Source: a virus
DNA: 36,365 nt
Virus record (IMG/VR): IMGVR_UViG_3300021379_000791
Location: 1 to 36,365 of that record
Direction: 5' to 3' (one strand)
How positions within the stretch are numbered: the first letter of the stretch is position 1; every line of letters begins with the position of its first letter. A model generated the notes under the pieces. The model saw only the letters and a program-made list of their open reading frames with translations, searched no databases and had not been told where the DNA came from. The translations under genes were made by a program, and so were the position numbers. Shown here piece by piece: positions 1 through 36,365 of the stretch.

Positions 1-463
1 TGCAAGACTAGGTGGTGGTACATCAGCTGGTGTGGACATGCACATTGGATCTAAGGCATATGAAATTAAAGGTGCAAATATCACCGGCGATAAAAAGTAT
101 GCCTACGGATTTAAGCTTGGTGGTACTGTCGACTTGACTGAAGCTGTAAATGCATCAGTTACATTTAAAGAAAAGCTCGGGTTCTCTACTCAAGGAAAGG
201 GTAAGAACGAAGTAAATAAAGAGCAAATAGAAGCCATTAGAAAAGAGTTTCCAAAAGAGTGGAAGAAGATCGAAGCAGAGTATGGTCGCAAAGCTCATGC
301 CTATTTCGGTAGTATTCCAGTTATATTTTTTAACAATAATCGTTCTGGTTCTAAATTAACACAGGCTGCTGGGGGCATAGCTGCAGCCAAGGTTGTTAAG
401 AAAGAAGATATCCAGATCGAACGTATTACACAAGGAACGATCAAACCGATTATACGCTTATGA
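1..463 (+). CDS. C-terminal part of an unrecognised phage protein (5' end outside window)
   Basis: The reading frame is open from base 2 to a stop at 461-463, so the gene is cut by the left edge; a GTG at 32 is in frame but is probably internal. The visible part is about 154 residues. It begins with a glycine-rich stretch (RLGGGTSAG), then a lysine-rich middle, then a short hydrophobic segment (PVIFF) before an alternating hydrophobic end (TIKPIIRL). I do not recognise a family and see no catalytic motif. Its stop overlaps the next start by four bases (ATGA), so the two are probably co-translated. Confidence 0.75.
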   Translation, partial: ARLGGGTSAGVDMHIGSKAYEIKGANITGDKKYAYGFKLGGTVDLTEAVNASVTFKEKLGFSTQGKGKNEVNKEQIEAIRKEFPKEWKKIEAEYGRKAHAYFGSIPVIFFNNNRSGSKLTQAAGGIAAAKVVKKEDIQIERITQGTIKPIIRL

Positions 464-672
464 AAAAATTTTGGATTATATTGGCCATGCTCCCGGCCTG
501 TGTATCTGCTGAAAAAGATGAAAGAATTTGCATAGACTTTGGTAGTTATGTAATTGTAAGAGAAAAGTGTACGCCAATGTATGGAACTCTCATATGTGCG
601 GACATAGAAGAAACGAGGACATGGTGTAAACTATATGCGGAAACGGAACCTGTTCGCCCAGAGTCAGACTAA
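460..672 (+). CDS. small exported cysteine-containing protein
   Basis: This 70-residue protein starts with a typical export signal: MKK, a hydrophobic core (FWIILAML) and a possible cleavage site after VSA at about residue 17. Cys14 lies in LPAC, so a lipoprotein is possible, but the proline makes a poor lipobox. The mature part has four cysteines (24, 37, 46, 56), enough for two disulfides in the periplasm. The start overlaps the upstream stop (ATGA), and the end overlaps the alternative oxidase gene by 38 bases. No family is recognised. An envelope-acting role is inferred only from the signal peptide. Confidence 0.6.
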   Translation: MKKFWIILAMLPACVSAEKDERICIDFGSYVIVREKCTPMYGTLICADIEETRTWCKLYAETEPVRPESD

Positions 673-1213
673 ATTTTTTAGATTCTTTGCTGATACTTTT
701 TTTAGAAAGAAGTATGGACAAAGAGCTCTGGTATTAGAAACCGTAGCCGGTGTGCCGGGCATGGTCGGTGGTATGTTAACGCATCTGTATAGTTTACGTA
801 AATTGCAACCGGGCAATGGCACAAAAATACATGAGTTGTTAGCTGAGGCTGAGAACGAGCGAAAGCATTTAATGTTCTTTATGGAGATTGTGCAGCCAAC
901 AAAGCTCGAGCGATTTATTATTACGATCGCACAGTTAGTGTTCTGGCATTACTATCTCTTACTATATCTGATATCGCCAAAAACTGCACATTTGACGATT
1001 GCATATTTCGAAGAAGAAGCAGTTAGAAGCTACACAGACTACATTAGTTTGATCGAGCTAGGTCAAATCGAGAATGTAGATGCACCACAGATCGCAAAAG
1101 ATTATTACAATATGTTACCTGATGCTAAGTTGATTGATATGATTAAATACATACGAGAAGACGAAAGGGGCCACAGTGTGGCTAATTTTAGGTACGCAGA
1201 TGAGTCATCTTGA
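635..1213 (+). CDS. aox: alternative oxidase (di-iron ubiquinol oxidase)
   Basis: This 192-residue protein has all the AOX iron-binding motifs in order: LETVAGVPGMVGGML with Glu35, AENERKHLM with Glu75 and His78, FEEEAVRSYT (Glu126-128), and REDERGH with Glu177 and His180. AOX oxidises ubiquinol and reduces oxygen to water without pumping protons, sitting on one leaflet of the inner membrane. Two hydrophobic helices (about 95-112 and 117-125) fit the membrane-binding surface. The ETVAGVPGMVGG signature is of the mitochondrial/proteobacterial AOX type, not the plastid PTOX type. It is slightly shorter than bacterial AOX at the N terminus, but every ligand is present, so an active enzyme is expected. 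The ATG at 635 is used because the next methionine falls inside the first motif. Confidence 0.93.
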   Translation: MRKRNLFAQSQTKFFRFFADTFFRKKYGQRALVLETVAGVPGMVGGMLTHLYSLRKLQPGNGTKIHELLAEAENERKHLMFFMEIVQPTKLERFIITIAQLVFWHYYLLLYLISPKTAHLTIAYFEEEAVRSYTDYISLIELGQIENVDAPQIAKDYYNMLPDAKLIDMIKYIREDERGHSVANFRYADESS

Positions 1214-1337
1214 AGAAGAAGGCATGACATATTTTCAACATATGCGAAGAGCATGGTCAATTGCCTTCGTTTGTTTTGTACATGGATTGTTTCCGAATGT
1301 ATGGAAACACAAAGCGAGTGAGATAATTAATGGATGA
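1200..1337 (+). CDS. DUF6356-like small protein
   Basis: The ATG at 1200 opens a 45-residue frame overlapping the end of the AOX gene by 14 bases. The sequence has EEEGMTYFQHMRRAW followed by a hydrophobic stretch ending FVHGLFPNVW. This pattern (acidic start, YxxHMrrA, then CxVHGLFP) matches the small DUF6356 family of bacteria and phages as I remember it. The hydrophobic half suggests membrane association. Function is unknown. It sits between AOX and another tiny membrane protein, so the three may be translated together. Confidence 0.65.
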   Translation: MSHLEEEGMTYFQHMRRAWSIAFVCFVHGLFPNVWKHKASEIING

Positions 1338-1467
1338 TATCGGACTGCTCGGTCTATTAGCAGTGTTCCTATGTCCGATGGTATTCGGTGGTATCACCAT
1401 GTACTACTCGCACGAAGCAATACATAAAGCAACTCTACAACGGTGGAAACAACATGAAGAAGTTTAA
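1330..1467 (+). CDS. small single-pass membrane protein
   Basis: The ATG at 1330 overlaps the preceding gene by eight bases and opens 45 codons. Residues about 4-26 are a continuous hydrophobic segment (GLLGLLAVFLCPMVFGG), followed by a basic, charged tail rich in His, Lys and Glu. The stop overlaps the start of the next gene by 14 bases. This tight overlap with recognised genes on both sides supports it as real. No family is recognised. Confidence 0.5.
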   Translation: MDDIGLLGLLAVFLCPMVFGGITMYYSHEAIHKATLQRWKQHEEV

Positions 1468-2683
1468 CCAATACATCATTGAAGCAAAGAATACTCACAT
1501 GGAACACGTTGAGGATTTGATGTTCAATGAAGGTGTAGCTGGTACAAGGAAAGCAATTAACTTCTTACGTAATTTGCGAGACATGTTAGCAGGTTCATCG
1601 AACAAAAATATCTCACGTACTGTCAAATGGGATGGAGCACCAGCCGTGTTTGTTGGCATCGATCCATCAGATGGTAAGTTCTTTGTCGCAAAGAAAGGTG
1701 TATTCAATAAAGATCCGAAAGTCTACAAGACACCAGCAGATGTAAAGGCTGATACGAGCGGTGATCTACAAGCTAAACTACTTTTAGCACTACAAGAATT
1801 TTCAAAGCTAGGTATCAAATCTGGTGTATATCAAGGCGATCTGATGTTTACGAAAGGCGACGTTCAGAAGGAAAAAATAGATGATCAATCGTATTTTACT
1901 TTTCAGCCCAATACTATTGTATATGCTATACCTGTCGGTTCTGCCATCGGTAGGGAAATTACCCGAGCAAACATCGGAGTTGTGTGGCATACAGCATACA
2001 GTGGGGAGTCATTTGAAACAATGCGAGCCTCATTTGGTAAGCCAATCGTCAACAAGTTCAACCAATCAAAAAGCATCTGGCAAGTAGACGCTAACTACGA
2101 AGACGAAACTGGTAAAGCTTTGTTTAGTGCCGCTGAGACTGCAGCTGTGACTGCAAAATTATCCGAAGCAGGTAAATTATTCAATGCTGTGCCAGCTGGT
2201 CTCTTAAATGGTATCGCAACCAATGACGAGTTACGAGAGCGATTGAAGGTATTCAATAATACATTTATTAGAGCTGGTCAACGAGCTAATCCTAAAACAC
2301 ATACTCGTAAGCTCATCTCATTTATGACTGACTATTATAAGAAGCAATCAGATAGTCGATCTTCAGAGAGAGGCAAGGCTGCAGTTAAATCAAGACAAGC
2401 TGCGGCTGTTAAGATCTTCTCACAATACAAAGCTAATGACTTTGAAAACATGTTTAAGTTGATGTTAGTTATGACTGATGCAAAGAACATGATTGTCGAT
2501 AAGATGAATCAAGCCGGAAAGCTGAGTACATTCCTCCGTACACGTAATGGTTTTAAAGTCACGAATCCAGAAGGCTTTGTTGCAATCGATCATCTTAGCA
2601 ATGACGCTGTCAAAATCATTGATCGCCTCGAATTCTCTCAAGCAAACTTCTCACCTGACATCATAAAAGGATGGCAGAAATAA
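1454..2683 (+). CDS. conserved T4-like phage protein (DUF6267-like) with ligase-like KxDG motif
   Basis: This 409-residue protein begins MKKFNQYIIEAKNTHMEH, the usual start of a protein conserved in marine T4-like phages that I recall as DUF6267. An in-frame GTG at 1388 would add 22 residues, but the ATG at 1454 matches the family start. Lys58 lies in VKWDGAPAVF, which has the KxDG form of motif I of ATP-dependent ligases and other covalent nucleotidyltransferases. It is followed by GVYQGDLMF (about 124-132), which could serve as motif III, and near the C terminus by NPEGFV then KIIDR, resembling motifs IV and V. The motif spacing is unusual. Nucleotidyl transfer is therefore an inference; the family assignment is from memory. 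Confidence 0.7.
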   Translation: MKKFNQYIIEAKNTHMEHVEDLMFNEGVAGTRKAINFLRNLRDMLAGSSNKNISRTVKWDGAPAVFVGIDPSDGKFFVAKKGVFNKDPKVYKTPADVKADTSGDLQAKLLLALQEFSKLGIKSGVYQGDLMFTKGDVQKEKIDDQSYFTFQPNTIVYAIPVGSAIGREITRANIGVVWHTAYSGESFETMRASFGKPIVNKFNQSKSIWQVDANYEDETGKALFSAAETAAVTAKLSEAGKLFNAVPAGLLNGIATNDELRERLKVFNNTFIRAGQRANPKTHTRKLISFMTDYYKKQSDSRSSERGKAAVKSRQAAAVKIFSQYKANDFENMFKLMLVMTDAKNMIVDKMNQAGKLSTFLRTRNGFKVTNPEGFVAIDHLSNDAVKIIDRLEFSQANFSPDIIKGWQK

Positions 2684-3370
2684 TTGAGAAGAAAAAAATA
2701 TACGGTATTCGGATTACAACGTAGCGGTACCAATTTCCTAGAGCAGCAATTGATGACAGGTTTACCGAACTGTCGTATCATTAATGCGTATGCTCACGAT
2801 GGCCCATGGAAACACACATACGATATCCACCATGATATCAAAACCATGTATGCCAAAACCACAAACGGATTAGAAACATACGATTATTGGATAGCTCGAC
2901 TGAGAGAGACCAATGCTATATGGATACACAAACATCCAGTGATGTGGGTACAAAGTGTGCTGAAGAAAAACGTAGACTGTCGTCGTCATCCTGATTTTGA
3001 TGGCAAACCTGAAGCAAGAGTAAAATACTACACAGGTACCAAATTAAGTCTATGCAACATGTACAGAAATCATTGGTTGTTTTGGAAAGAACAAAGCCGA
3101 CATCAAAAAATATATCGTGTACCATACGAGCATCTATTGCCCGGTGCAAATGCAAAGATGCATACGAAGATGATCGCAGAGTTTTTCAATGATGATGACT
3201 TTACACCATACGACAGAGCGTTCGATAAAGTACCTATGTCTGCCAAATTTACTGAGGATGATCGTAATAAATATCTAAAGTATGAGACTAACTTGAATGA
3301 AGAAGATCAAGCGTTCATATTAAAGCATGTAGGTAAGGACTGTTTGAAATATTATGGATACGATATATAG
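2684..3370 (+). CDS. sulfotransferase-family protein
   Basis: The 228-residue protein starts at a TTG directly after the upstream stop. No ATG lies between that stop and the first conserved motif. Residues 8-19 (VFGLQRSGTNFL) form the 5'-phosphosulfate-binding loop of PAPS-dependent sulfotransferases. IWIHKHPVMWVQSV (about 79-92) resembles the 3'-phosphate-binding element with its conserved Ser. The likely reaction is transfer of sulfate from PAPS to a sugar or other hydroxyl acceptor. Its neighbours, a FkbM methyltransferase and a GT25-like protein in an overlapping operon, suggest a polysaccharide or glycan acceptor. The acceptor cannot be read from sequence. Confidence 0.72.
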   Translation: MRRKKYTVFGLQRSGTNFLEQQLMTGLPNCRIINAYAHDGPWKHTYDIHHDIKTMYAKTTNGLETYDYWIARLRETNAIWIHKHPVMWVQSVLKKNVDCRRHPDFDGKPEARVKYYTGTKLSLCNMYRNHWLFWKEQSRHQKIYRVPYEHLLPGANAKMHTKMIAEFFNDDDFTPYDRAFDKVPMSAKFTEDDRNKYLKYETNLNEEDQAFILKHVGKDCLKYYGYDI

Positions 3371-4028
3371 AAAATTTGTAGATCATCCAGACGAAGTAAA
3401 AGTTATATTTGAACGATATGACTTAGATGGATTATGGTGGCCAGATATTAAGAGAGGTGATGGTTTATGGACTGGTCCTCTTAAAAACTGGAATGAAGAA
3501 GTTGATGTGTGGTTATCATTTCTTAAAAATTTTGATGTATGTGTACAGGCTGGTGGTGCAGCTGGCATGTATCCAAGATTCTGGTCAGAACATTTCTCGA
3601 AAGTAATCACTTTCGAACCATGCCCTCGAAGTTATTCATGTCTTATACAGAATTGTGTTGGCGATAAGTTTGAAACACACAATCTAGGTTTAGGTAATCC
3701 AAAGCCAGACGAAAAATATCAGATCAACAACAAGAACAAGTCGAATCTAGGTACTCATAAAGTTATAGGACCTGTCAAACATACGAATGCAGATTATACA
3801 GACATTGAAGTTATATCTATCGACTCGTTAGATCTTGAAGTCTGCGACCTTCTACATCTCGACGTAGAAGGATCCGAACAATCTATCATCGACGGTGCAA
3901 TACAAACAATCAAAAGATGTAAGCCTCTTATTATAACAGAACGATCTGGCGGCAAAGCGACACTTGAACAACTAGGATATCGTCAAGTGTTCAAAGGCAG
4001 AATGGATACGGTATTTAGATATGAGTAA
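3354..4028 (+). CDS. FkbM-family SAM-dependent methyltransferase
   Basis: The 224-residue protein overlaps its upstream neighbour by 17 bases. It has the Rossmann motif I as VCVQAGGAAGMYP (62-74), motif II as VITFEPCPRSY with the acidic Glu88, and LLHLDVEGSE (167-176), which is diagnostic of FkbM-type O-methyltransferases. Such enzymes methylate hydroxyls of sugars, polyketides or lipids. In this operon, between a sulfotransferase and a GT25-like protein, sugar O-methylation is the most plausible job. An alternative is methylation of another small molecule. Confidence 0.85.
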   Translation: MDTIYRKFVDHPDEVKVIFERYDLDGLWWPDIKRGDGLWTGPLKNWNEEVDVWLSFLKNFDVCVQAGGAAGMYPRFWSEHFSKVITFEPCPRSYSCLIQNCVGDKFETHNLGLGNPKPDEKYQINNKNKSNLGTHKVIGPVKHTNADYTDIEVISIDSLDLEVCDLLHLDVEGSEQSIIDGAIQTIKRCKPLIITERSGGKATLEQLGYRQVFKGRMDTVFRYE

Positions 4029-4836
4029 ACAAGTCCCAGATAAAGTCTATATAATCTACAATTCTGGCAACGATAAGTCTGAAGAATATATGGGCGTTGC
4101 TCGTAGATCTATCAAGCGTGTTGAGATGGACTTCGAAGAGGTAGATTGGCCTACTGATATAGATGAATGTTGGAAGAAAGTCGAGCATCTCAACATCAAA
4201 GATCATGGTCATTTTAACTATTCGCAACCGTTGTATCCTGACTATCATGCTGATCGTACACCTATCGAACAAAAGAATGCAGCAGAGTCAGTCACTTTAG
4301 CTCATCTATATTTATGGGATAAAATAGCAAAAAGTGGTGAAGCGGCATGCATTGTTGAGCATGACTTTATATTCTATAATAACATCGATATGATCATACC
4401 TGATGGTTTTATTGTCGGCCTAGGATATAAGTTAGCCGAAGCCAATGCATATAGGAATGATTTTCATAACTTAGATGACAAACCAAAAGAAATCGTATTG
4501 GCTGATAAGATACTTGGTGCACATGGCTATGCTATCACAGCAAAGACTGCTCAAAATCTTGTAGACGAGGCGATAAATAAAGGTACACAAGGCTGGATTG
4601 ATTGCGTTTACTTTCAAGGTAACTCATTGAGACTGACTGATACACGAACATCGATGATGAGTCCACCACCCGGTGCTGCATTGTTACGTGATTCTACTAT
4701 CTGGCCTGTTGTTGCAACGTTAAATTATAAGTGTTGTGATTCATTTATTAAACGATGTAAACCAGAATATACAAACAAGAAACGCAACGAAATATCTCGA
4801 CATCACTTCGCAAGCTTAAAAATGAGAAGTGTATAA
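4021..4836 (+). CDS. GT25-like glycosyltransferase (putative)
   Basis: The 271-residue protein overlaps the FkbM gene by eight bases. It has the pattern of GT25/LPS-biosynthesis transferases: an N-terminal strand VYIIYNSG, a middle helix with many Ala and Glu (AAESVTLAHLYLWDKI), ACIVEHDFIFYNN in the place of the usual EDD metal-binding motif, and GAHGYAITAKTAQNLVDEA, resembling the family's GTxGYxxSxxxA element. The EDD motif is degenerate (EHD), so activity is less certain. It is the third gene of a glycan-modifying cluster and ends just before a late promoter. Confidence 0.55.
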   Translation: MSKQVPDKVYIIYNSGNDKSEEYMGVARRSIKRVEMDFEEVDWPTDIDECWKKVEHLNIKDHGHFNYSQPLYPDYHADRTPIEQKNAAESVTLAHLYLWDKIAKSGEAACIVEHDFIFYNNIDMIIPDGFIVGLGYKLAEANAYRNDFHNLDDKPKEIVLADKILGAHGYAITAKTAQNLVDEAINKGTQGWIDCVYFQGNSLRLTDTRTSMMSPPPGAALLRDSTIWPVVATLNYKCCDSFIKRCKPEYTNKKRNEISRHHFASLKMRSV

Positions 4837-4839
4837 ATA
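4832..4839 (+). promoter_or_regulatory. T4-type late promoter (TATAAATA)
   Basis: An exact TATAAATA, the -10 element read by the T4-type late sigma factor (gp55 family), overlaps the stop codon of the GT25-like gene and lies 37 bases upstream of the nucleotidyltransferase start. T4 late promoters need no -35 box. It probably drives the run of large basic proteins that follows. Confidence 0.7.
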
Positions 4840-4876
4840 AATCAAAATAGACGAAGTTAGGCTAAGGCAATCCTTC

Positions 4877-6403
4877 ATGAAGAAAATTGTAATCTGCTTC
4901 GGCAGAATGAATCCTGTTACTGTGGGACACGAGAAACTGGTCAAAAAGATCCAGTCTGTTGCTCGTTCTCAGCGCGCTGATGCCGCCGTCTACTTGTCGC
5001 ATTCGCAAGACAAGAAAAAGAATCCACTCTCATATCAAGACAAAATACGATTTGCAACCAAGGCATTTGGTTCTGTCGTAAAAAAGTCTAACGCCAATAC
5101 AATCATCAAAGTATTACAGGAACTCGATAGTAAGTATGACGAGGTAACACTCGTGGCTGGTTCTGATCGTGTGAAGGACTTTGATTCATTGCTTAATAAA
5201 TATAATGGCAAAGACTATACGTTCAAAAGTATTAAGGTTGTTTCAGCCGGTGAAAGAGATCCGGATGCAGATGATGTTTCAGGAATGTCTGCTTCGAAGA
5301 TGAGAGCTCTTGCAGGATCCGGCGATTTTGCACAATTTAAAAAAGGTTTACCTCGTGGATTGCAGGGTAAAGAGGCCAAACAAATGTATGATAAAATAAG
5401 AGATGCCGCCGGTATCAAAGAAGAGAACATACAAGAAGTCCTGACTGTTCAACAGCGTCTCAAAAAGAAAGCTATGATGAAGCGTATCAAGTCTAAGATC
5501 AAGCTTGGTCGCCGACGTGCTAAGTATAAGGTAGCAAATAAGCAGAAGCTGACAGTAAGATCACAGAAGAAAGCTCGCGAGCTTATTCGTCAACGTGTTG
5601 CTGGCGCACTTGGTAAAAATTATAAGTCACTACCACTCGCTGGTCGTATGCAAGTAGATAAGAAAGTAGAAAAGAAAGCAGCATTGATCAAGCAGATAGC
5701 AAAGCGTATGCTTCCAAAAGTTCGTAAGGCAGAGATGGAGCGAGTTAGCAAAGCTCGAAAGTCTCGCAATGAAAATTACGAAATGTTGTCAATGATCGAG
5801 TCGGTTTACGAAGTTGTAAAGAACGAAGAAATCACGCAAAAAGTAGAACGCAATCTTGCTCGTAAGAGTGAGAAATATGGTGTACAGTTCGAAGAGCTGA
5901 AAGAAAAGTATTTGTCATATCGTCAGTTTGCAAGCGAGGCAGATACATTCCAAGCGATCAACTCTGAGCTTGCGAACGAAGCAATATCACCTGAATCACA
6001 AAAAGCTCATCGTGGTATGTTTAAAGCAGCACAAAAGAAGAAAGACGATGCGGCCGCACAGCGTGAAAGAGAAACAAGATTAAAGAAAAAAGGTTGGGTT
6101 AGAAACGATCGCGGCGGTTTCTCTAAGATCACCGAAGACGATAAGCCTAATAAGCGAGGCGATGATAGTAAAGGTCATAAGCGGCCGACTGAAGATGGTG
6201 CTGGTTTGACACGTAAAGGTGCAAAGGCAGCCGGTGTCAAAACCGCTGTGACTACACCACCTAGCAAGTTAGATCCAAAGGGAAAAGCTGCTAAGCGACG
6301 TAAGTCATTCTGTGCTCGTATGGGTGGTATGAAAGGACCAATGAAGGACGAAAAAGGACGGCCAACACGAAAGGCCATGTCATTAAGAAGGTGGAATTGC
6401 TAA
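4877..6403 (+). CDS. nucleotidyltransferase-domain protein with long basic C-terminal extension
   Basis: The 508-residue protein has an N-terminal adenylyltransferase-like domain (about 1-165). FGRMNPVTVGHEKL contains the GH signature at 17-18, SHSQDKKKNPLS follows, and SGMSASKMR (135-143) is the ISSTxxR-type motif. Similar domains occur in marine T4-like phages, where the substrate is unproven. The remaining two thirds is extremely rich in Lys and Arg, with helical repeats, and ends in a Gly/Lys/Arg-rich tail (RKSFCARMGGMKGP) that resembles the phage DUF6321 type as I recall it. The late promoter upstream and the two similar basic proteins downstream suggest a late, possibly virion-associated role. 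NMN or NAD metabolism for the N domain is inference. Confidence 0.72.
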   Translation: MKKIVICFGRMNPVTVGHEKLVKKIQSVARSQRADAAVYLSHSQDKKKNPLSYQDKIRFATKAFGSVVKKSNANTIIKVLQELDSKYDEVTLVAGSDRVKDFDSLLNKYNGKDYTFKSIKVVSAGERDPDADDVSGMSASKMRALAGSGDFAQFKKGLPRGLQGKEAKQMYDKIRDAAGIKEENIQEVLTVQQRLKKKAMMKRIKSKIKLGRRRAKYKVANKQKLTVRSQKKARELIRQRVAGALGKNYKSLPLAGRMQVDKKVEKKAALIKQIAKRMLPKVRKAEMERVSKARKSRNENYEMLSMIESVYEVVKNEEITQKVERNLARKSEKYGVQFEELKEKYLSYRQFASEADTFQAINSELANEAISPESQKAHRGMFKAAQKKKDDAAAQRERETRLKKKGWVRNDRGGFSKITEDDKPNKRGDDSKGHKRPTEDGAGLTRKGAKAAGVKTAVTTPPSKLDPKGKAAKRRKSFCARMGGMKGPMKDEKGRPTRKAMSLRRWNC

Positions 6404-6404
6404 C

Positions 6405-7376
6405 ATGGAATACAAAACAAATGCAAAAGCTCGTATTGATCGAGAAAAGAAAGCTGATAAAAGAAAGCATGACACCATGATGGATAGAGCCAGAATTCGA
6501 GATGCGCGCGCTAAGAATCAAGCAACAAAAGCTGAAGCAGTTGAGCGACTTGACGAGTTAGGTAAGAAGACACTCGGCTCTTATATCAAAAAGGCTTCTA
6601 AGAGCGCTGCAGATAACAAAGCTGCGTCGGCTACATACAGCATGGCGGCAAATAAAGAAGCTCCGCGAAGTTCTGGTGAAAGAAGCATGAGAAAACATGA
6701 ACTAAGCACATTTCAAAAGTCGCAGCGACGTCAAAAAGGTATCGAAAGAGCTACCGATCGGTTGACACGAGAAGATATCGAGCAGGTTGATGAGATATCA
6801 GCAAAGACTGCAAAATCTGCATGGTTGAAGCGTAAGGCACAGGCTGCAAAGGTAAGTGGCCACAATCATGACATTCTTGCTGCGAAGGCGCGAAAGAACA
6901 AAGAGCGATTTGGCTATAAAGAAGAACTGCCAGAAGCTAAATCAGCACAAGATCCAGATATTAAGGATCGTGAAGGTACACAACCAGCAGCATATTACAA
7001 AGGTCTAAAGAAGTCGACCAAAGCCAAGCGTGATGCTCATTTTAAGAAACACGGACCAAAAGCGGACAACGATCAATCAGCATACGGTGATGCACCGGGC
7101 GATAAGGCAGCTCGCAAAAAGGGTATGCCAAAGTCTAAGCACACAAAATTCGTTGACAATATGATGAAAGAAGAAGATTCTGGATTCGCAGCAAAGTCGA
7201 AGAAGTCAGGTATTTCGGTATCGACTCTTCGCAAAGTTTACAATAGAGGCGTTGCAGCATGGAAAACCGGTCATCGGCCGGGAACGACACCACAACAGTG
7301 GGGCCATGCACGAGTCAATGCATTTATTGCAAAGAAGAAGAAAGGTGGATTGAACCACGATAAAGATTTAGCATGA
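6405..7376 (+). CDS. basic modular phage protein with DUF5824-like C terminus
   Basis: This 323-residue protein starts one base after the preceding stop. It is a chain of short Lys/Arg-rich modules separated by acidic linkers. LGKKTLGSYIKKASKSAADN (about 52-71) and AKTAKSAWLKRKAQAAKV (about 133-150) are such modules. The last about 55 residues (TLRKVYNRGVAAWKTGHRPG then WGHARVNAFI) match the DUF5824 pattern seen in many phages. Function is unknown. Basic charge and late expression suggest nucleic-acid contact or packaging in the capsid, but this is inference. Confidence 0.7.
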   Translation: MEYKTNAKARIDREKKADKRKHDTMMDRARIRDARAKNQATKAEAVERLDELGKKTLGSYIKKASKSAADNKAASATYSMAANKEAPRSSGERSMRKHELSTFQKSQRRQKGIERATDRLTREDIEQVDEISAKTAKSAWLKRKAQAAKVSGHNHDILAAKARKNKERFGYKEELPEAKSAQDPDIKDREGTQPAAYYKGLKKSTKAKRDAHFKKHGPKADNDQSAYGDAPGDKAARKKGMPKSKHTKFVDNMMKEEDSGFAAKSKKSGISVSTLRKVYNRGVAAWKTGHRPGTTPQQWGHARVNAFIAKKKKGGLNHDKDLA

Positions 7377-7383
7377 GGATATT

Positions 7384-7662
7384 ATGACTGATATAAAAGA
7401 TACACAACAGAATTACCAAGGCTTAAATAGTGCAGTGATGGATGTACTGCAGAAGAATCAAGATCTATATCGACAGGATCTTGAGAATCAATTTGCTAAG
7501 TATATGATTGCGCCAGAAGAAGAAGCGCCTAATCCTACTGAAGCAGAAATGGATGCAGCTACACAACAAAATGTAGTAGACACTCCTGATCCTATTGCAG
7601 AGCCTGAAGCTGTAAATCCAGACGACGTCATCGATGGCGCAAGTGGTATGTCTGAAGAGTAA
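7384..7662 (+). CDS. small acidic phage protein
   Basis: The 92-residue protein begins seven bases after the DUF5824-like gene, with GAGGATATT as a leader. The N-terminal half (LNSAVMDVLQKNQDLYRQDL) is predicted helical. The C-terminal half is strongly acidic and rich in Pro, Ala and Glu, so probably disordered. No family is recognised. Its acidity contrasts with the very basic proteins on both sides, so binding to them is possible but unproven. Confidence 0.65.
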   Translation: MTDIKDTQQNYQGLNSAVMDVLQKNQDLYRQDLENQFAKYMIAPEEEAPNPTEAEMDAATQQNVVDTPDPIAEPEAVNPDDVIDGASGMSEE

Positions 7663-7665
7663 ACA

Positions 7666-8484
7666 ATGCGAGTTTTATTTTTGTTATCTGGCGAGATTAG
7701 AGGTTCTCGCACGAAAGCTAATATAGAATGGATTAAAGAGTGTTTACCAGATATTGATGTAAAGTGCATTACATGGAACAGAGGTATCGAGTATTCATTC
7801 GTTGATAAGTATTATGATGAGCCAGTTGCAACTTATTGGCCTGAAAATTCAAAGCAGCACGTCCTACATAGAATTGAAGGACTGAGGCAGTTGAAGAAAT
7901 CGGGTGCAGATTGGCCGCCGTTAAACAACCATGATTTTGAATTGGTGACACAGAGATTTAGTCAAAACGCCAATAATAGAAATCGATGGAAAAAACGGCA
8001 TTATCAATTGTTGCAGCATGCATTAGGTGTCGATGATTTTGGTGATGGATATGATATCATAGTAAGAGGACGATTCGATTATCCTTATAGAAACTATGAT
8101 CATATCAAACTGGCTATCGAATATTTAAGTATGAGTAAGACTGATATTGTAGAGGTGAGAAACTCGGTCGATGTTGAAGGTCATGAATTTATTGAACCAG
8201 AGCTAAATTGGTTATCATGGGATTTTACGATCATACATCGAAAAGAAGCATACGATACAGATTTTATTTGGAATGAGCATAAGAACAAAAGGTTATTAGG
8301 TGCAGAGAGTGGTTGGAATCAAGCATTTAAATTAGACCAACCTGAACCGCCAAAGCTGATGAGTATTAACGGTCATCGTTGTAAGGAAGTTGGTATGCAT
8401 AGCATACTCGATTATTTCCAAAGAATGGATGACTTGACTGAACAGGAACAGACTTTCTATGAAAGACAAACAGAACAAGTCTAA
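7666..8484 (+). CDS. putative glycosyltransferase / WavE-like protein
   Basis: The 272-residue protein begins MRVLFLLSGEIRGSRTK, typical of the first strand and loop of surface-polysaccharide transferases of the WavE/capsule type. Residues about 127-140 (YDIIVRGRFDYPYR) match their R-x-D-x-P-like sugar-nucleotide region. Later IEPELNWLSWDF and ESGWNQAF follow. It overlaps the next gene by 26 bases. It is probably an accessory glycan gene carried among late genes. The family match is weak and the substrate unknown. Confidence 0.45.
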   Translation: MRVLFLLSGEIRGSRTKANIEWIKECLPDIDVKCITWNRGIEYSFVDKYYDEPVATYWPENSKQHVLHRIEGLRQLKKSGADWPPLNNHDFELVTQRFSQNANNRNRWKKRHYQLLQHALGVDDFGDGYDIIVRGRFDYPYRNYDHIKLAIEYLSMSKTDIVEVRNSVDVEGHEFIEPELNWLSWDFTIIHRKEAYDTDFIWNEHKNKRLLGAESGWNQAFKLDQPEPPKLMSINGHRCKEVGMHSILDYFQRMDDLTEQEQTFYERQTEQV

Positions 8485-11400
8485 AGATCCAGATGGACCT
8501 TTGCCAAAATGGGGTGAGCCGAAAGGTGTCGCTAAGTATATGGCGTTTACTCCCGGTCAGAAAAAAGTAAAAGAAGCTTGCTGGGATGGCTATAAAAAGG
8601 TAGGTATGAAAAAGAAAGGCAAGAAAATGGTACCGGATTGTGTACCAGAAATGAAGACGATTAAAGTTGGAGAAGATGCTATCGGCTCCAACAATTGTCA
8701 TTATGCTCTTGTTCAGTCGAGAAAGGTAATCGCTACCGGTACCAAAGAAGAGATGATGTCACAATGCCAAGAAAAAGGTGGTCGTGTTTGGGTATCTACA
8801 AAAGCAGTTGGCGATATTGTCGAAGCCAAGTATAGTGTAGATGTAAGCGGTTTACCTCGTTTTTACATGGATGCAGACTCACCAGCTGAGATCAAGAAGA
8901 AGCTGCGAGTATTGCTTCGTAAAGTTTCAGACATCGACAGTGTAGATCGTGTAAACGACGCTAAGATTAAAGCAGATCTACGTCAAAGAATTAAAGGTGC
9001 TGATACCAATAAGAGATTGGTTGACGAAGAACTCGGTTGCTTTCCAGCAGGTAGCTTAGTATTTGTACAGAGCGACATCAATTCTGAAGCAGCATGGACA
9101 AATATTCCAGAAGAAGAGCCTGAATTTGATTACGGCGAAGATACCTATGTTGAATTCAAAGCAATCGAAGAAGTTGTAGTTGGTGATGTGATTCTAGGAT
9201 ACGGTGGCTGGAACACAGTTGAAGAAGTTCATCACTATCCACAAGAATCTCGTAACATGGTTACATATCAGTTTGCAGGTAACCTCGTTGACTGGACTGG
9301 ATCGTTGAAGTGTACAGATTATCATCCGATTATGTTCAATCGACAACGTATATGGGAAACAAGAAAAGATTTTAATCATGGTGATCATACGTATGCATGG
9401 TGTTCAGCAAATCCAGCCTTAAGTAACACTAAGCATCCCGGTCTCGATGTGACAGAGCCATTGATTGGTGATTATGCTGTTACATATACTGCATATCCAC
9501 CTGATATTGATGCTCCATGGAATTACACATCGTTGACTGGTATGACTACAACAACCGAAAACATACCTGTATACAACCTGACTGTGTCAGGTGACCATAC
9601 GTATATAGTAAATAGTATAGTCGTACACAATAAAAATTTAGATGAGAAGCTAGGTAACAGTTCCACCGCTGGTGACTGGATAAAAGATTTTAGAAAATCA
9701 GATGCTCCTCAGTTTAAAGGTAAATCAAAAGAGAAAAAGACTAAGATGGCCATTGCTGCCTATCTTAATCATCGCAGACAAAAGGGACTAGAAGAGATGG
9801 CCTATCGTAAACCAACTGCCGCTGAGATTGCGGCTGATCGTAAAAAAGATAAGAAGGCACCAGAAGGTGATCGCGCTAGCCGAATAAAGAAAAAAGTGTA
9901 TGGTAATGCGATGGGCGGTTTGAAGAAAGAATCAACAGCAGAATATGGTAAGTCTATGGATCGTATTCAGGCCAAGAAAACTTCTGATCAATTATCACCG
10001 GAACATAAGAAAAAGCTATCTGCATTGCATGCTCTTATGAAGAAGCAAAGAAAGACAGGTAACTACAAGATGGAAGATACACAGCTTGAAGAATCAAAGA
10101 AAGCAGTAGCTGCATTGAATATGTTGGCGAAGAAAGATAGCCGAGTTATTCCGGATCAAATCGCCATGTTGAATAGAATTGTCATGGATGGCAAGCATAA
10201 GGATGCACACAAGTTTGTTCGAGGAATGGATAAAAAGATTTCATCAACTGTTGCCGGCATCCTACGCAAGCATGGTATAAAAGAGGAAAAAGATACGACA
10301 CCAGAAGAGAAGGCTAAGAAGCGTCAGGCATTCCTTGATCGTCTTCGTGGCAAGCCGCCCGTTAGAGAAGAAGATGAACATCATTACGTAAAGGTACATG
10401 GCAAATCATACCGCGATCATCTCTATGTAAAAACCAAAGCAGCCAGCAAGCGTGACGCCGTTGCTAAAATTAAAAAAGAATATCCAAACAATAAAGTCAC
10501 TTACCATAAAGAGGAACTAGATATGAACGAAGGTTCAATAAAAGGTTCTGATACATCTAGCGTAAAGGGTAAGCTCAAGAAAGCTTTCCGTAAAGGCGAA
10601 GCTGATCAGAAAACATTTAACACGGCGGGCGGTATGCCAAGACGTAAAGAGCCAAAGAATCCAAAGACTGGAGAGCAAAAGGCTTATAAAGCAGGTCGTC
10701 AGGCTGGATATTCAACCAATAAAACTGGTGCTGCGCGATCAAAGCCACAAGATTCTCTGAATTACAAATCAAATAAGATGTTCCCAAAGCGTCCTACTGG
10801 TTTTAGTGCAGATCCTAAGTTGCCAAAAGATAGGAAGCCACAGAGTGAAGGTTTTGCAGATAATAAGCCTAAGCCTCGATTCTCTGATCGCATGTCAACT
10901 GCGCCAGCACCGGGCCGTAAGGTATCACCTGCTCAGGCGCGAATGAAGAAAACCAATGCAGCTCCTGGCCGTCACTCTTATGCACGTGAAGAGATGGAAA
11001 CAGAGTCATTTAAGTCGTATACAATTACGCACAAGCCAACAGGCAAAAAGTATAAAGTAAATGCTATTCACTCAAATGATGCGAAGAAAAAAGCTGCTGC
11101 AATGCACGGTGGTTCAACTGCATCACGCTACTCAGGCACTAACCATGATGACTTCCATCATGAGAGTGTACAAAACGAAGGCATGGTGAATGCAGTTGCA
11201 GCTGCAAAGCGTATGGCTGGTAACATGACTGGTGCATCTAAGAAGATCGACAAGATGAAGCCGGCTGCTAAGAGTGGCAAGACTGGTCGATTCTCTGATA
11301 ATCCACGTATTGCTAAGAAGCTTCAGAAGTATAACGAAGATGTTCAATCTTGGTCAAAGTTTGTTGAGAGCAACTGCTTATCAGCTAGCTATGGCGGCAA

Positions 11401-11518
11401 GAAGAAGATGAAAGAAGGCGAACTATCAGCTGCGCAAAAGAAGCACATGGATCATGACAAAGATGGAGACATCGATGCTAAAGATCTGGCCAATTTGCGT
11501 AACAAAAAGAAATCATAA
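8459..11518 (+). CDS. large basic modular protein with internal Hint (intein-like) domain and EF-hand-like C terminus
   Basis: The 1019-residue product has three parts. Residues 1-193 are basic and contain the common phage module CWDGYKKVGMKKKG and VPDCVPE. Residues 194-391 are a Hint domain, described separately. Residues 392-1019 are a string of Lys-rich modules (for example SDAPQFKGKSKEKKTKMAIA, KVHGKSYRDHLYVKTK and SYTITHKPTGKKYKVNA) separated by acidic linkers. The C terminus has an EF-hand or dockerin-like loop with Asp at 998, 1000, 1002, 1004, 1006 and 1009, preceded by SAAQKKHM, so it may bind calcium. Late position and basic charge suggest a structural or injected protein. Function is unknown. 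Confidence 0.8.
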   Translation: MKDKQNKSKDPDGPLPKWGEPKGVAKYMAFTPGQKKVKEACWDGYKKVGMKKKGKKMVPDCVPEMKTIKVGEDAIGSNNCHYALVQSRKVIATGTKEEMMSQCQEKGGRVWVSTKAVGDIVEAKYSVDVSGLPRFYMDADSPAEIKKKLRVLLRKVSDIDSVDRVNDAKIKADLRQRIKGADTNKRLVDEELGCFPAGSLVFVQSDINSEAAWTNIPEEEPEFDYGEDTYVEFKAIEEVVVGDVILGYGGWNTVEEVHHYPQESRNMVTYQFAGNLVDWTGSLKCTDYHPIMFNRQRIWETRKDFNHGDHTYAWCSANPALSNTKHPGLDVTEPLIGDYAVTYTAYPPDIDAPWNYTSLTGMTTTTENIPVYNLTVSGDHTYIVNSIVVHNKNLDEKLGNSSTAGDWIKDFRKSDAPQFKGKSKEKKTKMAIAAYLNHRRQKGLEEMAYRKPTAAEIAADRKKDKKAPEGDRASRIKKKVYGNAMGGLKKESTAEYGKSMDRIQAKKTSDQLSPEHKKKLSALHALMKKQRKTGNYKMEDTQLEESKKAVAALNMLAKKDSRVIPDQIAMLNRIVMDGKHKDAHKFVRGMDKKISSTVAGILRKHGIKEEKDTTPEEKAKKRQAFLDRLRGKPPVREEDEHHYVKVHGKSYRDHLYVKTKAASKRDAVAKIKKEYPNNKVTYHKEELDMNEGSIKGSDTSSVKGKLKKAFRKGEADQKTFNTAGGMPRRKEPKNPKTGEQKAYKAGRQAGYSTNKTGAARSKPQDSLNYKSNKMFPKRPTGFSADPKLPKDRKPQSEGFADNKPKPRFSDRMSTAPAPGRKVSPAQARMKKTNAAPGRHSYAREEMETESFKSYTITHKPTGKKYKVNAIHSNDAKKKAAAMHGGSTASRYSGTNHDDFHHESVQNEGMVNAVAAAKRMAGNMTGASKKIDKMKPAAKSGKTGRFSDNPRIAKKLQKYNEDVQSWSKFVESNCLSASYGGKKKMKEGELSAAQKKHMDHDKDGDIDAKDLANLRNKKKS
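9038..9631 (+). other. Hint domain (intein or bacterial-intein-like) inside the 8459-11518 gene
   Basis: The encoded residues 194-391 carry Hint landmarks: an N-terminal Cys194 in CFPAGSLVF, AIEEVVVGDVILG (block A end), TDYHP at 286-290 (block B with its His), VYNLTVSGDHTYIVN (block F) and SIVVHN ending at His390-Asn391 (block G). At 198 residues it is a mini-intein, with no LAGLIDADG or HNH endonuclease visible. The residue after Asn391 is Lys392, not Cys, Ser or Thr. Classic splicing needs such a +1 nucleophile. This is the pattern of bacterial intein-like (BIL) domains, which may cleave or splice without it. Confidence 0.88.
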
Positions 11519-11521
11519 ATA
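11514..11521 (+). promoter_or_regulatory. probable late promoter (CATAAATA)
   Basis: CATAAATA differs from the T4 late box by one base. It overlaps the stop codon of the large modular gene and stands 32 bases before the Ig-domain gene, the same geometry as the exact boxes at 4832 and 32277. Confidence 0.45.
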
Positions 11522-11553
11522 GATTAACAACCACTTATTAAGAGGAAAAACAC

Positions 11554-12351
11554 ATGTTGTGGGGAAACAAAGACGATAAAACTTCAACTGGCACGATTGC
11601 AATCGATGCGGCTGGAGCTGTCACCGGAACTACCACGGCCTTCACAACTGAGGCCCGTGTCGGCGATTACATTGTAGCTGATGCTACTGGCGAACATTAT
11701 CTTATTACTTCTATTACAGATAATACAACTGCCACTGTTGTTGCTGGTGTAGCTGGTGCCACTCTTACTGCTGTAACTGCAGGTGCTCAATATTCACTTA
11801 ACGAAAAGCCTAAGTCAGTGACAACTGCTGAGGTTCCAACAGCCGATCATGGTGATCCCGAGTTAGTATTCGGTGTAGATACCGGTGAGCAAGCTGCTGC
11901 ACGTGCTAACGGTACTCGTGGTGCTCACGCTGGTTGGGTACGCCGTACCGAAGGAACTGGTGGACGTGCAGGTCGTGTTCATGTAGAAACTTTGGTTGCT
12001 ATGAGCTCAATTTCAGGTGATGCTGCTGATGATACTGAAATCCCTGATTACGTATACATCATCGGTACTCAACCTGCTGATCAAAGTGTCACATCGCCGG
12101 CGGCTGCTGCGTTTACATTTACTGGTGCTACAACACCGTCTGGCGGAACTGTTACTTATCAATGGCAAGTATCAACTGACGGCGGAGCTAACTTTGTTAA
12201 CTCAACCGCTGCTGGTGGTACAACCGATATTACGCTTGACGTTGTAAGCTCTGATGCTGATTACGTAGATGCTAACCAATTCCGCTGTGTTATCAGCACG
12301 GTTGGTGCTGCTGATGTAACAACTGACGCTGCTACACTGACTGTAGTTTAA
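11554..12351 (+). CDS. Ig-domain virion-type protein
   Basis: This 265-residue protein has a good ribosome site (AAGAGGAAA) before the ATG. It is rich in Ala, Thr, Gly and Val and nearly free of Lys and Cys. The N-terminal about 160 residues form beta-rich repeats (TIAIDAAGAVTGT). The C-terminal about 95 residues look like a bacterial Ig-like fold: VTYQWQVSTDGGANF, then FRCVIST, then DAATLTVV. Ig domains on T4-like virions bind cell surfaces or glycans (Hoc and tail proteins). A probable late promoter upstream and a strong terminator downstream give it its own transcript, as for an abundant capsid-decoration or neck protein. The exact location in the virion is inference. Confidence 0.72.
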   Translation: MLWGNKDDKTSTGTIAIDAAGAVTGTTTAFTTEARVGDYIVADATGEHYLITSITDNTTATVVAGVAGATLTAVTAGAQYSLNEKPKSVTTAEVPTADHGDPELVFGVDTGEQAAARANGTRGAHAGWVRRTEGTGGRAGRVHVETLVAMSSISGDAADDTEIPDYVYIIGTQPADQSVTSPAAAAFTFTGATTPSGGTVTYQWQVSTDGGANFVNSTAAGGTTDITLDVVSSDADYVDANQFRCVISTVGAADVTTDAATLTVV

Positions 12352-12358
12352 TGAATAC

Positions 12359-12376
12359 GGGGGCTTCGGCCCCCTT
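12359..12376 (+). terminator. intrinsic terminator, UUCG tetraloop
   Basis: GGGGGC and GCCCCC form a six-base-pair stem closed by TTCG, eight bases after the stop of the Ig-domain gene. The T-run after the stem is short (TTCT), so termination may be partial. Confidence 0.85.
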
Positions 12377-12393
12377 CTAGGTATAAAATTATA

Positions 12394-12783
12394 ATGACAC
12401 CATTGAATGAGTCAAACTTTTTGTTATATGCTGCGGCAAATTATACAAATACAGTATATGACACCGAAGAATTTTATGATGACTTAAACCGCTTTAAATA
12501 TCTAAAGCGTCTTTTTTCGAGATATCAGGAAAAAGGTGAACTAAAAGAAAGATTGATTTTAAATCATATTATAACACTCTATAATGTTTTTAATCATGAG
12601 GCAGCAACAAGAATGCTGTTTTACAAGACTGAAGAGAGACATTATGGAATACTCAAGACTTTGCTCTTGTTTTTGCAATATATGCCAGAACGAGTGATGA
12701 GTTTAGAGTACGAGGGCAATCACATTAGAAATGATATGATTGCGATAGATCAACACCTAGCTCTTGTTTTAAGGAAAATATAA
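12394..12783 (+). CDS. conserved T4-like phage protein
   Basis: This 129-residue protein starts at the ATG just after the terminator. It is mostly helical: FYDDLNRFKYLKRLFSRYQ, then ERLILNHIITLYNVFNHEAA, then LKTLLLFLQYMPERV. This order (LNR, KYLKRLF, LILNHIITLYNVF, YMPERV) is that of a small protein conserved in marine T4-like phages that I recall only as hypothetical. No catalytic motif is seen. It overlaps the next start by one base, in a tight three-gene set. Confidence 0.75.
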   Translation: MTPLNESNFLLYAAANYTNTVYDTEEFYDDLNRFKYLKRLFSRYQEKGELKERLILNHIITLYNVFNHEAATRMLFYKTEERHYGILKTLLLFLQYMPERVMSLEYEGNHIRNDMIAIDQHLALVLRKI

Positions 12784-13298
12784 TGGCCAAAGGCGTCATT
12801 GACATTGCGCTCATTTACAGTTTCTTAAAGAGACTTGTGACTCCTTTCGAGAAGTGGGATGCATATAAAGTCGGAATGATTGACAAAGACGGGAAAGTCA
12901 TTGTTCAAAAATCCGATCGCACACAAGAGCAAGAAAAATCATGGGGATACTTCGATAGACTTGTTGCAAACCTCAAGAAGCTATTAGCGAAAGTGCCGTT
13001 TGGCAAATCTCGTATCGCTTCTTTTGCAGCTGCACTATTGTTGTTAAGAGAATCAGATTTAGATCCAGACGATCTAGAATTGCTTGAAGAAAAATTACAA
13101 CAGTATATGCAAGAGGTCGATGTTCTCATGGAAGAGGCTCCGACAAATAGTGCCGGTGGAGGACAGATAGCTGGTATCGGTATTGGTCCGGATGGTGAAC
13201 CGGGAATAAAAAGAAGAAAAAGAAAAACACATATGCTTACTAGGAACTATATTGAAGTGAATGGGAAGCGTAAACTATTTGCAAAGGAGTTTAAGTAA
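12783..13298 (+). CDS. conserved T4-like phage protein
   Basis: The 171-residue protein overlaps both neighbours by one base (TAATG). It contains IYSFLKRLVTPFEKWDAYK, then KSWGYFDRLVANLKKLLAKV, a hydrophobic AlaLeu segment (SFAAALLLLRE), an acidic helix, and a basic end with RNYIEVNGKRKLFAKEF. The arrangement is shared with marine T4-like phages next to the preceding gene. Function is unknown, but the conserved pairing suggests a common structural or assembly role. Confidence 0.72.
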   Translation: MAKGVIDIALIYSFLKRLVTPFEKWDAYKVGMIDKDGKVIVQKSDRTQEQEKSWGYFDRLVANLKKLLAKVPFGKSRIASFAAALLLLRESDLDPDDLELLEEKLQQYMQEVDVLMEEAPTNSAGGGQIAGIGIGPDGEPGIKRRKRKTHMLTRNYIEVNGKRKLFAKEFK

Positions 13299-13588
13299 TG
13301 GCCTCGCCAGAACACGACGCGCAAAATCAACGATTAGATCGAATCGAACAAAAAATTGATACGTTAAGCGAAGCAATGATTCAGCTAGCTCGGGCTGAAG
13401 AAAAACTTTCAAATATTGAAAGTAATACACAAAATCAATACGAGCGCCTTAATCGCCATTCAGAAAAGATCGATCAACTGGATGACGAAGTCAAGCAAAC
13501 CAAAACTAGACAAGAGTTTCTGATCCGCTTTATGTGGGTCTGTGTCACTGGCATTGCCGGTACTCTTGGCACACACTTCATATTTTAA
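13298..13588 (+). CDS. coiled-coil protein with C-terminal membrane segment
   Basis: The 96-residue protein has a long heptad-like helix (about 5-75, with LDRIEQKIDTL, AEEKLSNIE and LNRHSEKIDQLDDE) followed by a transmembrane segment near the C terminus (FLIRFMWVCVTGIAGTLG). This build resembles XhlA-type accessory lysis proteins and other phage tail-anchored coiled coils. A lysis role is only an inference. It closes the short operon before a new promoter. Confidence 0.6.
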   Translation: MASPEHDAQNQRLDRIEQKIDTLSEAMIQLARAEEKLSNIESNTQNQYERLNRHSEKIDQLDDEVKQTKTRQEFLIRFMWVCVTGIAGTLGTHFIF

Positions 13589-13591
13589 TCA

Positions 13592-13621
13592 TTTACTTTG
13601 CCGCCACTTTGGTAGTATAAT
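13592..13621 (+). promoter_or_regulatory. possible sigma70-type promoter
   Basis: A perfect TATAAT (13616-13621) lies 26 bases before the methyltransferase start, with a weak TTTACT (13592-13597) 18 bases upstream. It lacks the TGTACA box of the other promoters in this window. Confidence 0.45.
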
Positions 13622-13647
13622 ACTATTGTGGTTAACAAAGGTTTATT

Positions 13648-14262
13648 ATGATTCAAATATTAGAAATTGGCAGTGATAGGAGAAGGCCACTAAACTGGAC
13701 GGTGGCCAATCTTCCCGACTTCGATGCTACATTTGTTCCTTATAAGATATGGAACGACGAGCAATTCGATGCTGCCTATTCAGAACACTTCATCGAACAC
13801 ATACATCGTTTCGAAGGTATAAGATTCCTCGAGGAAATGAAGAGAGTCTTAAAGCCCGGCGGTGTGCTGCGTATTGCTTGGCCAAGTATGGATTTCGTCG
13901 ACTGGCTTATTTATGAAGCCGCAGAAGATGATGAATATATCGAAGAATATATCAGATACTGGCTAGCACTGAAAGAACAGCACGATAGCGGTCCTTATGC
14001 ACATTTCTATTATCCACCACCAGATCCTCTCAGAACATGGAAAGAGAACACCATTCGTGGCGTACTGCATCAAAATGGCGAGCACAGATACTTATGGTAT
14101 ACCAATGAACTCAAAGATATGTTACAATTTCTAGGGTTCGAGGATGTAAGAGTCGTAAAAACTGAAGAAAGTAGACTGCCAGAGTTTGAGTCAGTCGAAG
14201 ATATGAGACACATATTACGTCGACTCGATACAACGATTATTGAATGCAACAAACCTCTTTGA
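13648..14262 (+). CDS. class I SAM-dependent methyltransferase
   Basis: This 204-residue protein has an N-terminal strand (MIQILEIGSD) in the place of motif I, but the usual glycine-rich loop is absent. FDAAYSEHFIEH (44-55) and EEMKRVLKPGGVLRIAWP (63-80) are the clear Methyltransf_11 post-motif I and motif III region. A His-, Tyr- and Pro-rich segment (HFYYPPPD) follows. In phage and bacterial gene sets such short forms accompany sugar transferases. The substrate is unknown. A possible promoter lies directly upstream, suggesting independent early expression. Confidence 0.72.
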   Translation: MIQILEIGSDRRRPLNWTVANLPDFDATFVPYKIWNDEQFDAAYSEHFIEHIHRFEGIRFLEEMKRVLKPGGVLRIAWPSMDFVDWLIYEAAEDDEYIEEYIRYWLALKEQHDSGPYAHFYYPPPDPLRTWKENTIRGVLHQNGEHRYLWYTNELKDMLQFLGFEDVRVVKTEESRLPEFESVEDMRHILRRLDTTIIECNKPL

Positions 14263-14271
14263 GATTAAATT

Positions 14272-15279
14272 ATGTGGTTAGAACAGAAATACATCGGGAT
14301 GATATCCAATCGTCTCGACCGCTTCAAGCGTACAAAACAGAACGAATACAACTTTCGTTGCCCAGTTTGCGGCGACTCAGCTAAATCCAAATGGAAAGCT
14401 CGAGGTCATCTCTTTCAGAAAGATAAGGGTGGTTATCTTTATCATTGCTTCAACTGCAATATCACTCTTGGTCTCGAAAAATTCTTATCACATGTCGATC
14501 CGCTCATTCATCAAGAATTTGTGCGTGAGAAGATCGCTGAAAAACTCAGCGATAAGCCTCGACAAAAGACAGATGTAGAGTTGTTTGCAGATAAGATGAA
14601 GCCACCAACCTTCGTCAAGTCAACACCATTGAAGTCATTGAAAAAAATATCTTCGCTTGCGTGGAATCATCCAGCTAAAAAATATATCGATGGACGAAAA
14701 ATACCGTCAAAATATCATCATAAATTATTTTATTGTCCTCGCTTCAAAGAGTGGACAAACACGATGTTGCCCGGTAAATTTAGATCGATTGAGAATGATG
14801 AACCGAGGCTGATCATACCTTTTATCGATAAGGAAGGCAATCTGTTCGGTTATCAAGGTCGCTCGTTCAGCCCAGCTGGCATCAGGTACATCACTATCAT
14901 GCTGAACGATGATATGCCAAAAGTATATGGTCTAGATACATGTGATCAATCTAAGCCACACTACATCTTCGAAGGTCCTATCGATTCAATGTTTGTCGAT
15001 AATTCTATCGCGATGGCAGGTGGAAGTCTAAATCTGGAAATAGTAAATAGTAACTCTATCTTCGTTTATGACAACGAGCCGCGCAATGTGGAGACAGTCA
15101 AGAAGATAGAAAAAATTATAGATAAAGGATATAAAGTGGTAATATTTCCTGAACATGTGGGCGAAAAAGATATTAATGATATGGTGATGAAAGGCATGTC
15201 CGTTGATGACATTCTGTTGTATAATATATCTTCTGGACTTGAAGCAAAAGTAATTTTAACTGCATGGAGACGGGTATGA
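14272..15279 (+). CDS. 61: DNA primase (T4 gp61-like)
   Basis: The 335-residue primase makes RNA primers at the replication fork together with the phage helicase. A zinc ribbon is visible with Cys30, Cys33, Cys59 and Cys62 (FRCPVCG, YHCFNC). A Toprim-type catalytic core follows: IFEGPIDSMF with Glu234, IFVYDNE with Asp267, and GEKDIND near 298-304. Length is close to that of T4 gp61 (342). It begins nine bases after the methyltransferase and overlaps the next small gene by four bases. All expected metal and zinc ligands are present. Confidence 0.9.
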   Translation: MWLEQKYIGMISNRLDRFKRTKQNEYNFRCPVCGDSAKSKWKARGHLFQKDKGGYLYHCFNCNITLGLEKFLSHVDPLIHQEFVREKIAEKLSDKPRQKTDVELFADKMKPPTFVKSTPLKSLKKISSLAWNHPAKKYIDGRKIPSKYHHKLFYCPRFKEWTNTMLPGKFRSIENDEPRLIIPFIDKEGNLFGYQGRSFSPAGIRYITIMLNDDMPKVYGLDTCDQSKPHYIFEGPIDSMFVDNSIAMAGGSLNLEIVNSNSIFVYDNEPRNVETVKKIEKIIDKGYKVVIFPEHVGEKDINDMVMKGMSVDDILLYNISSGLEAKVILTAWRRV

Positions 15280-15437
15280 CAAACACGTTGCAAAAGGATA
15301 TCGAGATAAGCATGATTGTCGAGCAGTATCGCAAAGGACAATTCAGCGAAGATGTAGCTAAGCGAGAATTACGACTATTAGGTTGTGATCTTGAAACTGT
15401 AAAGCGCGCTCTCGGGCAGGTCGTGTTGAATGGATAG
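15276..15437 (+). CDS. small helical protein of unknown function
   Basis: The ATG at 15276 overlaps the primase stop (ATGA). The 53-codon frame ends at 15437 and overlaps the next start by eight bases. It reads as helix-turn-helix-like: DIEISMIVEQYRKGQFS, then EDVAKRELRLLGCDLETVKRA. The coupling to primase and neighbours supports translation. DNA binding is possible but unproven. Confidence 0.55.
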   Translation: MTNTLQKDIEISMIVEQYRKGQFSEDVAKRELRLLGCDLETVKRALGQVVLNG

Positions 15438-15630
15438 TATGACTCATACGATTCTTGCTATTACCTGCATTGCAATCTCATACTGGATCGGTCGACGTCA
15501 AGGCGCAGCAGACGCTTTCGCGGTTGGTCTACAAGTTGGTGCTGAAGGTGCCATAGATAAACTAGTATCTGTACTTAATCGCGAGTACGGCGTATCTATA
15601 AAATTTGATGACGAATTAGAGGAAACTTAA
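15430..15630 (+). CDS. small membrane protein
   Basis: This 66-residue protein has an N-terminal membrane segment (about 5-20, THTILAITCIAISYWIG) followed by RRQG and a cytoplasmic helix (GAIDKLVSVLNREYG). The positive residues after the membrane segment favour an N-out, C-in topology. It overlaps the preceding gene by eight bases. No family is recognised. Confidence 0.6.
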   Translation: MDSMTHTILAITCIAISYWIGRRQGAADAFAVGLQVGAEGAIDKLVSVLNREYGVSIKFDDELEET

Positions 15631-15632
15631 TC

Positions 15633-15875
15633 ATGCGAGTTGATTTATTGGACGCCCTCATCCGGCGTTATGAAAGTGATGTTATGTCGGCGCAAGCCAA
15701 CATTCGGACCTATGTCGAAAACCCTACCGGTATCGGTGAGCATCCAGATCTTGTTGATGCTGTTCACGAACAAATGCAAAAAGTTGCCGAAGCACATGAG
15801 CTATTGACATGTGCACGTGGTGTACGAGCTGCTTTGGTTCCAACTGAAGAGCCCGGCGCACCTTCGGATGTATAG
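15633..15875 (+). CDS. small conserved phage protein
   Basis: This 80-residue protein begins MRVDLLDALIRRYESDVMSA, and continues with YVENPTGIGEHPDL and a long helix. The combination of a helix of about 25 residues, the ENPxGIGEHPD element and a second helix is familiar from small T4-like phage proteins. I know of no function. It overlaps the nuclease gene by eight bases. Confidence 0.65.
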   Translation: MRVDLLDALIRRYESDVMSAQANIRTYVENPTGIGEHPDLVDAVHEQMQKVAEAHELLTCARGVRAALVPTEEPGAPSDV

Positions 15876-16305
15876 GTATAATTGCGTTATTCAACGCGTG
15901 ATCGATGGCGACACAGTAGATGTTGACATTGATCTAGGCTTCGGTATCTGGCAACACAAAGAACGTGTACGTATTCATGGTATTGACACGCCAGAATCTC
16001 GTACGCGCGATAAAGTCGAGAAGAAATACGGATTACTCGCAAAGAAATTTGTTAAGAGTAAGCTGCCCAAAGGTAGCAAGCAAGTTCTCGTCACAGAAAA
16101 ACCGGGTGATGATGCCAAAGGTAAGTTCGGTCGTATACTCGGCAAATTCGAAGTATATGATGATGTAACAGACAGCTATATGTTCTTGGGGCAAATTATG
16201 ATACGTGAAGGACATGCTGTTGAGTATCAAGGTCAGAGTAAAGAAGACATACAAGAAGCTCATCTGGCCAATCGAAAAAAACTACAGGATTCTGGAATCA
16301 TATAA
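15868..16305 (+). CDS. thermonuclease (SNase-like) nuclease
   Basis: The 145-residue product is a staphylococcal-nuclease-type domain: VIQRVIDGDTVDVDIDLGFG with Asp13 and Asp15, RVRIHGIDTPESR with Arg35 and Glu43, and GKFGRILGKFEV with the second Arg, then MIREGHAVEYQG. No signal peptide is present, so it should act in the cytoplasm, possibly on host DNA or RNA to recycle nucleotides for the reductase just downstream. The frame is open back to 15811, but the ATG at 15868 fits the family start and gives a compact overlap. Confidence 0.88.
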   Translation: MYRYNCVIQRVIDGDTVDVDIDLGFGIWQHKERVRIHGIDTPESRTRDKVEKKYGLLAKKFVKSKLPKGSKQVLVTEKPGDDAKGKFGRILGKFEVYDDVTDSYMFLGQIMIREGHAVEYQGQSKEDIQEAHLANRKKLQDSGII

Positions 16306-18594
16306 ATGGAAATTAACGTAATTAAGAGGGATGGAAGTCGCGAAATACTTGACCTAGATAAGTTCCACAAAGTTGCATCATTCGCCTGTGAAGGACTCAA
16401 TGGTGTGTCAGCCTCAGATCTAGAAATTAAGACGCACATTCAATTCTACAATAATATAAAAACACTCGACGTACAAGAAACATTGATCAAGGCAGCCGCA
16501 GATCTTATTACTGAGGACGCGCCTAACTATCAATATGTTGCTGGTCGACTTATTAATTATGGCTTACGCAAAGAGGTTTATGGTCAATTTGAACCAATCA
16601 CTCTTGCGCATCATATCATCAACTGTATCGCCGATGGTATATACGATGGTATCCTCATGGACAAATATAGCATCCATGATATGGAGATCCTCGAGACTTA
16701 TATCAACCATGAGCGTGACTTTAATCTGACATATGCCGCCATGGAACAAATGCGTGGCAAATACCTCGTCAAGAATCGTGTATCTGGTCAGATCTACGAA
16801 ACACCTCAAATGGCGATGATGTGTATTGCTATGACATTGTTTGCTAACTACACTACAGACAGGCTGAAATGGGTAAAAGATCTATATGATGCACTGAGTA
16901 ATTTTGATATTAGCTTGCCTACACCAATCATGGCGGGTGTACGAACGCCTCAACGACAGTTCTCTTCGTGCGTGCTTATCGAGACTGATGACTCACTGGA
17001 TTCTATCAATGCAACATCATCAGCAATCGTCAAGTATGTTTCACAGAAAGCGGGAATCGGTATTGGCGCCGGTCGTATTCGGGCTTTGGGCAGTCCTATT
17101 CGCAACGGCGATACTAGTCATACTGGTGTTATCCCTTTTTATAAGTATTTTCAAAGTGCCGTCAAATCTTGTTCGCAAGGCGGTGTCAGAGGCGGAGCGG
17201 CGACACTCTACTATCCGATCTGGCATTATGAAATCGAAGAAATGCTCGTCCTCAAAAACAACAAAGGAACAGAGGACAACCGAGTAAGGCACATGGATTA
17301 TGGTGTGCAGTTTAATCAAGTTATGTACGAACGCCTGATTAAGAATGAGAACATCACACTCTTCTCTCCTCATGATTGTCCTGACCTATACGAGTCATTC
17401 TTTGTAGACGTAGATAAATTTCGTGAGCTCTATGAAAAGTACGAGCGTAAGACATCTATTCGAAAGAAGGTCATCAATGCGCGAGATCTTTTCTCAGCAT
17501 TTATGCAAGAACGAAAGGATACTGGACGTATCTATTTGATGAATGTTGATAACGCTAATGATCATGGTGCATTTATTAAAGAGCAAGCACCTATTCGTCA
17601 ATCAAATCTATGTTGCGAAATCAATCTACCAACGAAGCCACTTAAGGACATCAACGATGCTGAAGGTGAGATCTCACTGTGTACATTAGCGGCTATCAAT
17701 TGGGGTAGCATTCGTAAGCCTGCTGACTTTGAGAAGCCGTGCACACTTGCTGTTCGTGCTTTAGATGCATTGCTGGATTATCAGGACTATCCTGTGTTGG
17801 CTGCTCAAAAGGGTACAGAAAATCGTCGTCCTTTGGGCGTCGGTATCATCAACTTTGCACACTGGCTGGCGAAGAACGATACGAACTATCAAGATCCAAA
17901 CCTTGAGCTTATTCACGAGTATGCGGAGGCATGGTCTTATTATCTCATTCAGGCATCAGCTGATCTTGCAGTTGAGAAGCATCCATGTCTGAAGTCAGAT
18001 GAGACACGATATCATGAAGGTGTTCTACCAATTGACACATATAAGACGACTGTCGATGAGTTAGTCAAGCCTGAATATAAGATGGATTGGGATGGCTTAC
18101 GTGCACAGTTGGAAAACTTCGGCATTCGTAACTCGACACTCATGGCCTTGATGCCTGCTGAAACATCTGCACAGATAAGTAACAGCACAAACGGTATCGA
18201 ACCACCTCGTTCGTTGATCTCTGTAAAACAATCGAAGGATGGTGTACTCAAGCAAGTTGTGCCAAGTATCCAACGATTGAAGAATAAGTATGACCTTCTA
18301 TGGGATCAGAAATCGCCTGAAGGTTATCTTAAGATTATGGCTGTGTTGCAGAAGTTTATCGATCAAGGTATCTCTGTCAATACAAGCTACAATCCATTGC
18401 ATTTTGATGAGGAGAAAATTCCTCTATCAGTAATGATGCAACATATGTTGATGTTCTACAAGTATGGCGGCAAGCAATTGTATTACAACAACACATATGA
18501 TGGCGCCGGTGAGTTTGTAGAAGCACCACAACCTGAAGCAGAAGGTGCGGTGTGTGATCTTACAGATCCGGATTGTGATGCATGTAAAATTTAA
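16306..18594 (+). CDS. nrdA: ribonucleoside-diphosphate reductase, large subunit (class Ia)
   Basis: The 762-residue subunit reduces ribonucleoside diphosphates to deoxyribonucleotides together with NrdB. An N-terminal ATP-cone (about 1-90, INVIKRDGSREILDLDKF) suggests dATP/ATP activity control. RQFSSCVLIETDDS holds the first redox Cys and the specificity site. SNLCCEINLPT (about 432-442) carries the active-site Cys and Glu. QLYYNNTYDG (near 725) has the two radical-relay tyrosines. The C-terminal tail CDACKI has Cys757 and Cys760 for re-reduction by glutaredoxin, which is encoded at 22553. Length is like T4 NrdA. It starts directly after the nuclease stop. Confidence 0.97.
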   Translation: MEINVIKRDGSREILDLDKFHKVASFACEGLNGVSASDLEIKTHIQFYNNIKTLDVQETLIKAAADLITEDAPNYQYVAGRLINYGLRKEVYGQFEPITLAHHIINCIADGIYDGILMDKYSIHDMEILETYINHERDFNLTYAAMEQMRGKYLVKNRVSGQIYETPQMAMMCIAMTLFANYTTDRLKWVKDLYDALSNFDISLPTPIMAGVRTPQRQFSSCVLIETDDSLDSINATSSAIVKYVSQKAGIGIGAGRIRALGSPIRNGDTSHTGVIPFYKYFQSAVKSCSQGGVRGGAATLYYPIWHYEIEEMLVLKNNKGTEDNRVRHMDYGVQFNQVMYERLIKNENITLFSPHDCPDLYESFFVDVDKFRELYEKYERKTSIRKKVINARDLFSAFMQERKDTGRIYLMNVDNANDHGAFIKEQAPIRQSNLCCEINLPTKPLKDINDAEGEISLCTLAAINWGSIRKPADFEKPCTLAVRALDALLDYQDYPVLAAQKGTENRRPLGVGIINFAHWLAKNDTNYQDPNLELIHEYAEAWSYYLIQASADLAVEKHPCLKSDETRYHEGVLPIDTYKTTVDELVKPEYKMDWDGLRAQLENFGIRNSTLMALMPAETSAQISNSTNGIEPPRSLISVKQSKDGVLKQVVPSIQRLKNKYDLLWDQKSPEGYLKIMAVLQKFIDQGISVNTSYNPLHFDEEKIPLSVMMQHMLMFYKYGGKQLYYNNTYDGAGEFVEAPQPEAEGAVCDLTDPDCDACKI

Positions 18595-18602
18595 GGAACA
18601 TA

Positions 18603-19262
18603 ATGAAAGTAAAATTGATTAGCCATAGTCAAACACCGATCGGTTATATTGACGGACCAGATGATTATAATTCGGCATTAGATTTGGTTGCATACTGTGC
18701 AAGAGTCAGCAATCCATCTAATCAAATGAATAAAGAAACATCTGAAAAATTAGTAAAATATCTCATGAAGCATCAGCATTGGTCGCCTCTCGAAATGGTT
18801 TCAGTGTGTATGGAAGTTGAGACTACTCGAGACATTGCTCGACAACTGTTAAGACATAGATCGTTTTCGTTTCAAGAATTTAGTCAGCGATATGCAAATC
18901 CTGTCGAAGATCTTGACTTCGAAATACGTGAAGCAAGATTGCAGGACGAGAAGAATCGACAGAACAGTATACCATGTGAAAACGATTACATTCGACAACG
19001 CTGGGAAGAAGAACAGCTGAAGGTAATTCATCACGCAAAGAGAGCTTACAACTGGGCAATCAATCATGGTATCGCAAAAGAACAGGCAAGAGTTGTGTTG
19101 CCCGAAGGTAATACAATGTCACGTCTGTATGTGAATGGTACGTTAAGATCGTGGATTCACTATATACAACTGCGCTGTGAAAATGGCACACAACTAGAAC
19201 ATATGGATCTGGCGAAAGAGATCGCCAGAGTCATTTCGGACATATTCCCTATGGAGGTATAA
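18603..19262 (+). CDS. thyX: flavin-dependent thymidylate synthase ThyX
   Basis: The 219-residue enzyme makes dTMP from dUMP using FAD, NADPH and methylenetetrahydrofolate. The diagnostic RHRx7SxR motif is complete: Arg84-His85-Arg86, Ser94 and Arg96 (RHRSFSFQEFSQR). LPEGNTMSRLYVNGTLRSW matches the conserved C-terminal part of the flavin-binding site. It stands between nrdA and nrdB with no gap to nrdB, so dNTP production and dUMP methylation are co-expressed. Confidence 0.97.
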   Translation: MKVKLISHSQTPIGYIDGPDDYNSALDLVAYCARVSNPSNQMNKETSEKLVKYLMKHQHWSPLEMVSVCMEVETTRDIARQLLRHRSFSFQEFSQRYANPVEDLDFEIREARLQDEKNRQNSIPCENDYIRQRWEEEQLKVIHHAKRAYNWAINHGIAKEQARVVLPEGNTMSRLYVNGTLRSWIHYIQLRCENGTQLEHMDLAKEIARVISDIFPMEV

Positions 19263-20306
19263 GTGTCGGTATTCGATACAAGAAAGATAGATGCTACAAC
19301 ACAACCGGCTTTCTTCGGTGATTCGGTTAATATTGCTCGTTACGACAAGCAACGTTATAGCGTATTCGAGAAGATGACAGATAAGCAACTCGGTTTCTTT
19401 TGGAGACCAGAAGAAGTTGATATCTCACGTGATAGCAAAGACTTCAAGGCTCTGTCTACTCAAGAACAACATATCTTTACGAGCAACCTAAAGCGGCAGA
19501 TACTATTAGATTCAGTACAAGGTCGCGGTCCAGTTGAGGTATTTCTACCCTTATGTTCATTGCCTGAGTTAGAGAACTGGCTAATCACTTGGTCATTCTT
19601 CGAGACAATTCACTCACGATCTTACACACATATCATTCGCAATGTGTACAATGATCCAAGCAAAGTATTCGACGAGATGTTGGACATCGAAGAAATAGTA
19701 GACTGTGCGAAGAGTATCTCGAAGTATTATGATGCATTGGCAGAGAATCCTACTAAGCGAAATCTATGGTTGTGTTTAAATGCAGTGAATGCATTGGAAG
19801 GTATTCGATTCTATGTATCATTCGCATGTTCATGGGCATTCGCTGAACTAAAGAAGATGGAAGGCAACGCCAAGATCATTAAGTTTATTGCACGCGATGA
19901 GAATGTGCACATGGCATCAACACAGCAGCTCATCAAGCTGTTACCAAAAGAAGACGAAGAGTATGCCAAGCTAAAAGATGAGTGTGCTGACGAAGTCCGT
20001 GAAATCTTCAGAGATGTTATTGAGCAAGAAAAATCATGGGCACGATATCTTTTTAAAGATGCATCGATGATTGGTTTGAATGATGAGCTACTATGTAATT
20101 ATGTAGACTGGTTAGGCAATAAGCGTATGTATGCCATCGGTCTATCAAACGAGCGCGGTGGTTCTGATCCATTACCATGGACACAAAAGTGGATCTCAGG
20201 TGCTGAAGTACAGGTTGCACCACAGGAAACTGAAATCACATCATACATCATTGGAGGTATTAAGAAAGATGTTACCGATGACACATTCAAAGACTTTGAG
20301 CTTTGA
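19263..20306 (+). CDS. nrdB: ribonucleoside-diphosphate reductase, small subunit (class Ia)
   Basis: The 347-residue di-iron/tyrosyl-radical subunit starts at GTG directly after thyX, with GGAGG (19254-19258) as ribosome site. All ligands can be placed against E. coli NrdB: Asp83 (LLDSVQG), Glu114 and His117 (FETIHSRSYTH), radical Tyr121, Glu179 (ALEGIRFY), Glu213 and His216 (ARDENVH). The C-terminal end (DDTFKDFEL) is the NrdA-docking peptide. It appears complete and active. Confidence 0.97.
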   Translation: MSVFDTRKIDATTQPAFFGDSVNIARYDKQRYSVFEKMTDKQLGFFWRPEEVDISRDSKDFKALSTQEQHIFTSNLKRQILLDSVQGRGPVEVFLPLCSLPELENWLITWSFFETIHSRSYTHIIRNVYNDPSKVFDEMLDIEEIVDCAKSISKYYDALAENPTKRNLWLCLNAVNALEGIRFYVSFACSWAFAELKKMEGNAKIIKFIARDENVHMASTQQLIKLLPKEDEEYAKLKDECADEVREIFRDVIEQEKSWARYLFKDASMIGLNDELLCNYVDWLGNKRMYAIGLSNERGGSDPLPWTQKWISGAEVQVAPQETEITSYIIGGIKKDVTDDTFKDFEL

Positions 20307-20314
20307 TATATAAT
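20286..20314 (+). promoter_or_regulatory. possible weak sigma70-type promoter
   Basis: TATAAT at 20309-20314 straddles the end of nrdB and the gap, with TTCAAA (20286-20291) 17 bases upstream. It precedes the 20339 gene, which has a good AAGGAG ribosome site. The -35 match is poor and there is no TGTACA. Confidence 0.3.
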
Positions 20315-20338
20315 TATATACACTAAAAAGGAGCCAAC

Positions 20339-20995
20339 ATGGCTATAACACAAGGATTAGGTGATCATACTGCTCTGATTATTCGAAAAATCCACAAGTA
20401 TTATGAGCATATGAAATACGAATCCATATTCATTGGTGGTCTTGCTGACAAGATCGAAGAATGGGGTGTCGTCGAAGATATCATGGATGAGTTTCAACTT
20501 GGTCCTAAACGTCCTGATGACGTGTCTTCCTTGTTGAAAATGTTAGGTTACGAAACAGTGTATGTCATACCAGATGATGAATATGCATTTGGTCAACCTT
20601 TCAAGGCTGAAATGCAATTTGATATAGCAGTATCGATACAAGGTCTAGCTGGTCGTGTTGGTAATCAAGAACAATTCTTTAAGAACTTTCACGATCTCGT
20701 CAAACCCGGCGGTACTATTATACACTCTGGTGTATGGCAGAATGCAAAGGATGATAAGTTCTTCTCACATAATCCGTTGTTTTGGGCTCGTCTGGCACAG
20801 GTTCTAGGTTATGGTGTATCGGCACATCTGTTACAGGTTGGCAATGAGCTTTGTCGTCTTGAGCATCCGTCGCTCGATGGTACTGACTATGAATTGGTTG
20901 CAAAGTATAACATTAGGCACGAAACTAAACCGGCTTATATTTACACAATGTACAATAAGTCAGAAGAAAATTTACCATTTGAGTTCGATCTATGA
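20339..20995 (+). CDS. putative SAM-methyltransferase-like protein
   Basis: The 218-residue protein follows a strong ribosome site (AAGGAG). FKNFHDLVKPGGTIIHSGVW (about 115-134) is the strand-and-loop pattern of motif III in class I methyltransferases, and QFDIAVSIQGLAG (about 97-109) fits the preceding strand. A convincing glycine-rich motif I is not visible (IFIGGLADKI is the nearest). The C terminus, with DYELVAKYNI, is beta-rich. The substrate is unknown and the activity uncertain. Confidence 0.45.
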   Translation: MAITQGLGDHTALIIRKIHKYYEHMKYESIFIGGLADKIEEWGVVEDIMDEFQLGPKRPDDVSSLLKMLGYETVYVIPDDEYAFGQPFKAEMQFDIAVSIQGLAGRVGNQEQFFKNFHDLVKPGGTIIHSGVWQNAKDDKFFSHNPLFWARLAQVLGYGVSAHLLQVGNELCRLEHPSLDGTDYELVAKYNIRHETKPAYIYTMYNKSEENLPFEFDL

Positions 20996-21156
20996 TTAGA
21001 AAGTCAATTCACTGTAGGTCATGTGAGGCAAAATGCGATATCATTGTCAGACAGACAAACTATGACGATGACTATGAATTAGAAACATTGTACTGTCCAG
21101 TTTGTAGCGCAAGTCTGGAAGATTTTGATGATGATTATGAAGAATATGATGAATGA
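20992..21156 (+). CDS. small zinc-ribbon protein
   Basis: The ATG at 20992 overlaps the preceding stop (ATGA) and opens 54 codons. It has two Cys pairs, HCRSCEAKC and YCPVCS (Cys8, Cys11, Cys35, Cys38), typical of a four-Cys zinc ribbon, and ends in a strongly acidic tail (EDFDDDYEEYDE). Such small ribbons in phages are often transcription or replication accessories, but no function can be assigned. Confidence 0.65.
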   Translation: MIRKSIHCRSCEAKCDIIVRQTNYDDDYELETLYCPVCSASLEDFDDDYEEYDE

Positions 21157-21709
21157 TGGTACACCATCAGCTTGGAAAACAGATCCAACGCAGTTCAACG
21201 ATTTTAGATTAGATGTTAAGGATGACCTTGTTGCTTACACAGATGTGAAGACAATTCACAGTGATAGCGTACGAGGTCAATTTAATCTAGGTTGGAAGGA
21301 CAATGAGTTTGATAATGAGGTGTTCTTACATCAGGTAATTACTGGTTCACGTAGTTGTCAGATTATTGATCACTATGCCAAAGCTCAATGGCCAGATCTC
21401 AGAGATCGCGAACCAGTCAGAACAGTGCTCAACTTAGGCATACCCGGTTCTGTCTATCGAAGTCATACTGACGACGTCGATATGAATAAGCATACACTGA
21501 CAGTTCTATACATGGTCAATCTCAAATGGGAACATGGATGGGGTGGTGAATTTAAATATTACCATCCATTCACCCGTGAGATCATTTCTGTGGTAGAATA
21601 TAATCCTGGCCGCATGATTCTGTTCGATGGTAATCTCGAGCATACCGGCGCATGTATTGCAAATCATGCAGACTTTTTTAGAATGACAATAGCAGCTAAT
21701 TATGTTTGA
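21149..21709 (+). CDS. 2-oxoglutarate/Fe(II)-dependent oxygenase
   Basis: With the ATG at 21149 the product has 186 residues. In-frame ATGs at 21146, 21137, 21131 and 21128 also exist. The jelly-roll metal triad is visible: SHTDDV (His106, Asp108), distal LEHTGA (His165) and Arg178 in FFRMTI for 2-oxoglutarate. GSVYRSHTD, MVNLKWEHGWGGEFKYY and GRMILFDG follow the prolyl-4-hydroxylase order. It overlaps the zinc-ribbon gene and the dCMP deaminase by eight bases each. The target may be a protein, nucleotide or small molecule. A second member of the superfamily lies at 27510. Confidence 0.85.
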   Translation: MNDGTPSAWKTDPTQFNDFRLDVKDDLVAYTDVKTIHSDSVRGQFNLGWKDNEFDNEVFLHQVITGSRSCQIIDHYAKAQWPDLRDREPVRTVLNLGIPGSVYRSHTDDVDMNKHTLTVLYMVNLKWEHGWGGEFKYYHPFTREIISVVEYNPGRMILFDGNLEHTGACIANHADFFRMTIAANYV

Positions 21710-22202
21710 TCATAAATGGGACGTAAGATTCCTCGAACTCGCAAAGCACATCTCAACATGGTCCAAAGATCCATCGAGGCAGATCGGCGCTGTTGCTGTA
21801 CGCAATCGTCAAGTCCTTGCAACAGGATACAATGGATTTCCTACTCATATTCAAGATACGTACGAACGTTATGACGATCGCGAAACAAAGTATGAACTCG
21901 TGGTGCATGCTGAGATGAACTGTATCTATAATGCAGGTAAGAATGGTATGTCATTGGCAGGATCTACGATGTATGTGTATGGTCTACCAGTGTGTCATGA
22001 GTGTGCTAAAGGTATCATACAAACTGCAGTACAGCGAGTTGTGATTGAAGATAAAAAATACACGGATGCAAGATGGATAAATAGTTTTGGTAAAACACTA
22101 AAATTATTTGATGAAGCAGGAATTATTTGTAATGCAATCGAGTTATCCTCATCCGTGGACGATGCACCACACAGCAACCGCCAGCTGGATCTTGGAATCT
22201 GA
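21702..22202 (+). CDS. cd: deoxycytidylate (dCMP) deaminase
   Basis: The 166-residue enzyme converts dCMP to dUMP, the substrate of ThyX. The zinc-site motifs are HAE (His69, Glu71) and PVCHEC (Cys98, Cys101). WSKDPSRQIGAVAV and TGYNGFP are the usual substrate-loop elements. The Cys motif has Val after Pro rather than the common PCxxC, but the ligands are intact. The last 23 codons overlap the next gene, which may have extended or replaced its original end. Confidence 0.93.
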   Translation: MFDHKWDVRFLELAKHISTWSKDPSRQIGAVAVRNRQVLATGYNGFPTHIQDTYERYDDRETKYELVVHAEMNCIYNAGKNGMSLAGSTMYVYGLPVCHECAKGIIQTAVQRVVIEDKKYTDARWINSFGKTLKLFDEAGIICNAIELSSSVDDAPHSNRQLDLGI

Positions 22203-22575
22203 AGATCTAAAAGATGATTGGGTTGGCTTTGTCTATCTTATTACGAACAAAAAGAATGGCCGCAAATATGTCGGTAAGAAATTCTTTTGGCGTACACTTA
22301 AACTCCCACCTCTCAAAGGCCAAAAACGTAAACGTAAAGTCACCAAGGAATCCGATTGGAAGAAATATTGGGGCTCGAGTAATGAACTCAAGGCTGACAT
22401 TGAGAAGTATGGCGAGGACAATTTCACACGCGAAATACTACATTTTTGTGATTCGAAGACAGAGCTGTCTTATATGGAATTAAAAGAACAAGTAGATCGT
22501 GGTGTACTCTTGACTGACATGTATTATAATGATTTTATAGGTGGAAAGATAAATGGAAAATTCTTACGTTCCTGA
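22132..22575 (+). CDS. GIY-YIG nuclease (SegE-like)
   Basis: With the ATG at 22132 the protein has 147 residues and overlaps the deaminase by 71 bases. The core has GFVYLITNKKNGRKYVGKK (about 32-50), the GIY and YIG strands in degenerate form, then KKYWGSSNELKADIEKYG and REILHFCDSKTELSYMELK with the metal-site Glu. This matches the SegE-type GIY-YIG family of T4-like phages, which are free-standing homing endonucleases. It appears full-length. The overlap with a core metabolic gene fits a mobile gene inserted next to a conserved target. Confidence 0.78.
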   Translation: MQSSYPHPWTMHHTATASWILESEDLKDDWVGFVYLITNKKNGRKYVGKKFFWRTLKLPPLKGQKRKRKVTKESDWKKYWGSSNELKADIEKYGEDNFTREILHFCDSKTELSYMELKEQVDRGVLLTDMYYNDFIGGKINGKFLRS

Positions 22576-22792
22576 TATCCTCATCTTCAGCTTAGAAGGC
22601 TGCGCGCCATGTGAGGAACTAAAAGCGTATTTAAATACAAAGCAATACGAGTATCGAGAAGTTCGAATCATCGACGATATCGATCCTGAAGTATTTGCAA
22701 AAATCTACCCTAACGCAGAAGGGTATCCTCATGTCATACTCGATGGCAATGAGGTATTTGATCTAACTTTAATTTTGGAGAGTGGTTTATGA
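22553..22792 (+). CDS. grx: glutaredoxin-like protein
   Basis: The 79-residue protein has the active-site CAPC (Cys17, Cys20) after ILIFSLEG, and GYPHVILDG (about 57-65), the Grx/thioredoxin cis-Pro turn. It should reduce the C-terminal cysteines of NrdA, as T4 NrdC does. It overlaps the nuclease gene by 23 bases and the next gene by four (ATGA). Thioredoxin-like activity is an alternative. Confidence 0.85.
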   Translation: MENSYVPDILIFSLEGCAPCEELKAYLNTKQYEYREVRIIDDIDPEVFAKIYPNAEGYPHVILDGNEVFDLTLILESGL

Positions 22793-22968
22793 TAGACGTC
22801 ACCCGGGTAAAGAAAACCGGAAAAATTGTATACAATATGGGCAAGGCTGGTTCGAATCATACATGGTGTTTGTTTCCTTTCGGACATACATCGAAGTCAG
22901 GTAATCGAGGACACATTCAGCCAGTGCGTAATGAGAATTTGATTACAGATAGGGAGAAGTTAGGGTGA
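22789..22968 (+). CDS. small basic protein of unknown function
   Basis: The ATG at 22789 overlaps the glutaredoxin stop and its TGA overlaps the next GTG start, so this 59-codon frame is coupled on both sides. It is basic (TRVKKTGKIVYNMGKAG) with an aromatic middle (TWCLFPFGH). No family is recognised. Confidence 0.55.
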   Translation: MIDVTRVKKTGKIVYNMGKAGSNHTWCLFPFGHTSKSGNRGHIQPVRNENLITDREKLG

Positions 22969-23987
22969 CAGCTATTATAGATGGCCAGTACAAATATCTT
23001 TGGTCACAAGAAGGACAGCGTGATTCACTTGGCGGTACCGAGTTGATGACAATGAAACTGGCTGAAGTGGCAGATCCAGAATTATTGAAGGAATGTTGGA
23101 TCATCAGCTCACGATTTCCAGAGACTCATACGTTTCCAGATGATAAGGTACGAATCTACTGGGCACACGATCATCCCTACGATCCAGCAAATCAGGCGTT
23201 ACAGTCAAAGGATTTTGCTGATAAGTTTCATAAGTTTGTATTCGTCTCTAATTGGCAGATGCAAAGATACATTGACAAGTATAAGCTACCATGGAATAAG
23301 TGTGTAGTATTACGTAATGCGATCGAACCGATTCAGGTAGAACAAAAGCCAGACTTCAAAGAGAAGATCAAGCTGATCTACACACCGACACCACGTCGTG
23401 GACTCAATATTCTGTTGGCAGTGTATGATCGATTGGTGAAGAAATATCCCGGTCGATTGGAGCTGGATCTATTCTCATCACATGCCTTGTATGGTTGGGA
23501 TAAAGCCGACGAAGATTATCAGTTCATCCTCGACAAGTTCGATGAGTTAGAAGGTGTAAACAATCATGGCTTTCAGCCACAGGAAGTTGTTCGCGAACAT
23601 CTGGCAAATGCACACATCTTTGCATATCCATGTGCATACGTAGAAACATCATGCCTCTGTTTGATTGAGGCCATGTCAGCCGGCTGTGTATCAGTACACT
23701 CAAATCTTGGTGCACTCTACGAGACAGCAGCAAACTGGACACAGATGTATGGTTACACCGAAGACTCGGCACAGCATGCATCGGTATTCTTTAATGTCAT
23801 GTGTGGTGTTATCGACAACCTTGAAACAGTCATGGCACAACAGCCAACAGTGAAGGGTTATGCCGATGCATTCTACAGCTGGGGTACACGAGCAATTGAG
23901 TGGAATGCCTTGCTCAAGAGTTTGGTAAATACTATAGATGATAGATCGTTACCAAAATTAGAAATGTTTACAGTGAATACCGGATGA
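22965..23987 (+). CDS. GT-B glycosyltransferase (family 4 type)
   Basis: The 340-residue protein starts at GTG in a GTGA overlap, with AGGGAGAAG upstream. It shows two Rossmann halves: an acceptor domain with IYWAHDHPYDP and FVFVSNWQMQRY, then a donor domain with KLIYTPTPRRGLNILL, NHGFQPQEVVREHLA and the EX7E signature Glu227-Glu235 (ETSCLCLIE) followed by AMSAGCVSV. This is the GT4 order. It transfers a sugar from a nucleotide or lipid donor. The target may be host surface, virion or modified DNA; the sequence does not decide. Confidence 0.85.
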   Translation: MTAIIDGQYKYLWSQEGQRDSLGGTELMTMKLAEVADPELLKECWIISSRFPETHTFPDDKVRIYWAHDHPYDPANQALQSKDFADKFHKFVFVSNWQMQRYIDKYKLPWNKCVVLRNAIEPIQVEQKPDFKEKIKLIYTPTPRRGLNILLAVYDRLVKKYPGRLELDLFSSHALYGWDKADEDYQFILDKFDELEGVNNHGFQPQEVVREHLANAHIFAYPCAYVETSCLCLIEAMSAGCVSVHSNLGALYETAANWTQMYGYTEDSAQHASVFFNVMCGVIDNLETVMAQQPTVKGYADAFYSWGTRAIEWNALLKSLVNTIDDRSLPKLEMFTVNTG

Positions 23988-24337
23988 CTAAGAACATAAT
24001 CAACTTTCCAATGGATCGGCGCATGGATGATATACTATGGGCCGAACTTGAAAAAAAGACATCAGTCAAGGACGACGATGTCTTTACCGAAGATCAACAA
24101 GAGATGATCGAACATTTGATTCAGGTCGTCGTAGAAGAGATGGTTGCTGAAGGGTACAAAGTGGATGGCGAAGAGTTTATCTACGACGTATCATTCCTTT
24201 ACGAGGTTATTAAGTCTCTCGTATTGAAGATGGAAGGCCACTATCATCCGATACAGGATTTTGCGAACGAGTTGTATATAAACTACTTTGCTGAACTCGA
24301 AAAAGACGGTCCTCATCAACTATCATTTGACTTTTAA
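23984..24337 (+). CDS. conserved phage protein of unknown function
   Basis: The 117-residue acidic protein overlaps the glycosyltransferase stop by four bases. It starts NIINFPMDRRMDDILW and then has helices (EDQQEMIEHLIQVVVEEMVAEG; here split as EDQQEMIEHL and QVVVEEMVAEG) and YEVIKSLVLKMEGHYHPIQD. The pattern is one I associate with small marine T4-like phage proteins, but no function is known. It ends the transcription unit before the RNase H promoter. Confidence 0.65.
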   Translation: MTKNIINFPMDRRMDDILWAELEKKTSVKDDDVFTEDQQEMIEHLIQVVVEEMVAEGYKVDGEEFIYDVSFLYEVIKSLVLKMEGHYHPIQDFANELYINYFAELEKDGPHQLSFDF

Positions 24338-24339
24338 CA

Positions 24340-24368
24340 TGTACATTGCCAGAAATATGCTGTAGAAT
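24340..24368 (+). promoter_or_regulatory. phage promoter, TGTACA-17-TAGAAT type
   Basis: TGTACA (24340-24345) and TAGAAT (24363-24368) are separated by exactly 17 bases and precede RNase H by 30 bases. The pair sits in a 61-base gap. AACA before the first box and AGAC after the second are shared with other members at 29070 and 31186. Confidence 0.75.
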
Positions 24369-24398
24369 AGACTCTATAGAATAAATTAGGCTTTTATT

Positions 24399-25259
24399 AT
24401 GATTATATTAGATTTCAATCAAGTTGCCATTGCCAATCTCATGGTTCAAGGCACACGTAATCTCGAAATAAACGAGAATCTACTGCGTCACATGATTCTG
24501 AATAGTATTCGTATGAATCGTGTTAAGTTTGCTAGCGAATATGGCGAGATGATTATCGCCTGTGATGCTACTGACAACTGGCGCAAAAAGTATTTTCCAT
24601 ACTACAAGGCAAATCGTAAGGTATCACGCGATGAGTCTTCGATAGATTGGAAAGAAATGTTTCGCATCCTCAATAAGATTCGCGAAGAACTCAGCGAACA
24701 CTTTCCCTATCCAACCATTCGTGTTGAGACAGCCGAAGCTGACGATGTCATTGCAACTCTATGCCACGAGCATGGCCGAGAACTTGGTGGCGAACCTATT
24801 CTCATCCTCTCTGGTGATAAAGACTTTCAGCAGCTTCAACGATATGCCAACGTAAATCAATACGATCCTACTCGTAAGCGTTGGATTCGATGCAGCGATC
24901 CGGAAACATTCCTCATCGAACACATTCTCAAAGGCGATGCATCCGATGGCATACCAAATGTATTGAGCAGCGATGATACATTCGTAGCTCGAGCAAGACA
25001 AAAACCAATGCGACAGAAGTTTATCGATTCTGTCTTGGAAGCAAATAAGCCAGAAGCATCTACCGTATTCACAGACGAGATCAGTCGTAATTACCAACGT
25101 AATCGTGTATTGATCGACCTCAACTGTGTACCAGAAGACATCGCTGAACAAACCTTGCAGATGTTCGAAGCACAACAGGACAAGGGTAGAGGCAAGCTGT
25201 TCAATTACTTTATCAAACATAAGCTCAAAAATCTTACAGAATGCATAACGGAGTTTTAA
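24399..25259 (+). CDS. rnh: RNase H / 5'-3' exonuclease (T4 Rnh, FEN family)
   Basis: This 286-residue nuclease removes RNA primers and trims flaps on the lagging strand. FEN-family acidic residues are visible: Asp5 (MIILDFNQ), Asp56 (IIACDATDNWR), Glu113, Asp115 and Asp116 (AEADDVIA), Asp140 and Asp142 (LSGDKDFQQL), and Asp180 and Asp183 (GDASDGIPN). Length is near T4 Rnh (305). It has its own promoter and abuts the next gene without a gap. Confidence 0.93.
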   Translation: MIILDFNQVAIANLMVQGTRNLEINENLLRHMILNSIRMNRVKFASEYGEMIIACDATDNWRKKYFPYYKANRKVSRDESSIDWKEMFRILNKIREELSEHFPYPTIRVETAEADDVIATLCHEHGRELGGEPILILSGDKDFQQLQRYANVNQYDPTRKRWIRCSDPETFLIEHILKGDASDGIPNVLSSDDTFVARARQKPMRQKFIDSVLEANKPEASTVFTDEISRNYQRNRVLIDLNCVPEDIAEQTLQMFEAQQDKGRGKLFNYFIKHKLKNLTECITEF

Positions 25260-25682
25260 ATGAAACGCATTAGTCAGATACTCGAAGAAGTATCAAAAGA
25301 AAAAAGTGTCAACAAAAAAGTGGAGATGCTGCAAGCCGAGAGGAACAACAATGCATTGATTGCAGTCTTGCAAGCCACATTCGATGACCGTATTATCTTT
25401 GAACTACCTGAAGGTACACCACCCTACAATGTACCTGACGATATGATTGACAATAAAGCTGGCTTATACAAAGAATTTCGTAAGTTCTATATCTTTACGA
25501 AGAATCAACGTAGTGCAAACATTCGCAAAGATAAGCGTGAGTATGCATTCATTCAAATGCTCGAGTCTGTGCATCCTATTGATGCTGAGCTGTTGTTGGC
25601 AATGAAAGATAAGAAGATGCCATATAAGACTATCACTAAAAACCTTGTACTGAAGGCCTATGGGGAGGACTTTGTAAAATGA
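25260..25682 (+). CDS. conserved T4-like phage protein (DUF6433-like)
   Basis: The 140-residue protein starts directly after the RNase H stop. It has an N-terminal helix (ISQILEEVSKEKSVNKKVEM), then FELPEGTPPYNVPDD and a helical second half with LLLAMKDKKMPYKTITKNLV. The ELPEGxPPY element next to rnh matches a family in marine T4-like phages that I recall as DUF6433. Function is unknown; the position hints at replication. Confidence 0.7.
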   Translation: MKRISQILEEVSKEKSVNKKVEMLQAERNNNALIAVLQATFDDRIIFELPEGTPPYNVPDDMIDNKAGLYKEFRKFYIFTKNQRSANIRKDKREYAFIQMLESVHPIDAELLLAMKDKKMPYKTITKNLVLKAYGEDFVK

Positions 25683-25843
25683 GTAAGTCGCGTGACCGTA
25701 ATCATAAGCGAGAGGAAGCTCGCTATACTGATGGCGCTAAAAAGTCGGTAAAGACCGGGAACGAAAGAATCGAAAAAAAGATAAAAAACTTGTTCAGAAG
25801 CGGTAATGCAGAGCAGTTTTTAGAAAGCGAATTGTATAAATAA
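25679..25843 (+). CDS. small basic protein
   Basis: The ATG at 25679 overlaps the preceding stop (ATGA) and opens 54 codons. It is very basic (MSKSRDRNHKREEARYTDGA, then KKIKNLFRSGNAEQFL). Its stop is embedded in the TATAAATA late box. A nucleic-acid-binding role is possible; no family is recognised. Confidence 0.55.
   Translation: MSKSRDRNHKREEARYTDGAKKSVKTGNERIEKKIKNLFRSGNAEQFLESELYK
25835..25842 (+). promoter_or_regulatory. T4-type late promoter (TATAAATA)
   Basis: An exact TATAAATA overlaps the end of the small basic gene. The ATG of the next gene is only six bases away, so initiation here would give an almost leaderless message for it and mainly serve phoH downstream. The box could also be a chance Tyr-Lys-stop sequence. 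Confidence 0.4.
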
Positions 25844-25847
25844 AACC

Positions 25848-26084
25848 ATGCCAATATATGTATATCAAAACGATGAAACTGGCGAGCTTGAAGAGCACAG
25901 TCATCGTATCTCAGAGATGGATTCCTTCTTGGAAGAAAATCCTCACCTCACAAGAAAAATACAATCATCTGGATTCATACGCGGAACCGGCGTCGGGAAA
26001 TCAAAACCTGACGAGGGTTTTCGTGATGTTCTCAAATCAATCAAAAAGGCTTCAGGGAGGGGCAGCACGATAGAGACTTTCTAA
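25848..26084 (+). CDS. small FmdB-like phage protein without zinc cysteines
   Basis: This 78-residue protein opens MPIYVYQNDETGELEEHSHR and continues SEMDSFLEENPHLTRKI. This is the shape of FmdB-type small proteins found in phages, but with no Cys pairs, so zinc is not bound. The end (FRDVLKSIKKASGRGSTI) is basic. It lies just before phoH. Function is unknown. Confidence 0.6.
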   Translation: MPIYVYQNDETGELEEHSHRISEMDSFLEENPHLTRKIQSSGFIRGTGVGKSKPDEGFRDVLKSIKKASGRGSTIETF

Positions 26085-26117
26085 CATTCCACAATAACAA
26101 GAAGAAGGGCAGTACTT

Positions 26118-26858
26118 ATGGCACTTTCAAAGAAACAGCGGCGAACACTCAAGAAGCATGGTATATTGGATGATCGCGAACATGTTCCACAGAAGGGCAT
26201 GAGACTTCGAAACATCGAGCCAAAGACATTTGCACAACAACAATGTTTTGAAGCGTTCGATAACGGAGATCACTTATTACTACATGGAATGGCTGGTACG
26301 GGTAAGACATTTGTCTCGATGTATTTGGCACTCAGTGAGATATTCGAGAATCCTAATAATACACACTACGATGTCACGATCATACGCAGTGTGGTTCCAA
26401 CGCGAGATATAGGATTTCTACCGGGCAAAGAAGACGAAAAGATTGCAGTGTACGAAGAGCCATATAAGGCGATATGCAATGAACTATTTGGCCGTGGAGA
26501 TGCATACGACATCCTCAAACAAAAGAATCTTGTTAACTTTACGTGCACCTCATTCGTTCGAGGATGTACATTTAACGACTCTATCGTTATAATAGATGAA
26601 GTAAATAATATGACGTTCCACGAGCTAGACTCTCTCATTACTAGACTCGGTGAAAATTGTCGTGTTATCTTTTGCGGTGACTTCCGCCAAAGTGATTTAA
26701 CGAAGGCACAGGAAAGGGCCGGCCTAACTAATTTTATGAAGATTATTGATGAGCTATCTGGTTTTGAACACGTAGAGTTCAGAGCCGACGACATTGTTCG
26801 TAGCTTACTAGTGAAGGAGTATATCATTGCAAGAGAACACCTCGGGCTTTGCGCTTAA
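26118..26858 (+). CDS. phoH: PhoH-like ATPase
   Basis: This 246-residue P-loop protein has Walker A GMAGTGKT (57-64) and Walker B IVIIDEVNNM with Asp160 and Glu161. CGDFRQSDL (about 186-194) is the sensor region, and IIRSVVP and IGFLPGK are the PhoH-specific elements. PhoH is common in marine phages; an RNA-related ATPase role is proposed for the family. It ends with a 32-base overlap with the exonuclease gene, which has its ribosome site inside phoH. Confidence 0.92.
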   Translation: MALSKKQRRTLKKHGILDDREHVPQKGMRLRNIEPKTFAQQQCFEAFDNGDHLLLHGMAGTGKTFVSMYLALSEIFENPNNTHYDVTIIRSVVPTRDIGFLPGKEDEKIAVYEEPYKAICNELFGRGDAYDILKQKNLVNFTCTSFVRGCTFNDSIVIIDEVNNMTFHELDSLITRLGENCRVIFCGDFRQSDLTKAQERAGLTNFMKIIDELSGFEHVEFRADDIVRSLLVKEYIIAREHLGLCA

Positions 26859-27510
26859 ACTATTTGAGGCAAAGCAACTCAAGCAAATAAATGAAGATGG
26901 CCGACGGCTGTACGTAACTGAAAGTGGTGAGAAATACCCATCGGTTACTACAGCCCTCGGTGCACTCAATCGTAAGAAGATCTGGGAATGGCGCAAGCGT
27001 GTAGGTGCTGAAGCTGCCAACAAGATCTCCACTCAAGCATCTCGTGCAGGTACTGCTGTCCATAATGTAGCTGAGGACTATATCCTCGGTAACAGTTTGG
27101 AAGCACACAATCCTATTGCTCTCAATACTTTCAATACGATCAAGCCATTGCTCGATGATAATGTCGGTGATGTGTATGGTGTTGAACTTCGTATGTATTC
27201 TGATGTACTCAAGACTGCCGGCACTGCTGACCTGATATGTCAGTACGATGGCAAGAATACTGTGCTTGACTTCAAAACATCCAAGCGATGGAAGAAGAAA
27301 GAAGAAATCACGACATACTTTATGCAGTCTGCAGCCTATGCACAGATGGTGAAAGAACATTATGACATGGATATTGAACAGATCGTCATACTCATGGCTG
27401 TAGGTCAAGGTGAAGGTCATCTCGTATTCACCGAGAATGTGTCTGATTGGCAGGCGATGACGACTAAGTTCTTCGATCTATTCCACAAAGGCAAGCTAAA
27501 GGACTTCTAA
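26827..27510 (+). CDS. PD-(D/E)XK exonuclease (RecB/Cas4-like)
   Basis: The 227-residue nuclease starts at TTG, chosen because AAGGAG (26814-26819) stands seven bases before it and no ATG precedes the conserved region. Motifs appear in order: GTAVH with His79, GTADLI with Asp135, and VLDFKTS with Asp148 and Lys150, followed by QSAAYAQMV with the Gln-Tyr motif. These are RecB-family landmarks. Marine T4-like phages carry this gene beside phoH, probably for DNA processing or host DNA degradation. Confidence 0.88.
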   Translation: MQENTSGFALKLFEAKQLKQINEDGRRLYVTESGEKYPSVTTALGALNRKKIWEWRKRVGAEAANKISTQASRAGTAVHNVAEDYILGNSLEAHNPIALNTFNTIKPLLDDNVGDVYGVELRMYSDVLKTAGTADLICQYDGKNTVLDFKTSKRWKKKEEITTYFMQSAAYAQMVKEHYDMDIEQIVILMAVGQGEGHLVFTENVSDWQAMTTKFFDLFHKGKLKDF

Positions 27511-28145
27511 TGTTTTCGAGCACCTATGCAGTTGCAATGGGTATCATTGAGCCAGATATATGCGATGAGATCGTACGTATTGGTGAACAACTCGATGATA
27601 TGTCAGGCGAGACAGAGAATGGAATAGATTCAGAGCTTTCGTTAGCACGTAATTCTACTGTGTCTTGGTTTACACAGTGGCAGGCTGAAAAATTCGATCT
27701 CGAATTTGATATGATCTATTCACATGTATTTGAGAAGTTCAATGACGTCACTAACGAAGCAGGTTGGGGGCATGTAGATATCACAAAGAGTCAAGCATTT
27801 CAGTACACACGTTACGGGCCCGGTCAACACTATGACTGGCATCCGGATCAACACTTGATGCCTTATGCTGATGGTGATGATCAAGGTCTCATACGAAAAA
27901 TGAGTATGACACTAACATTAAGTGAACCCGAAGATTTTACAGGCGGTGAGTTCATGATCGAGGATCACTTTCGTGGCGGTCCGAATGAGTATTGGCATCG
28001 AATCAAAAATGTAACAGCATTGCATGCGCTGCCTCGAGGCAGTATTATTGCATTCCCATCATATGCTTGGCATCAGGTCAAACCTGTAAAGTCAGGTGAA
28101 CGTAAATCACTAGTCGGTTGGTTCTTAGGTCCGGAGTGGAAATGA
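27510..28145 (+). CDS. 2OG-Fe(II) oxygenase (PiuC/PKHD type)
   Basis: This 211-residue enzyme has YDWHPDQ (His111, Asp113), AWHQVKPV (distal His188) and GERKSLVGW with Arg198 for 2-oxoglutarate. EDFTGGEFMI precedes the last strands. This is the PKHD-hydroxylase arrangement, also known from cyanophages. It overlaps the exonuclease stop by one base and the next gene by four. The substrate is unknown; hydroxylation of a protein or a demethylase role are both possible. Confidence 0.88.
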   Translation: MFSSTYAVAMGIIEPDICDEIVRIGEQLDDMSGETENGIDSELSLARNSTVSWFTQWQAEKFDLEFDMIYSHVFEKFNDVTNEAGWGHVDITKSQAFQYTRYGPGQHYDWHPDQHLMPYADGDDQGLIRKMSMTLTLSEPEDFTGGEFMIEDHFRGGPNEYWHRIKNVTALHALPRGSIIAFPSYAWHQVKPVKSGERKSLVGWFLGPEWK

Positions 28146-28366
28146 GTTGGTTAGAAAAAATACGTAACAGAGTAGTTGGTGAGTTGGAACGTCCTGTCGA
28201 AGACAATCCACTCGACAAAGCAATCGTTGAGAACGGTGATCATCCCGAAGTCAACAAGGTGTATCAGGCCAGATGGGTCTGGTATCACACTATCCTCGCA
28301 GTGGAGATCTTCTTCACTAACATCCTACTTATAGGCATTTTTGTCCTGCTTGCAGTCAAGTTGTGA
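28142..28366 (+). CDS. conserved phage membrane protein
   Basis: With the ATG at 28142 (ATGA overlap) the product has 74 residues. It has a cytoplasmic N part (MSWLEKIRNRVVGELERPVE, then NPLDKAIVENGD) followed by one hydrophobic C-terminal helix (about 45-72, FFTNILLIGIFVLLAV). The order RPVxDNPxDxAxVExGDxPxV then YxARWxWYHT is shared by T4-like marine phages as I recall. Function is unknown. Confidence 0.72.
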   Translation: MSWLEKIRNRVVGELERPVEDNPLDKAIVENGDHPEVNKVYQARWVWYHTILAVEIFFTNILLIGIFVLLAVKL

Positions 28367-28468
28367 GTTATACGAAAAAGTTATAAGCATATTACAAAAT
28401 AATCTAAAAAAAGTTTAAAAAAGTCGCAATAAAAGTCTAACAAAATCAATAAGTTACAGCTCTTTAAA

Positions 28469-28491
28469 AAGTCTTTATAAATCAAAGACTT
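28469..28491 (+). repeat. inverted repeat upstream of the 28497 promoter
   Basis: AAGTCTTT and AAAGACTT are perfect complements separated by seven bases. It ends five bases before the promoter's TGTACA box. It could be an operator or a weak hairpin that ends upstream transcription; it has no GC-rich stem. Confidence 0.4.
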
Positions 28492-28496
28492 AGAGT

Positions 28497-28525
28497 TGTA
28501 CATTCTCGTGCCTGCTTGATATAAT
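28497..28525 (+). promoter_or_regulatory. phage promoter, TGTACA-17-TATAAT type
   Basis: TGTACA (28497-28502), exactly 17 bases, then a consensus TATAAT (28520-28525), 32 bases before the ArdC-like gene. It has the best -10 of the five-member family. Confidence 0.75.
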
Positions 28526-28557
28526 TCTTCTTGTCAAATGGGAAAAGAGAGAAAAAG

Positions 28558-28818
28558 ATGATCAACTACCTTACTAAAAAAGCTTACTCTGGCAAGAATG
28601 CAGCTATCTTGGCTGAGTACGAATCAGCTGGTTTCCTGACTTATATGCAAGCGAAGTCAATTGGACGTGCATGCACCAAGGGTGAAGGTATCCAGTTGAT
28701 GCGTGTTGTTACCAAGAAGATCAAAGACGAGATCACTGGCGAAGTAAAGTTTAAGAAAGTTCCAAAGCGTTTTTGGGTTTTCCCTATCGAATCAACTGTA
28801 GAAATGGAGGTAGCGTAA
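28558..28818 (+). CDS. stand-alone ArdC N-terminal-like domain (putative antirestriction/ssDNA-binding)
   Basis: The 86-residue protein has SGKNAAILAEYESAGFLTYM, then QAKSIGRACTKGEGIQLMRV and KRFWVFPIEST. This follows the ArdC N-terminal pattern: G-x-N start, aromatic-Thr-x-x-Q-A, G-x-x-x-x-K-G-E-x-G, then an F-x-V-F strand. ArdC proteins bind single-stranded DNA and protect incoming DNA from restriction. Here the metallopeptidase half is absent. It is first after a strong promoter, as expected for an early defence gene. The assignment is by pattern only. Confidence 0.55.
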   Translation: MINYLTKKAYSGKNAAILAEYESAGFLTYMQAKSIGRACTKGEGIQLMRVVTKKIKDEITGEVKFKKVPKRFWVFPIESTVEMEVA

Positions 28819-29033
28819 TGTTAGTTAGATTGCCTGAGTATGATGGTCAGCGTTGTGATTACACTGGCATGCCTATGGGCATGGCTGTTGGTGCTTTCGC
28901 ACGCGGTGCGACTGGTCGTGTATGTCTTGTCTTGGCATTCGATGCCGATGAGGCACCTAACAAGAACTGGGTCACCCTCAAAGAGGTCGCTGAGTGGGCC
29001 GAGTCTGTTCCCGGCGGTTACCTAGACTTCTAG
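28818..29033 (+). CDS. small phage protein of unknown function
   Basis: The ATG at 28818 overlaps the ArdC-like stop (TAATG), with GGAGG (28806-28810) eight bases before. The 71-residue product has a hydrophobic centre (GMAVGAFARGATGRVCLVLA) and ends WAESVPGGYLDF. I know no family. It is coupled to the ArdC-like gene, so the two may act together. Confidence 0.65.
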   Translation: MLVRLPEYDGQRCDYTGMPMGMAVGAFARGATGRVCLVLAFDADEAPNKNWVTLKEVAEWAESVPGGYLDF

Positions 29034-29037
29034 GTAA
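29018..29037 (+). repeat. perfect inverted repeat over the 28818 gene stop codon
   Basis: TTACCTAGA and TCTAGGTAA are perfect complements separated by two bases and include the TAG stop. As RNA it would form a stem of about eight pairs with a four-base loop. There is no T-run, so it may slow decay or act as a weak terminator. Confidence 0.4.
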
Positions 29038-29069
29038 TAAGCTTATAACAAAAAAGTCTAAGAAAAACC

Positions 29070-29098
29070 TGTACAATGTACTCAAGTTGCTGTAGAAT
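29070..29098 (+). promoter_or_regulatory. phage promoter, TGTACA-17-TAGAAT type
   Basis: TGTACA (29070-29075) and TAGAAT (29093-29098) with a 17-base spacer. The stretch TTGCTGTAGAATAGAC is almost identical to that at 24357-24372. It lies 25 bases before the small membrane protein gene at 29124. Confidence 0.75.
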
Positions 29099-29123
29099 AG
29101 ACACGTCAAATGGAGAAAAGCTC

Positions 29124-29276
29124 ATGTCAGTAATGAAAGATTATGCAAAAAAGCCAGTTCGCACACGCGACATCGTCAGCATCAAAGATATCATCGCAGG
29201 TGGCATCGCTACCATCATGATGGGTGCAGTACTTGGTTTACTTATCGGCTACGGCCTTCTTTACACAGGAGTATAA
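29124..29276 (+). CDS. small membrane protein
   Basis: The 50-residue product begins at the ATG at 29124, preceded by GGAGAAAAG. A basic, soluble start (MKDYAKKPVRTRDI) leads into a membrane helix (about 22-46, IIAGGIATIMMGAVLGLLIG). It is the first gene after a TGTACA promoter. Early small membrane proteins of phages often affect the host envelope, but nothing here proves it. Confidence 0.65.
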   Translation: MSVMKDYAKKPVRTRDIVSIKDIIAGGIATIMMGAVLGLLIGYGLLYTGV

Positions 29277-29278
29277 GC

Positions 29279-29563
29279 ATGAATTTCACTAGTCTTCAAG
29301 GTCACATCCCAGCAACGTTCGAGCAGTTGGTCGAAGTATTCGGCGAGCCTACGTACATGGATCCAAGCGAAGATGGTAAGGTCAACACTGAGTGGGAACT
29401 CACTGGTTTTGATCTCTTCGGCGAGCCAATGCCTGTCACCATCTACGATTGGAAAGAGTATGATGGTGGCGAGCGTTCACGCAGTGGTCAAAAATATGAG
29501 TGGCACATCGGTGGCACTAATCGATTTGCAGTTAATTACGTAATGGAGAAGTTGAATGGTTGA
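29279..29563 (+). CDS. conserved phage protein of unknown function
   Basis: This 94-residue protein starts two bases after the preceding stop with AGGAG upstream. It has TFEQLVEVFGEPTYMDPSED, then EWELTGFDL, VTIYDWKEYDGG and YEWHIGG. The FGEPT...TxEW...IYDWKEY...WHIGG pattern is widespread in T4-like and other phages. Function is unknown. Confidence 0.72.
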   Translation: MNFTSLQGHIPATFEQLVEVFGEPTYMDPSEDGKVNTEWELTGFDLFGEPMPVTIYDWKEYDGGERSRSGQKYEWHIGGTNRFAVNYVMEKLNG

Positions 29564-29858
29564 TATGCCTAACCTCGAGTCGAAGCTCAAGGCTCACGAC
29601 TGGTTCTATCACATGTCTGACGATCATCGTGCATACACACGTGGTCGTACTCAAAGCGCCGAGATCAACAATCTAATGGAGATTGCTCGAGTTGCTGGTG
29701 ATGGTGCTGCTGCGGCTGAGTTGTATAATCAGTACAACCCAAATGCACAAGAGTCAGCATTCAGATTTGCTGACAAAGTCTGTCACATGTACCTCGACGT
29801 AGATGGTACATATTCAGTTAGTTGGTTAACGAGGGAAGATTATGAAGCGCAGAACTAA
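29556..29858 (+). CDS. conserved phage protein of unknown function
   Basis: The 100-residue protein overlaps its upstream neighbour by eight bases and its downstream one by 17. It contains LKAHDWFYHMSDDHRAYTRG (about 10-29), then EINNLMEIARVAGDGAAAAE and a helical end. The HDWFYHMSDDHRAY element is recurrent in small phage proteins, with no known role. Confidence 0.68.
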   Translation: MVDMPNLESKLKAHDWFYHMSDDHRAYTRGRTQSAEINNLMEIARVAGDGAAAAELYNQYNPNAQESAFRFADKVCHMYLDVDGTYSVSWLTREDYEAQN

Positions 29859-30201
29859 AGAAAAGTTAGAGACTATGGAAGATTCCTTCGCACCAGATTT
29901 CAAGCAAGAATCTATGATCATGCAGCTACGCAAGGTAGTTGACTCAATCGGTAATCCGAAGCCTCTTCACTGGGTTCGTACCGACAATGGTCGTAACATC
30001 TGGGTAGCTCACAAGCATGCAGTCAAGATTGTAGACCTCTACGATCGCCTGACATCACGTGAAGCCAAGTCATCGTACGTCGACAATCGTATCGATCCTG
30101 TTGTCAATGCTCAGATGACACGAGCAAAGCGTCAGCTCACTGATGCACTGCAAACCACCGAAGGTCTGCAAAATCTCATCAAAGAGTTGCGCAATCAATG
30201 A
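29842..30201 (+). CDS. small basic phage protein
   Basis: The 119-residue protein starts at ATG with GAGGGAAG upstream inside the preceding gene. It has KPLHWVRTDNGRNIWVAHKH (about 40-59) and ends with a long helix (LQTTEGLQNLIKELRNQ). I recognise no family. It overlaps the radical SAM gene by four bases, so they are translationally coupled. Confidence 0.65.
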   Translation: MKRRTKEKLETMEDSFAPDFKQESMIMQLRKVVDSIGNPKPLHWVRTDNGRNIWVAHKHAVKIVDLYDRLTSREAKSSYVDNRIDPVVNAQMTRAKRQLTDALQTTEGLQNLIKELRNQ

Positions 30202-30959
30202 TTCTATTCGGGTCGTATGACCTTGATATCATCGAGGAGTGTAATCTGCACTGCGCAGGTTGCACCTCTCTCGACTATCTTGGTTATGATAGACCGGGCA
30301 AGGTAACGATCTCATCGATGACCGTTGCCATGTTGGAAGAGTTATTGTTAAAGATAGGCAGACATGTTACGAAGATCGAAGAGTTGTCTCTTGTTGGTGG
30401 TGAACCGACATTGCATCCACGATTCGAGGATATCATCGACACACTGCGTGAATCTGGCCTCGTAGGTAAGATAAATGTAGTGACGAATGGTACCAACTTC
30501 ACACCTGAGATCATTGAGATACTGAAGAAGGTAGATTGTGTACAGATCTCAGATTACATGCGAGCTGCAGACGGCGATACGATATTCGAAACAATCGACG
30601 ATATGCCATTCGACTATAATATATGGCATCGCAGTGAGTTTCATCGTATAGGCGAGTGTGAACCAATGTCACCACAGGAGAATTGGAATGCATGCTTTAT
30701 GAAAGACTACTGTCGTGTGATTACGATGGATGGCCTAGCCAGATGTAGAGTATGCTCCAACGAACAAATTCACATTGCACCATGGCATGACGAGGCTGCA
30801 CTGACTGAGACGATTAGCCGACATGAGGCATATGATCGTTGCGGTACATGCGGTACACCAGCATCAGCAGAGCACTATGAATGGAGCTCACTGAAGCCAG
30901 AAATCGATGCGAAGAACTATAAACGTGGTATTGAACTGATAAAGGCAGTAACATTATGA
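30198..30959 (+). CDS. radical SAM enzyme with extra cysteine clusters
   Basis: This 253-residue protein has the CxxxCxxC cluster at Cys15, Cys19 and Cys22 (CNLHCAGC) and the SAM-binding GGEP at 67-70, followed by VVTNGTN. Its C-terminal part holds six more cysteines: 166, 172, 183, 186 (CFMKDYC, RCRVC) and 215, 218 (CGTC). The middle group suggests a SPASM- or Twitch-like auxiliary iron-sulfur site, typical of peptide- or sugar-modifying enzymes. It is not the short QueE type. The substrate cannot be inferred. It overlaps both neighbours by four bases. Confidence 0.85.
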   Translation: MILFGSYDLDIIEECNLHCAGCTSLDYLGYDRPGKVTISSMTVAMLEELLLKIGRHVTKIEELSLVGGEPTLHPRFEDIIDTLRESGLVGKINVVTNGTNFTPEIIEILKKVDCVQISDYMRAADGDTIFETIDDMPFDYNIWHRSEFHRIGECEPMSPQENWNACFMKDYCRVITMDGLARCRVCSNEQIHIAPWHDEAALTETISRHEAYDRCGTCGTPASAEHYEWSSLKPEIDAKNYKRGIELIKAVTL

Positions 30960-31168
30960 AGATTTTGAAAGAGATTACAGAGTGGGACAAATGCGAGTAC
31001 AATGTACCGAACCACACGTATGCCATCAATGATGGTGGCAAGATGGTTGCCTATCGTAAGACAGGTACCAAGGACTGGATGCGGTTTGCAAAGCCTCGAT
31101 TCTTTGATCGATCGCGCCGTAAGTTCATTACACTGGCTAAAGATGTCGGTGACGAATATTTTTCGTAA
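30956..31168 (+). CDS. small conserved phage protein
   Basis: The 70-residue basic protein overlaps the radical SAM stop (ATGA). It has EYNVPNHTYAINDGGKMVAY and KDWMRFAKPRFFDRSRRKFI. The pattern ...VPNHxYxxxDGGKMVAYxxxGT... is common in T4-like marine phages. Function is unknown, though its coupling to the radical SAM gene is worth noting. Confidence 0.65.
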   Translation: MKILKEITEWDKCEYNVPNHTYAINDGGKMVAYRKTGTKDWMRFAKPRFFDRSRRKFITLAKDVGDEYFS

Positions 31169-31185
31169 AAATGTTAATATTAACA

Positions 31186-31214
31186 TGTACAAGCAAATCA
31201 TTTCTTAGTAGAAT
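31186..31214 (+). promoter_or_regulatory. phage promoter, TGTACA-17-TAGAAT type
   Basis: TGTACA (31186-31191) and TAGAAT (31209-31214) with 17 bases between, followed by AGA as in the members at 24340 and 29070. It precedes the DUF932 gene by 47 bases. Confidence 0.75.
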
Positions 31215-31261
31215 AGAGCTTGTAAATTGGAAAACACACATCACATACAGGAAGATATATT

Positions 31262-32269
31262 ATGTCGCATGAAGTAGAAATGATCAACGGTCAAGCACAA
31301 ATGGCATTCGTAGGCGAAACACCATGGCACGGCCTAGGCGTACGAGTCGAAGGTGACCTCACTCCACAAGAAATTCAGAAAGCTGCCGGTCTCGACTGGT
31401 CAGTATCAAAAGAACCTATCTTTGCTGCAATGGAAGGCGAGGACCTCATCGAGGTACCCGGTAAGAAAGCATTGATTCGTTCATCAGACAACAGTGTCCT
31501 CGATGTAGTTGGCGATCAGTGGATTCCAGTACAGAACGACGACGCGTTTAACTTTTTTGACGATTATGTCAAAACTGGTGGCATGGAAATGCACACAGCA
31601 GGTTCGCTCAAGGATGGTCGTATCGTATGGGCATTGGCGAAGGTCAACGAGACTTTCACATTGTTTGGCGGTAAGGACCAAGTTGAGTCTTATCTACTCC
31701 TCTCTAATCCTCATAACTATGGTCGCGGTGTTGACGTTCGCTTCACACCCACCCGTGTGGTGTGCAATAACACCCTATCAATGGCCTTGTCAGGCAAGGC
31801 ATCTCTTGGAATCTCTTTGAATCACCGGCAAGAATTTAATGCCGAGAAAGTACGCGAAGCTCTCGCGCAAGCATCTGAGCAGATGAATCAATATGCTCAA
31901 GCTGCTGAGTTCCTCGGTTCAAAGAGATTCAATCAAGATAAGTTGACTGAGTACTTCTCACGTGTCTTCCCGAAGACGACTGGCAAGGACAAGGGTATCA
32001 ACTTCGAAGAGCTGATGGCTAACATCAAGTCAGGTAAGAACATTCTATCACGGAATGCAACGACTGCTCTTGAGGTCATTGACACACAGCCCGGTGCAAA
32101 TCTCGGTGCTGGTACATGGTGGTCTGCATACAATGCTGTCACCTACATGACAAACCACACGCTTGGCAACAATGCTGATACACGATTGCAGTCAGCTTGG
32201 TTCGGTCATAACAAAAACACCAACATCGAGGCTCTCGGTCTCGCAGTTGAATACGCAGAGGCTGCTTAA
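31262..32269 (+). CDS. DUF932 / TIGR03299-type phage protein
   Basis: The 335-residue protein has the family signature near the start (FVGETPWHGLGVRVEG), then VVGDQWIPVQNDDAFNFFDD, RFTPTRVVCNNTLSMAL and TWWSAYNAVTYMTNH. These are the conserved blocks of the phage- and plasmid-borne DUF932/TIGR03299 family. The biochemical role is not established. Its own TGTACA promoter and a good AGGAAG ribosome site suggest strong early expression. Confidence 0.9.
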   Translation: MSHEVEMINGQAQMAFVGETPWHGLGVRVEGDLTPQEIQKAAGLDWSVSKEPIFAAMEGEDLIEVPGKKALIRSSDNSVLDVVGDQWIPVQNDDAFNFFDDYVKTGGMEMHTAGSLKDGRIVWALAKVNETFTLFGGKDQVESYLLLSNPHNYGRGVDVRFTPTRVVCNNTLSMALSGKASLGISLNHRQEFNAEKVREALAQASEQMNQYAQAAEFLGSKRFNQDKLTEYFSRVFPKTTGKDKGINFEELMANIKSGKNILSRNATTALEVIDTQPGANLGAGTWWSAYNAVTYMTNHTLGNNADTRLQSAWFGHNKNTNIEALGLAVEYAEAA

Positions 32270-32275
32270 GCAGCC
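32260..32275 (+). terminator. terminator-like hairpin at the end of the DUF932 gene
   Basis: GGCTGC and GCAGCC form a perfect six-pair stem with loop TTAA and cover the stop codon. Only TT follows, so it may be a weak terminator or a stabilising 3' hairpin. The late box begins two bases downstream. Confidence 0.5.
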
Positions 32276-32276
32276 T

Positions 32277-32284
32277 TATAAATA
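32277..32284 (+). promoter_or_regulatory. T4-type late promoter (TATAAATA)
   Basis: An exact TATAAATA stands 28 bases before the 32313 gene, directly after the hairpin of the DUF932 gene. This hairpin-then-promoter order separates an early unit from a late one. Confidence 0.7.
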
Positions 32285-32312
32285 TAGTTACACTAACACA
32301 CAGGAGACTATA

Positions 32313-32570
32313 ATGGAATACCTCGTAGCAGGTCTTATTATTGTCGGCGTTCTATATTACGCCTTTAGCAGCAGAACCAACCTACCTGACCTCACTGAGA
32401 CTGACGCACCAGTCGAGAAACCAGAGCCAGCACCAGAACCAGCTGCTCCTGATTTGGCTTCGATGACGAAGGTTCAGATCGACGAACTAGCATTGAGTCA
32501 AGGCATCAAGCTAGACCGACGTCGCACCAAAGCACGGATGATCGAACAATATATCGAATTGACTCGATAA
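32313..32570 (+). CDS. membrane-anchored protein with SAP/HeH-like C terminus
   Basis: The 85-residue protein has a start supported by CAGGAG. Residues about 3-19 are a membrane anchor (YLVAGLIIVGVLYYAF). A Pro/Glu/Ala-rich linker follows (EKPEPAPEPAAPD). The end has MTKVQIDELALSQGIKLDRR and KARMIEQYI, like SAP or HeH/LEM helix-extension-helix DNA-binding motifs. This would tether DNA to the membrane, an inference. A late promoter lies upstream. Confidence 0.62.
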   Translation: MEYLVAGLIIVGVLYYAFSSRTNLPDLTETDAPVEKPEPAPEPAAPDLASMTKVQIDELALSQGIKLDRRRTKARMIEQYIELTR

Positions 32571-32803
32571 TGCAATCTATTGATGATTCGCAGGGTATCA
32601 AAGAAGTCCTGCAAGAAATCGAGAAACTGACTCGTGATGGCTCTGATTATTTAGATGCCATCCTTCACTATTGTGAGAAGCATGATATTGAAATCGAGTC
32701 GATTGCTCGATACATTAAGAAAAACGTGGTCCTCAAGGCTCGACTACAGGAAGAGGCTGAGGAATTAAATTATTTGCAAAAAACATCAAGGCTACCGATT
32801 TGA
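32570..32803 (+). CDS. 33: late transcription co-activator (gp33-like)
   Basis: The 77-residue acidic, helical protein has YLDAILHYCEKHDIEIESIA (about 27-46), then IKKNVVLKARLQEEAEELNY and a terminal LPI. The order YxDAxxxxCExxxIExE then L..K...EAE.LN...LPI is that of gp33 in marine T4-like phages. gp33 links RNA polymerase to the sliding clamp for late transcription from TATAAATA promoters, of which this window has several. It overlaps the neighbours by one and four bases. Confidence 0.7.
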   Translation: MQSIDDSQGIKEVLQEIEKLTRDGSDYLDAILHYCEKHDIEIESIARYIKKNVVLKARLQEEAEELNYLQKTSRLPI

Positions 32804-33381
32804 TTTATATGGATGCATACGATGCTTACAAAAAGTTTCTTGCCATCAAATTACATTTCTCAAATCCGAAATACGATTACTTCAAATACCGTGGTCAGGT
32901 AAGAGTAACACGTGATTCGTTCGAGACTCGTAATGACAAGTACCACTTTCATAAGCTAAGCAAGAAACAAGATTTAGAATTATTCCTCGCATGTAATATA
33001 CGAGAGAATGGAGACATGTGGGTAGGTAAGTTGTTTGATGATGAATGTGTCAAACATTTTGTCAACACACAGAAAAAGCTCCAATCACTCGAGTACATGT
33101 TTAAGAATGATATGTCTCAGTTTGATTCACTCAATGAGGCATTCGTCGTCAGTAATGGTGACTATCCTAAAATACTCAACATGTACAATCGCGGGGAGAT
33201 TATGACCGAAACAATGGTCATACTGAATGCTACATGTCGTGTGTTTGATTATTGGGATACCACAATCTCTGACACAATTATATGGCCGAAGACTCGACAA
33301 CGACTCTTAAAATATACGGGCTTCATGAATTTTGACGTAGACAAATACAATGATTTGTTAAAGGATTTATATGATACATAA
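32800..33381 (+). CDS. 59: helicase loader (gp59-like)
   Basis: This 193-residue protein begins MDAYDAYKKFLAIKLHFSN, then YDYFKYRGQVRVTRDSFETR and ENGDMWVGKLF. Its C half has NRGEIMTETMVILNATCRVF and KYTGFMNFD. These blocks and the size (T4 gp59 is 217) match the gp59 family, which loads the replicative helicase on gp32-covered DNA. The nearby gene 32 supports the call. It overlaps the peroxiredoxin gene by 11 bases. Confidence 0.78.
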   Translation: MIYMDAYDAYKKFLAIKLHFSNPKYDYFKYRGQVRVTRDSFETRNDKYHFHKLSKKQDLELFLACNIRENGDMWVGKLFDDECVKHFVNTQKKLQSLEYMFKNDMSQFDSLNEAFVVSNGDYPKILNMYNRGEIMTETMVILNATCRVFDYWDTTISDTIIWPKTRQRLLKYTGFMNFDVDKYNDLLKDLYDT

Positions 33382-33904
33382 ACAAGTGCCTTTCGTTGTC
33401 TTCAATACTCGTGTAAGAGATGAGTCACTTGGAGGCGACAATCCATATCGATGGCAAGATATGACCACAGACGATTACTTCGCAGGCAAGCGAGTGATCG
33501 TATTCAGTTTACCCGGTGCATTCACACCAACCTGTTCAACCTACCAGTTACCTGACTTCGAGGCAATGTTTCCACGATTTCAAGAACTCGGTATCGATGC
33601 AATCTACTGTATCAGTGTCAACGACACATTCGTGATGAATGCATGGGCAAGAGATCAAGGCTTAGAAAACGTACAAGTCATACCTGATGGCTCAGGTGAG
33701 TTCACTCGTATGATGGGTATGCTTGTCAAGAAAGACAATCTAGGTTTTGGTATGCGATCATGGCGTTATGCAATGCTCGTAGACAATGGCGATATCGAAA
33801 CGACGTGGGTAGAACCGGGTCGTGAAGATAATGCCGTCGGCGATCCCTATGGTATGACCTCACCTCAAAATATATTGGAGACGATCGTAGAACCATGGGA
33901 GTAA
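33371..33904 (+). CDS. peroxiredoxin (Prx5/redoxin type)
   Basis: The 177-residue protein has the peroxidatic motif PGAFTPTCS with Cys55, preceded by RVIVFSLPG and followed by LPDFEAMFPRFQELGID and CISVNDTFVMNAWA, the typical Prx5 order. WRYAMLVDNGDI and the C terminus are complete. It reduces peroxides with glutathione or glutaredoxin as donor. Cys69-type resolving cysteines are not evident, so a one-Cys mechanism is likely. It is inserted between gp59-like and gp32-like genes. Confidence 0.92.
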   Translation: MIHKQVPFVVFNTRVRDESLGGDNPYRWQDMTTDDYFAGKRVIVFSLPGAFTPTCSTYQLPDFEAMFPRFQELGIDAIYCISVNDTFVMNAWARDQGLENVQVIPDGSGEFTRMMGMLVKKDNLGFGMRSWRYAMLVDNGDIETTWVEPGREDNAVGDPYGMTSPQNILETIVEPWE

Positions 33905-33933
33905 TTATTGACACACAAAAAAGGAACACACAC

Positions 33934-34203
33934 ATGTCCACAACAACACCTTACGAATTAAGATTTAAAGTTCTCGAAATGGCACGTGATCTATGCATGG
34001 ATGAATTCAATATGAAGTCACATGCTTTTCATGATCTACAAAGTCGACTTGAAGAAAAGCTTGATGGTCCGATTGGTGAGAACACAGCTCTCGTTATACG
34101 AGATATGATCGATGATTTGGTTGAGGCTACACCCTCGATGCCAAAGACTGAACAGATCAACGCCAAAGCGAAGGAACTCTACGAATTTGTATCCACGAAG
34201 TGA
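33934..34203 (+). CDS. conserved small T4-like phage protein
   Basis: The 89-residue product starts at the ATG at 33934 after AAGGA. It has TTPYELRFKVLEMARDLCMD, a helical middle, and PKTEQINAKAKELYEFVS. The TPYxLRFxxxxMAxD...AKAKELYxFV order recurs in marine T4-like phages near genes 59 and 32. No function is known. Its stop is followed immediately by the gene 32 promoters. Confidence 0.75.
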   Translation: MSTTTPYELRFKVLEMARDLCMDEFNMKSHAFHDLQSRLEEKLDGPIGENTALVIRDMIDDLVEATPSMPKTEQINAKAKELYEFVSTK

Positions 34204-34211
34204 TATAAATA
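34204..34211 (+). promoter_or_regulatory. T4-type late promoter (TATAAATA)
   Basis: An exact TATAAATA directly after the TGA of the preceding gene and two bases upstream of a TGTACA box. It would give gene 32 late expression with a leader of about 85 bases. Confidence 0.65.
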
Positions 34212-34213
34212 CC

Positions 34214-34242
34214 TGTACAGCAGGCTCGTCTTGCTGTACAAT
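34214..34242 (+). promoter_or_regulatory. phage promoter, TGTACA-17-TACAAT type
   Basis: TGTACA (34214-34219) and TACAAT (34237-34242) with 17 bases between. A second TGTACA (34235-34240) overlaps the -10 box. It stands 63 bases before gene 32. Confidence 0.7.
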
Positions 34243-34305
34243 AAACTGTTACATAATGAATACTGTGAATAAACTGCTCATACACTGCAATACAAGGAAA
34301 TACAT

Positions 34306-35220
34306 ATGAACGATTTTGCATCCCTCAAATCCTCACGTAAGTCGCAATTCGATAAGCTCTCAGCAGCAGCCGAGAAAGTCAGCGGCAATCAACAACAGAA
34401 CAATGGACCAGATGAACGATTCTGGAAGCCAACAGTCGATAAGGCTGGCAATGGTTCTGCTATCATTCGATTCCTACCTGCACCAGCCGGTGAAGACGTA
34501 CCATTCGTCCGATACTGGGATCACGGCTTTCAAGGGCCCGGTGGTTGGTACATCGAGAAGTCATTAACATCCATCGGTCTCGATGATCCTGTTGGTGAGT
34601 TCAACTCAAAGCTTTGGAACTCTGGTCTTGAATCAGACAAAGAGATTGCTCGTAAGCAGAAGCGTCGTCTTCACTACGTCAGCAATATTCTTGTCGTCTC
34701 TGATCCAGCCGCACCTCACAATGAAGGTAAGGTGTTCCTCTATGAGTATGGTAAGAAGATCTTTGATAAGATCAATGACCTCATGCATCCTGCATTCGAA
34801 GACGAAGATGCTGTAAATCCATTCGACTTCTGGGAAGGTGCTAACTTCCGTCTACGCATTCGCAAGGTGGAAGGCTATCGAAACTACGACAAGTCAGCAT
34901 TCGATTCTCCGACTGCTGTGTCAAATGATGATTCAGAACTCGAAGCGATTTGGAAACGTCAGTATGGTCTTGCCGAACAGGTAGATCCTAAGCAATTCAA
35001 GTCATACGAAGAACTTCAACAGAAGTTGAATCGTGTACTTGGTGGACAGGCTCCTCAAGGTATGGCCGAGGATGTACCATCAGCCGCGCCACAATCGGCG
35101 CCAGCATGGGAACCTCCTGTTGACGACGTAGTTGCAGATGCTCCGGCTGTTGCTCCGGCTCCAACATTTGAAGATGATGATGACTCGCTAGACTTCTTTA
35201 AGAAACTCGCAGCGGAATAG
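34306..35220 (+). CDS. 32: single-stranded DNA-binding protein (gp32-like), without zinc cysteines
   Basis: The 304-residue protein coats single-stranded DNA in replication and recombination. The N-terminal LAST-like basic patch is SLKSSRKSQ (6-14). The core shows GGWYIEKSLTSIG, RRLHYVSNILVVSDPAAPHN, EGKVFLYEYGKKIFDKI and FDFWEGANFRLRIRKVEGYR, matching the gp32 fold. The acidic C-terminal tail (FEDDDDSLDFF) recruits partners such as gp59. T4 gp32 binds zinc with three Cys and one His; here the whole protein has no Cys, so zinc is not bound that way. AAGGAA precedes the ATG. Confidence 0.93.
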   Translation: MNDFASLKSSRKSQFDKLSAAAEKVSGNQQQNNGPDERFWKPTVDKAGNGSAIIRFLPAPAGEDVPFVRYWDHGFQGPGGWYIEKSLTSIGLDDPVGEFNSKLWNSGLESDKEIARKQKRRLHYVSNILVVSDPAAPHNEGKVFLYEYGKKIFDKINDLMHPAFEDEDAVNPFDFWEGANFRLRIRKVEGYRNYDKSAFDSPTAVSNDDSELEAIWKRQYGLAEQVDPKQFKSYEELQQKLNRVLGGQAPQGMAEDVPSAAPQSAPAWEPPVDDVVADAPAVAPAPTFEDDDDSLDFFKKLAAE

Positions 35221-35223
35221 AGG

Positions 35224-35246
35224 AAAGGGGCTTCGGCCCCTTTTTT
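35224..35246 (+). terminator. bidirectional intrinsic terminator, UUCG tetraloop
   Basis: AAA, then GGGGC-TTCG-GCCCC, then TTTTTT, beginning four bases after the gene 32 stop. The A-run upstream gives a U-run for transcripts from the other side, so it can also end the convergent gene whose stop is at 35245-35247. Confidence 0.92.
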
Positions 35247-36365
35247 ATGACTGTGGTTGACTCGCCAAGAATGAATCCGCAGCACGGAACTGAGGCAATG
35301 GATTACCAACACTCGCTTTCGTTGTATTACCAGCGGGTGAATGAGTCTGCTGTGTTGGTTGCATATTGACTGGCACGACCATGGGTATGATCTGCTGTAC
35401 GGCCTCCTCATTCACATCACCCTTTAGCATGGGTAATGTACTCTCAACAGCACGCGCAATCAACTCCTCACCATCCTCTTTGATATTGGTAATGAAGGTA
35501 GATGCTCCTTCCTGTATGGTCTGAAGCATCTCTGTAATACCAGCCTCTTCGGCAGATTCGGTCACACGCTCAATCGTATTCGTAAAGAACGTCGAGATCG
35601 CAGAAGGACCAGCCTCAGTATCAACAATTGCTTGCCTCTCTTCTCTCTCTTCCTTCAGTAAGATCTCGTACTCATCATTATTCTCACGTCCAGTATTCAC
35701 CAAGTCCGCAATCCAATCACGATTCTTTTTGGTCTGTTCCAATTGTTTCAGTAAGGCCGCCAACAACTCCTCGGTCATGACTGCATTTAAATTGCCACCT
35801 CCGGCGTCAGTAAAGTCCACCACCTCACCGAGTGGAACCTCCTTGGCTCTCTCTAATTGCGCAATATTATAGTCGATATCAGGTAGAAAAGCCGCAAAAT
35901 TATTCGTTAAATCATTATTCAACTTCTGCATACCAGTGCCAATCAAATCCATGATCGGCTCCATCTTCTCTATCTGCTCGCCTTGTGTCATATCCTCATT
36001 GATAAAGGATTCAATACCATCCTGTGCCATCTCAGTCAGAGCAGGCAGTCCAGTCTTCAATGCCTCCTGATACTGCATATCAATATTATAGTTCTTCACA
36101 TGCTCCTGTACGACATCCACACCTTTTACGATAACATCAGAGAGCAGTGCCATGCCTGTAGAGAAGTCCGGAAGGGTGAAGAGAGGCTCTGAAACACTCG
36201 ATTCCTCGTCAGAATTAATCAAATTAAAATCGGGGTCGTAATCGTTAGATTCCGTAGAGAGTTTTTCCTCAGAGGCAGGCTTAGGTGCTCCGTCCTGCGC
36301 CTCTTTCTTCTCCATCAGCTCAAACTCTCTCAGTATTCGCGTAGAATAGCCACGATCAACCGTTC
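35245..36365 (-). CDS. unrecognised acidic, helical phage protein (5' end outside window)
   Basis: The only minus-strand gene. The frame stays open beyond the ATG at 36315 to the window edge (reading STRILREFELMEKK), so the gene is probably cut and that ATG is internal. About 373 residues are visible. The sequence is Glu-rich and helical (EYEILLKEEREERQAIVD), with a low-complexity acidic start and a C-terminal tail with MVVPVNMQP and FRAADSFL. No family is recognised. Opposite orientation and its shared terminator mark a transcription-unit boundary; a structural-gene block often follows in T4-like genomes, which is inference. Confidence 0.7.
   Translation of the reverse strand, partial: TVDRGYSTRILREFELMEKKEAQDGAPKPASEEKLSTESNDYDPDFNLINSDEESSVSEPLFTLPDFSTGMALLSDVIVKGVDVVQEHVKNYNIDMQYQEALKTGLPALTEMAQDGIESFINEDMTQGEQIEKMEPIMDLIGTGMQKLNNDLTNNFAAFLPDIDYNIAQLERAKEVPLGEVVDFTDAGGGNLNAVMTEELLAALLKQLEQTKKNRDWIADLVNTGRENNDEYEILLKEEREERQAIVDTEAGPSAISTFFTNTIERVTESAEEAGITEMLQTIQEGASTFITNIKEDGEELIARAVESTLPMLKGDVNEEAVQQIIPMVVPVNMQPTQQTHSPAGNTTKASVGNPLPQFRAADSFLASQPQS

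Follow-up and report, generated by a model that had tools for sequence, protein, structure and literature searches.

An alternative oxidase gene and its immediate neighbours

The window, that is, the whole stretch of DNA analysed, is a virus record of 36,365 bases and represents a fragment. At 635 bases from its end it contains an open reading frame (635-1213, plus strand) with an ATG start and without internal stops, which encodes a 192 aa alternative oxidase (AOX; a non-haem di-iron ubiquinol:O2 oxidoreductase). The Pfam AOX family (PF01786) matches this product with an E value of 2.6e-63 and 214 bits, against a cut-off of 22.7, over residues 7-189 of the protein and positions 23-216 of the 216 in the profile. 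Among Protein Data Bank profiles, trypanosome AOX alone matched, with all the ligands and the quinone pocket covered.

The first iron ligand, E35 (codon 737-739, in LETVAGVPGM), aligns with the Glu of the LET motif of solved AOX. Profile alignment with solved AOX and an alignment of 93 copies placed the remaining ligands at E75 and H78 (857-868, NERKHL), E126 (1010-1012, FEEEAVRSY) and E177 and H180 (1163-1174, DERGH), and the equivalent of the catalytic Tyr at Y133 (1031-1033), all on the plus strand. The AOX signature is intact in the window protein (LETVAGVPGMVGGM), and all six ligands are invariant across the 93 distinct phage AOX genes. The catalytic Tyr is Y220 in the Trypanosoma brucei enzyme, whose ubiquinol-pocket and catalytic positions are R96, D100, R118, L122, E215, A216, T219 and Y220. 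Their equivalents are kept in the window AOX as R16, D20, R30, L34, E128, A129 and Y133, T219 being replaced by Ser (S132); R16 and D20 fall on the RxxxD quinone-pocket pair in the alignment with trypanosome AOX. These residues, S132 included, are also invariant in the 93 phage genes, with one row gapped at positions 16 and 20.

An AlphaFold model built from a 42-sequence alignment (pLDDT 90.4, pTM 0.86) was used for structure searches, in which all 14 significant Protein Data Bank matches were trypanosome AOX, with TM scores of up to 0.92, a deviation of 1.4 Å and 42% identity to the T. brucei protein. By sequence and predicted structure the reading frame is an intact member of the AOX family. 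The initial annotation, which had described a complete AOX with all six iron ligands, is thus borne out by the Pfam match, the ligand alignment and the structure match. A chance resemblance is excluded by purifying selection on the gene, the match to a solved AOX structure and the existence of at least 477 relatives in IMG/VR (see below).

The AOX gene is flanked on the same strand by an exported Cys protein and two tiny membrane proteins, as had been noticed from the sequence at the outset. Upstream, positions 460-672 encode a small Cys-rich exported protein of 70 aa, a probable lipoprotein with a lipobox-like MLPAC motif, whose gene extends 38 nt into that of AOX. No Pfam match was found for it, and its homologues carry similar motifs (LGGC, LSAC, VSAC or LAGC). 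Downstream are a 45 aa DUF6356 small membrane protein (1200-1337, from the ATG at 1200; PF19883, 1.1e-9) and a single-helix membrane protein of 45 aa (1330-1467), hereafter TM45. These are followed by a gene for a DUF6267/phrog_455 phage protein (1454-2683; PF19782, 9.9e-103; phrog_455, 4.5e-95), which is taken as downstream context. The five genes overlap end to end, those for the Cys protein, AOX, DUF6356 and TM45 by 4-38 nt, suggesting that the region 460-2683 constitutes a single operon. Further downstream (2684-4836) lies a row of sulfotransferase-like, FkbM methyltransferase and family-25 glycosyltransferase genes, perhaps related to surface sugar modification.

Relationship to PTOX and COQ7

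Cyanophages carry a related enzyme, the plastid-type oxidase PTOX, and the window protein had been assigned at first sight to the other, mitochondrial/proteobacterial type. This assignment holds on three grounds. The only PHROG match of the window AOX is the PTOX family phrog_4235, with an E value of 0.0013; the PTOX of cyanophage syn9, whose signature reads LEEIARAPYF, sits on a very long branch of the tree; and the PTOX of cyanophage S-N03 shows 19% identity and a TM score of 0.76 to the AOX model. PTOX identity was therefore ruled out by profile, tree and structure. Rooting on PTOX proved unreliable due to the very long branch, and the tree was rebuilt without it. Identity as COQ7/DMQ hydroxylase was also rejected, the COQ7 profile scoring 14.5 bits (cut-off 23.5) and COQ7 being the best non-AOX structure match of the model with an E value of only 0.25.

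Residence of the gene in phage genomes

The view that a T4-like phage carries the AOX is upheld by the gene content of the window, which includes gp32, gp59, primase, NrdA, NrdB, thymidylate synthase, dCMP deaminase, PhoH and other T4-like genes. On the plus strand, nucleotide metabolism genes occupy positions 16306-20306 (nrdA 16306-18594, thymidylate synthase 18603-19262, nrdB 19263-20306), and the hallmarks gp59 (32800-33381) and gp32 (34306-35220) lie within 32800-35220. Between the latter two, and overlapping the gp59 gene, is a peroxiredoxin gene (33371-33904, plus strand; PF08534).

A 24-kb contig (L163) is 78% identical in DNA sequence to the window over positions 494-1332 and 72% over 1454-2684, and joins AOX to the phage protein DUF6267; TM45 is missing from it, so that DUF6356 adjoins DUF6267 directly. 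Also, the complete circular 156-kb genome of phage C48C1 (Kyanoviridae) encodes an AOX 66% identical to that of the window, the only match among 50,697 phage records. This gene (L001:12013-12564, OQ984149.1) is annotated as a hypothetical protein. The third-position GC content (GC3) of the window AOX, 0.42, matches the upper limit of the 0.28-0.42 spanned by its neighbouring phage genes. Given that L163 has the same cassette and that a complete phage carries the gene, an assembly artefact of bacterial origin, the possibility against which the initial reading had to be checked, is excluded. Cellular contamination or a chimeric assembly, which the shortness of the 36-kb record and the position of AOX next to its end might suggest, is consequently given practically no weight in view of the conserved L163 cassette, the C48C1 gene and a GC3 within the phage range. 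With T4-like hallmarks around it, a copy in a complete phage and a dN/dS of 0.07, the gene qualifies as a phage auxiliary metabolic gene.

Distribution, selection and origin

At least 477 IMG/VR contigs encode AOX relatives, a lower bound obtained by scanning with two short patterns and including some redundant entries. Of 150 viral loci retrieved, 99 showed T4-like core genes with a limited set of queries. Phage AOX is under purifying selection, the median dN/dS being 0.074 and the maximum 0.177 across 212 pairs (dS 0.1-1.5) drawn from 93 distinct genes; between the window gene and its relative in L002, dN is 0.106 and dS 1.62. One contig with an AOX gene (L089) was assigned to a Synechococcus MAG; around AOX, however, it resembles phage contigs L208-L210 at 95-99%, and it is probably a mis-binned phage.

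In the phylogeny, which had been proposed with the initial annotation as a check, the window AOX groups beside marine gammaproteobacterial AOX and far from the syn9 PTOX. It shares with 44 other phage rows one side of a branch supported at 98% (SH-aLRT), and this 45-row main clade sits next to the AOX of SAR86, SAR92 and Halieaceae. Monophyly of all phage AOX was rejected when the 50 phage rows were forced together (p-AU 0.011), and the tree requires five label changes, which argues for a single main lineage in phages and a small number of additional transfers. On the tree, the latter involve SAR86-, SAR92- and Halieaceae-like lineages. The most likely source of the phage gene is marine Gammaproteobacteria, from which a clade of marine T4-like phages would have acquired and retained it. 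From the same tree we infer a marine gammaproteobacterial host for the window phage; a tRNA search gave no pointer to the host. AOX is sparse in cells, occurring in 8 of 185 Gammaproteobacteria, 19 of 190 Alphaproteobacteria and 22 of 61 SAR86-family genomes. Since most of the sampled Gammaproteobacteria have no AOX, the phage host may lack an AOX physiology of its own.

Gene neighbourhoods in other phages

About 40 loci have AOX between gp45 and gp44, encoded on the same strand and preceded by a membrane protein of 82 aa; in one lineage the gene sits within the replication operon. In one locus (L062:1208-2032) the 82-aa protein is fused in frame to AOX, giving a product of 274 aa. The order nrdA-AOX-nrdB occurs in three phage loci (L218, L221 and L231), and nrdB or nrdA is near AOX in some others. 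The initial annotation had proposed that AOX would keep ubiquinol oxidised when the proton-pumping chain is blocked, in support of dNTP synthesis; on the basis of gene position, a link of AOX to dNTP supply is plausible. Both genes are also found near AOX in the SAR11 genomes L143, L150, L151, L153 and L157.

A phage isocitrate lyase gene (PF00463, 1e-90) adjoins AOX or lies at most 3 kb away in ten loci (L174, L175, L176, L164, L166, L169, L203, L224, L226 and L230), pointing to a glyoxylate-shunt companion; isocitrate lyase is known from marine viruses (PMC4053976, PMC5332604). A phage cytochrome c of 147 aa (PF00034, CAACH motif) is encoded near AOX and nrdA/nrdB in L208/L209, L089, L006, L205, L214, L221 and L230, about 1.0-1.4 kb upstream of AOX in L208/L209 and L089. 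A two-helix membrane protein of 110 aa also recurs near AOX in other phages, and peroxiredoxin is found near it in 19 non-redundant phage loci. Homologues of the small window proteins recur as well: the Cys protein in 8 phage AOX loci, in 6 of which (the window included) it is directly upstream of AOX, TM45 in 16 and DUF6356 in 12. In a MAG contig (L096:320-5858) isocitrate lyase, AOX, the two-helix protein and TM45 follow one another and precede CoxB and CoxA, subunits II and I of cytochrome c oxidase; this contig could be a phage, a host locus or a chimera.

The association was examined reciprocally by comparing 58 non-redundant loci found through the 110-aa two-helix protein with 39 control loci found through DUF6267. 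The former hold AOX in 18 cases, TM45 in 30, DUF6356 in 16, cytochrome c in 12 and isocitrate lyase in 7, whereas none of the five occurs in the controls, so that DUF6267 itself is not specific to AOX. For AOX the enrichment (18/58 against 0/39) has a Fisher p of 2.7e-5, uncorrected for kinship between phages, and in whole contigs AOX was present in 9 of 15 from the two-helix set against 0 of 7 controls. Since the reciprocal test was enriched and the controls were empty, the gene set is real as an association in phages. Of the small respiration module postulated in the initial annotation, the recurrent synteny is thus confirmed, the role of the small proteins in respiration being putative.

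Several candidate partnerships found no support. For DUF6356 as a general partner of AOX in bacteria the data gave none, as it occurs in 13 of 185 Gammaproteobacteria and shares 2 of the 8 genomes with AOX; in one SAR86 genome (G001) the two genes are about 770 kb apart. Nor was the two-helix protein supported as an obligate partner in SAR86, being present in 14 of 22 AOX genomes where 11.5 are expected (p 0.15). Specificity of peroxiredoxin to AOX was not supported either, since it also occurs in two large T4-like contigs (G395 and G396) in which no AOX was found.

Possible roles during infection

The reading we regard as probable is that the protein is a functional monotopic di-iron ubiquinol oxidase, most likely acquired from marine Gammaproteobacteria, which would sustain the flow of carbon and reducing equivalents in the infected cell. 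AOX enzymes oxidise quinols and add nothing to the protonmotive force (PMC6431628), and from this family chemistry the phage enzyme would re-oxidise ubiquinol and reduce O2 to water without proton pumping. It would be located at the inner surface of the host membrane, allowing complex I/II and central carbon metabolism to keep turning as NADH and succinate are re-oxidised, and carbon skeletons and NADPH would thereby be supplied for nucleotides and phage protein. Such flux could persist under a high proton-motive force, under a shortage of ADP, or when the host cytochrome oxidases fail or are no longer renewed; the enzyme would also limit over-reduction and the formation of reactive oxygen species (ROS). 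The model assumes ubiquinone and a compatible respiratory chain in the phage host. The presence of isocitrate lyase beside AOX in other phages is consistent with a carbon-conserving rerouting. Its recurrence near AOX along with cytochrome c agrees with a reshaping of respiration and TCA flux, and such neighbours suggest that phages with AOX rewire host respiration during infection.

Alternatively, AOX could act mainly against oxidative stress, draining an over-reduced quinone pool and lowering ROS together with the phage peroxiredoxin rather than sustaining biosynthetic flux. The 19 loci with peroxiredoxin near AOX, and the copy in the window itself, speak in its favour; however, its occurrence in contigs G395 and G396, where no AOX was found, makes the pairing unspecific and the adjacent isocitrate lyase points to carbon flux, so that this role is considered possible but clearly less likely as the main one.

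Equally tentative is the idea that DUF6356, TM45, the two-helix protein, the Cys-rich lipoprotein and cytochrome c act on the host's cytochrome branch, redirecting or inhibiting it, with AOX taking the diverted electrons. The genes recur together in many orders, as the 58 two-helix loci and the 39 empty controls illustrate, and CoxB and CoxA follow such a cluster in L096. Yet bacterial DUF6356 has no link to AOX, in SAR86 the two-helix protein and AOX are found together at a frequency expected by chance, and shared phage ancestry may account for part of the clustering. In its broadest form, to which we attach the same limited credence, marine T4-like phages infecting heterotrophs, probably Gammaproteobacteria, would possess a shuffling set of AOX, cytochrome c, isocitrate lyase, the Cys-rich lipoprotein and three small membrane proteins, by which host electrons leave the proton-pumping cytochrome branch for a phage-encoded oxidase and carbon is directed through the glyoxylate shunt.

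Hosts of the SAR86/SAR92 type often have proteorhodopsin, and AOX might be used as cyanophages use PTOX, to relieve light-driven over-reduction. PTOX belongs to the same superfamily and is carried by cyanophages (PMC3037559, PMC7472177), but the window sequence is of the AOX type, far from PTOX, and the C48C1 annotation contains no photosystem, plastocyanin or PTOX gene, which makes such a use unlikely. Still more improbable is a di-iron protein that has lost its quinol oxidase activity or changed its substrate: the N-terminus is short in this 192 aa protein, but catalytic and pocket residues are invariant in 93 copies and dN/dS is 0.07.

Should the oxidase be active, then a terminal oxidase serving aerobic heterotrophic respiration is encoded on hundreds of marine phage contigs, as the counterpart of cyanophage PTOX and photosystem genes, and estimates of oxygen use and carbon efficiency in infected marine bacteria would be affected. 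The idea that phages feed their replication by uncoupling the respiration of the host from ATP synthesis becomes testable. Also, proteins at present annotated as hypothetical gain names, and a set of small membrane proteins is defined.

Comparison with known oxidases

A search confined to open-access papers recovered no account of a bacteriophage with an AOX-type oxidase. The phage protein shares with mitochondrial and proteobacterial AOX, represented by the T. brucei enzyme (3VV9), the six Glu/His ligands, the catalytic Tyr, the quinone pocket and the helical fold. It differs from 3VV9 in its shorter N-terminus, in being phage-encoded and in the Thr to Ser change in the pocket (S132), found in all phage copies examined. 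Its closest cellular relatives are the AOX of SAR86, SAR92/Porticoccaceae and Halieaceae, about 59-63% identical, but the main phage copies are set apart in a supported clade of their own and have other gene neighbourhoods.

Cyanophage PTOX (phrog_4235; syn9, S-N03) belongs to the same di-iron oxidase superfamily and is likewise carried by T4-like marine phages. While PTOX acts on plastoquinol in photosynthetic hosts, the phage AOX presumably uses ubiquinol in heterotrophic ones. The alternative oxidases of prasinoviruses, which infect algae, are also AOX/PTOX-superfamily enzymes of marine viruses and have been placed in the PTOX group (PMC12584671, Fig. 6 legend). The cydAB genes of a hydrothermal-vent virus (PMC12043954) provide another viral auxiliary terminal oxidase, but one of the unrelated haem bd-type.

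Follow-up and report, generated by a model that had tools for sequence, protein, structure and literature searches.

We found that the open reading frame at 8459..11518 (+ strand), which encodes a protein of 1019 residues, carries a complete Hint domain. The window analysed here is the whole stretch of 36,365 nucleotides of DNA from an uncultured bacterial virus. The domain is probably an endonuclease-free Hint module of the BIL type, inserted into a protein of modular build, encoded by a T4-like relative of the Kyanoviridae, and belonging to a class that carries a Lys, with a thioester that would be resolved either by hydrolysis or by the amine of Lys392. Modules of this class appear to be widespread and phage-centred, with the Lys placed right after His-Asn and, in some lineages, at +2.

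The start of the host ORF agrees with that of its relative L082. Its N-terminal flank, residues 1–193 (8459..9037, +), is the predicted N-product of ~193 aa and is 78% identical to L082 and 64% identical to L083–L085. The Hint domain follows at 9038..9631 (+), which corresponds exactly to Cys194–Asn391 (198 aa) and is supported by its residues, profile, TIGR01443, alignment, AlphaFold model, and PDB match. The translated ORF placed Cys194, TDYHP (residues 286–290), His390-Asn391, and Lys392 where a preliminary description of this DNA had put them, and the chain length of 1019 aa and the domain boundaries given there also held. The Cys194 codon (9038..9040, +) specifies the block A nucleophile (Cys1); this Cys never varies in alignment A1, although it served in part to select the members. 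Block B, TDYHP (9314..9328, +), supplies the Thr and His of the TxxH motif (T103 and H106, at least 90% conserved), and blocks F and G (VYNLTVSGDHTYIVNSIVVHN; 9569..9631, +), recognized from sequence and alignment, have Asn in place of the block F Asp. The next codon (9632..9634, +) encodes Lys392, the +1 residue, which comparison with relatives assigns to the module. The C-terminal flank, residues 392–1019 (9632..11515, +), is the predicted C-product of ~628 aa, and its first 309 residues are 75% identical to L082. The same description had held that a homing endonuclease is absent, and indeed the 198-aa domain has no room for one and no endonuclease family was reported. At the C terminus of the host protein (11404–11518), we also observed a HMDHDKDGDIDAKDL stretch with a weak dockerin-type match, which is common to relatives.

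The identity of the domain was examined by sequence and by predicted fold. NCBIfam TIGR01443 (intein C-terminal region) scored 24.5 bits against a cut-off of 15.6, and Pfam PF14890 gave a weak, sub-threshold match (E 0.0047 with the full-length protein and 9.5e-5 with the domain alone). A profile of Lys+1 Hints built from 66 clusters with the window excluded matched the window Hint at E 7.4e-20 with the search space fixed at 20000; it did not report the Hint sequence when reversed. Most of this score came from domain residue 40 onward; the block A region contributed -2.9 bits, because an insert separates block A from the rest. Alignment of 51 Hints shows that the Cys, the Thr and His of block B, the Tyr, and the terminal His-Asn are all retained in the window. 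The AlphaFold (AF2) model of the domain is a Hint fold with a mean pLDDT of 82.1 and a pTM of 0.79, and its inserted loops have ten-residue means of pLDDT ~59–73; the domain has 198 aa where the class has ~140 aa, and the surplus sits in these low-confidence loops. The best PDB match of the model was Tetrahymena BIL2 (Foldseek 2.8e-8; Z 19.6, 2.0 A over 144 residues), and the other matches ranged from Z 15.7 to 17.3, with CthBIL4 at 15.7 and gp41-1 and Hedgehog at ~17. A sequence profile search of the PDB returned the same families, with BIL2 first (1.8e-27) and CthBIL4 second (1.4e-22). The window Hint is divergent, its nearest identity being ~36–37% over the best-aligned part. A single-sequence Hint search of viral contigs for close relatives gave 10 pattern-matching stretches, none of which was confirmed, and the same query against phages gave weak matches at three places (E 0.2). 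When single Hints were queried against isolated phages, either nothing matched or the matches were mostly Vibrio phage proteins with a helicase annotation.

The virus record of 36,365 bases contains genes for ribonucleotide reductase, gp32, a T4-type RNase H, PhoH, a primase-like protein, and an alternative oxidase, and its gene order is partly shared with Phage C48C1, which is filed under Kyanoviridae. This gene content and shared order indicate a T4-like virus near the Kyanoviridae. The alternative oxidase gene (635–1213; PF01786, E 2.6e-63) is of a type that cyanophages are known to carry. Immediately preceding the host gene lies an ORF of 272 residues (7666–8484) that is absent from L082 and L083–L085 and has no family match beyond a weak one; we considered it as a free-standing homing endonuclease and rejected it, as no family of such a kind matched.

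We compared the host protein with relatives that lack the Hint domain. L082 and L083–L085 encode the protein without it in a conserved gene order, and since L083–L085 are near-identical, the comparison rests on two distinct Hint-less relatives. L082 reads ...KRNVDEKLDPTKHDAGDYIKDF... at the insertion site, and the window reads ...KRLVDEELG-[Hint]-KNLDEKLGNSSTAGDWIKDF.... The (D/N)EKLG-like motif is the start of a common module, seen in 29 distinct sequences among those listed; it occurs once in the Hint-less relatives, as DEKLD or DEKLG, and flanks the Hint on both sides in the window, as VDEELG on the N side (9020..9037, +) and LDEKLG on the C side (9638..9655, +). By a hand count from the codons, the two flank copies agree at 11 of 18 bases and so do not stem from a recent duplication. 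Exact splicing would leave ~7 residues beyond L082 (also counted by hand), with a doubled DE(E/K)LG, so that by comparison with the two distinct Hint-less relatives exact removal would not restore the uninterrupted protein. The window's relatives have no counterpart of Lys392. To look for a possible source of the junction between Hint and flank, we scanned for HNK with a (D/N)E(K/E)L module after it and obtained 0 stretches, and the N-flank had no match among isolated phages. The host protein belongs to no named family and its C-part differs between relatives; host proteins of these modules are modular and poorly conserved. The distribution is patchy, and both kinds of syntenic relative lack the domain, which has therefore been gained or lost. 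These comparisons identify the domain as an insertion in the host protein.

The residue at +1 was surveyed with a block A motif scan that left +1 unspecified, in which viral contigs and cellular genomes were searched, the first downstream His-Asn end was taken, and hits were clustered at 65% identity; both scans are samples, not censuses. For the viral scan, 109 of the 120 rows listed were assigned, giving 112 hits, 103 with a His-Asn end and 91 of them short; the genome scan gave, among the matches listed, 116 hits at 113 loci, 78 with His-Asn and 75 short. The 9 viral and 38 genome hits without a His-Asn end, some of which look like cut contigs and some like other Hint types, were dropped before the +1 residues were counted. 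Among the matches listed, Lys was at +1 in 18 of 28 clusters of viral short Hints, 26 of the 28 had no Cys, Ser, or Thr there, and 23 had Lys at +1 or +2. The corresponding counts for cellular short Hints, again among the matches listed, were 32, 62, and 49 of 67 clusters. Adding the 11 likeliest missing rows to the viral tally gave Lys+1 in 19 of 29 clusters. Lys was at +3 in none of 25 viral and none of 63 cellular cases among the matches listed; thus, the preference for Lys is limited to +1 and +2. The 12 long, endonuclease-sized viral Hints among these matches had Cys (7), Ser (4), or Arg (1) at +1. Lys is the commonest +1 residue among endonuclease-less phage Hints in the matches listed. 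An earlier tally by C-terminal motif, covering 116 hits at 115 loci among the matches listed, gave C 87, K 9, S 7, G 6, R 2, V 2, T 1, A 1, and F 1; judging from the flanks, we read it as dominated by terminase-type inteins.

We asked whether AT-rich DNA explains the Lys. In contigs above 50% G+C (17 sequences, from a set that left out 17 of the 113 genome loci), Lys+1 fell to 29% and Lys at +1 or +2 stayed at 71%. The block F position was also considered. Asn stands there in 53 of 66 Lys clusters and in 15 of 19 C/S/T mini-Hint clusters, and we dropped the idea that losing the block F Asp marks the Lys class, because most mini-Hints with a nucleophile are without the Asp too. In the Lys-fixed scan, proteins ended exactly in HNK in 9 of 28 closed clusters. 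A separate Hint lineage has D, Q, or E at +1 and Lys at +2, followed by glycines (L442, L448, L451, L458, L487, L495, L503, and others, from candidate phyla bacteria).

The nearest relatives were sought with patterns that left out +1, drawn from an alignment of the window with five similar Hints; these five seeds came from a Lys-fixed scan, a mild bias. Among the 40 loci found, 39 had Lys at +1 and one had Cys, and Lys stood there in 15 of 16 clusters. In 9 of the 16, one a short fragment, this Lys was the last residue of the protein. Carriers included tail assembly proteins with a terminal Hint (phrog_32, E 1.5e-37 and 1.3e-35), a family that we take to be the lambda gpI-like tail assembly protein, and large tail proteins in which the module lies before a DPLAQ(T/S)F domain. 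C-terminal Hints ending exactly HNK before the stop were seen in L136:2282-3457 and L149:78-1244 (both phrog_32) and in L126, L224, and their relatives. Two or more tandem Hints were observed in one virus protein in L116–L119, L125, L127, and others, in L113, and in L120, L150, L157, L195, and L214; in L113, a single Lys lies between one Hint end and the next Cys (HN-K-CFVAGT). The DPLAQ(T/S)F domain itself matched 789 and 1034 isolated-phage records in two queries. All 10 Hint-bearing contigs with this domain read HN-K, five of them with HNK followed directly by DP, whereas in 12 isolates a Lys just before the motif was found in none and a His-Asn Hint end within 60 residues before it in none. 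The Lys therefore comes with the module, and by this comparison it travels with the module, with the window in agreement. Our searches of isolated phages turned up almost no members of the Lys+1 class.

Pairwise dN/dS was 0.066–0.248 where defined in three groups of relatives, as distinct from the window copy. These values represent purifying selection, by which measure function is maintained in the relatives of the window Hint, and they fit the earlier suggestion that the domain is retained for processing. In a tree of 126 rows, partly chosen with Lys fixed and with 17 genome loci left out, the window grouped with 32 rows (27 with Lys) at 93/84 support on a long end branch. The Lys label required 19 changes on this tree, compared with 41.9 when shuffled, and formed no single clade.

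We then set the window Hint beside known systems. With class 1 mini-inteins (gp41-1, DnaB), it shares the fold (Z 16.6–17.3), blocks A, B, F (with Asn), and G, Cys1, the block B TxxH, and the His-Asn end; however, these inteins need Cys, Ser, or Thr at +1 and leave the host sequence unbroken, and the window does neither. Like a type A BIL, e.g. Clostridium thermocellum BIL4 (PDB 2lwy; Z 15.7), it has a Hint fold, a C-terminal His-Asn, no usual +1 nucleophile, and no endonuclease, but its +1 residue is a module-borne Lys, and its class is carried by tail proteins of phages and by other viral proteins. Tetrahymena BUBL1 BIL2 (PDB 6y75, 6tmm) is the best match by both profile and fold; unlike the window, it belongs to a eukaryotic polyubiquitin locus. 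Pretoxin HINT (PF07591) matched 39 of the 51 members of alignment A1 at E 0.001 but not the window member; Pfam returned no toxin family in the host protein at E 0.1, and the C-terminal toxin of the Pretoxin HINT arrangement was not found. The Hedgehog autoprocessing domain (PDB 1at0), which uses N-terminal thioester chemistry, resembles the model at Z 17.2 but differs from the window, which has a His-Asn end. By profile homology and Lys at +1, the window falls within the Lys+1 Hint class. The BIL-like arrangement proposed in the preliminary description was thus upheld by the intact His-Asn, the unusual +1 residue, the lack of an endonuclease, and BIL domains as the closest solved folds by profile. 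The Lys is no oddity of one protein: across a large, phage-centred class it stands at +1 more often than any other residue.

These features suggest that autoprocessing of the host protein is likely. Cys194 would take over the acyl group of Gly193 as a thioester by an N-S acyl shift, with Thr286 and His289 assisting, and cyclisation of Asn391 would release the C side of the module. The N-terminal thioester would then be resolved by one of two routes of the same chemistry: hydrolysis, giving proteins of 193 and 628 residues, or attack by the Lys392 amine, rejoining both parts and leaving a Lys scar. For this host protein, we hold a cut chain to be slightly the more probable outcome, ahead of ligation through Lys. 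The earlier expectation of separate proteins from one chain survives as one of two possible outcomes, resealing through Lys being the other. In the available part of one report, type A BILs end in His-Asn, cleave, and can splice through attack of the freed amine on the thioester with no +1 nucleophile (PMC4031507); according to the available part of a second review, ligation is beyond them (PMC7765530).

A self-cutting Hint that yields proteins of 193 and 628 aa, with the Hint attached or not and with Lys+1 merely permitting Asn cyclisation, is a candidate that we rate somewhat short of probable. The available parts of the same two sources describe mostly cleavage products for type A BILs (PMC4031507; PMC7765530), the host proteins are modular and of low conservation, and with DE(E/K)LG on both Hint sides, each cleavage product would retain its own copy. 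However, cleavage by itself leaves unexplained why Lys, as opposed to any non-nucleophile, is enriched at +1/+2 and absent at +3, and why proteins end exactly at HNK, where a cut would free one amino acid only. In a second candidate mechanism, the Cys1 thioester would be attacked by the alpha or epsilon amine of the module Lys, and the flanks would be joined again via this Lys, possibly as an isopeptide. We regard this as a real but tentative possibility. The Lys is position-specific and belongs to the module rather than to the host protein, some carriers are tail proteins whose parts would presumably need joining, and the authors of the BIL2 work, on the nearest solved fold, report an isopeptide between the C terminus and a Lys epsilon amine in the available part of their paper (PMC8616854). 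In that part, however, the acceptor Lys of BIL2 is described in the following, downstream ubiquitin-like domain, and the BIL2 +1 residue lay outside the alignment compared; furthermore, Lys is at +2 in part of the class, so that the side-chain geometry is not fixed, and the tree calls for repeated gain or loss of the Lys label (19 changes). A broader proposal, which we consider doubtful, is that the phage and prokaryotic Hint class brings along its own acceptor, the +1 or +2 Lys, and that splicing proceeds through aminolysis of the Cys1 thioester, giving a Lys scar or an isopeptide branch. Such a module-borne acceptor would need no Cys, Ser, or Thr in the host, so the module could sit in glycine-rich linkers, before DPLAQTF of tail proteins, between tandem Hints, or at a protein end.

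Two further readings are less probable. The domain could be a now inert mini-intein from which first the endonuclease and later the +1 nucleophile disappeared, as the patchy presence, the weak Pfam score, and the change of block F Asp to Asn might suggest. Yet every catalytic residue is kept, Lys+1 is common to 39 of 40 nearest relatives, these relatives are under purifying selection, and the block F Asn is usual across the whole class, which makes this reading unlikely. More improbable still, an external nucleophile might take over the thioester, so that the N-part becomes linked to a different molecule as in Hedgehog, with Lys+1 as a structural or leaving residue. Hedgehog domains match the model at Z 17.2 and many relatives stop right after HNK, but 628 residues lie downstream of the Hint in the window protein, and His-Asn, which Hedgehog domains are not known to have, is conserved. 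Against the preferred reading of a Lys-carrying BIL-type module stand the divergence of the window Hint, with its long branch and its score of -2.9 bits in the block A region, and the failure of exact splicing to restore the Hint-less protein.

We found no description of a Lys+1 Hint class in phages in the accessible literature, a scope outside which most subscription papers lie, the original BIL papers included, and the available parts of three Hint and intein papers (PMC7824862, PMC3556154, and PMC3482391) make no mention of it. The class is large and little-described, and Lys as its rule points to a testable alternative chemistry. Should Lys prove to be the acceptor, intein-like ligation would here proceed with neither a thiol nor a hydroxyl group as the nucleophile at the junction; the module would provide the nucleophile, and such ligation would be common among viral proteins. 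It would give a new view of how BIL domains work and spread, with possible ligation tools. Even if the Lys is just tolerated, the class would be a device in wide use for the maturation of tail proteins and other proteins of viruses.

Follow-up and report, generated by a model that had tools for sequence, protein, structure and literature searches.

A TGTACA −35 promoter class in an uncultured T4-like phage and its relatives, and its possible connection with cytosine modification

Promoter-like sites in the window

The window, the whole stretch of 36,365 nucleotides that was analysed, covers part of the genome of a T4-like phage that is uncultured. The original prediction listed five sites in it, each consisting of a TGTACA box, a 17-base spacer and a TANAAT box, and placed them in gaps before genes. 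All five were confirmed exactly, at 24340, 28497, 29070, 31186 and 34214, and all lie in gaps, 26–64 bases upstream of the next ATG. The continuation that three of them were said to share, TAGAATAGA, is indeed present at 24340, 29070 and 31186.

The first predicted promoter (TGTACA-17-TAGAAT(AGA), 24340..24368, + strand) is 31 bases 5′ of an RNase H-like gene (24399–25259, phrog_107 exonuclease); in orthologues of this gene the equivalent place holds TGTACA or TTTACA. The second (TGTACA-17-TATAAT, 28497..28525, +) is upstream of a small anti-restriction-like gene (ATG at 28558; phrog_7245, E 4.5e-5), the promoter of which has TGTACA in 5 of 6 orthologous loci. This is the only site in the window with an extended −10 element (TGn), an element that stands out clearly when 53 dissimilar sites of relatives are combined into a consensus. 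The third (TGTACA-17-TAGAAT(AGA), 29070..29098, +) precedes the gene for a 50-aa protein (ATG at 29124) that has a single hydrophobic stretch and gave no family match in a protein-family search. The fourth, of the same form (31186..31214, +), is upstream of a DUF932-type gene (31262–32269, phrog_1221); the promoters of 32 orthologous loci have TGTACA in 10 cases, TTGACA in 2 and neither in 20. The fifth (TGTACA-17-TACAAT, 34214..34242, +) is upstream of gene 32 (34306..35220, +; phrog_224), which encodes the single-strand DNA-binding protein and is the basis of the tree and the promoter comparison described below. A perfect 9-base inverted repeat spans the −35 to −10 region of this last site, and just 5′ of it TATAAATA (34204..34211, +) matches the T4 late promoter consensus as given in the available text of PMC1524935.

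A sixth exact match, absent from the original list, was found at 26565..26593 (+) inside a phoH-like ORF (26118–26858). This one is probably no promoter but a coincidence of codons; a TGTACA match likewise lies inside the equivalent phoH-like ORF of a relative, G009.

All six matches in the window are on the + strand, with 0.04 expected by chance, and none of 100 shuffles reached six. TGTACA occurs 19 times in the window; six of these copies are followed by TANAAT at a spacing of 17, and no copy has it at a different spacing within 8–29 (naive binomial P ~1e-12). In all six sites a −10 hexamer near TATAAT has a −35 hexamer exactly 17 bases upstream, within the 16–18 of sigma70-type promoters, and position 3 of the −35 hexamer is T, as in T4-type early promoters. 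TGTACA agrees with TTGACA at four of six positions.

The TGTACA box as a −35 element in relatives

The motif search in relatives that had been proposed as a check gave 97 forward matches and no reverse ones in 80 gene-32 loci, a set which includes near-copies and in which 34 loci were positive. In one relative, G015 (167.6 kb), 18 of 23 sites fall outside ORFs called with a simple purpose-written ORF caller, and non-coding DNA makes up 4.7% of the sequence. The motif is therefore not equally common inside genes. It is a genome-wide promoter class in the relatives of the window.

Among eleven named relatives the TGTACA class was found in one and the TTGACA class in seven, and the two occurred together in 1 of 113 gene-32 loci, some of which had been retrieved via the motif. 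In a gene-32 tree of 93 rows the TGTACA label requires at least four changes, and the window's clade (12 rows, support 99/100) is nested among TTGACA rows.

The identity of the box follows from orthologous gene-32 promoters. In 126 loci, the hexamer 17 bases before the −10 box was TGTACA in 21, TTTACA in 46, TTGACA in 18 and none of these in 41. As orthologous promoters exchange TGTACA for TTTACA or TTGACA while keeping the 17-base spacing, TGTACA is very probably a −35 element, recoded from TTGACA, and not an additional operator. The TTGACA sigma70 promoters of cyanophages, Melnitz, C48C1 and RB49 are alike in place, spacing and −10 box, and their gene-32 promoters are orthologous, but they have TG at positions 2–3, against GT (or TT) in the class described here. 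T4 early promoters (GTTTAC −35, extended −10) share the sigma70-type architecture, the 17-base spacing, the T at −33 (position 3) and the presence of numerous copies ahead of genes for replication and early functions. They differ in that the commonest −35 here is TGTACA, with G at position 2, whereas T4 has TGTACA at spacing 17 zero times.

Cytosine-modification genes and position 3 of the −35 box

A thymidylate-synthase-like gene common to G009 and G015 matched T4 dCMP hydroxymethylase with E 1.1e-79, against 7.8e-13 for thymidylate synthase. An initial reading of the surrounding cassette as one for thymidine hypermodification was abandoned because of this match. All nine strong hydroxymethylase matches examined retain the Asp that is changed in the solved D-to-N mutant. 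This cytosine-discriminating residue, D179 in T4 numbering, shows up as ND in the wild-type sequence and as NN in that of the mutant, and among 44 cassette loci it is present in all 37 that were readable (7 unreadable).

The relatives' cassette resembles the T4 gp42/glucosyl-hydroxymethylcytosine system in having a dCMP deaminase, MazG-like hydrolases and an enzyme of the gp42 family that carries the cytosine-specific Asp. It differs in its conserved additions (u383, u327 and a PLP-enzyme-like protein) and in giving just a weak, below-cut-off match to T4 beta-glucosyltransferase (E 0.002). The predicted structure of u383 (mean pLDDT 74) matched nothing in the PDB at E ≤ 0.001, and searches of solved structures with the beta-glucosyltransferase-like, PLP-like and u383 profiles returned nothing significant.

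dCMP hydroxymethylase is absent from the 36-kb window and likewise from the available sequence of most smaller TGTACA records, all of these being fragments. It is present in two near-complete genomes of the window's clade (G009 and G033) and also in G015. The window does have a dCMP deaminase-like gene (21702..22202, +) whose closest G015 homologue is inside the cytosine-modification cassette.

Position 3 of the −35 box was compared with the presence of this enzyme in genomes that are not independent of one another. It is T in 9 of 10 carriers of a T4-type dCMP hydroxymethylase and G in 8 of 9 genomes without one. The T:G counts at spacing 17 in carriers were 11:1 (T4), 8:0 (RB69), 5:1 (44RR), 3:1 (CC31, ambiguous against its spacing control), 29:4 (G033), 14:1 (G009), 34:2 (G015), 24:0 (G066) and 18:1 (G078). 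In genomes lacking the enzyme they were 1:13 (RB49), 2:6 (Aeh1), 4:12 (Melnitz), 4:13 (C48C1) and 3:10 (Syn9); RB43 gave 1:1 and RB16 0:1, or 1:12 and 1:9 respectively at spacings 16–18. HTVC008M, counted over 87 of 147 kb, gave 5:9, with a T count equal to its spacing control. phiM12 (100 of 194.7 kb, 0:0) was excluded, and P-SSM2, S-PM2, S-SZBM1, DLP6, phiN3, KVP40, Mosig and Cr30 were outside the comparison. Among 44 hydroxymethylase loci retrieved by cassette proteins, blind to promoters, 32 had a T majority and 3 a G majority, and 9 were uninformative.

The exception among carriers is G035, which has a hydroxymethylase with the conserved Asp and yet uses TTGACA (T:G 0:8); it was included in the Fisher tests and left out of the pooled totals (157:12 and 20:65). 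L348 and L375, whose genes are closest to those of G035, also have a G majority. The modification cassette as a sufficient cause was rejected because of G035 and of carriers that use TGAAAC. The other exception is Acinetobacter phage 133 (11:1), in which the search made here found no dCMP hydroxymethylase. Gene 42 is listed for this phage in the available part of PMC2993671; the accessible text of PMC8056088 describes it as without known synthesis enzymes but with DenB and Alc.

Origin of the recoded −35 box

The findings favour a −35 variant that is recognised by the host in the sigma70 manner and that occurs together with cytosine modification. On balance, the five sites are likely to be promoters of an early or middle class which host RNA polymerase would read with its main sigma factor, TGTACA being the recoded −35 that goes with the modification. 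That the modification is the cause of T at position 3 is slightly favoured. Cytosine in such phages would be replaced by a bulky 5-hydroxymethyl derivative, and a modified cytosine opposite G3 would protrude into the major groove that sigma region 4 reads; selection may therefore have swapped this pair for T:A, recoding TTGACA with T at position 3 and G or T at position 2; the GTTTAC early promoters of T4 would be a parallel case. An argument against this is that TGTACA adds a G:C pair at position 2 and retains C at position 5, neither of which is predicted by simple avoidance of modified cytosine.

The hosts' main sigma factor might instead prefer TGTACA, with the phages copying their hosts. 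Shared hosts would account for the finding of TGTACA promoters both in two or more separate clades of T4-like phages and in records, such as G066 and L040, that match the T4-like set little or not at all, and this reading would let G035 differ. It is nevertheless unlikely. The coliphages T4 and RB69 have T at position 3 while RB49, RB43 and RB16 have G, so one host species is split and the host sigma alone is insufficient; the Aeromonas phages 44RR (T) and Aeh1 (G) are split in the same way on one host genus. In addition, a strict, narrow form of the motif was found in 23 stretches across 84,980 bacterial and archaeal species, against about 15 expected by chance on our own estimate. In this one scan with the strict form, then, the count is close to chance except for a single Streptococcus locus that makes up 12 of the stretches, and use of the motif by a bacterial lineage was rejected on that basis.

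Of the original interpretation, a promoter family that is neither TTGACA nor a MotA box has held up; its further proposal, that the TGTACA palindrome may be read by an activator or repressor of the phage, has not. A phage DNA-binding protein that would recruit or block polymerase there is now quite improbable. The box is palindromic and the inverted repeat at the gene-32 site would suit such a protein, but the palindrome is not conserved as an operator should be: it is replaced by TTTACA or TTGACA in 64 of 126 orthologous gene-32 loci, most often by the non-palindromic TTTACA. T4 middle promoters are also a phage class with a non-TTGACA upstream box, but the TGTACA class, with its 17-base spacing, does not have the spacing of MotA boxes. 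MotA (PF09114) was detected in 1 of 21 records and AsiA (PF09010) in 1 of 22, T4 alone in both cases. With T4 positive and neither family in any TGTACA record, appropriation of the MotA/AsiA type was rejected, and no T4-type middle class is seen. Comparison of G008, G009, G014, G015 and the window with three TTGACA phages yielded no candidate regulator. A small conserved protein of ~100 aa was rejected as a −35 factor since the TTGACA phage C48C1 has it too.

A polymerase with its alpha subunit ADP-ribosylated by phage Alt, suggested as a possible reason for the T or G at −33 across T4-like phages in the available text of PMC1524935 (Nolan et al. 2006), is a most improbable explanation of T at position 3, as stimulation by Alt is independent of specific −35, TGn or −10 elements according to the accessible part of PMC2988021, and putative alt genes are reported in the former source for RB49 and Aeh1, both G users.

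Returning to cytosine modification, a more general proposal can be made tentatively: hypermodified cytosine may rewrite the sigma70 −35 code, making the position-3 G:C pair unusable and leading to genome-wide recoding in several independent switches (TTTAC in T4, T(G/T)TACA in the uncultured phages described here and, perhaps, TGAAAC in further carriers of the cassette), with the −35 box as a readout of base modification, from sequence only, in uncultured phages. No title or abstract opening among the literature found, in which subscription papers are thinly covered, states a link between modified cytosine and promoter recognition or describes a TGTACA promoter.

If the proposal is true, a single physical cause would underlie both T4's GTTTAC −35 and the division of T4-like phages into those with T and those with G at −33, which was noted in 2006. 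Promoter evolution would be tied to DNA modification, and the sequences of uncultured phages would allow prediction of modified DNA as well as of a promoter map. The causal claim aside, the promoter class aids the annotation of widespread uncultured T4-like phages.

TGTACA promoters in the window and its relatives

The window, 36,365 bases from an uncultured virus, carries genes of T4 type: those for ribonucleotide reductase, primase, an RNase H-like exonuclease and a gp59-like helicase loader, together with phoH and gene 32. TGTACA-N17-TANAAT was found six times, against 0.04 expected, always on the coding strand; at spacings of 8-29 other than 17, TANAAT followed none of the 19 TGTACA copies. 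The five sites of the original prediction, at 24340, 28497, 29070, 31186 and 34214 (+), were confirmed as lying in intergenic gaps, 26-64 bases 5' of a gene. The sixth match, at 26565, is within the phoH-like gene and was treated as a coding coincidence because the equivalent ORF of a clade mate also contains a TGTACA match. Weaker candidates of the same type are TGTACT-16-TATAAT at 22503 and TTTACT-18-TATAAT at 13592.

In the gene-32 promoter region (34204-34242) a late-type TATAAATA lies directly 5' of the TGTACA promoter. The arms of a perfect inverted repeat of 9 bases, TGTACAGCA/TGCTGTACA, reach from that promoter's -35 to its -10. Three further exact TATAAATA late-promoter matches are at 4832, 25835 and 32277 (+). 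After gene 32, on the opposite (minus) strand, comes a 356-aa ORF (35245-36315) with no PHROG match and no significant Pfam match.

TGTACA promoters are a genome-wide class in relatives. In 80 gene-32 loci fetched blind to the motif, 97 forward and no reverse copies were present at spacing 17 (34 loci positive), compared with 26 forward copies at spacing 16 and zero at 18. Aligned, 53 dissimilar sites from relatives give a consensus with an extended TGG-TATAAT. The class occurs in 15 of 23 whole records, including 23 copies in G015 (167.6 kb); 18 of these 23 lie outside called genes, in 4.7% of the sequence, so that the motif is not equally common inside genes, in keeping with its prediction as a promoter. 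Among bacteria, a strict form of the motif occurs once per genome in 12 Streptococcus genomes (L228, L230 and ten others), many of them S. parasanguinis, probably as one inherited locus.

Exchange of -35 elements

TGTACA is very probably the -35 element itself. Relatives without it have TTGACA or TTTACA in the equivalent place: upstream of 126 orthologous gene-32 loci, TGTACA was found in 21, TTTACA in 46, TTGACA in 18 and none of the three in 41, with a spacing of 17 nearly throughout. The suggestion that a phage activator or repressor reads the TGTACA palindrome is unlikely, since the same promoters are served by TTTACA, so that palindromy is not conserved, and MotA and AsiA models that recovered T4 matched no TGTACA record.

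TGTACA and TTGACA are near-exclusive, co-occurring in one of 113 loci (part of the loci fetched by motif). Among 11 named relatives, one genome has the TGTACA class and seven the TTGACA class. A gene-32 tree of 93 rows requires at least four changes for the TGTACA label, and the clade to which the window belongs (12 rows, support 99/100) is enclosed by a region otherwise mostly labelled TTGACA or none; the -35 dialect has thus switched repeatedly.

A putative cytosine-modification cassette

One gene block is common to two near-complete TGTACA genomes, G009 (the window's clade) and G015 (a separate clade), and absent from three TTGACA phages. This conserved cassette (L266:3124-10505 and L252/L259, from G015 and G009) encodes hydrolases of MazG-like and NMAD-like type, a dCMP deaminase and a synthase-like enzyme, along with the uncharacterised proteins u383 and u327, a protein that weakly matches T4 beta-glucosyltransferase, and one resembling PLP enzymes. 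G033, a third near-complete genome, from the window's clade, carries the block but lacks the dCMP deaminase next to it; the window's dCMP deaminase (21702-22202) is homologous to that of the cassette. The synthase-like enzyme belongs to the T4 gp42 dCMP hydroxymethylase family and keeps the cytosine-versus-uracil residue, which suggests a cytosine-modification system that, judged from its genes, resembles that of T4 in this first step. No Pfam match was found for u383 or u327, nor a PDB match for u383, whose predicted structure (mean pLDDT 74) gave no fold match.

Among 23 cassette-carrying loci examined (L361-L441), another -35 variant, TGAAAC-N17-TANAAT, was seen at 21 different sites at spacing 17, with at most four at other spacings (10-24); u383 is present in these loci and u327 in most, and some contigs are of 150-256 kb. 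The 39.6 kb record G066 (L443, L444) has the hydroxymethylase, u383 and 24 TGTACA promoters, several just 6-8 bases 5' of an ATG, a distance that suggests leaderless messages.

Hydroxymethylase and position 3 of the -35 hexamer

Position 3 (-33 in the T4 literature) is T in TGTACA and TTTACA and G in TTGACA. The hydroxymethylase was searched for in 64 records, and T:G at position 3 was counted in T[TG][TG]AC[AT]-N17-TANAAT. Genomes with the gene gave 11:1 (T4), 8:0 (RB69; divergent gene match, E 1.8e-11), 5:1 (44RR), 3:1 (CC31), 29:4 (G033), 14:1 (G009), 34:2 (G015), 24:0 (G066) and 18:1 (G078), the exception being virus record G035 (0:8). Those without it gave 1:13 (RB49), 1:1 (RB43; 1:12 at spacings 16-18), 0:1 (RB16; 1:9 at 16-18), 2:6 (Aeh1), 4:12 (Melnitz), 4:13 (C48C1), 3:10 (Syn9) and 5:9 (HTVC008M, on 87 kb), the exception being Acinetobacter phage 133 (11:1). 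Pooled, with G035 left out and phage 133 counted as modified, the ratios were 157:12 versus 20:65. Genome-level Fisher tests including G035 gave 1.2e-4 (phage 133 modified) and 1.1e-3 (unmodified), values that are only indicative because the genomes are related and RB43 was entered as G from its 16-18 count. Against a spacing control the excess was of T in the hydroxymethylase group and of G in the group without, except that CC31 was ambiguous and the T count of HTVC008M equalled the control.

A second set of loci, fetched by cassette proteins and blind to promoters, agrees: of 44 with hydroxymethylase, 32 were T-majority, three G-majority and nine uninformative. The three (L348, L358, L375) are all closest to G035, and L358 is part of it.

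GTTTAC-like -35 boxes have been described in T4-likes, as has a preference for G at -33 in RB49, RB43 and Aeh1, with mention of Alt (Nolan et al. 2006, PMC1524935). Gene 42 is listed for RB69, CC31, 44RR and each of the four Acinetobacter phages, 133 among them, and denB and alc are distributed like it (Petrov et al. 2010, PMC2993671); phage 133 is also described as having DenB and Alc yet no known synthesis enzymes, an unknown enzyme being possible (PMC8056088). The T4-like phage pf16 has no hydroxymethylase and TTGACA promoters, the promoter search there having favoured TTGACA (PMC5587285). Stimulation by Alt is independent of the kind of -35, TGn or -10 element, and glucosylated hydroxymethylcytosine projects a bulky moiety into the major groove (PMC2988021, a T4 transcription review). 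The passages drawn on from these five papers do not state a link between modification and position 3.

The -35 dialect exchanges with TTGACA and is correlated with the hydroxymethylase gene. Sigma region 4 contacts the position-3 pair; in the mechanism proposed here, a modified cytosine opposite G3 would disturb this region, and T:A would therefore be selected. Such a mechanism explains neither the escape of G035 nor why G is favoured at position 2, where it puts a new cytosine into the template strand. That TGTACA use was instead copied from the host's sigma preference is weakened by phages with opposite letters on E. coli (T4 and RB69, T; RB49 and RB43, G) and on Aeromonas (44RR, T; Aeh1, G), but host dialect may be the source of the G at position 2. 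Exact TGTACA-17-TANAAT sites occur in cultured phages, five in Acinetobacter phage 133 (L539-L546) and two in RB69 (L511, L517), which makes both usable for bench tests of TGTACA promoters.
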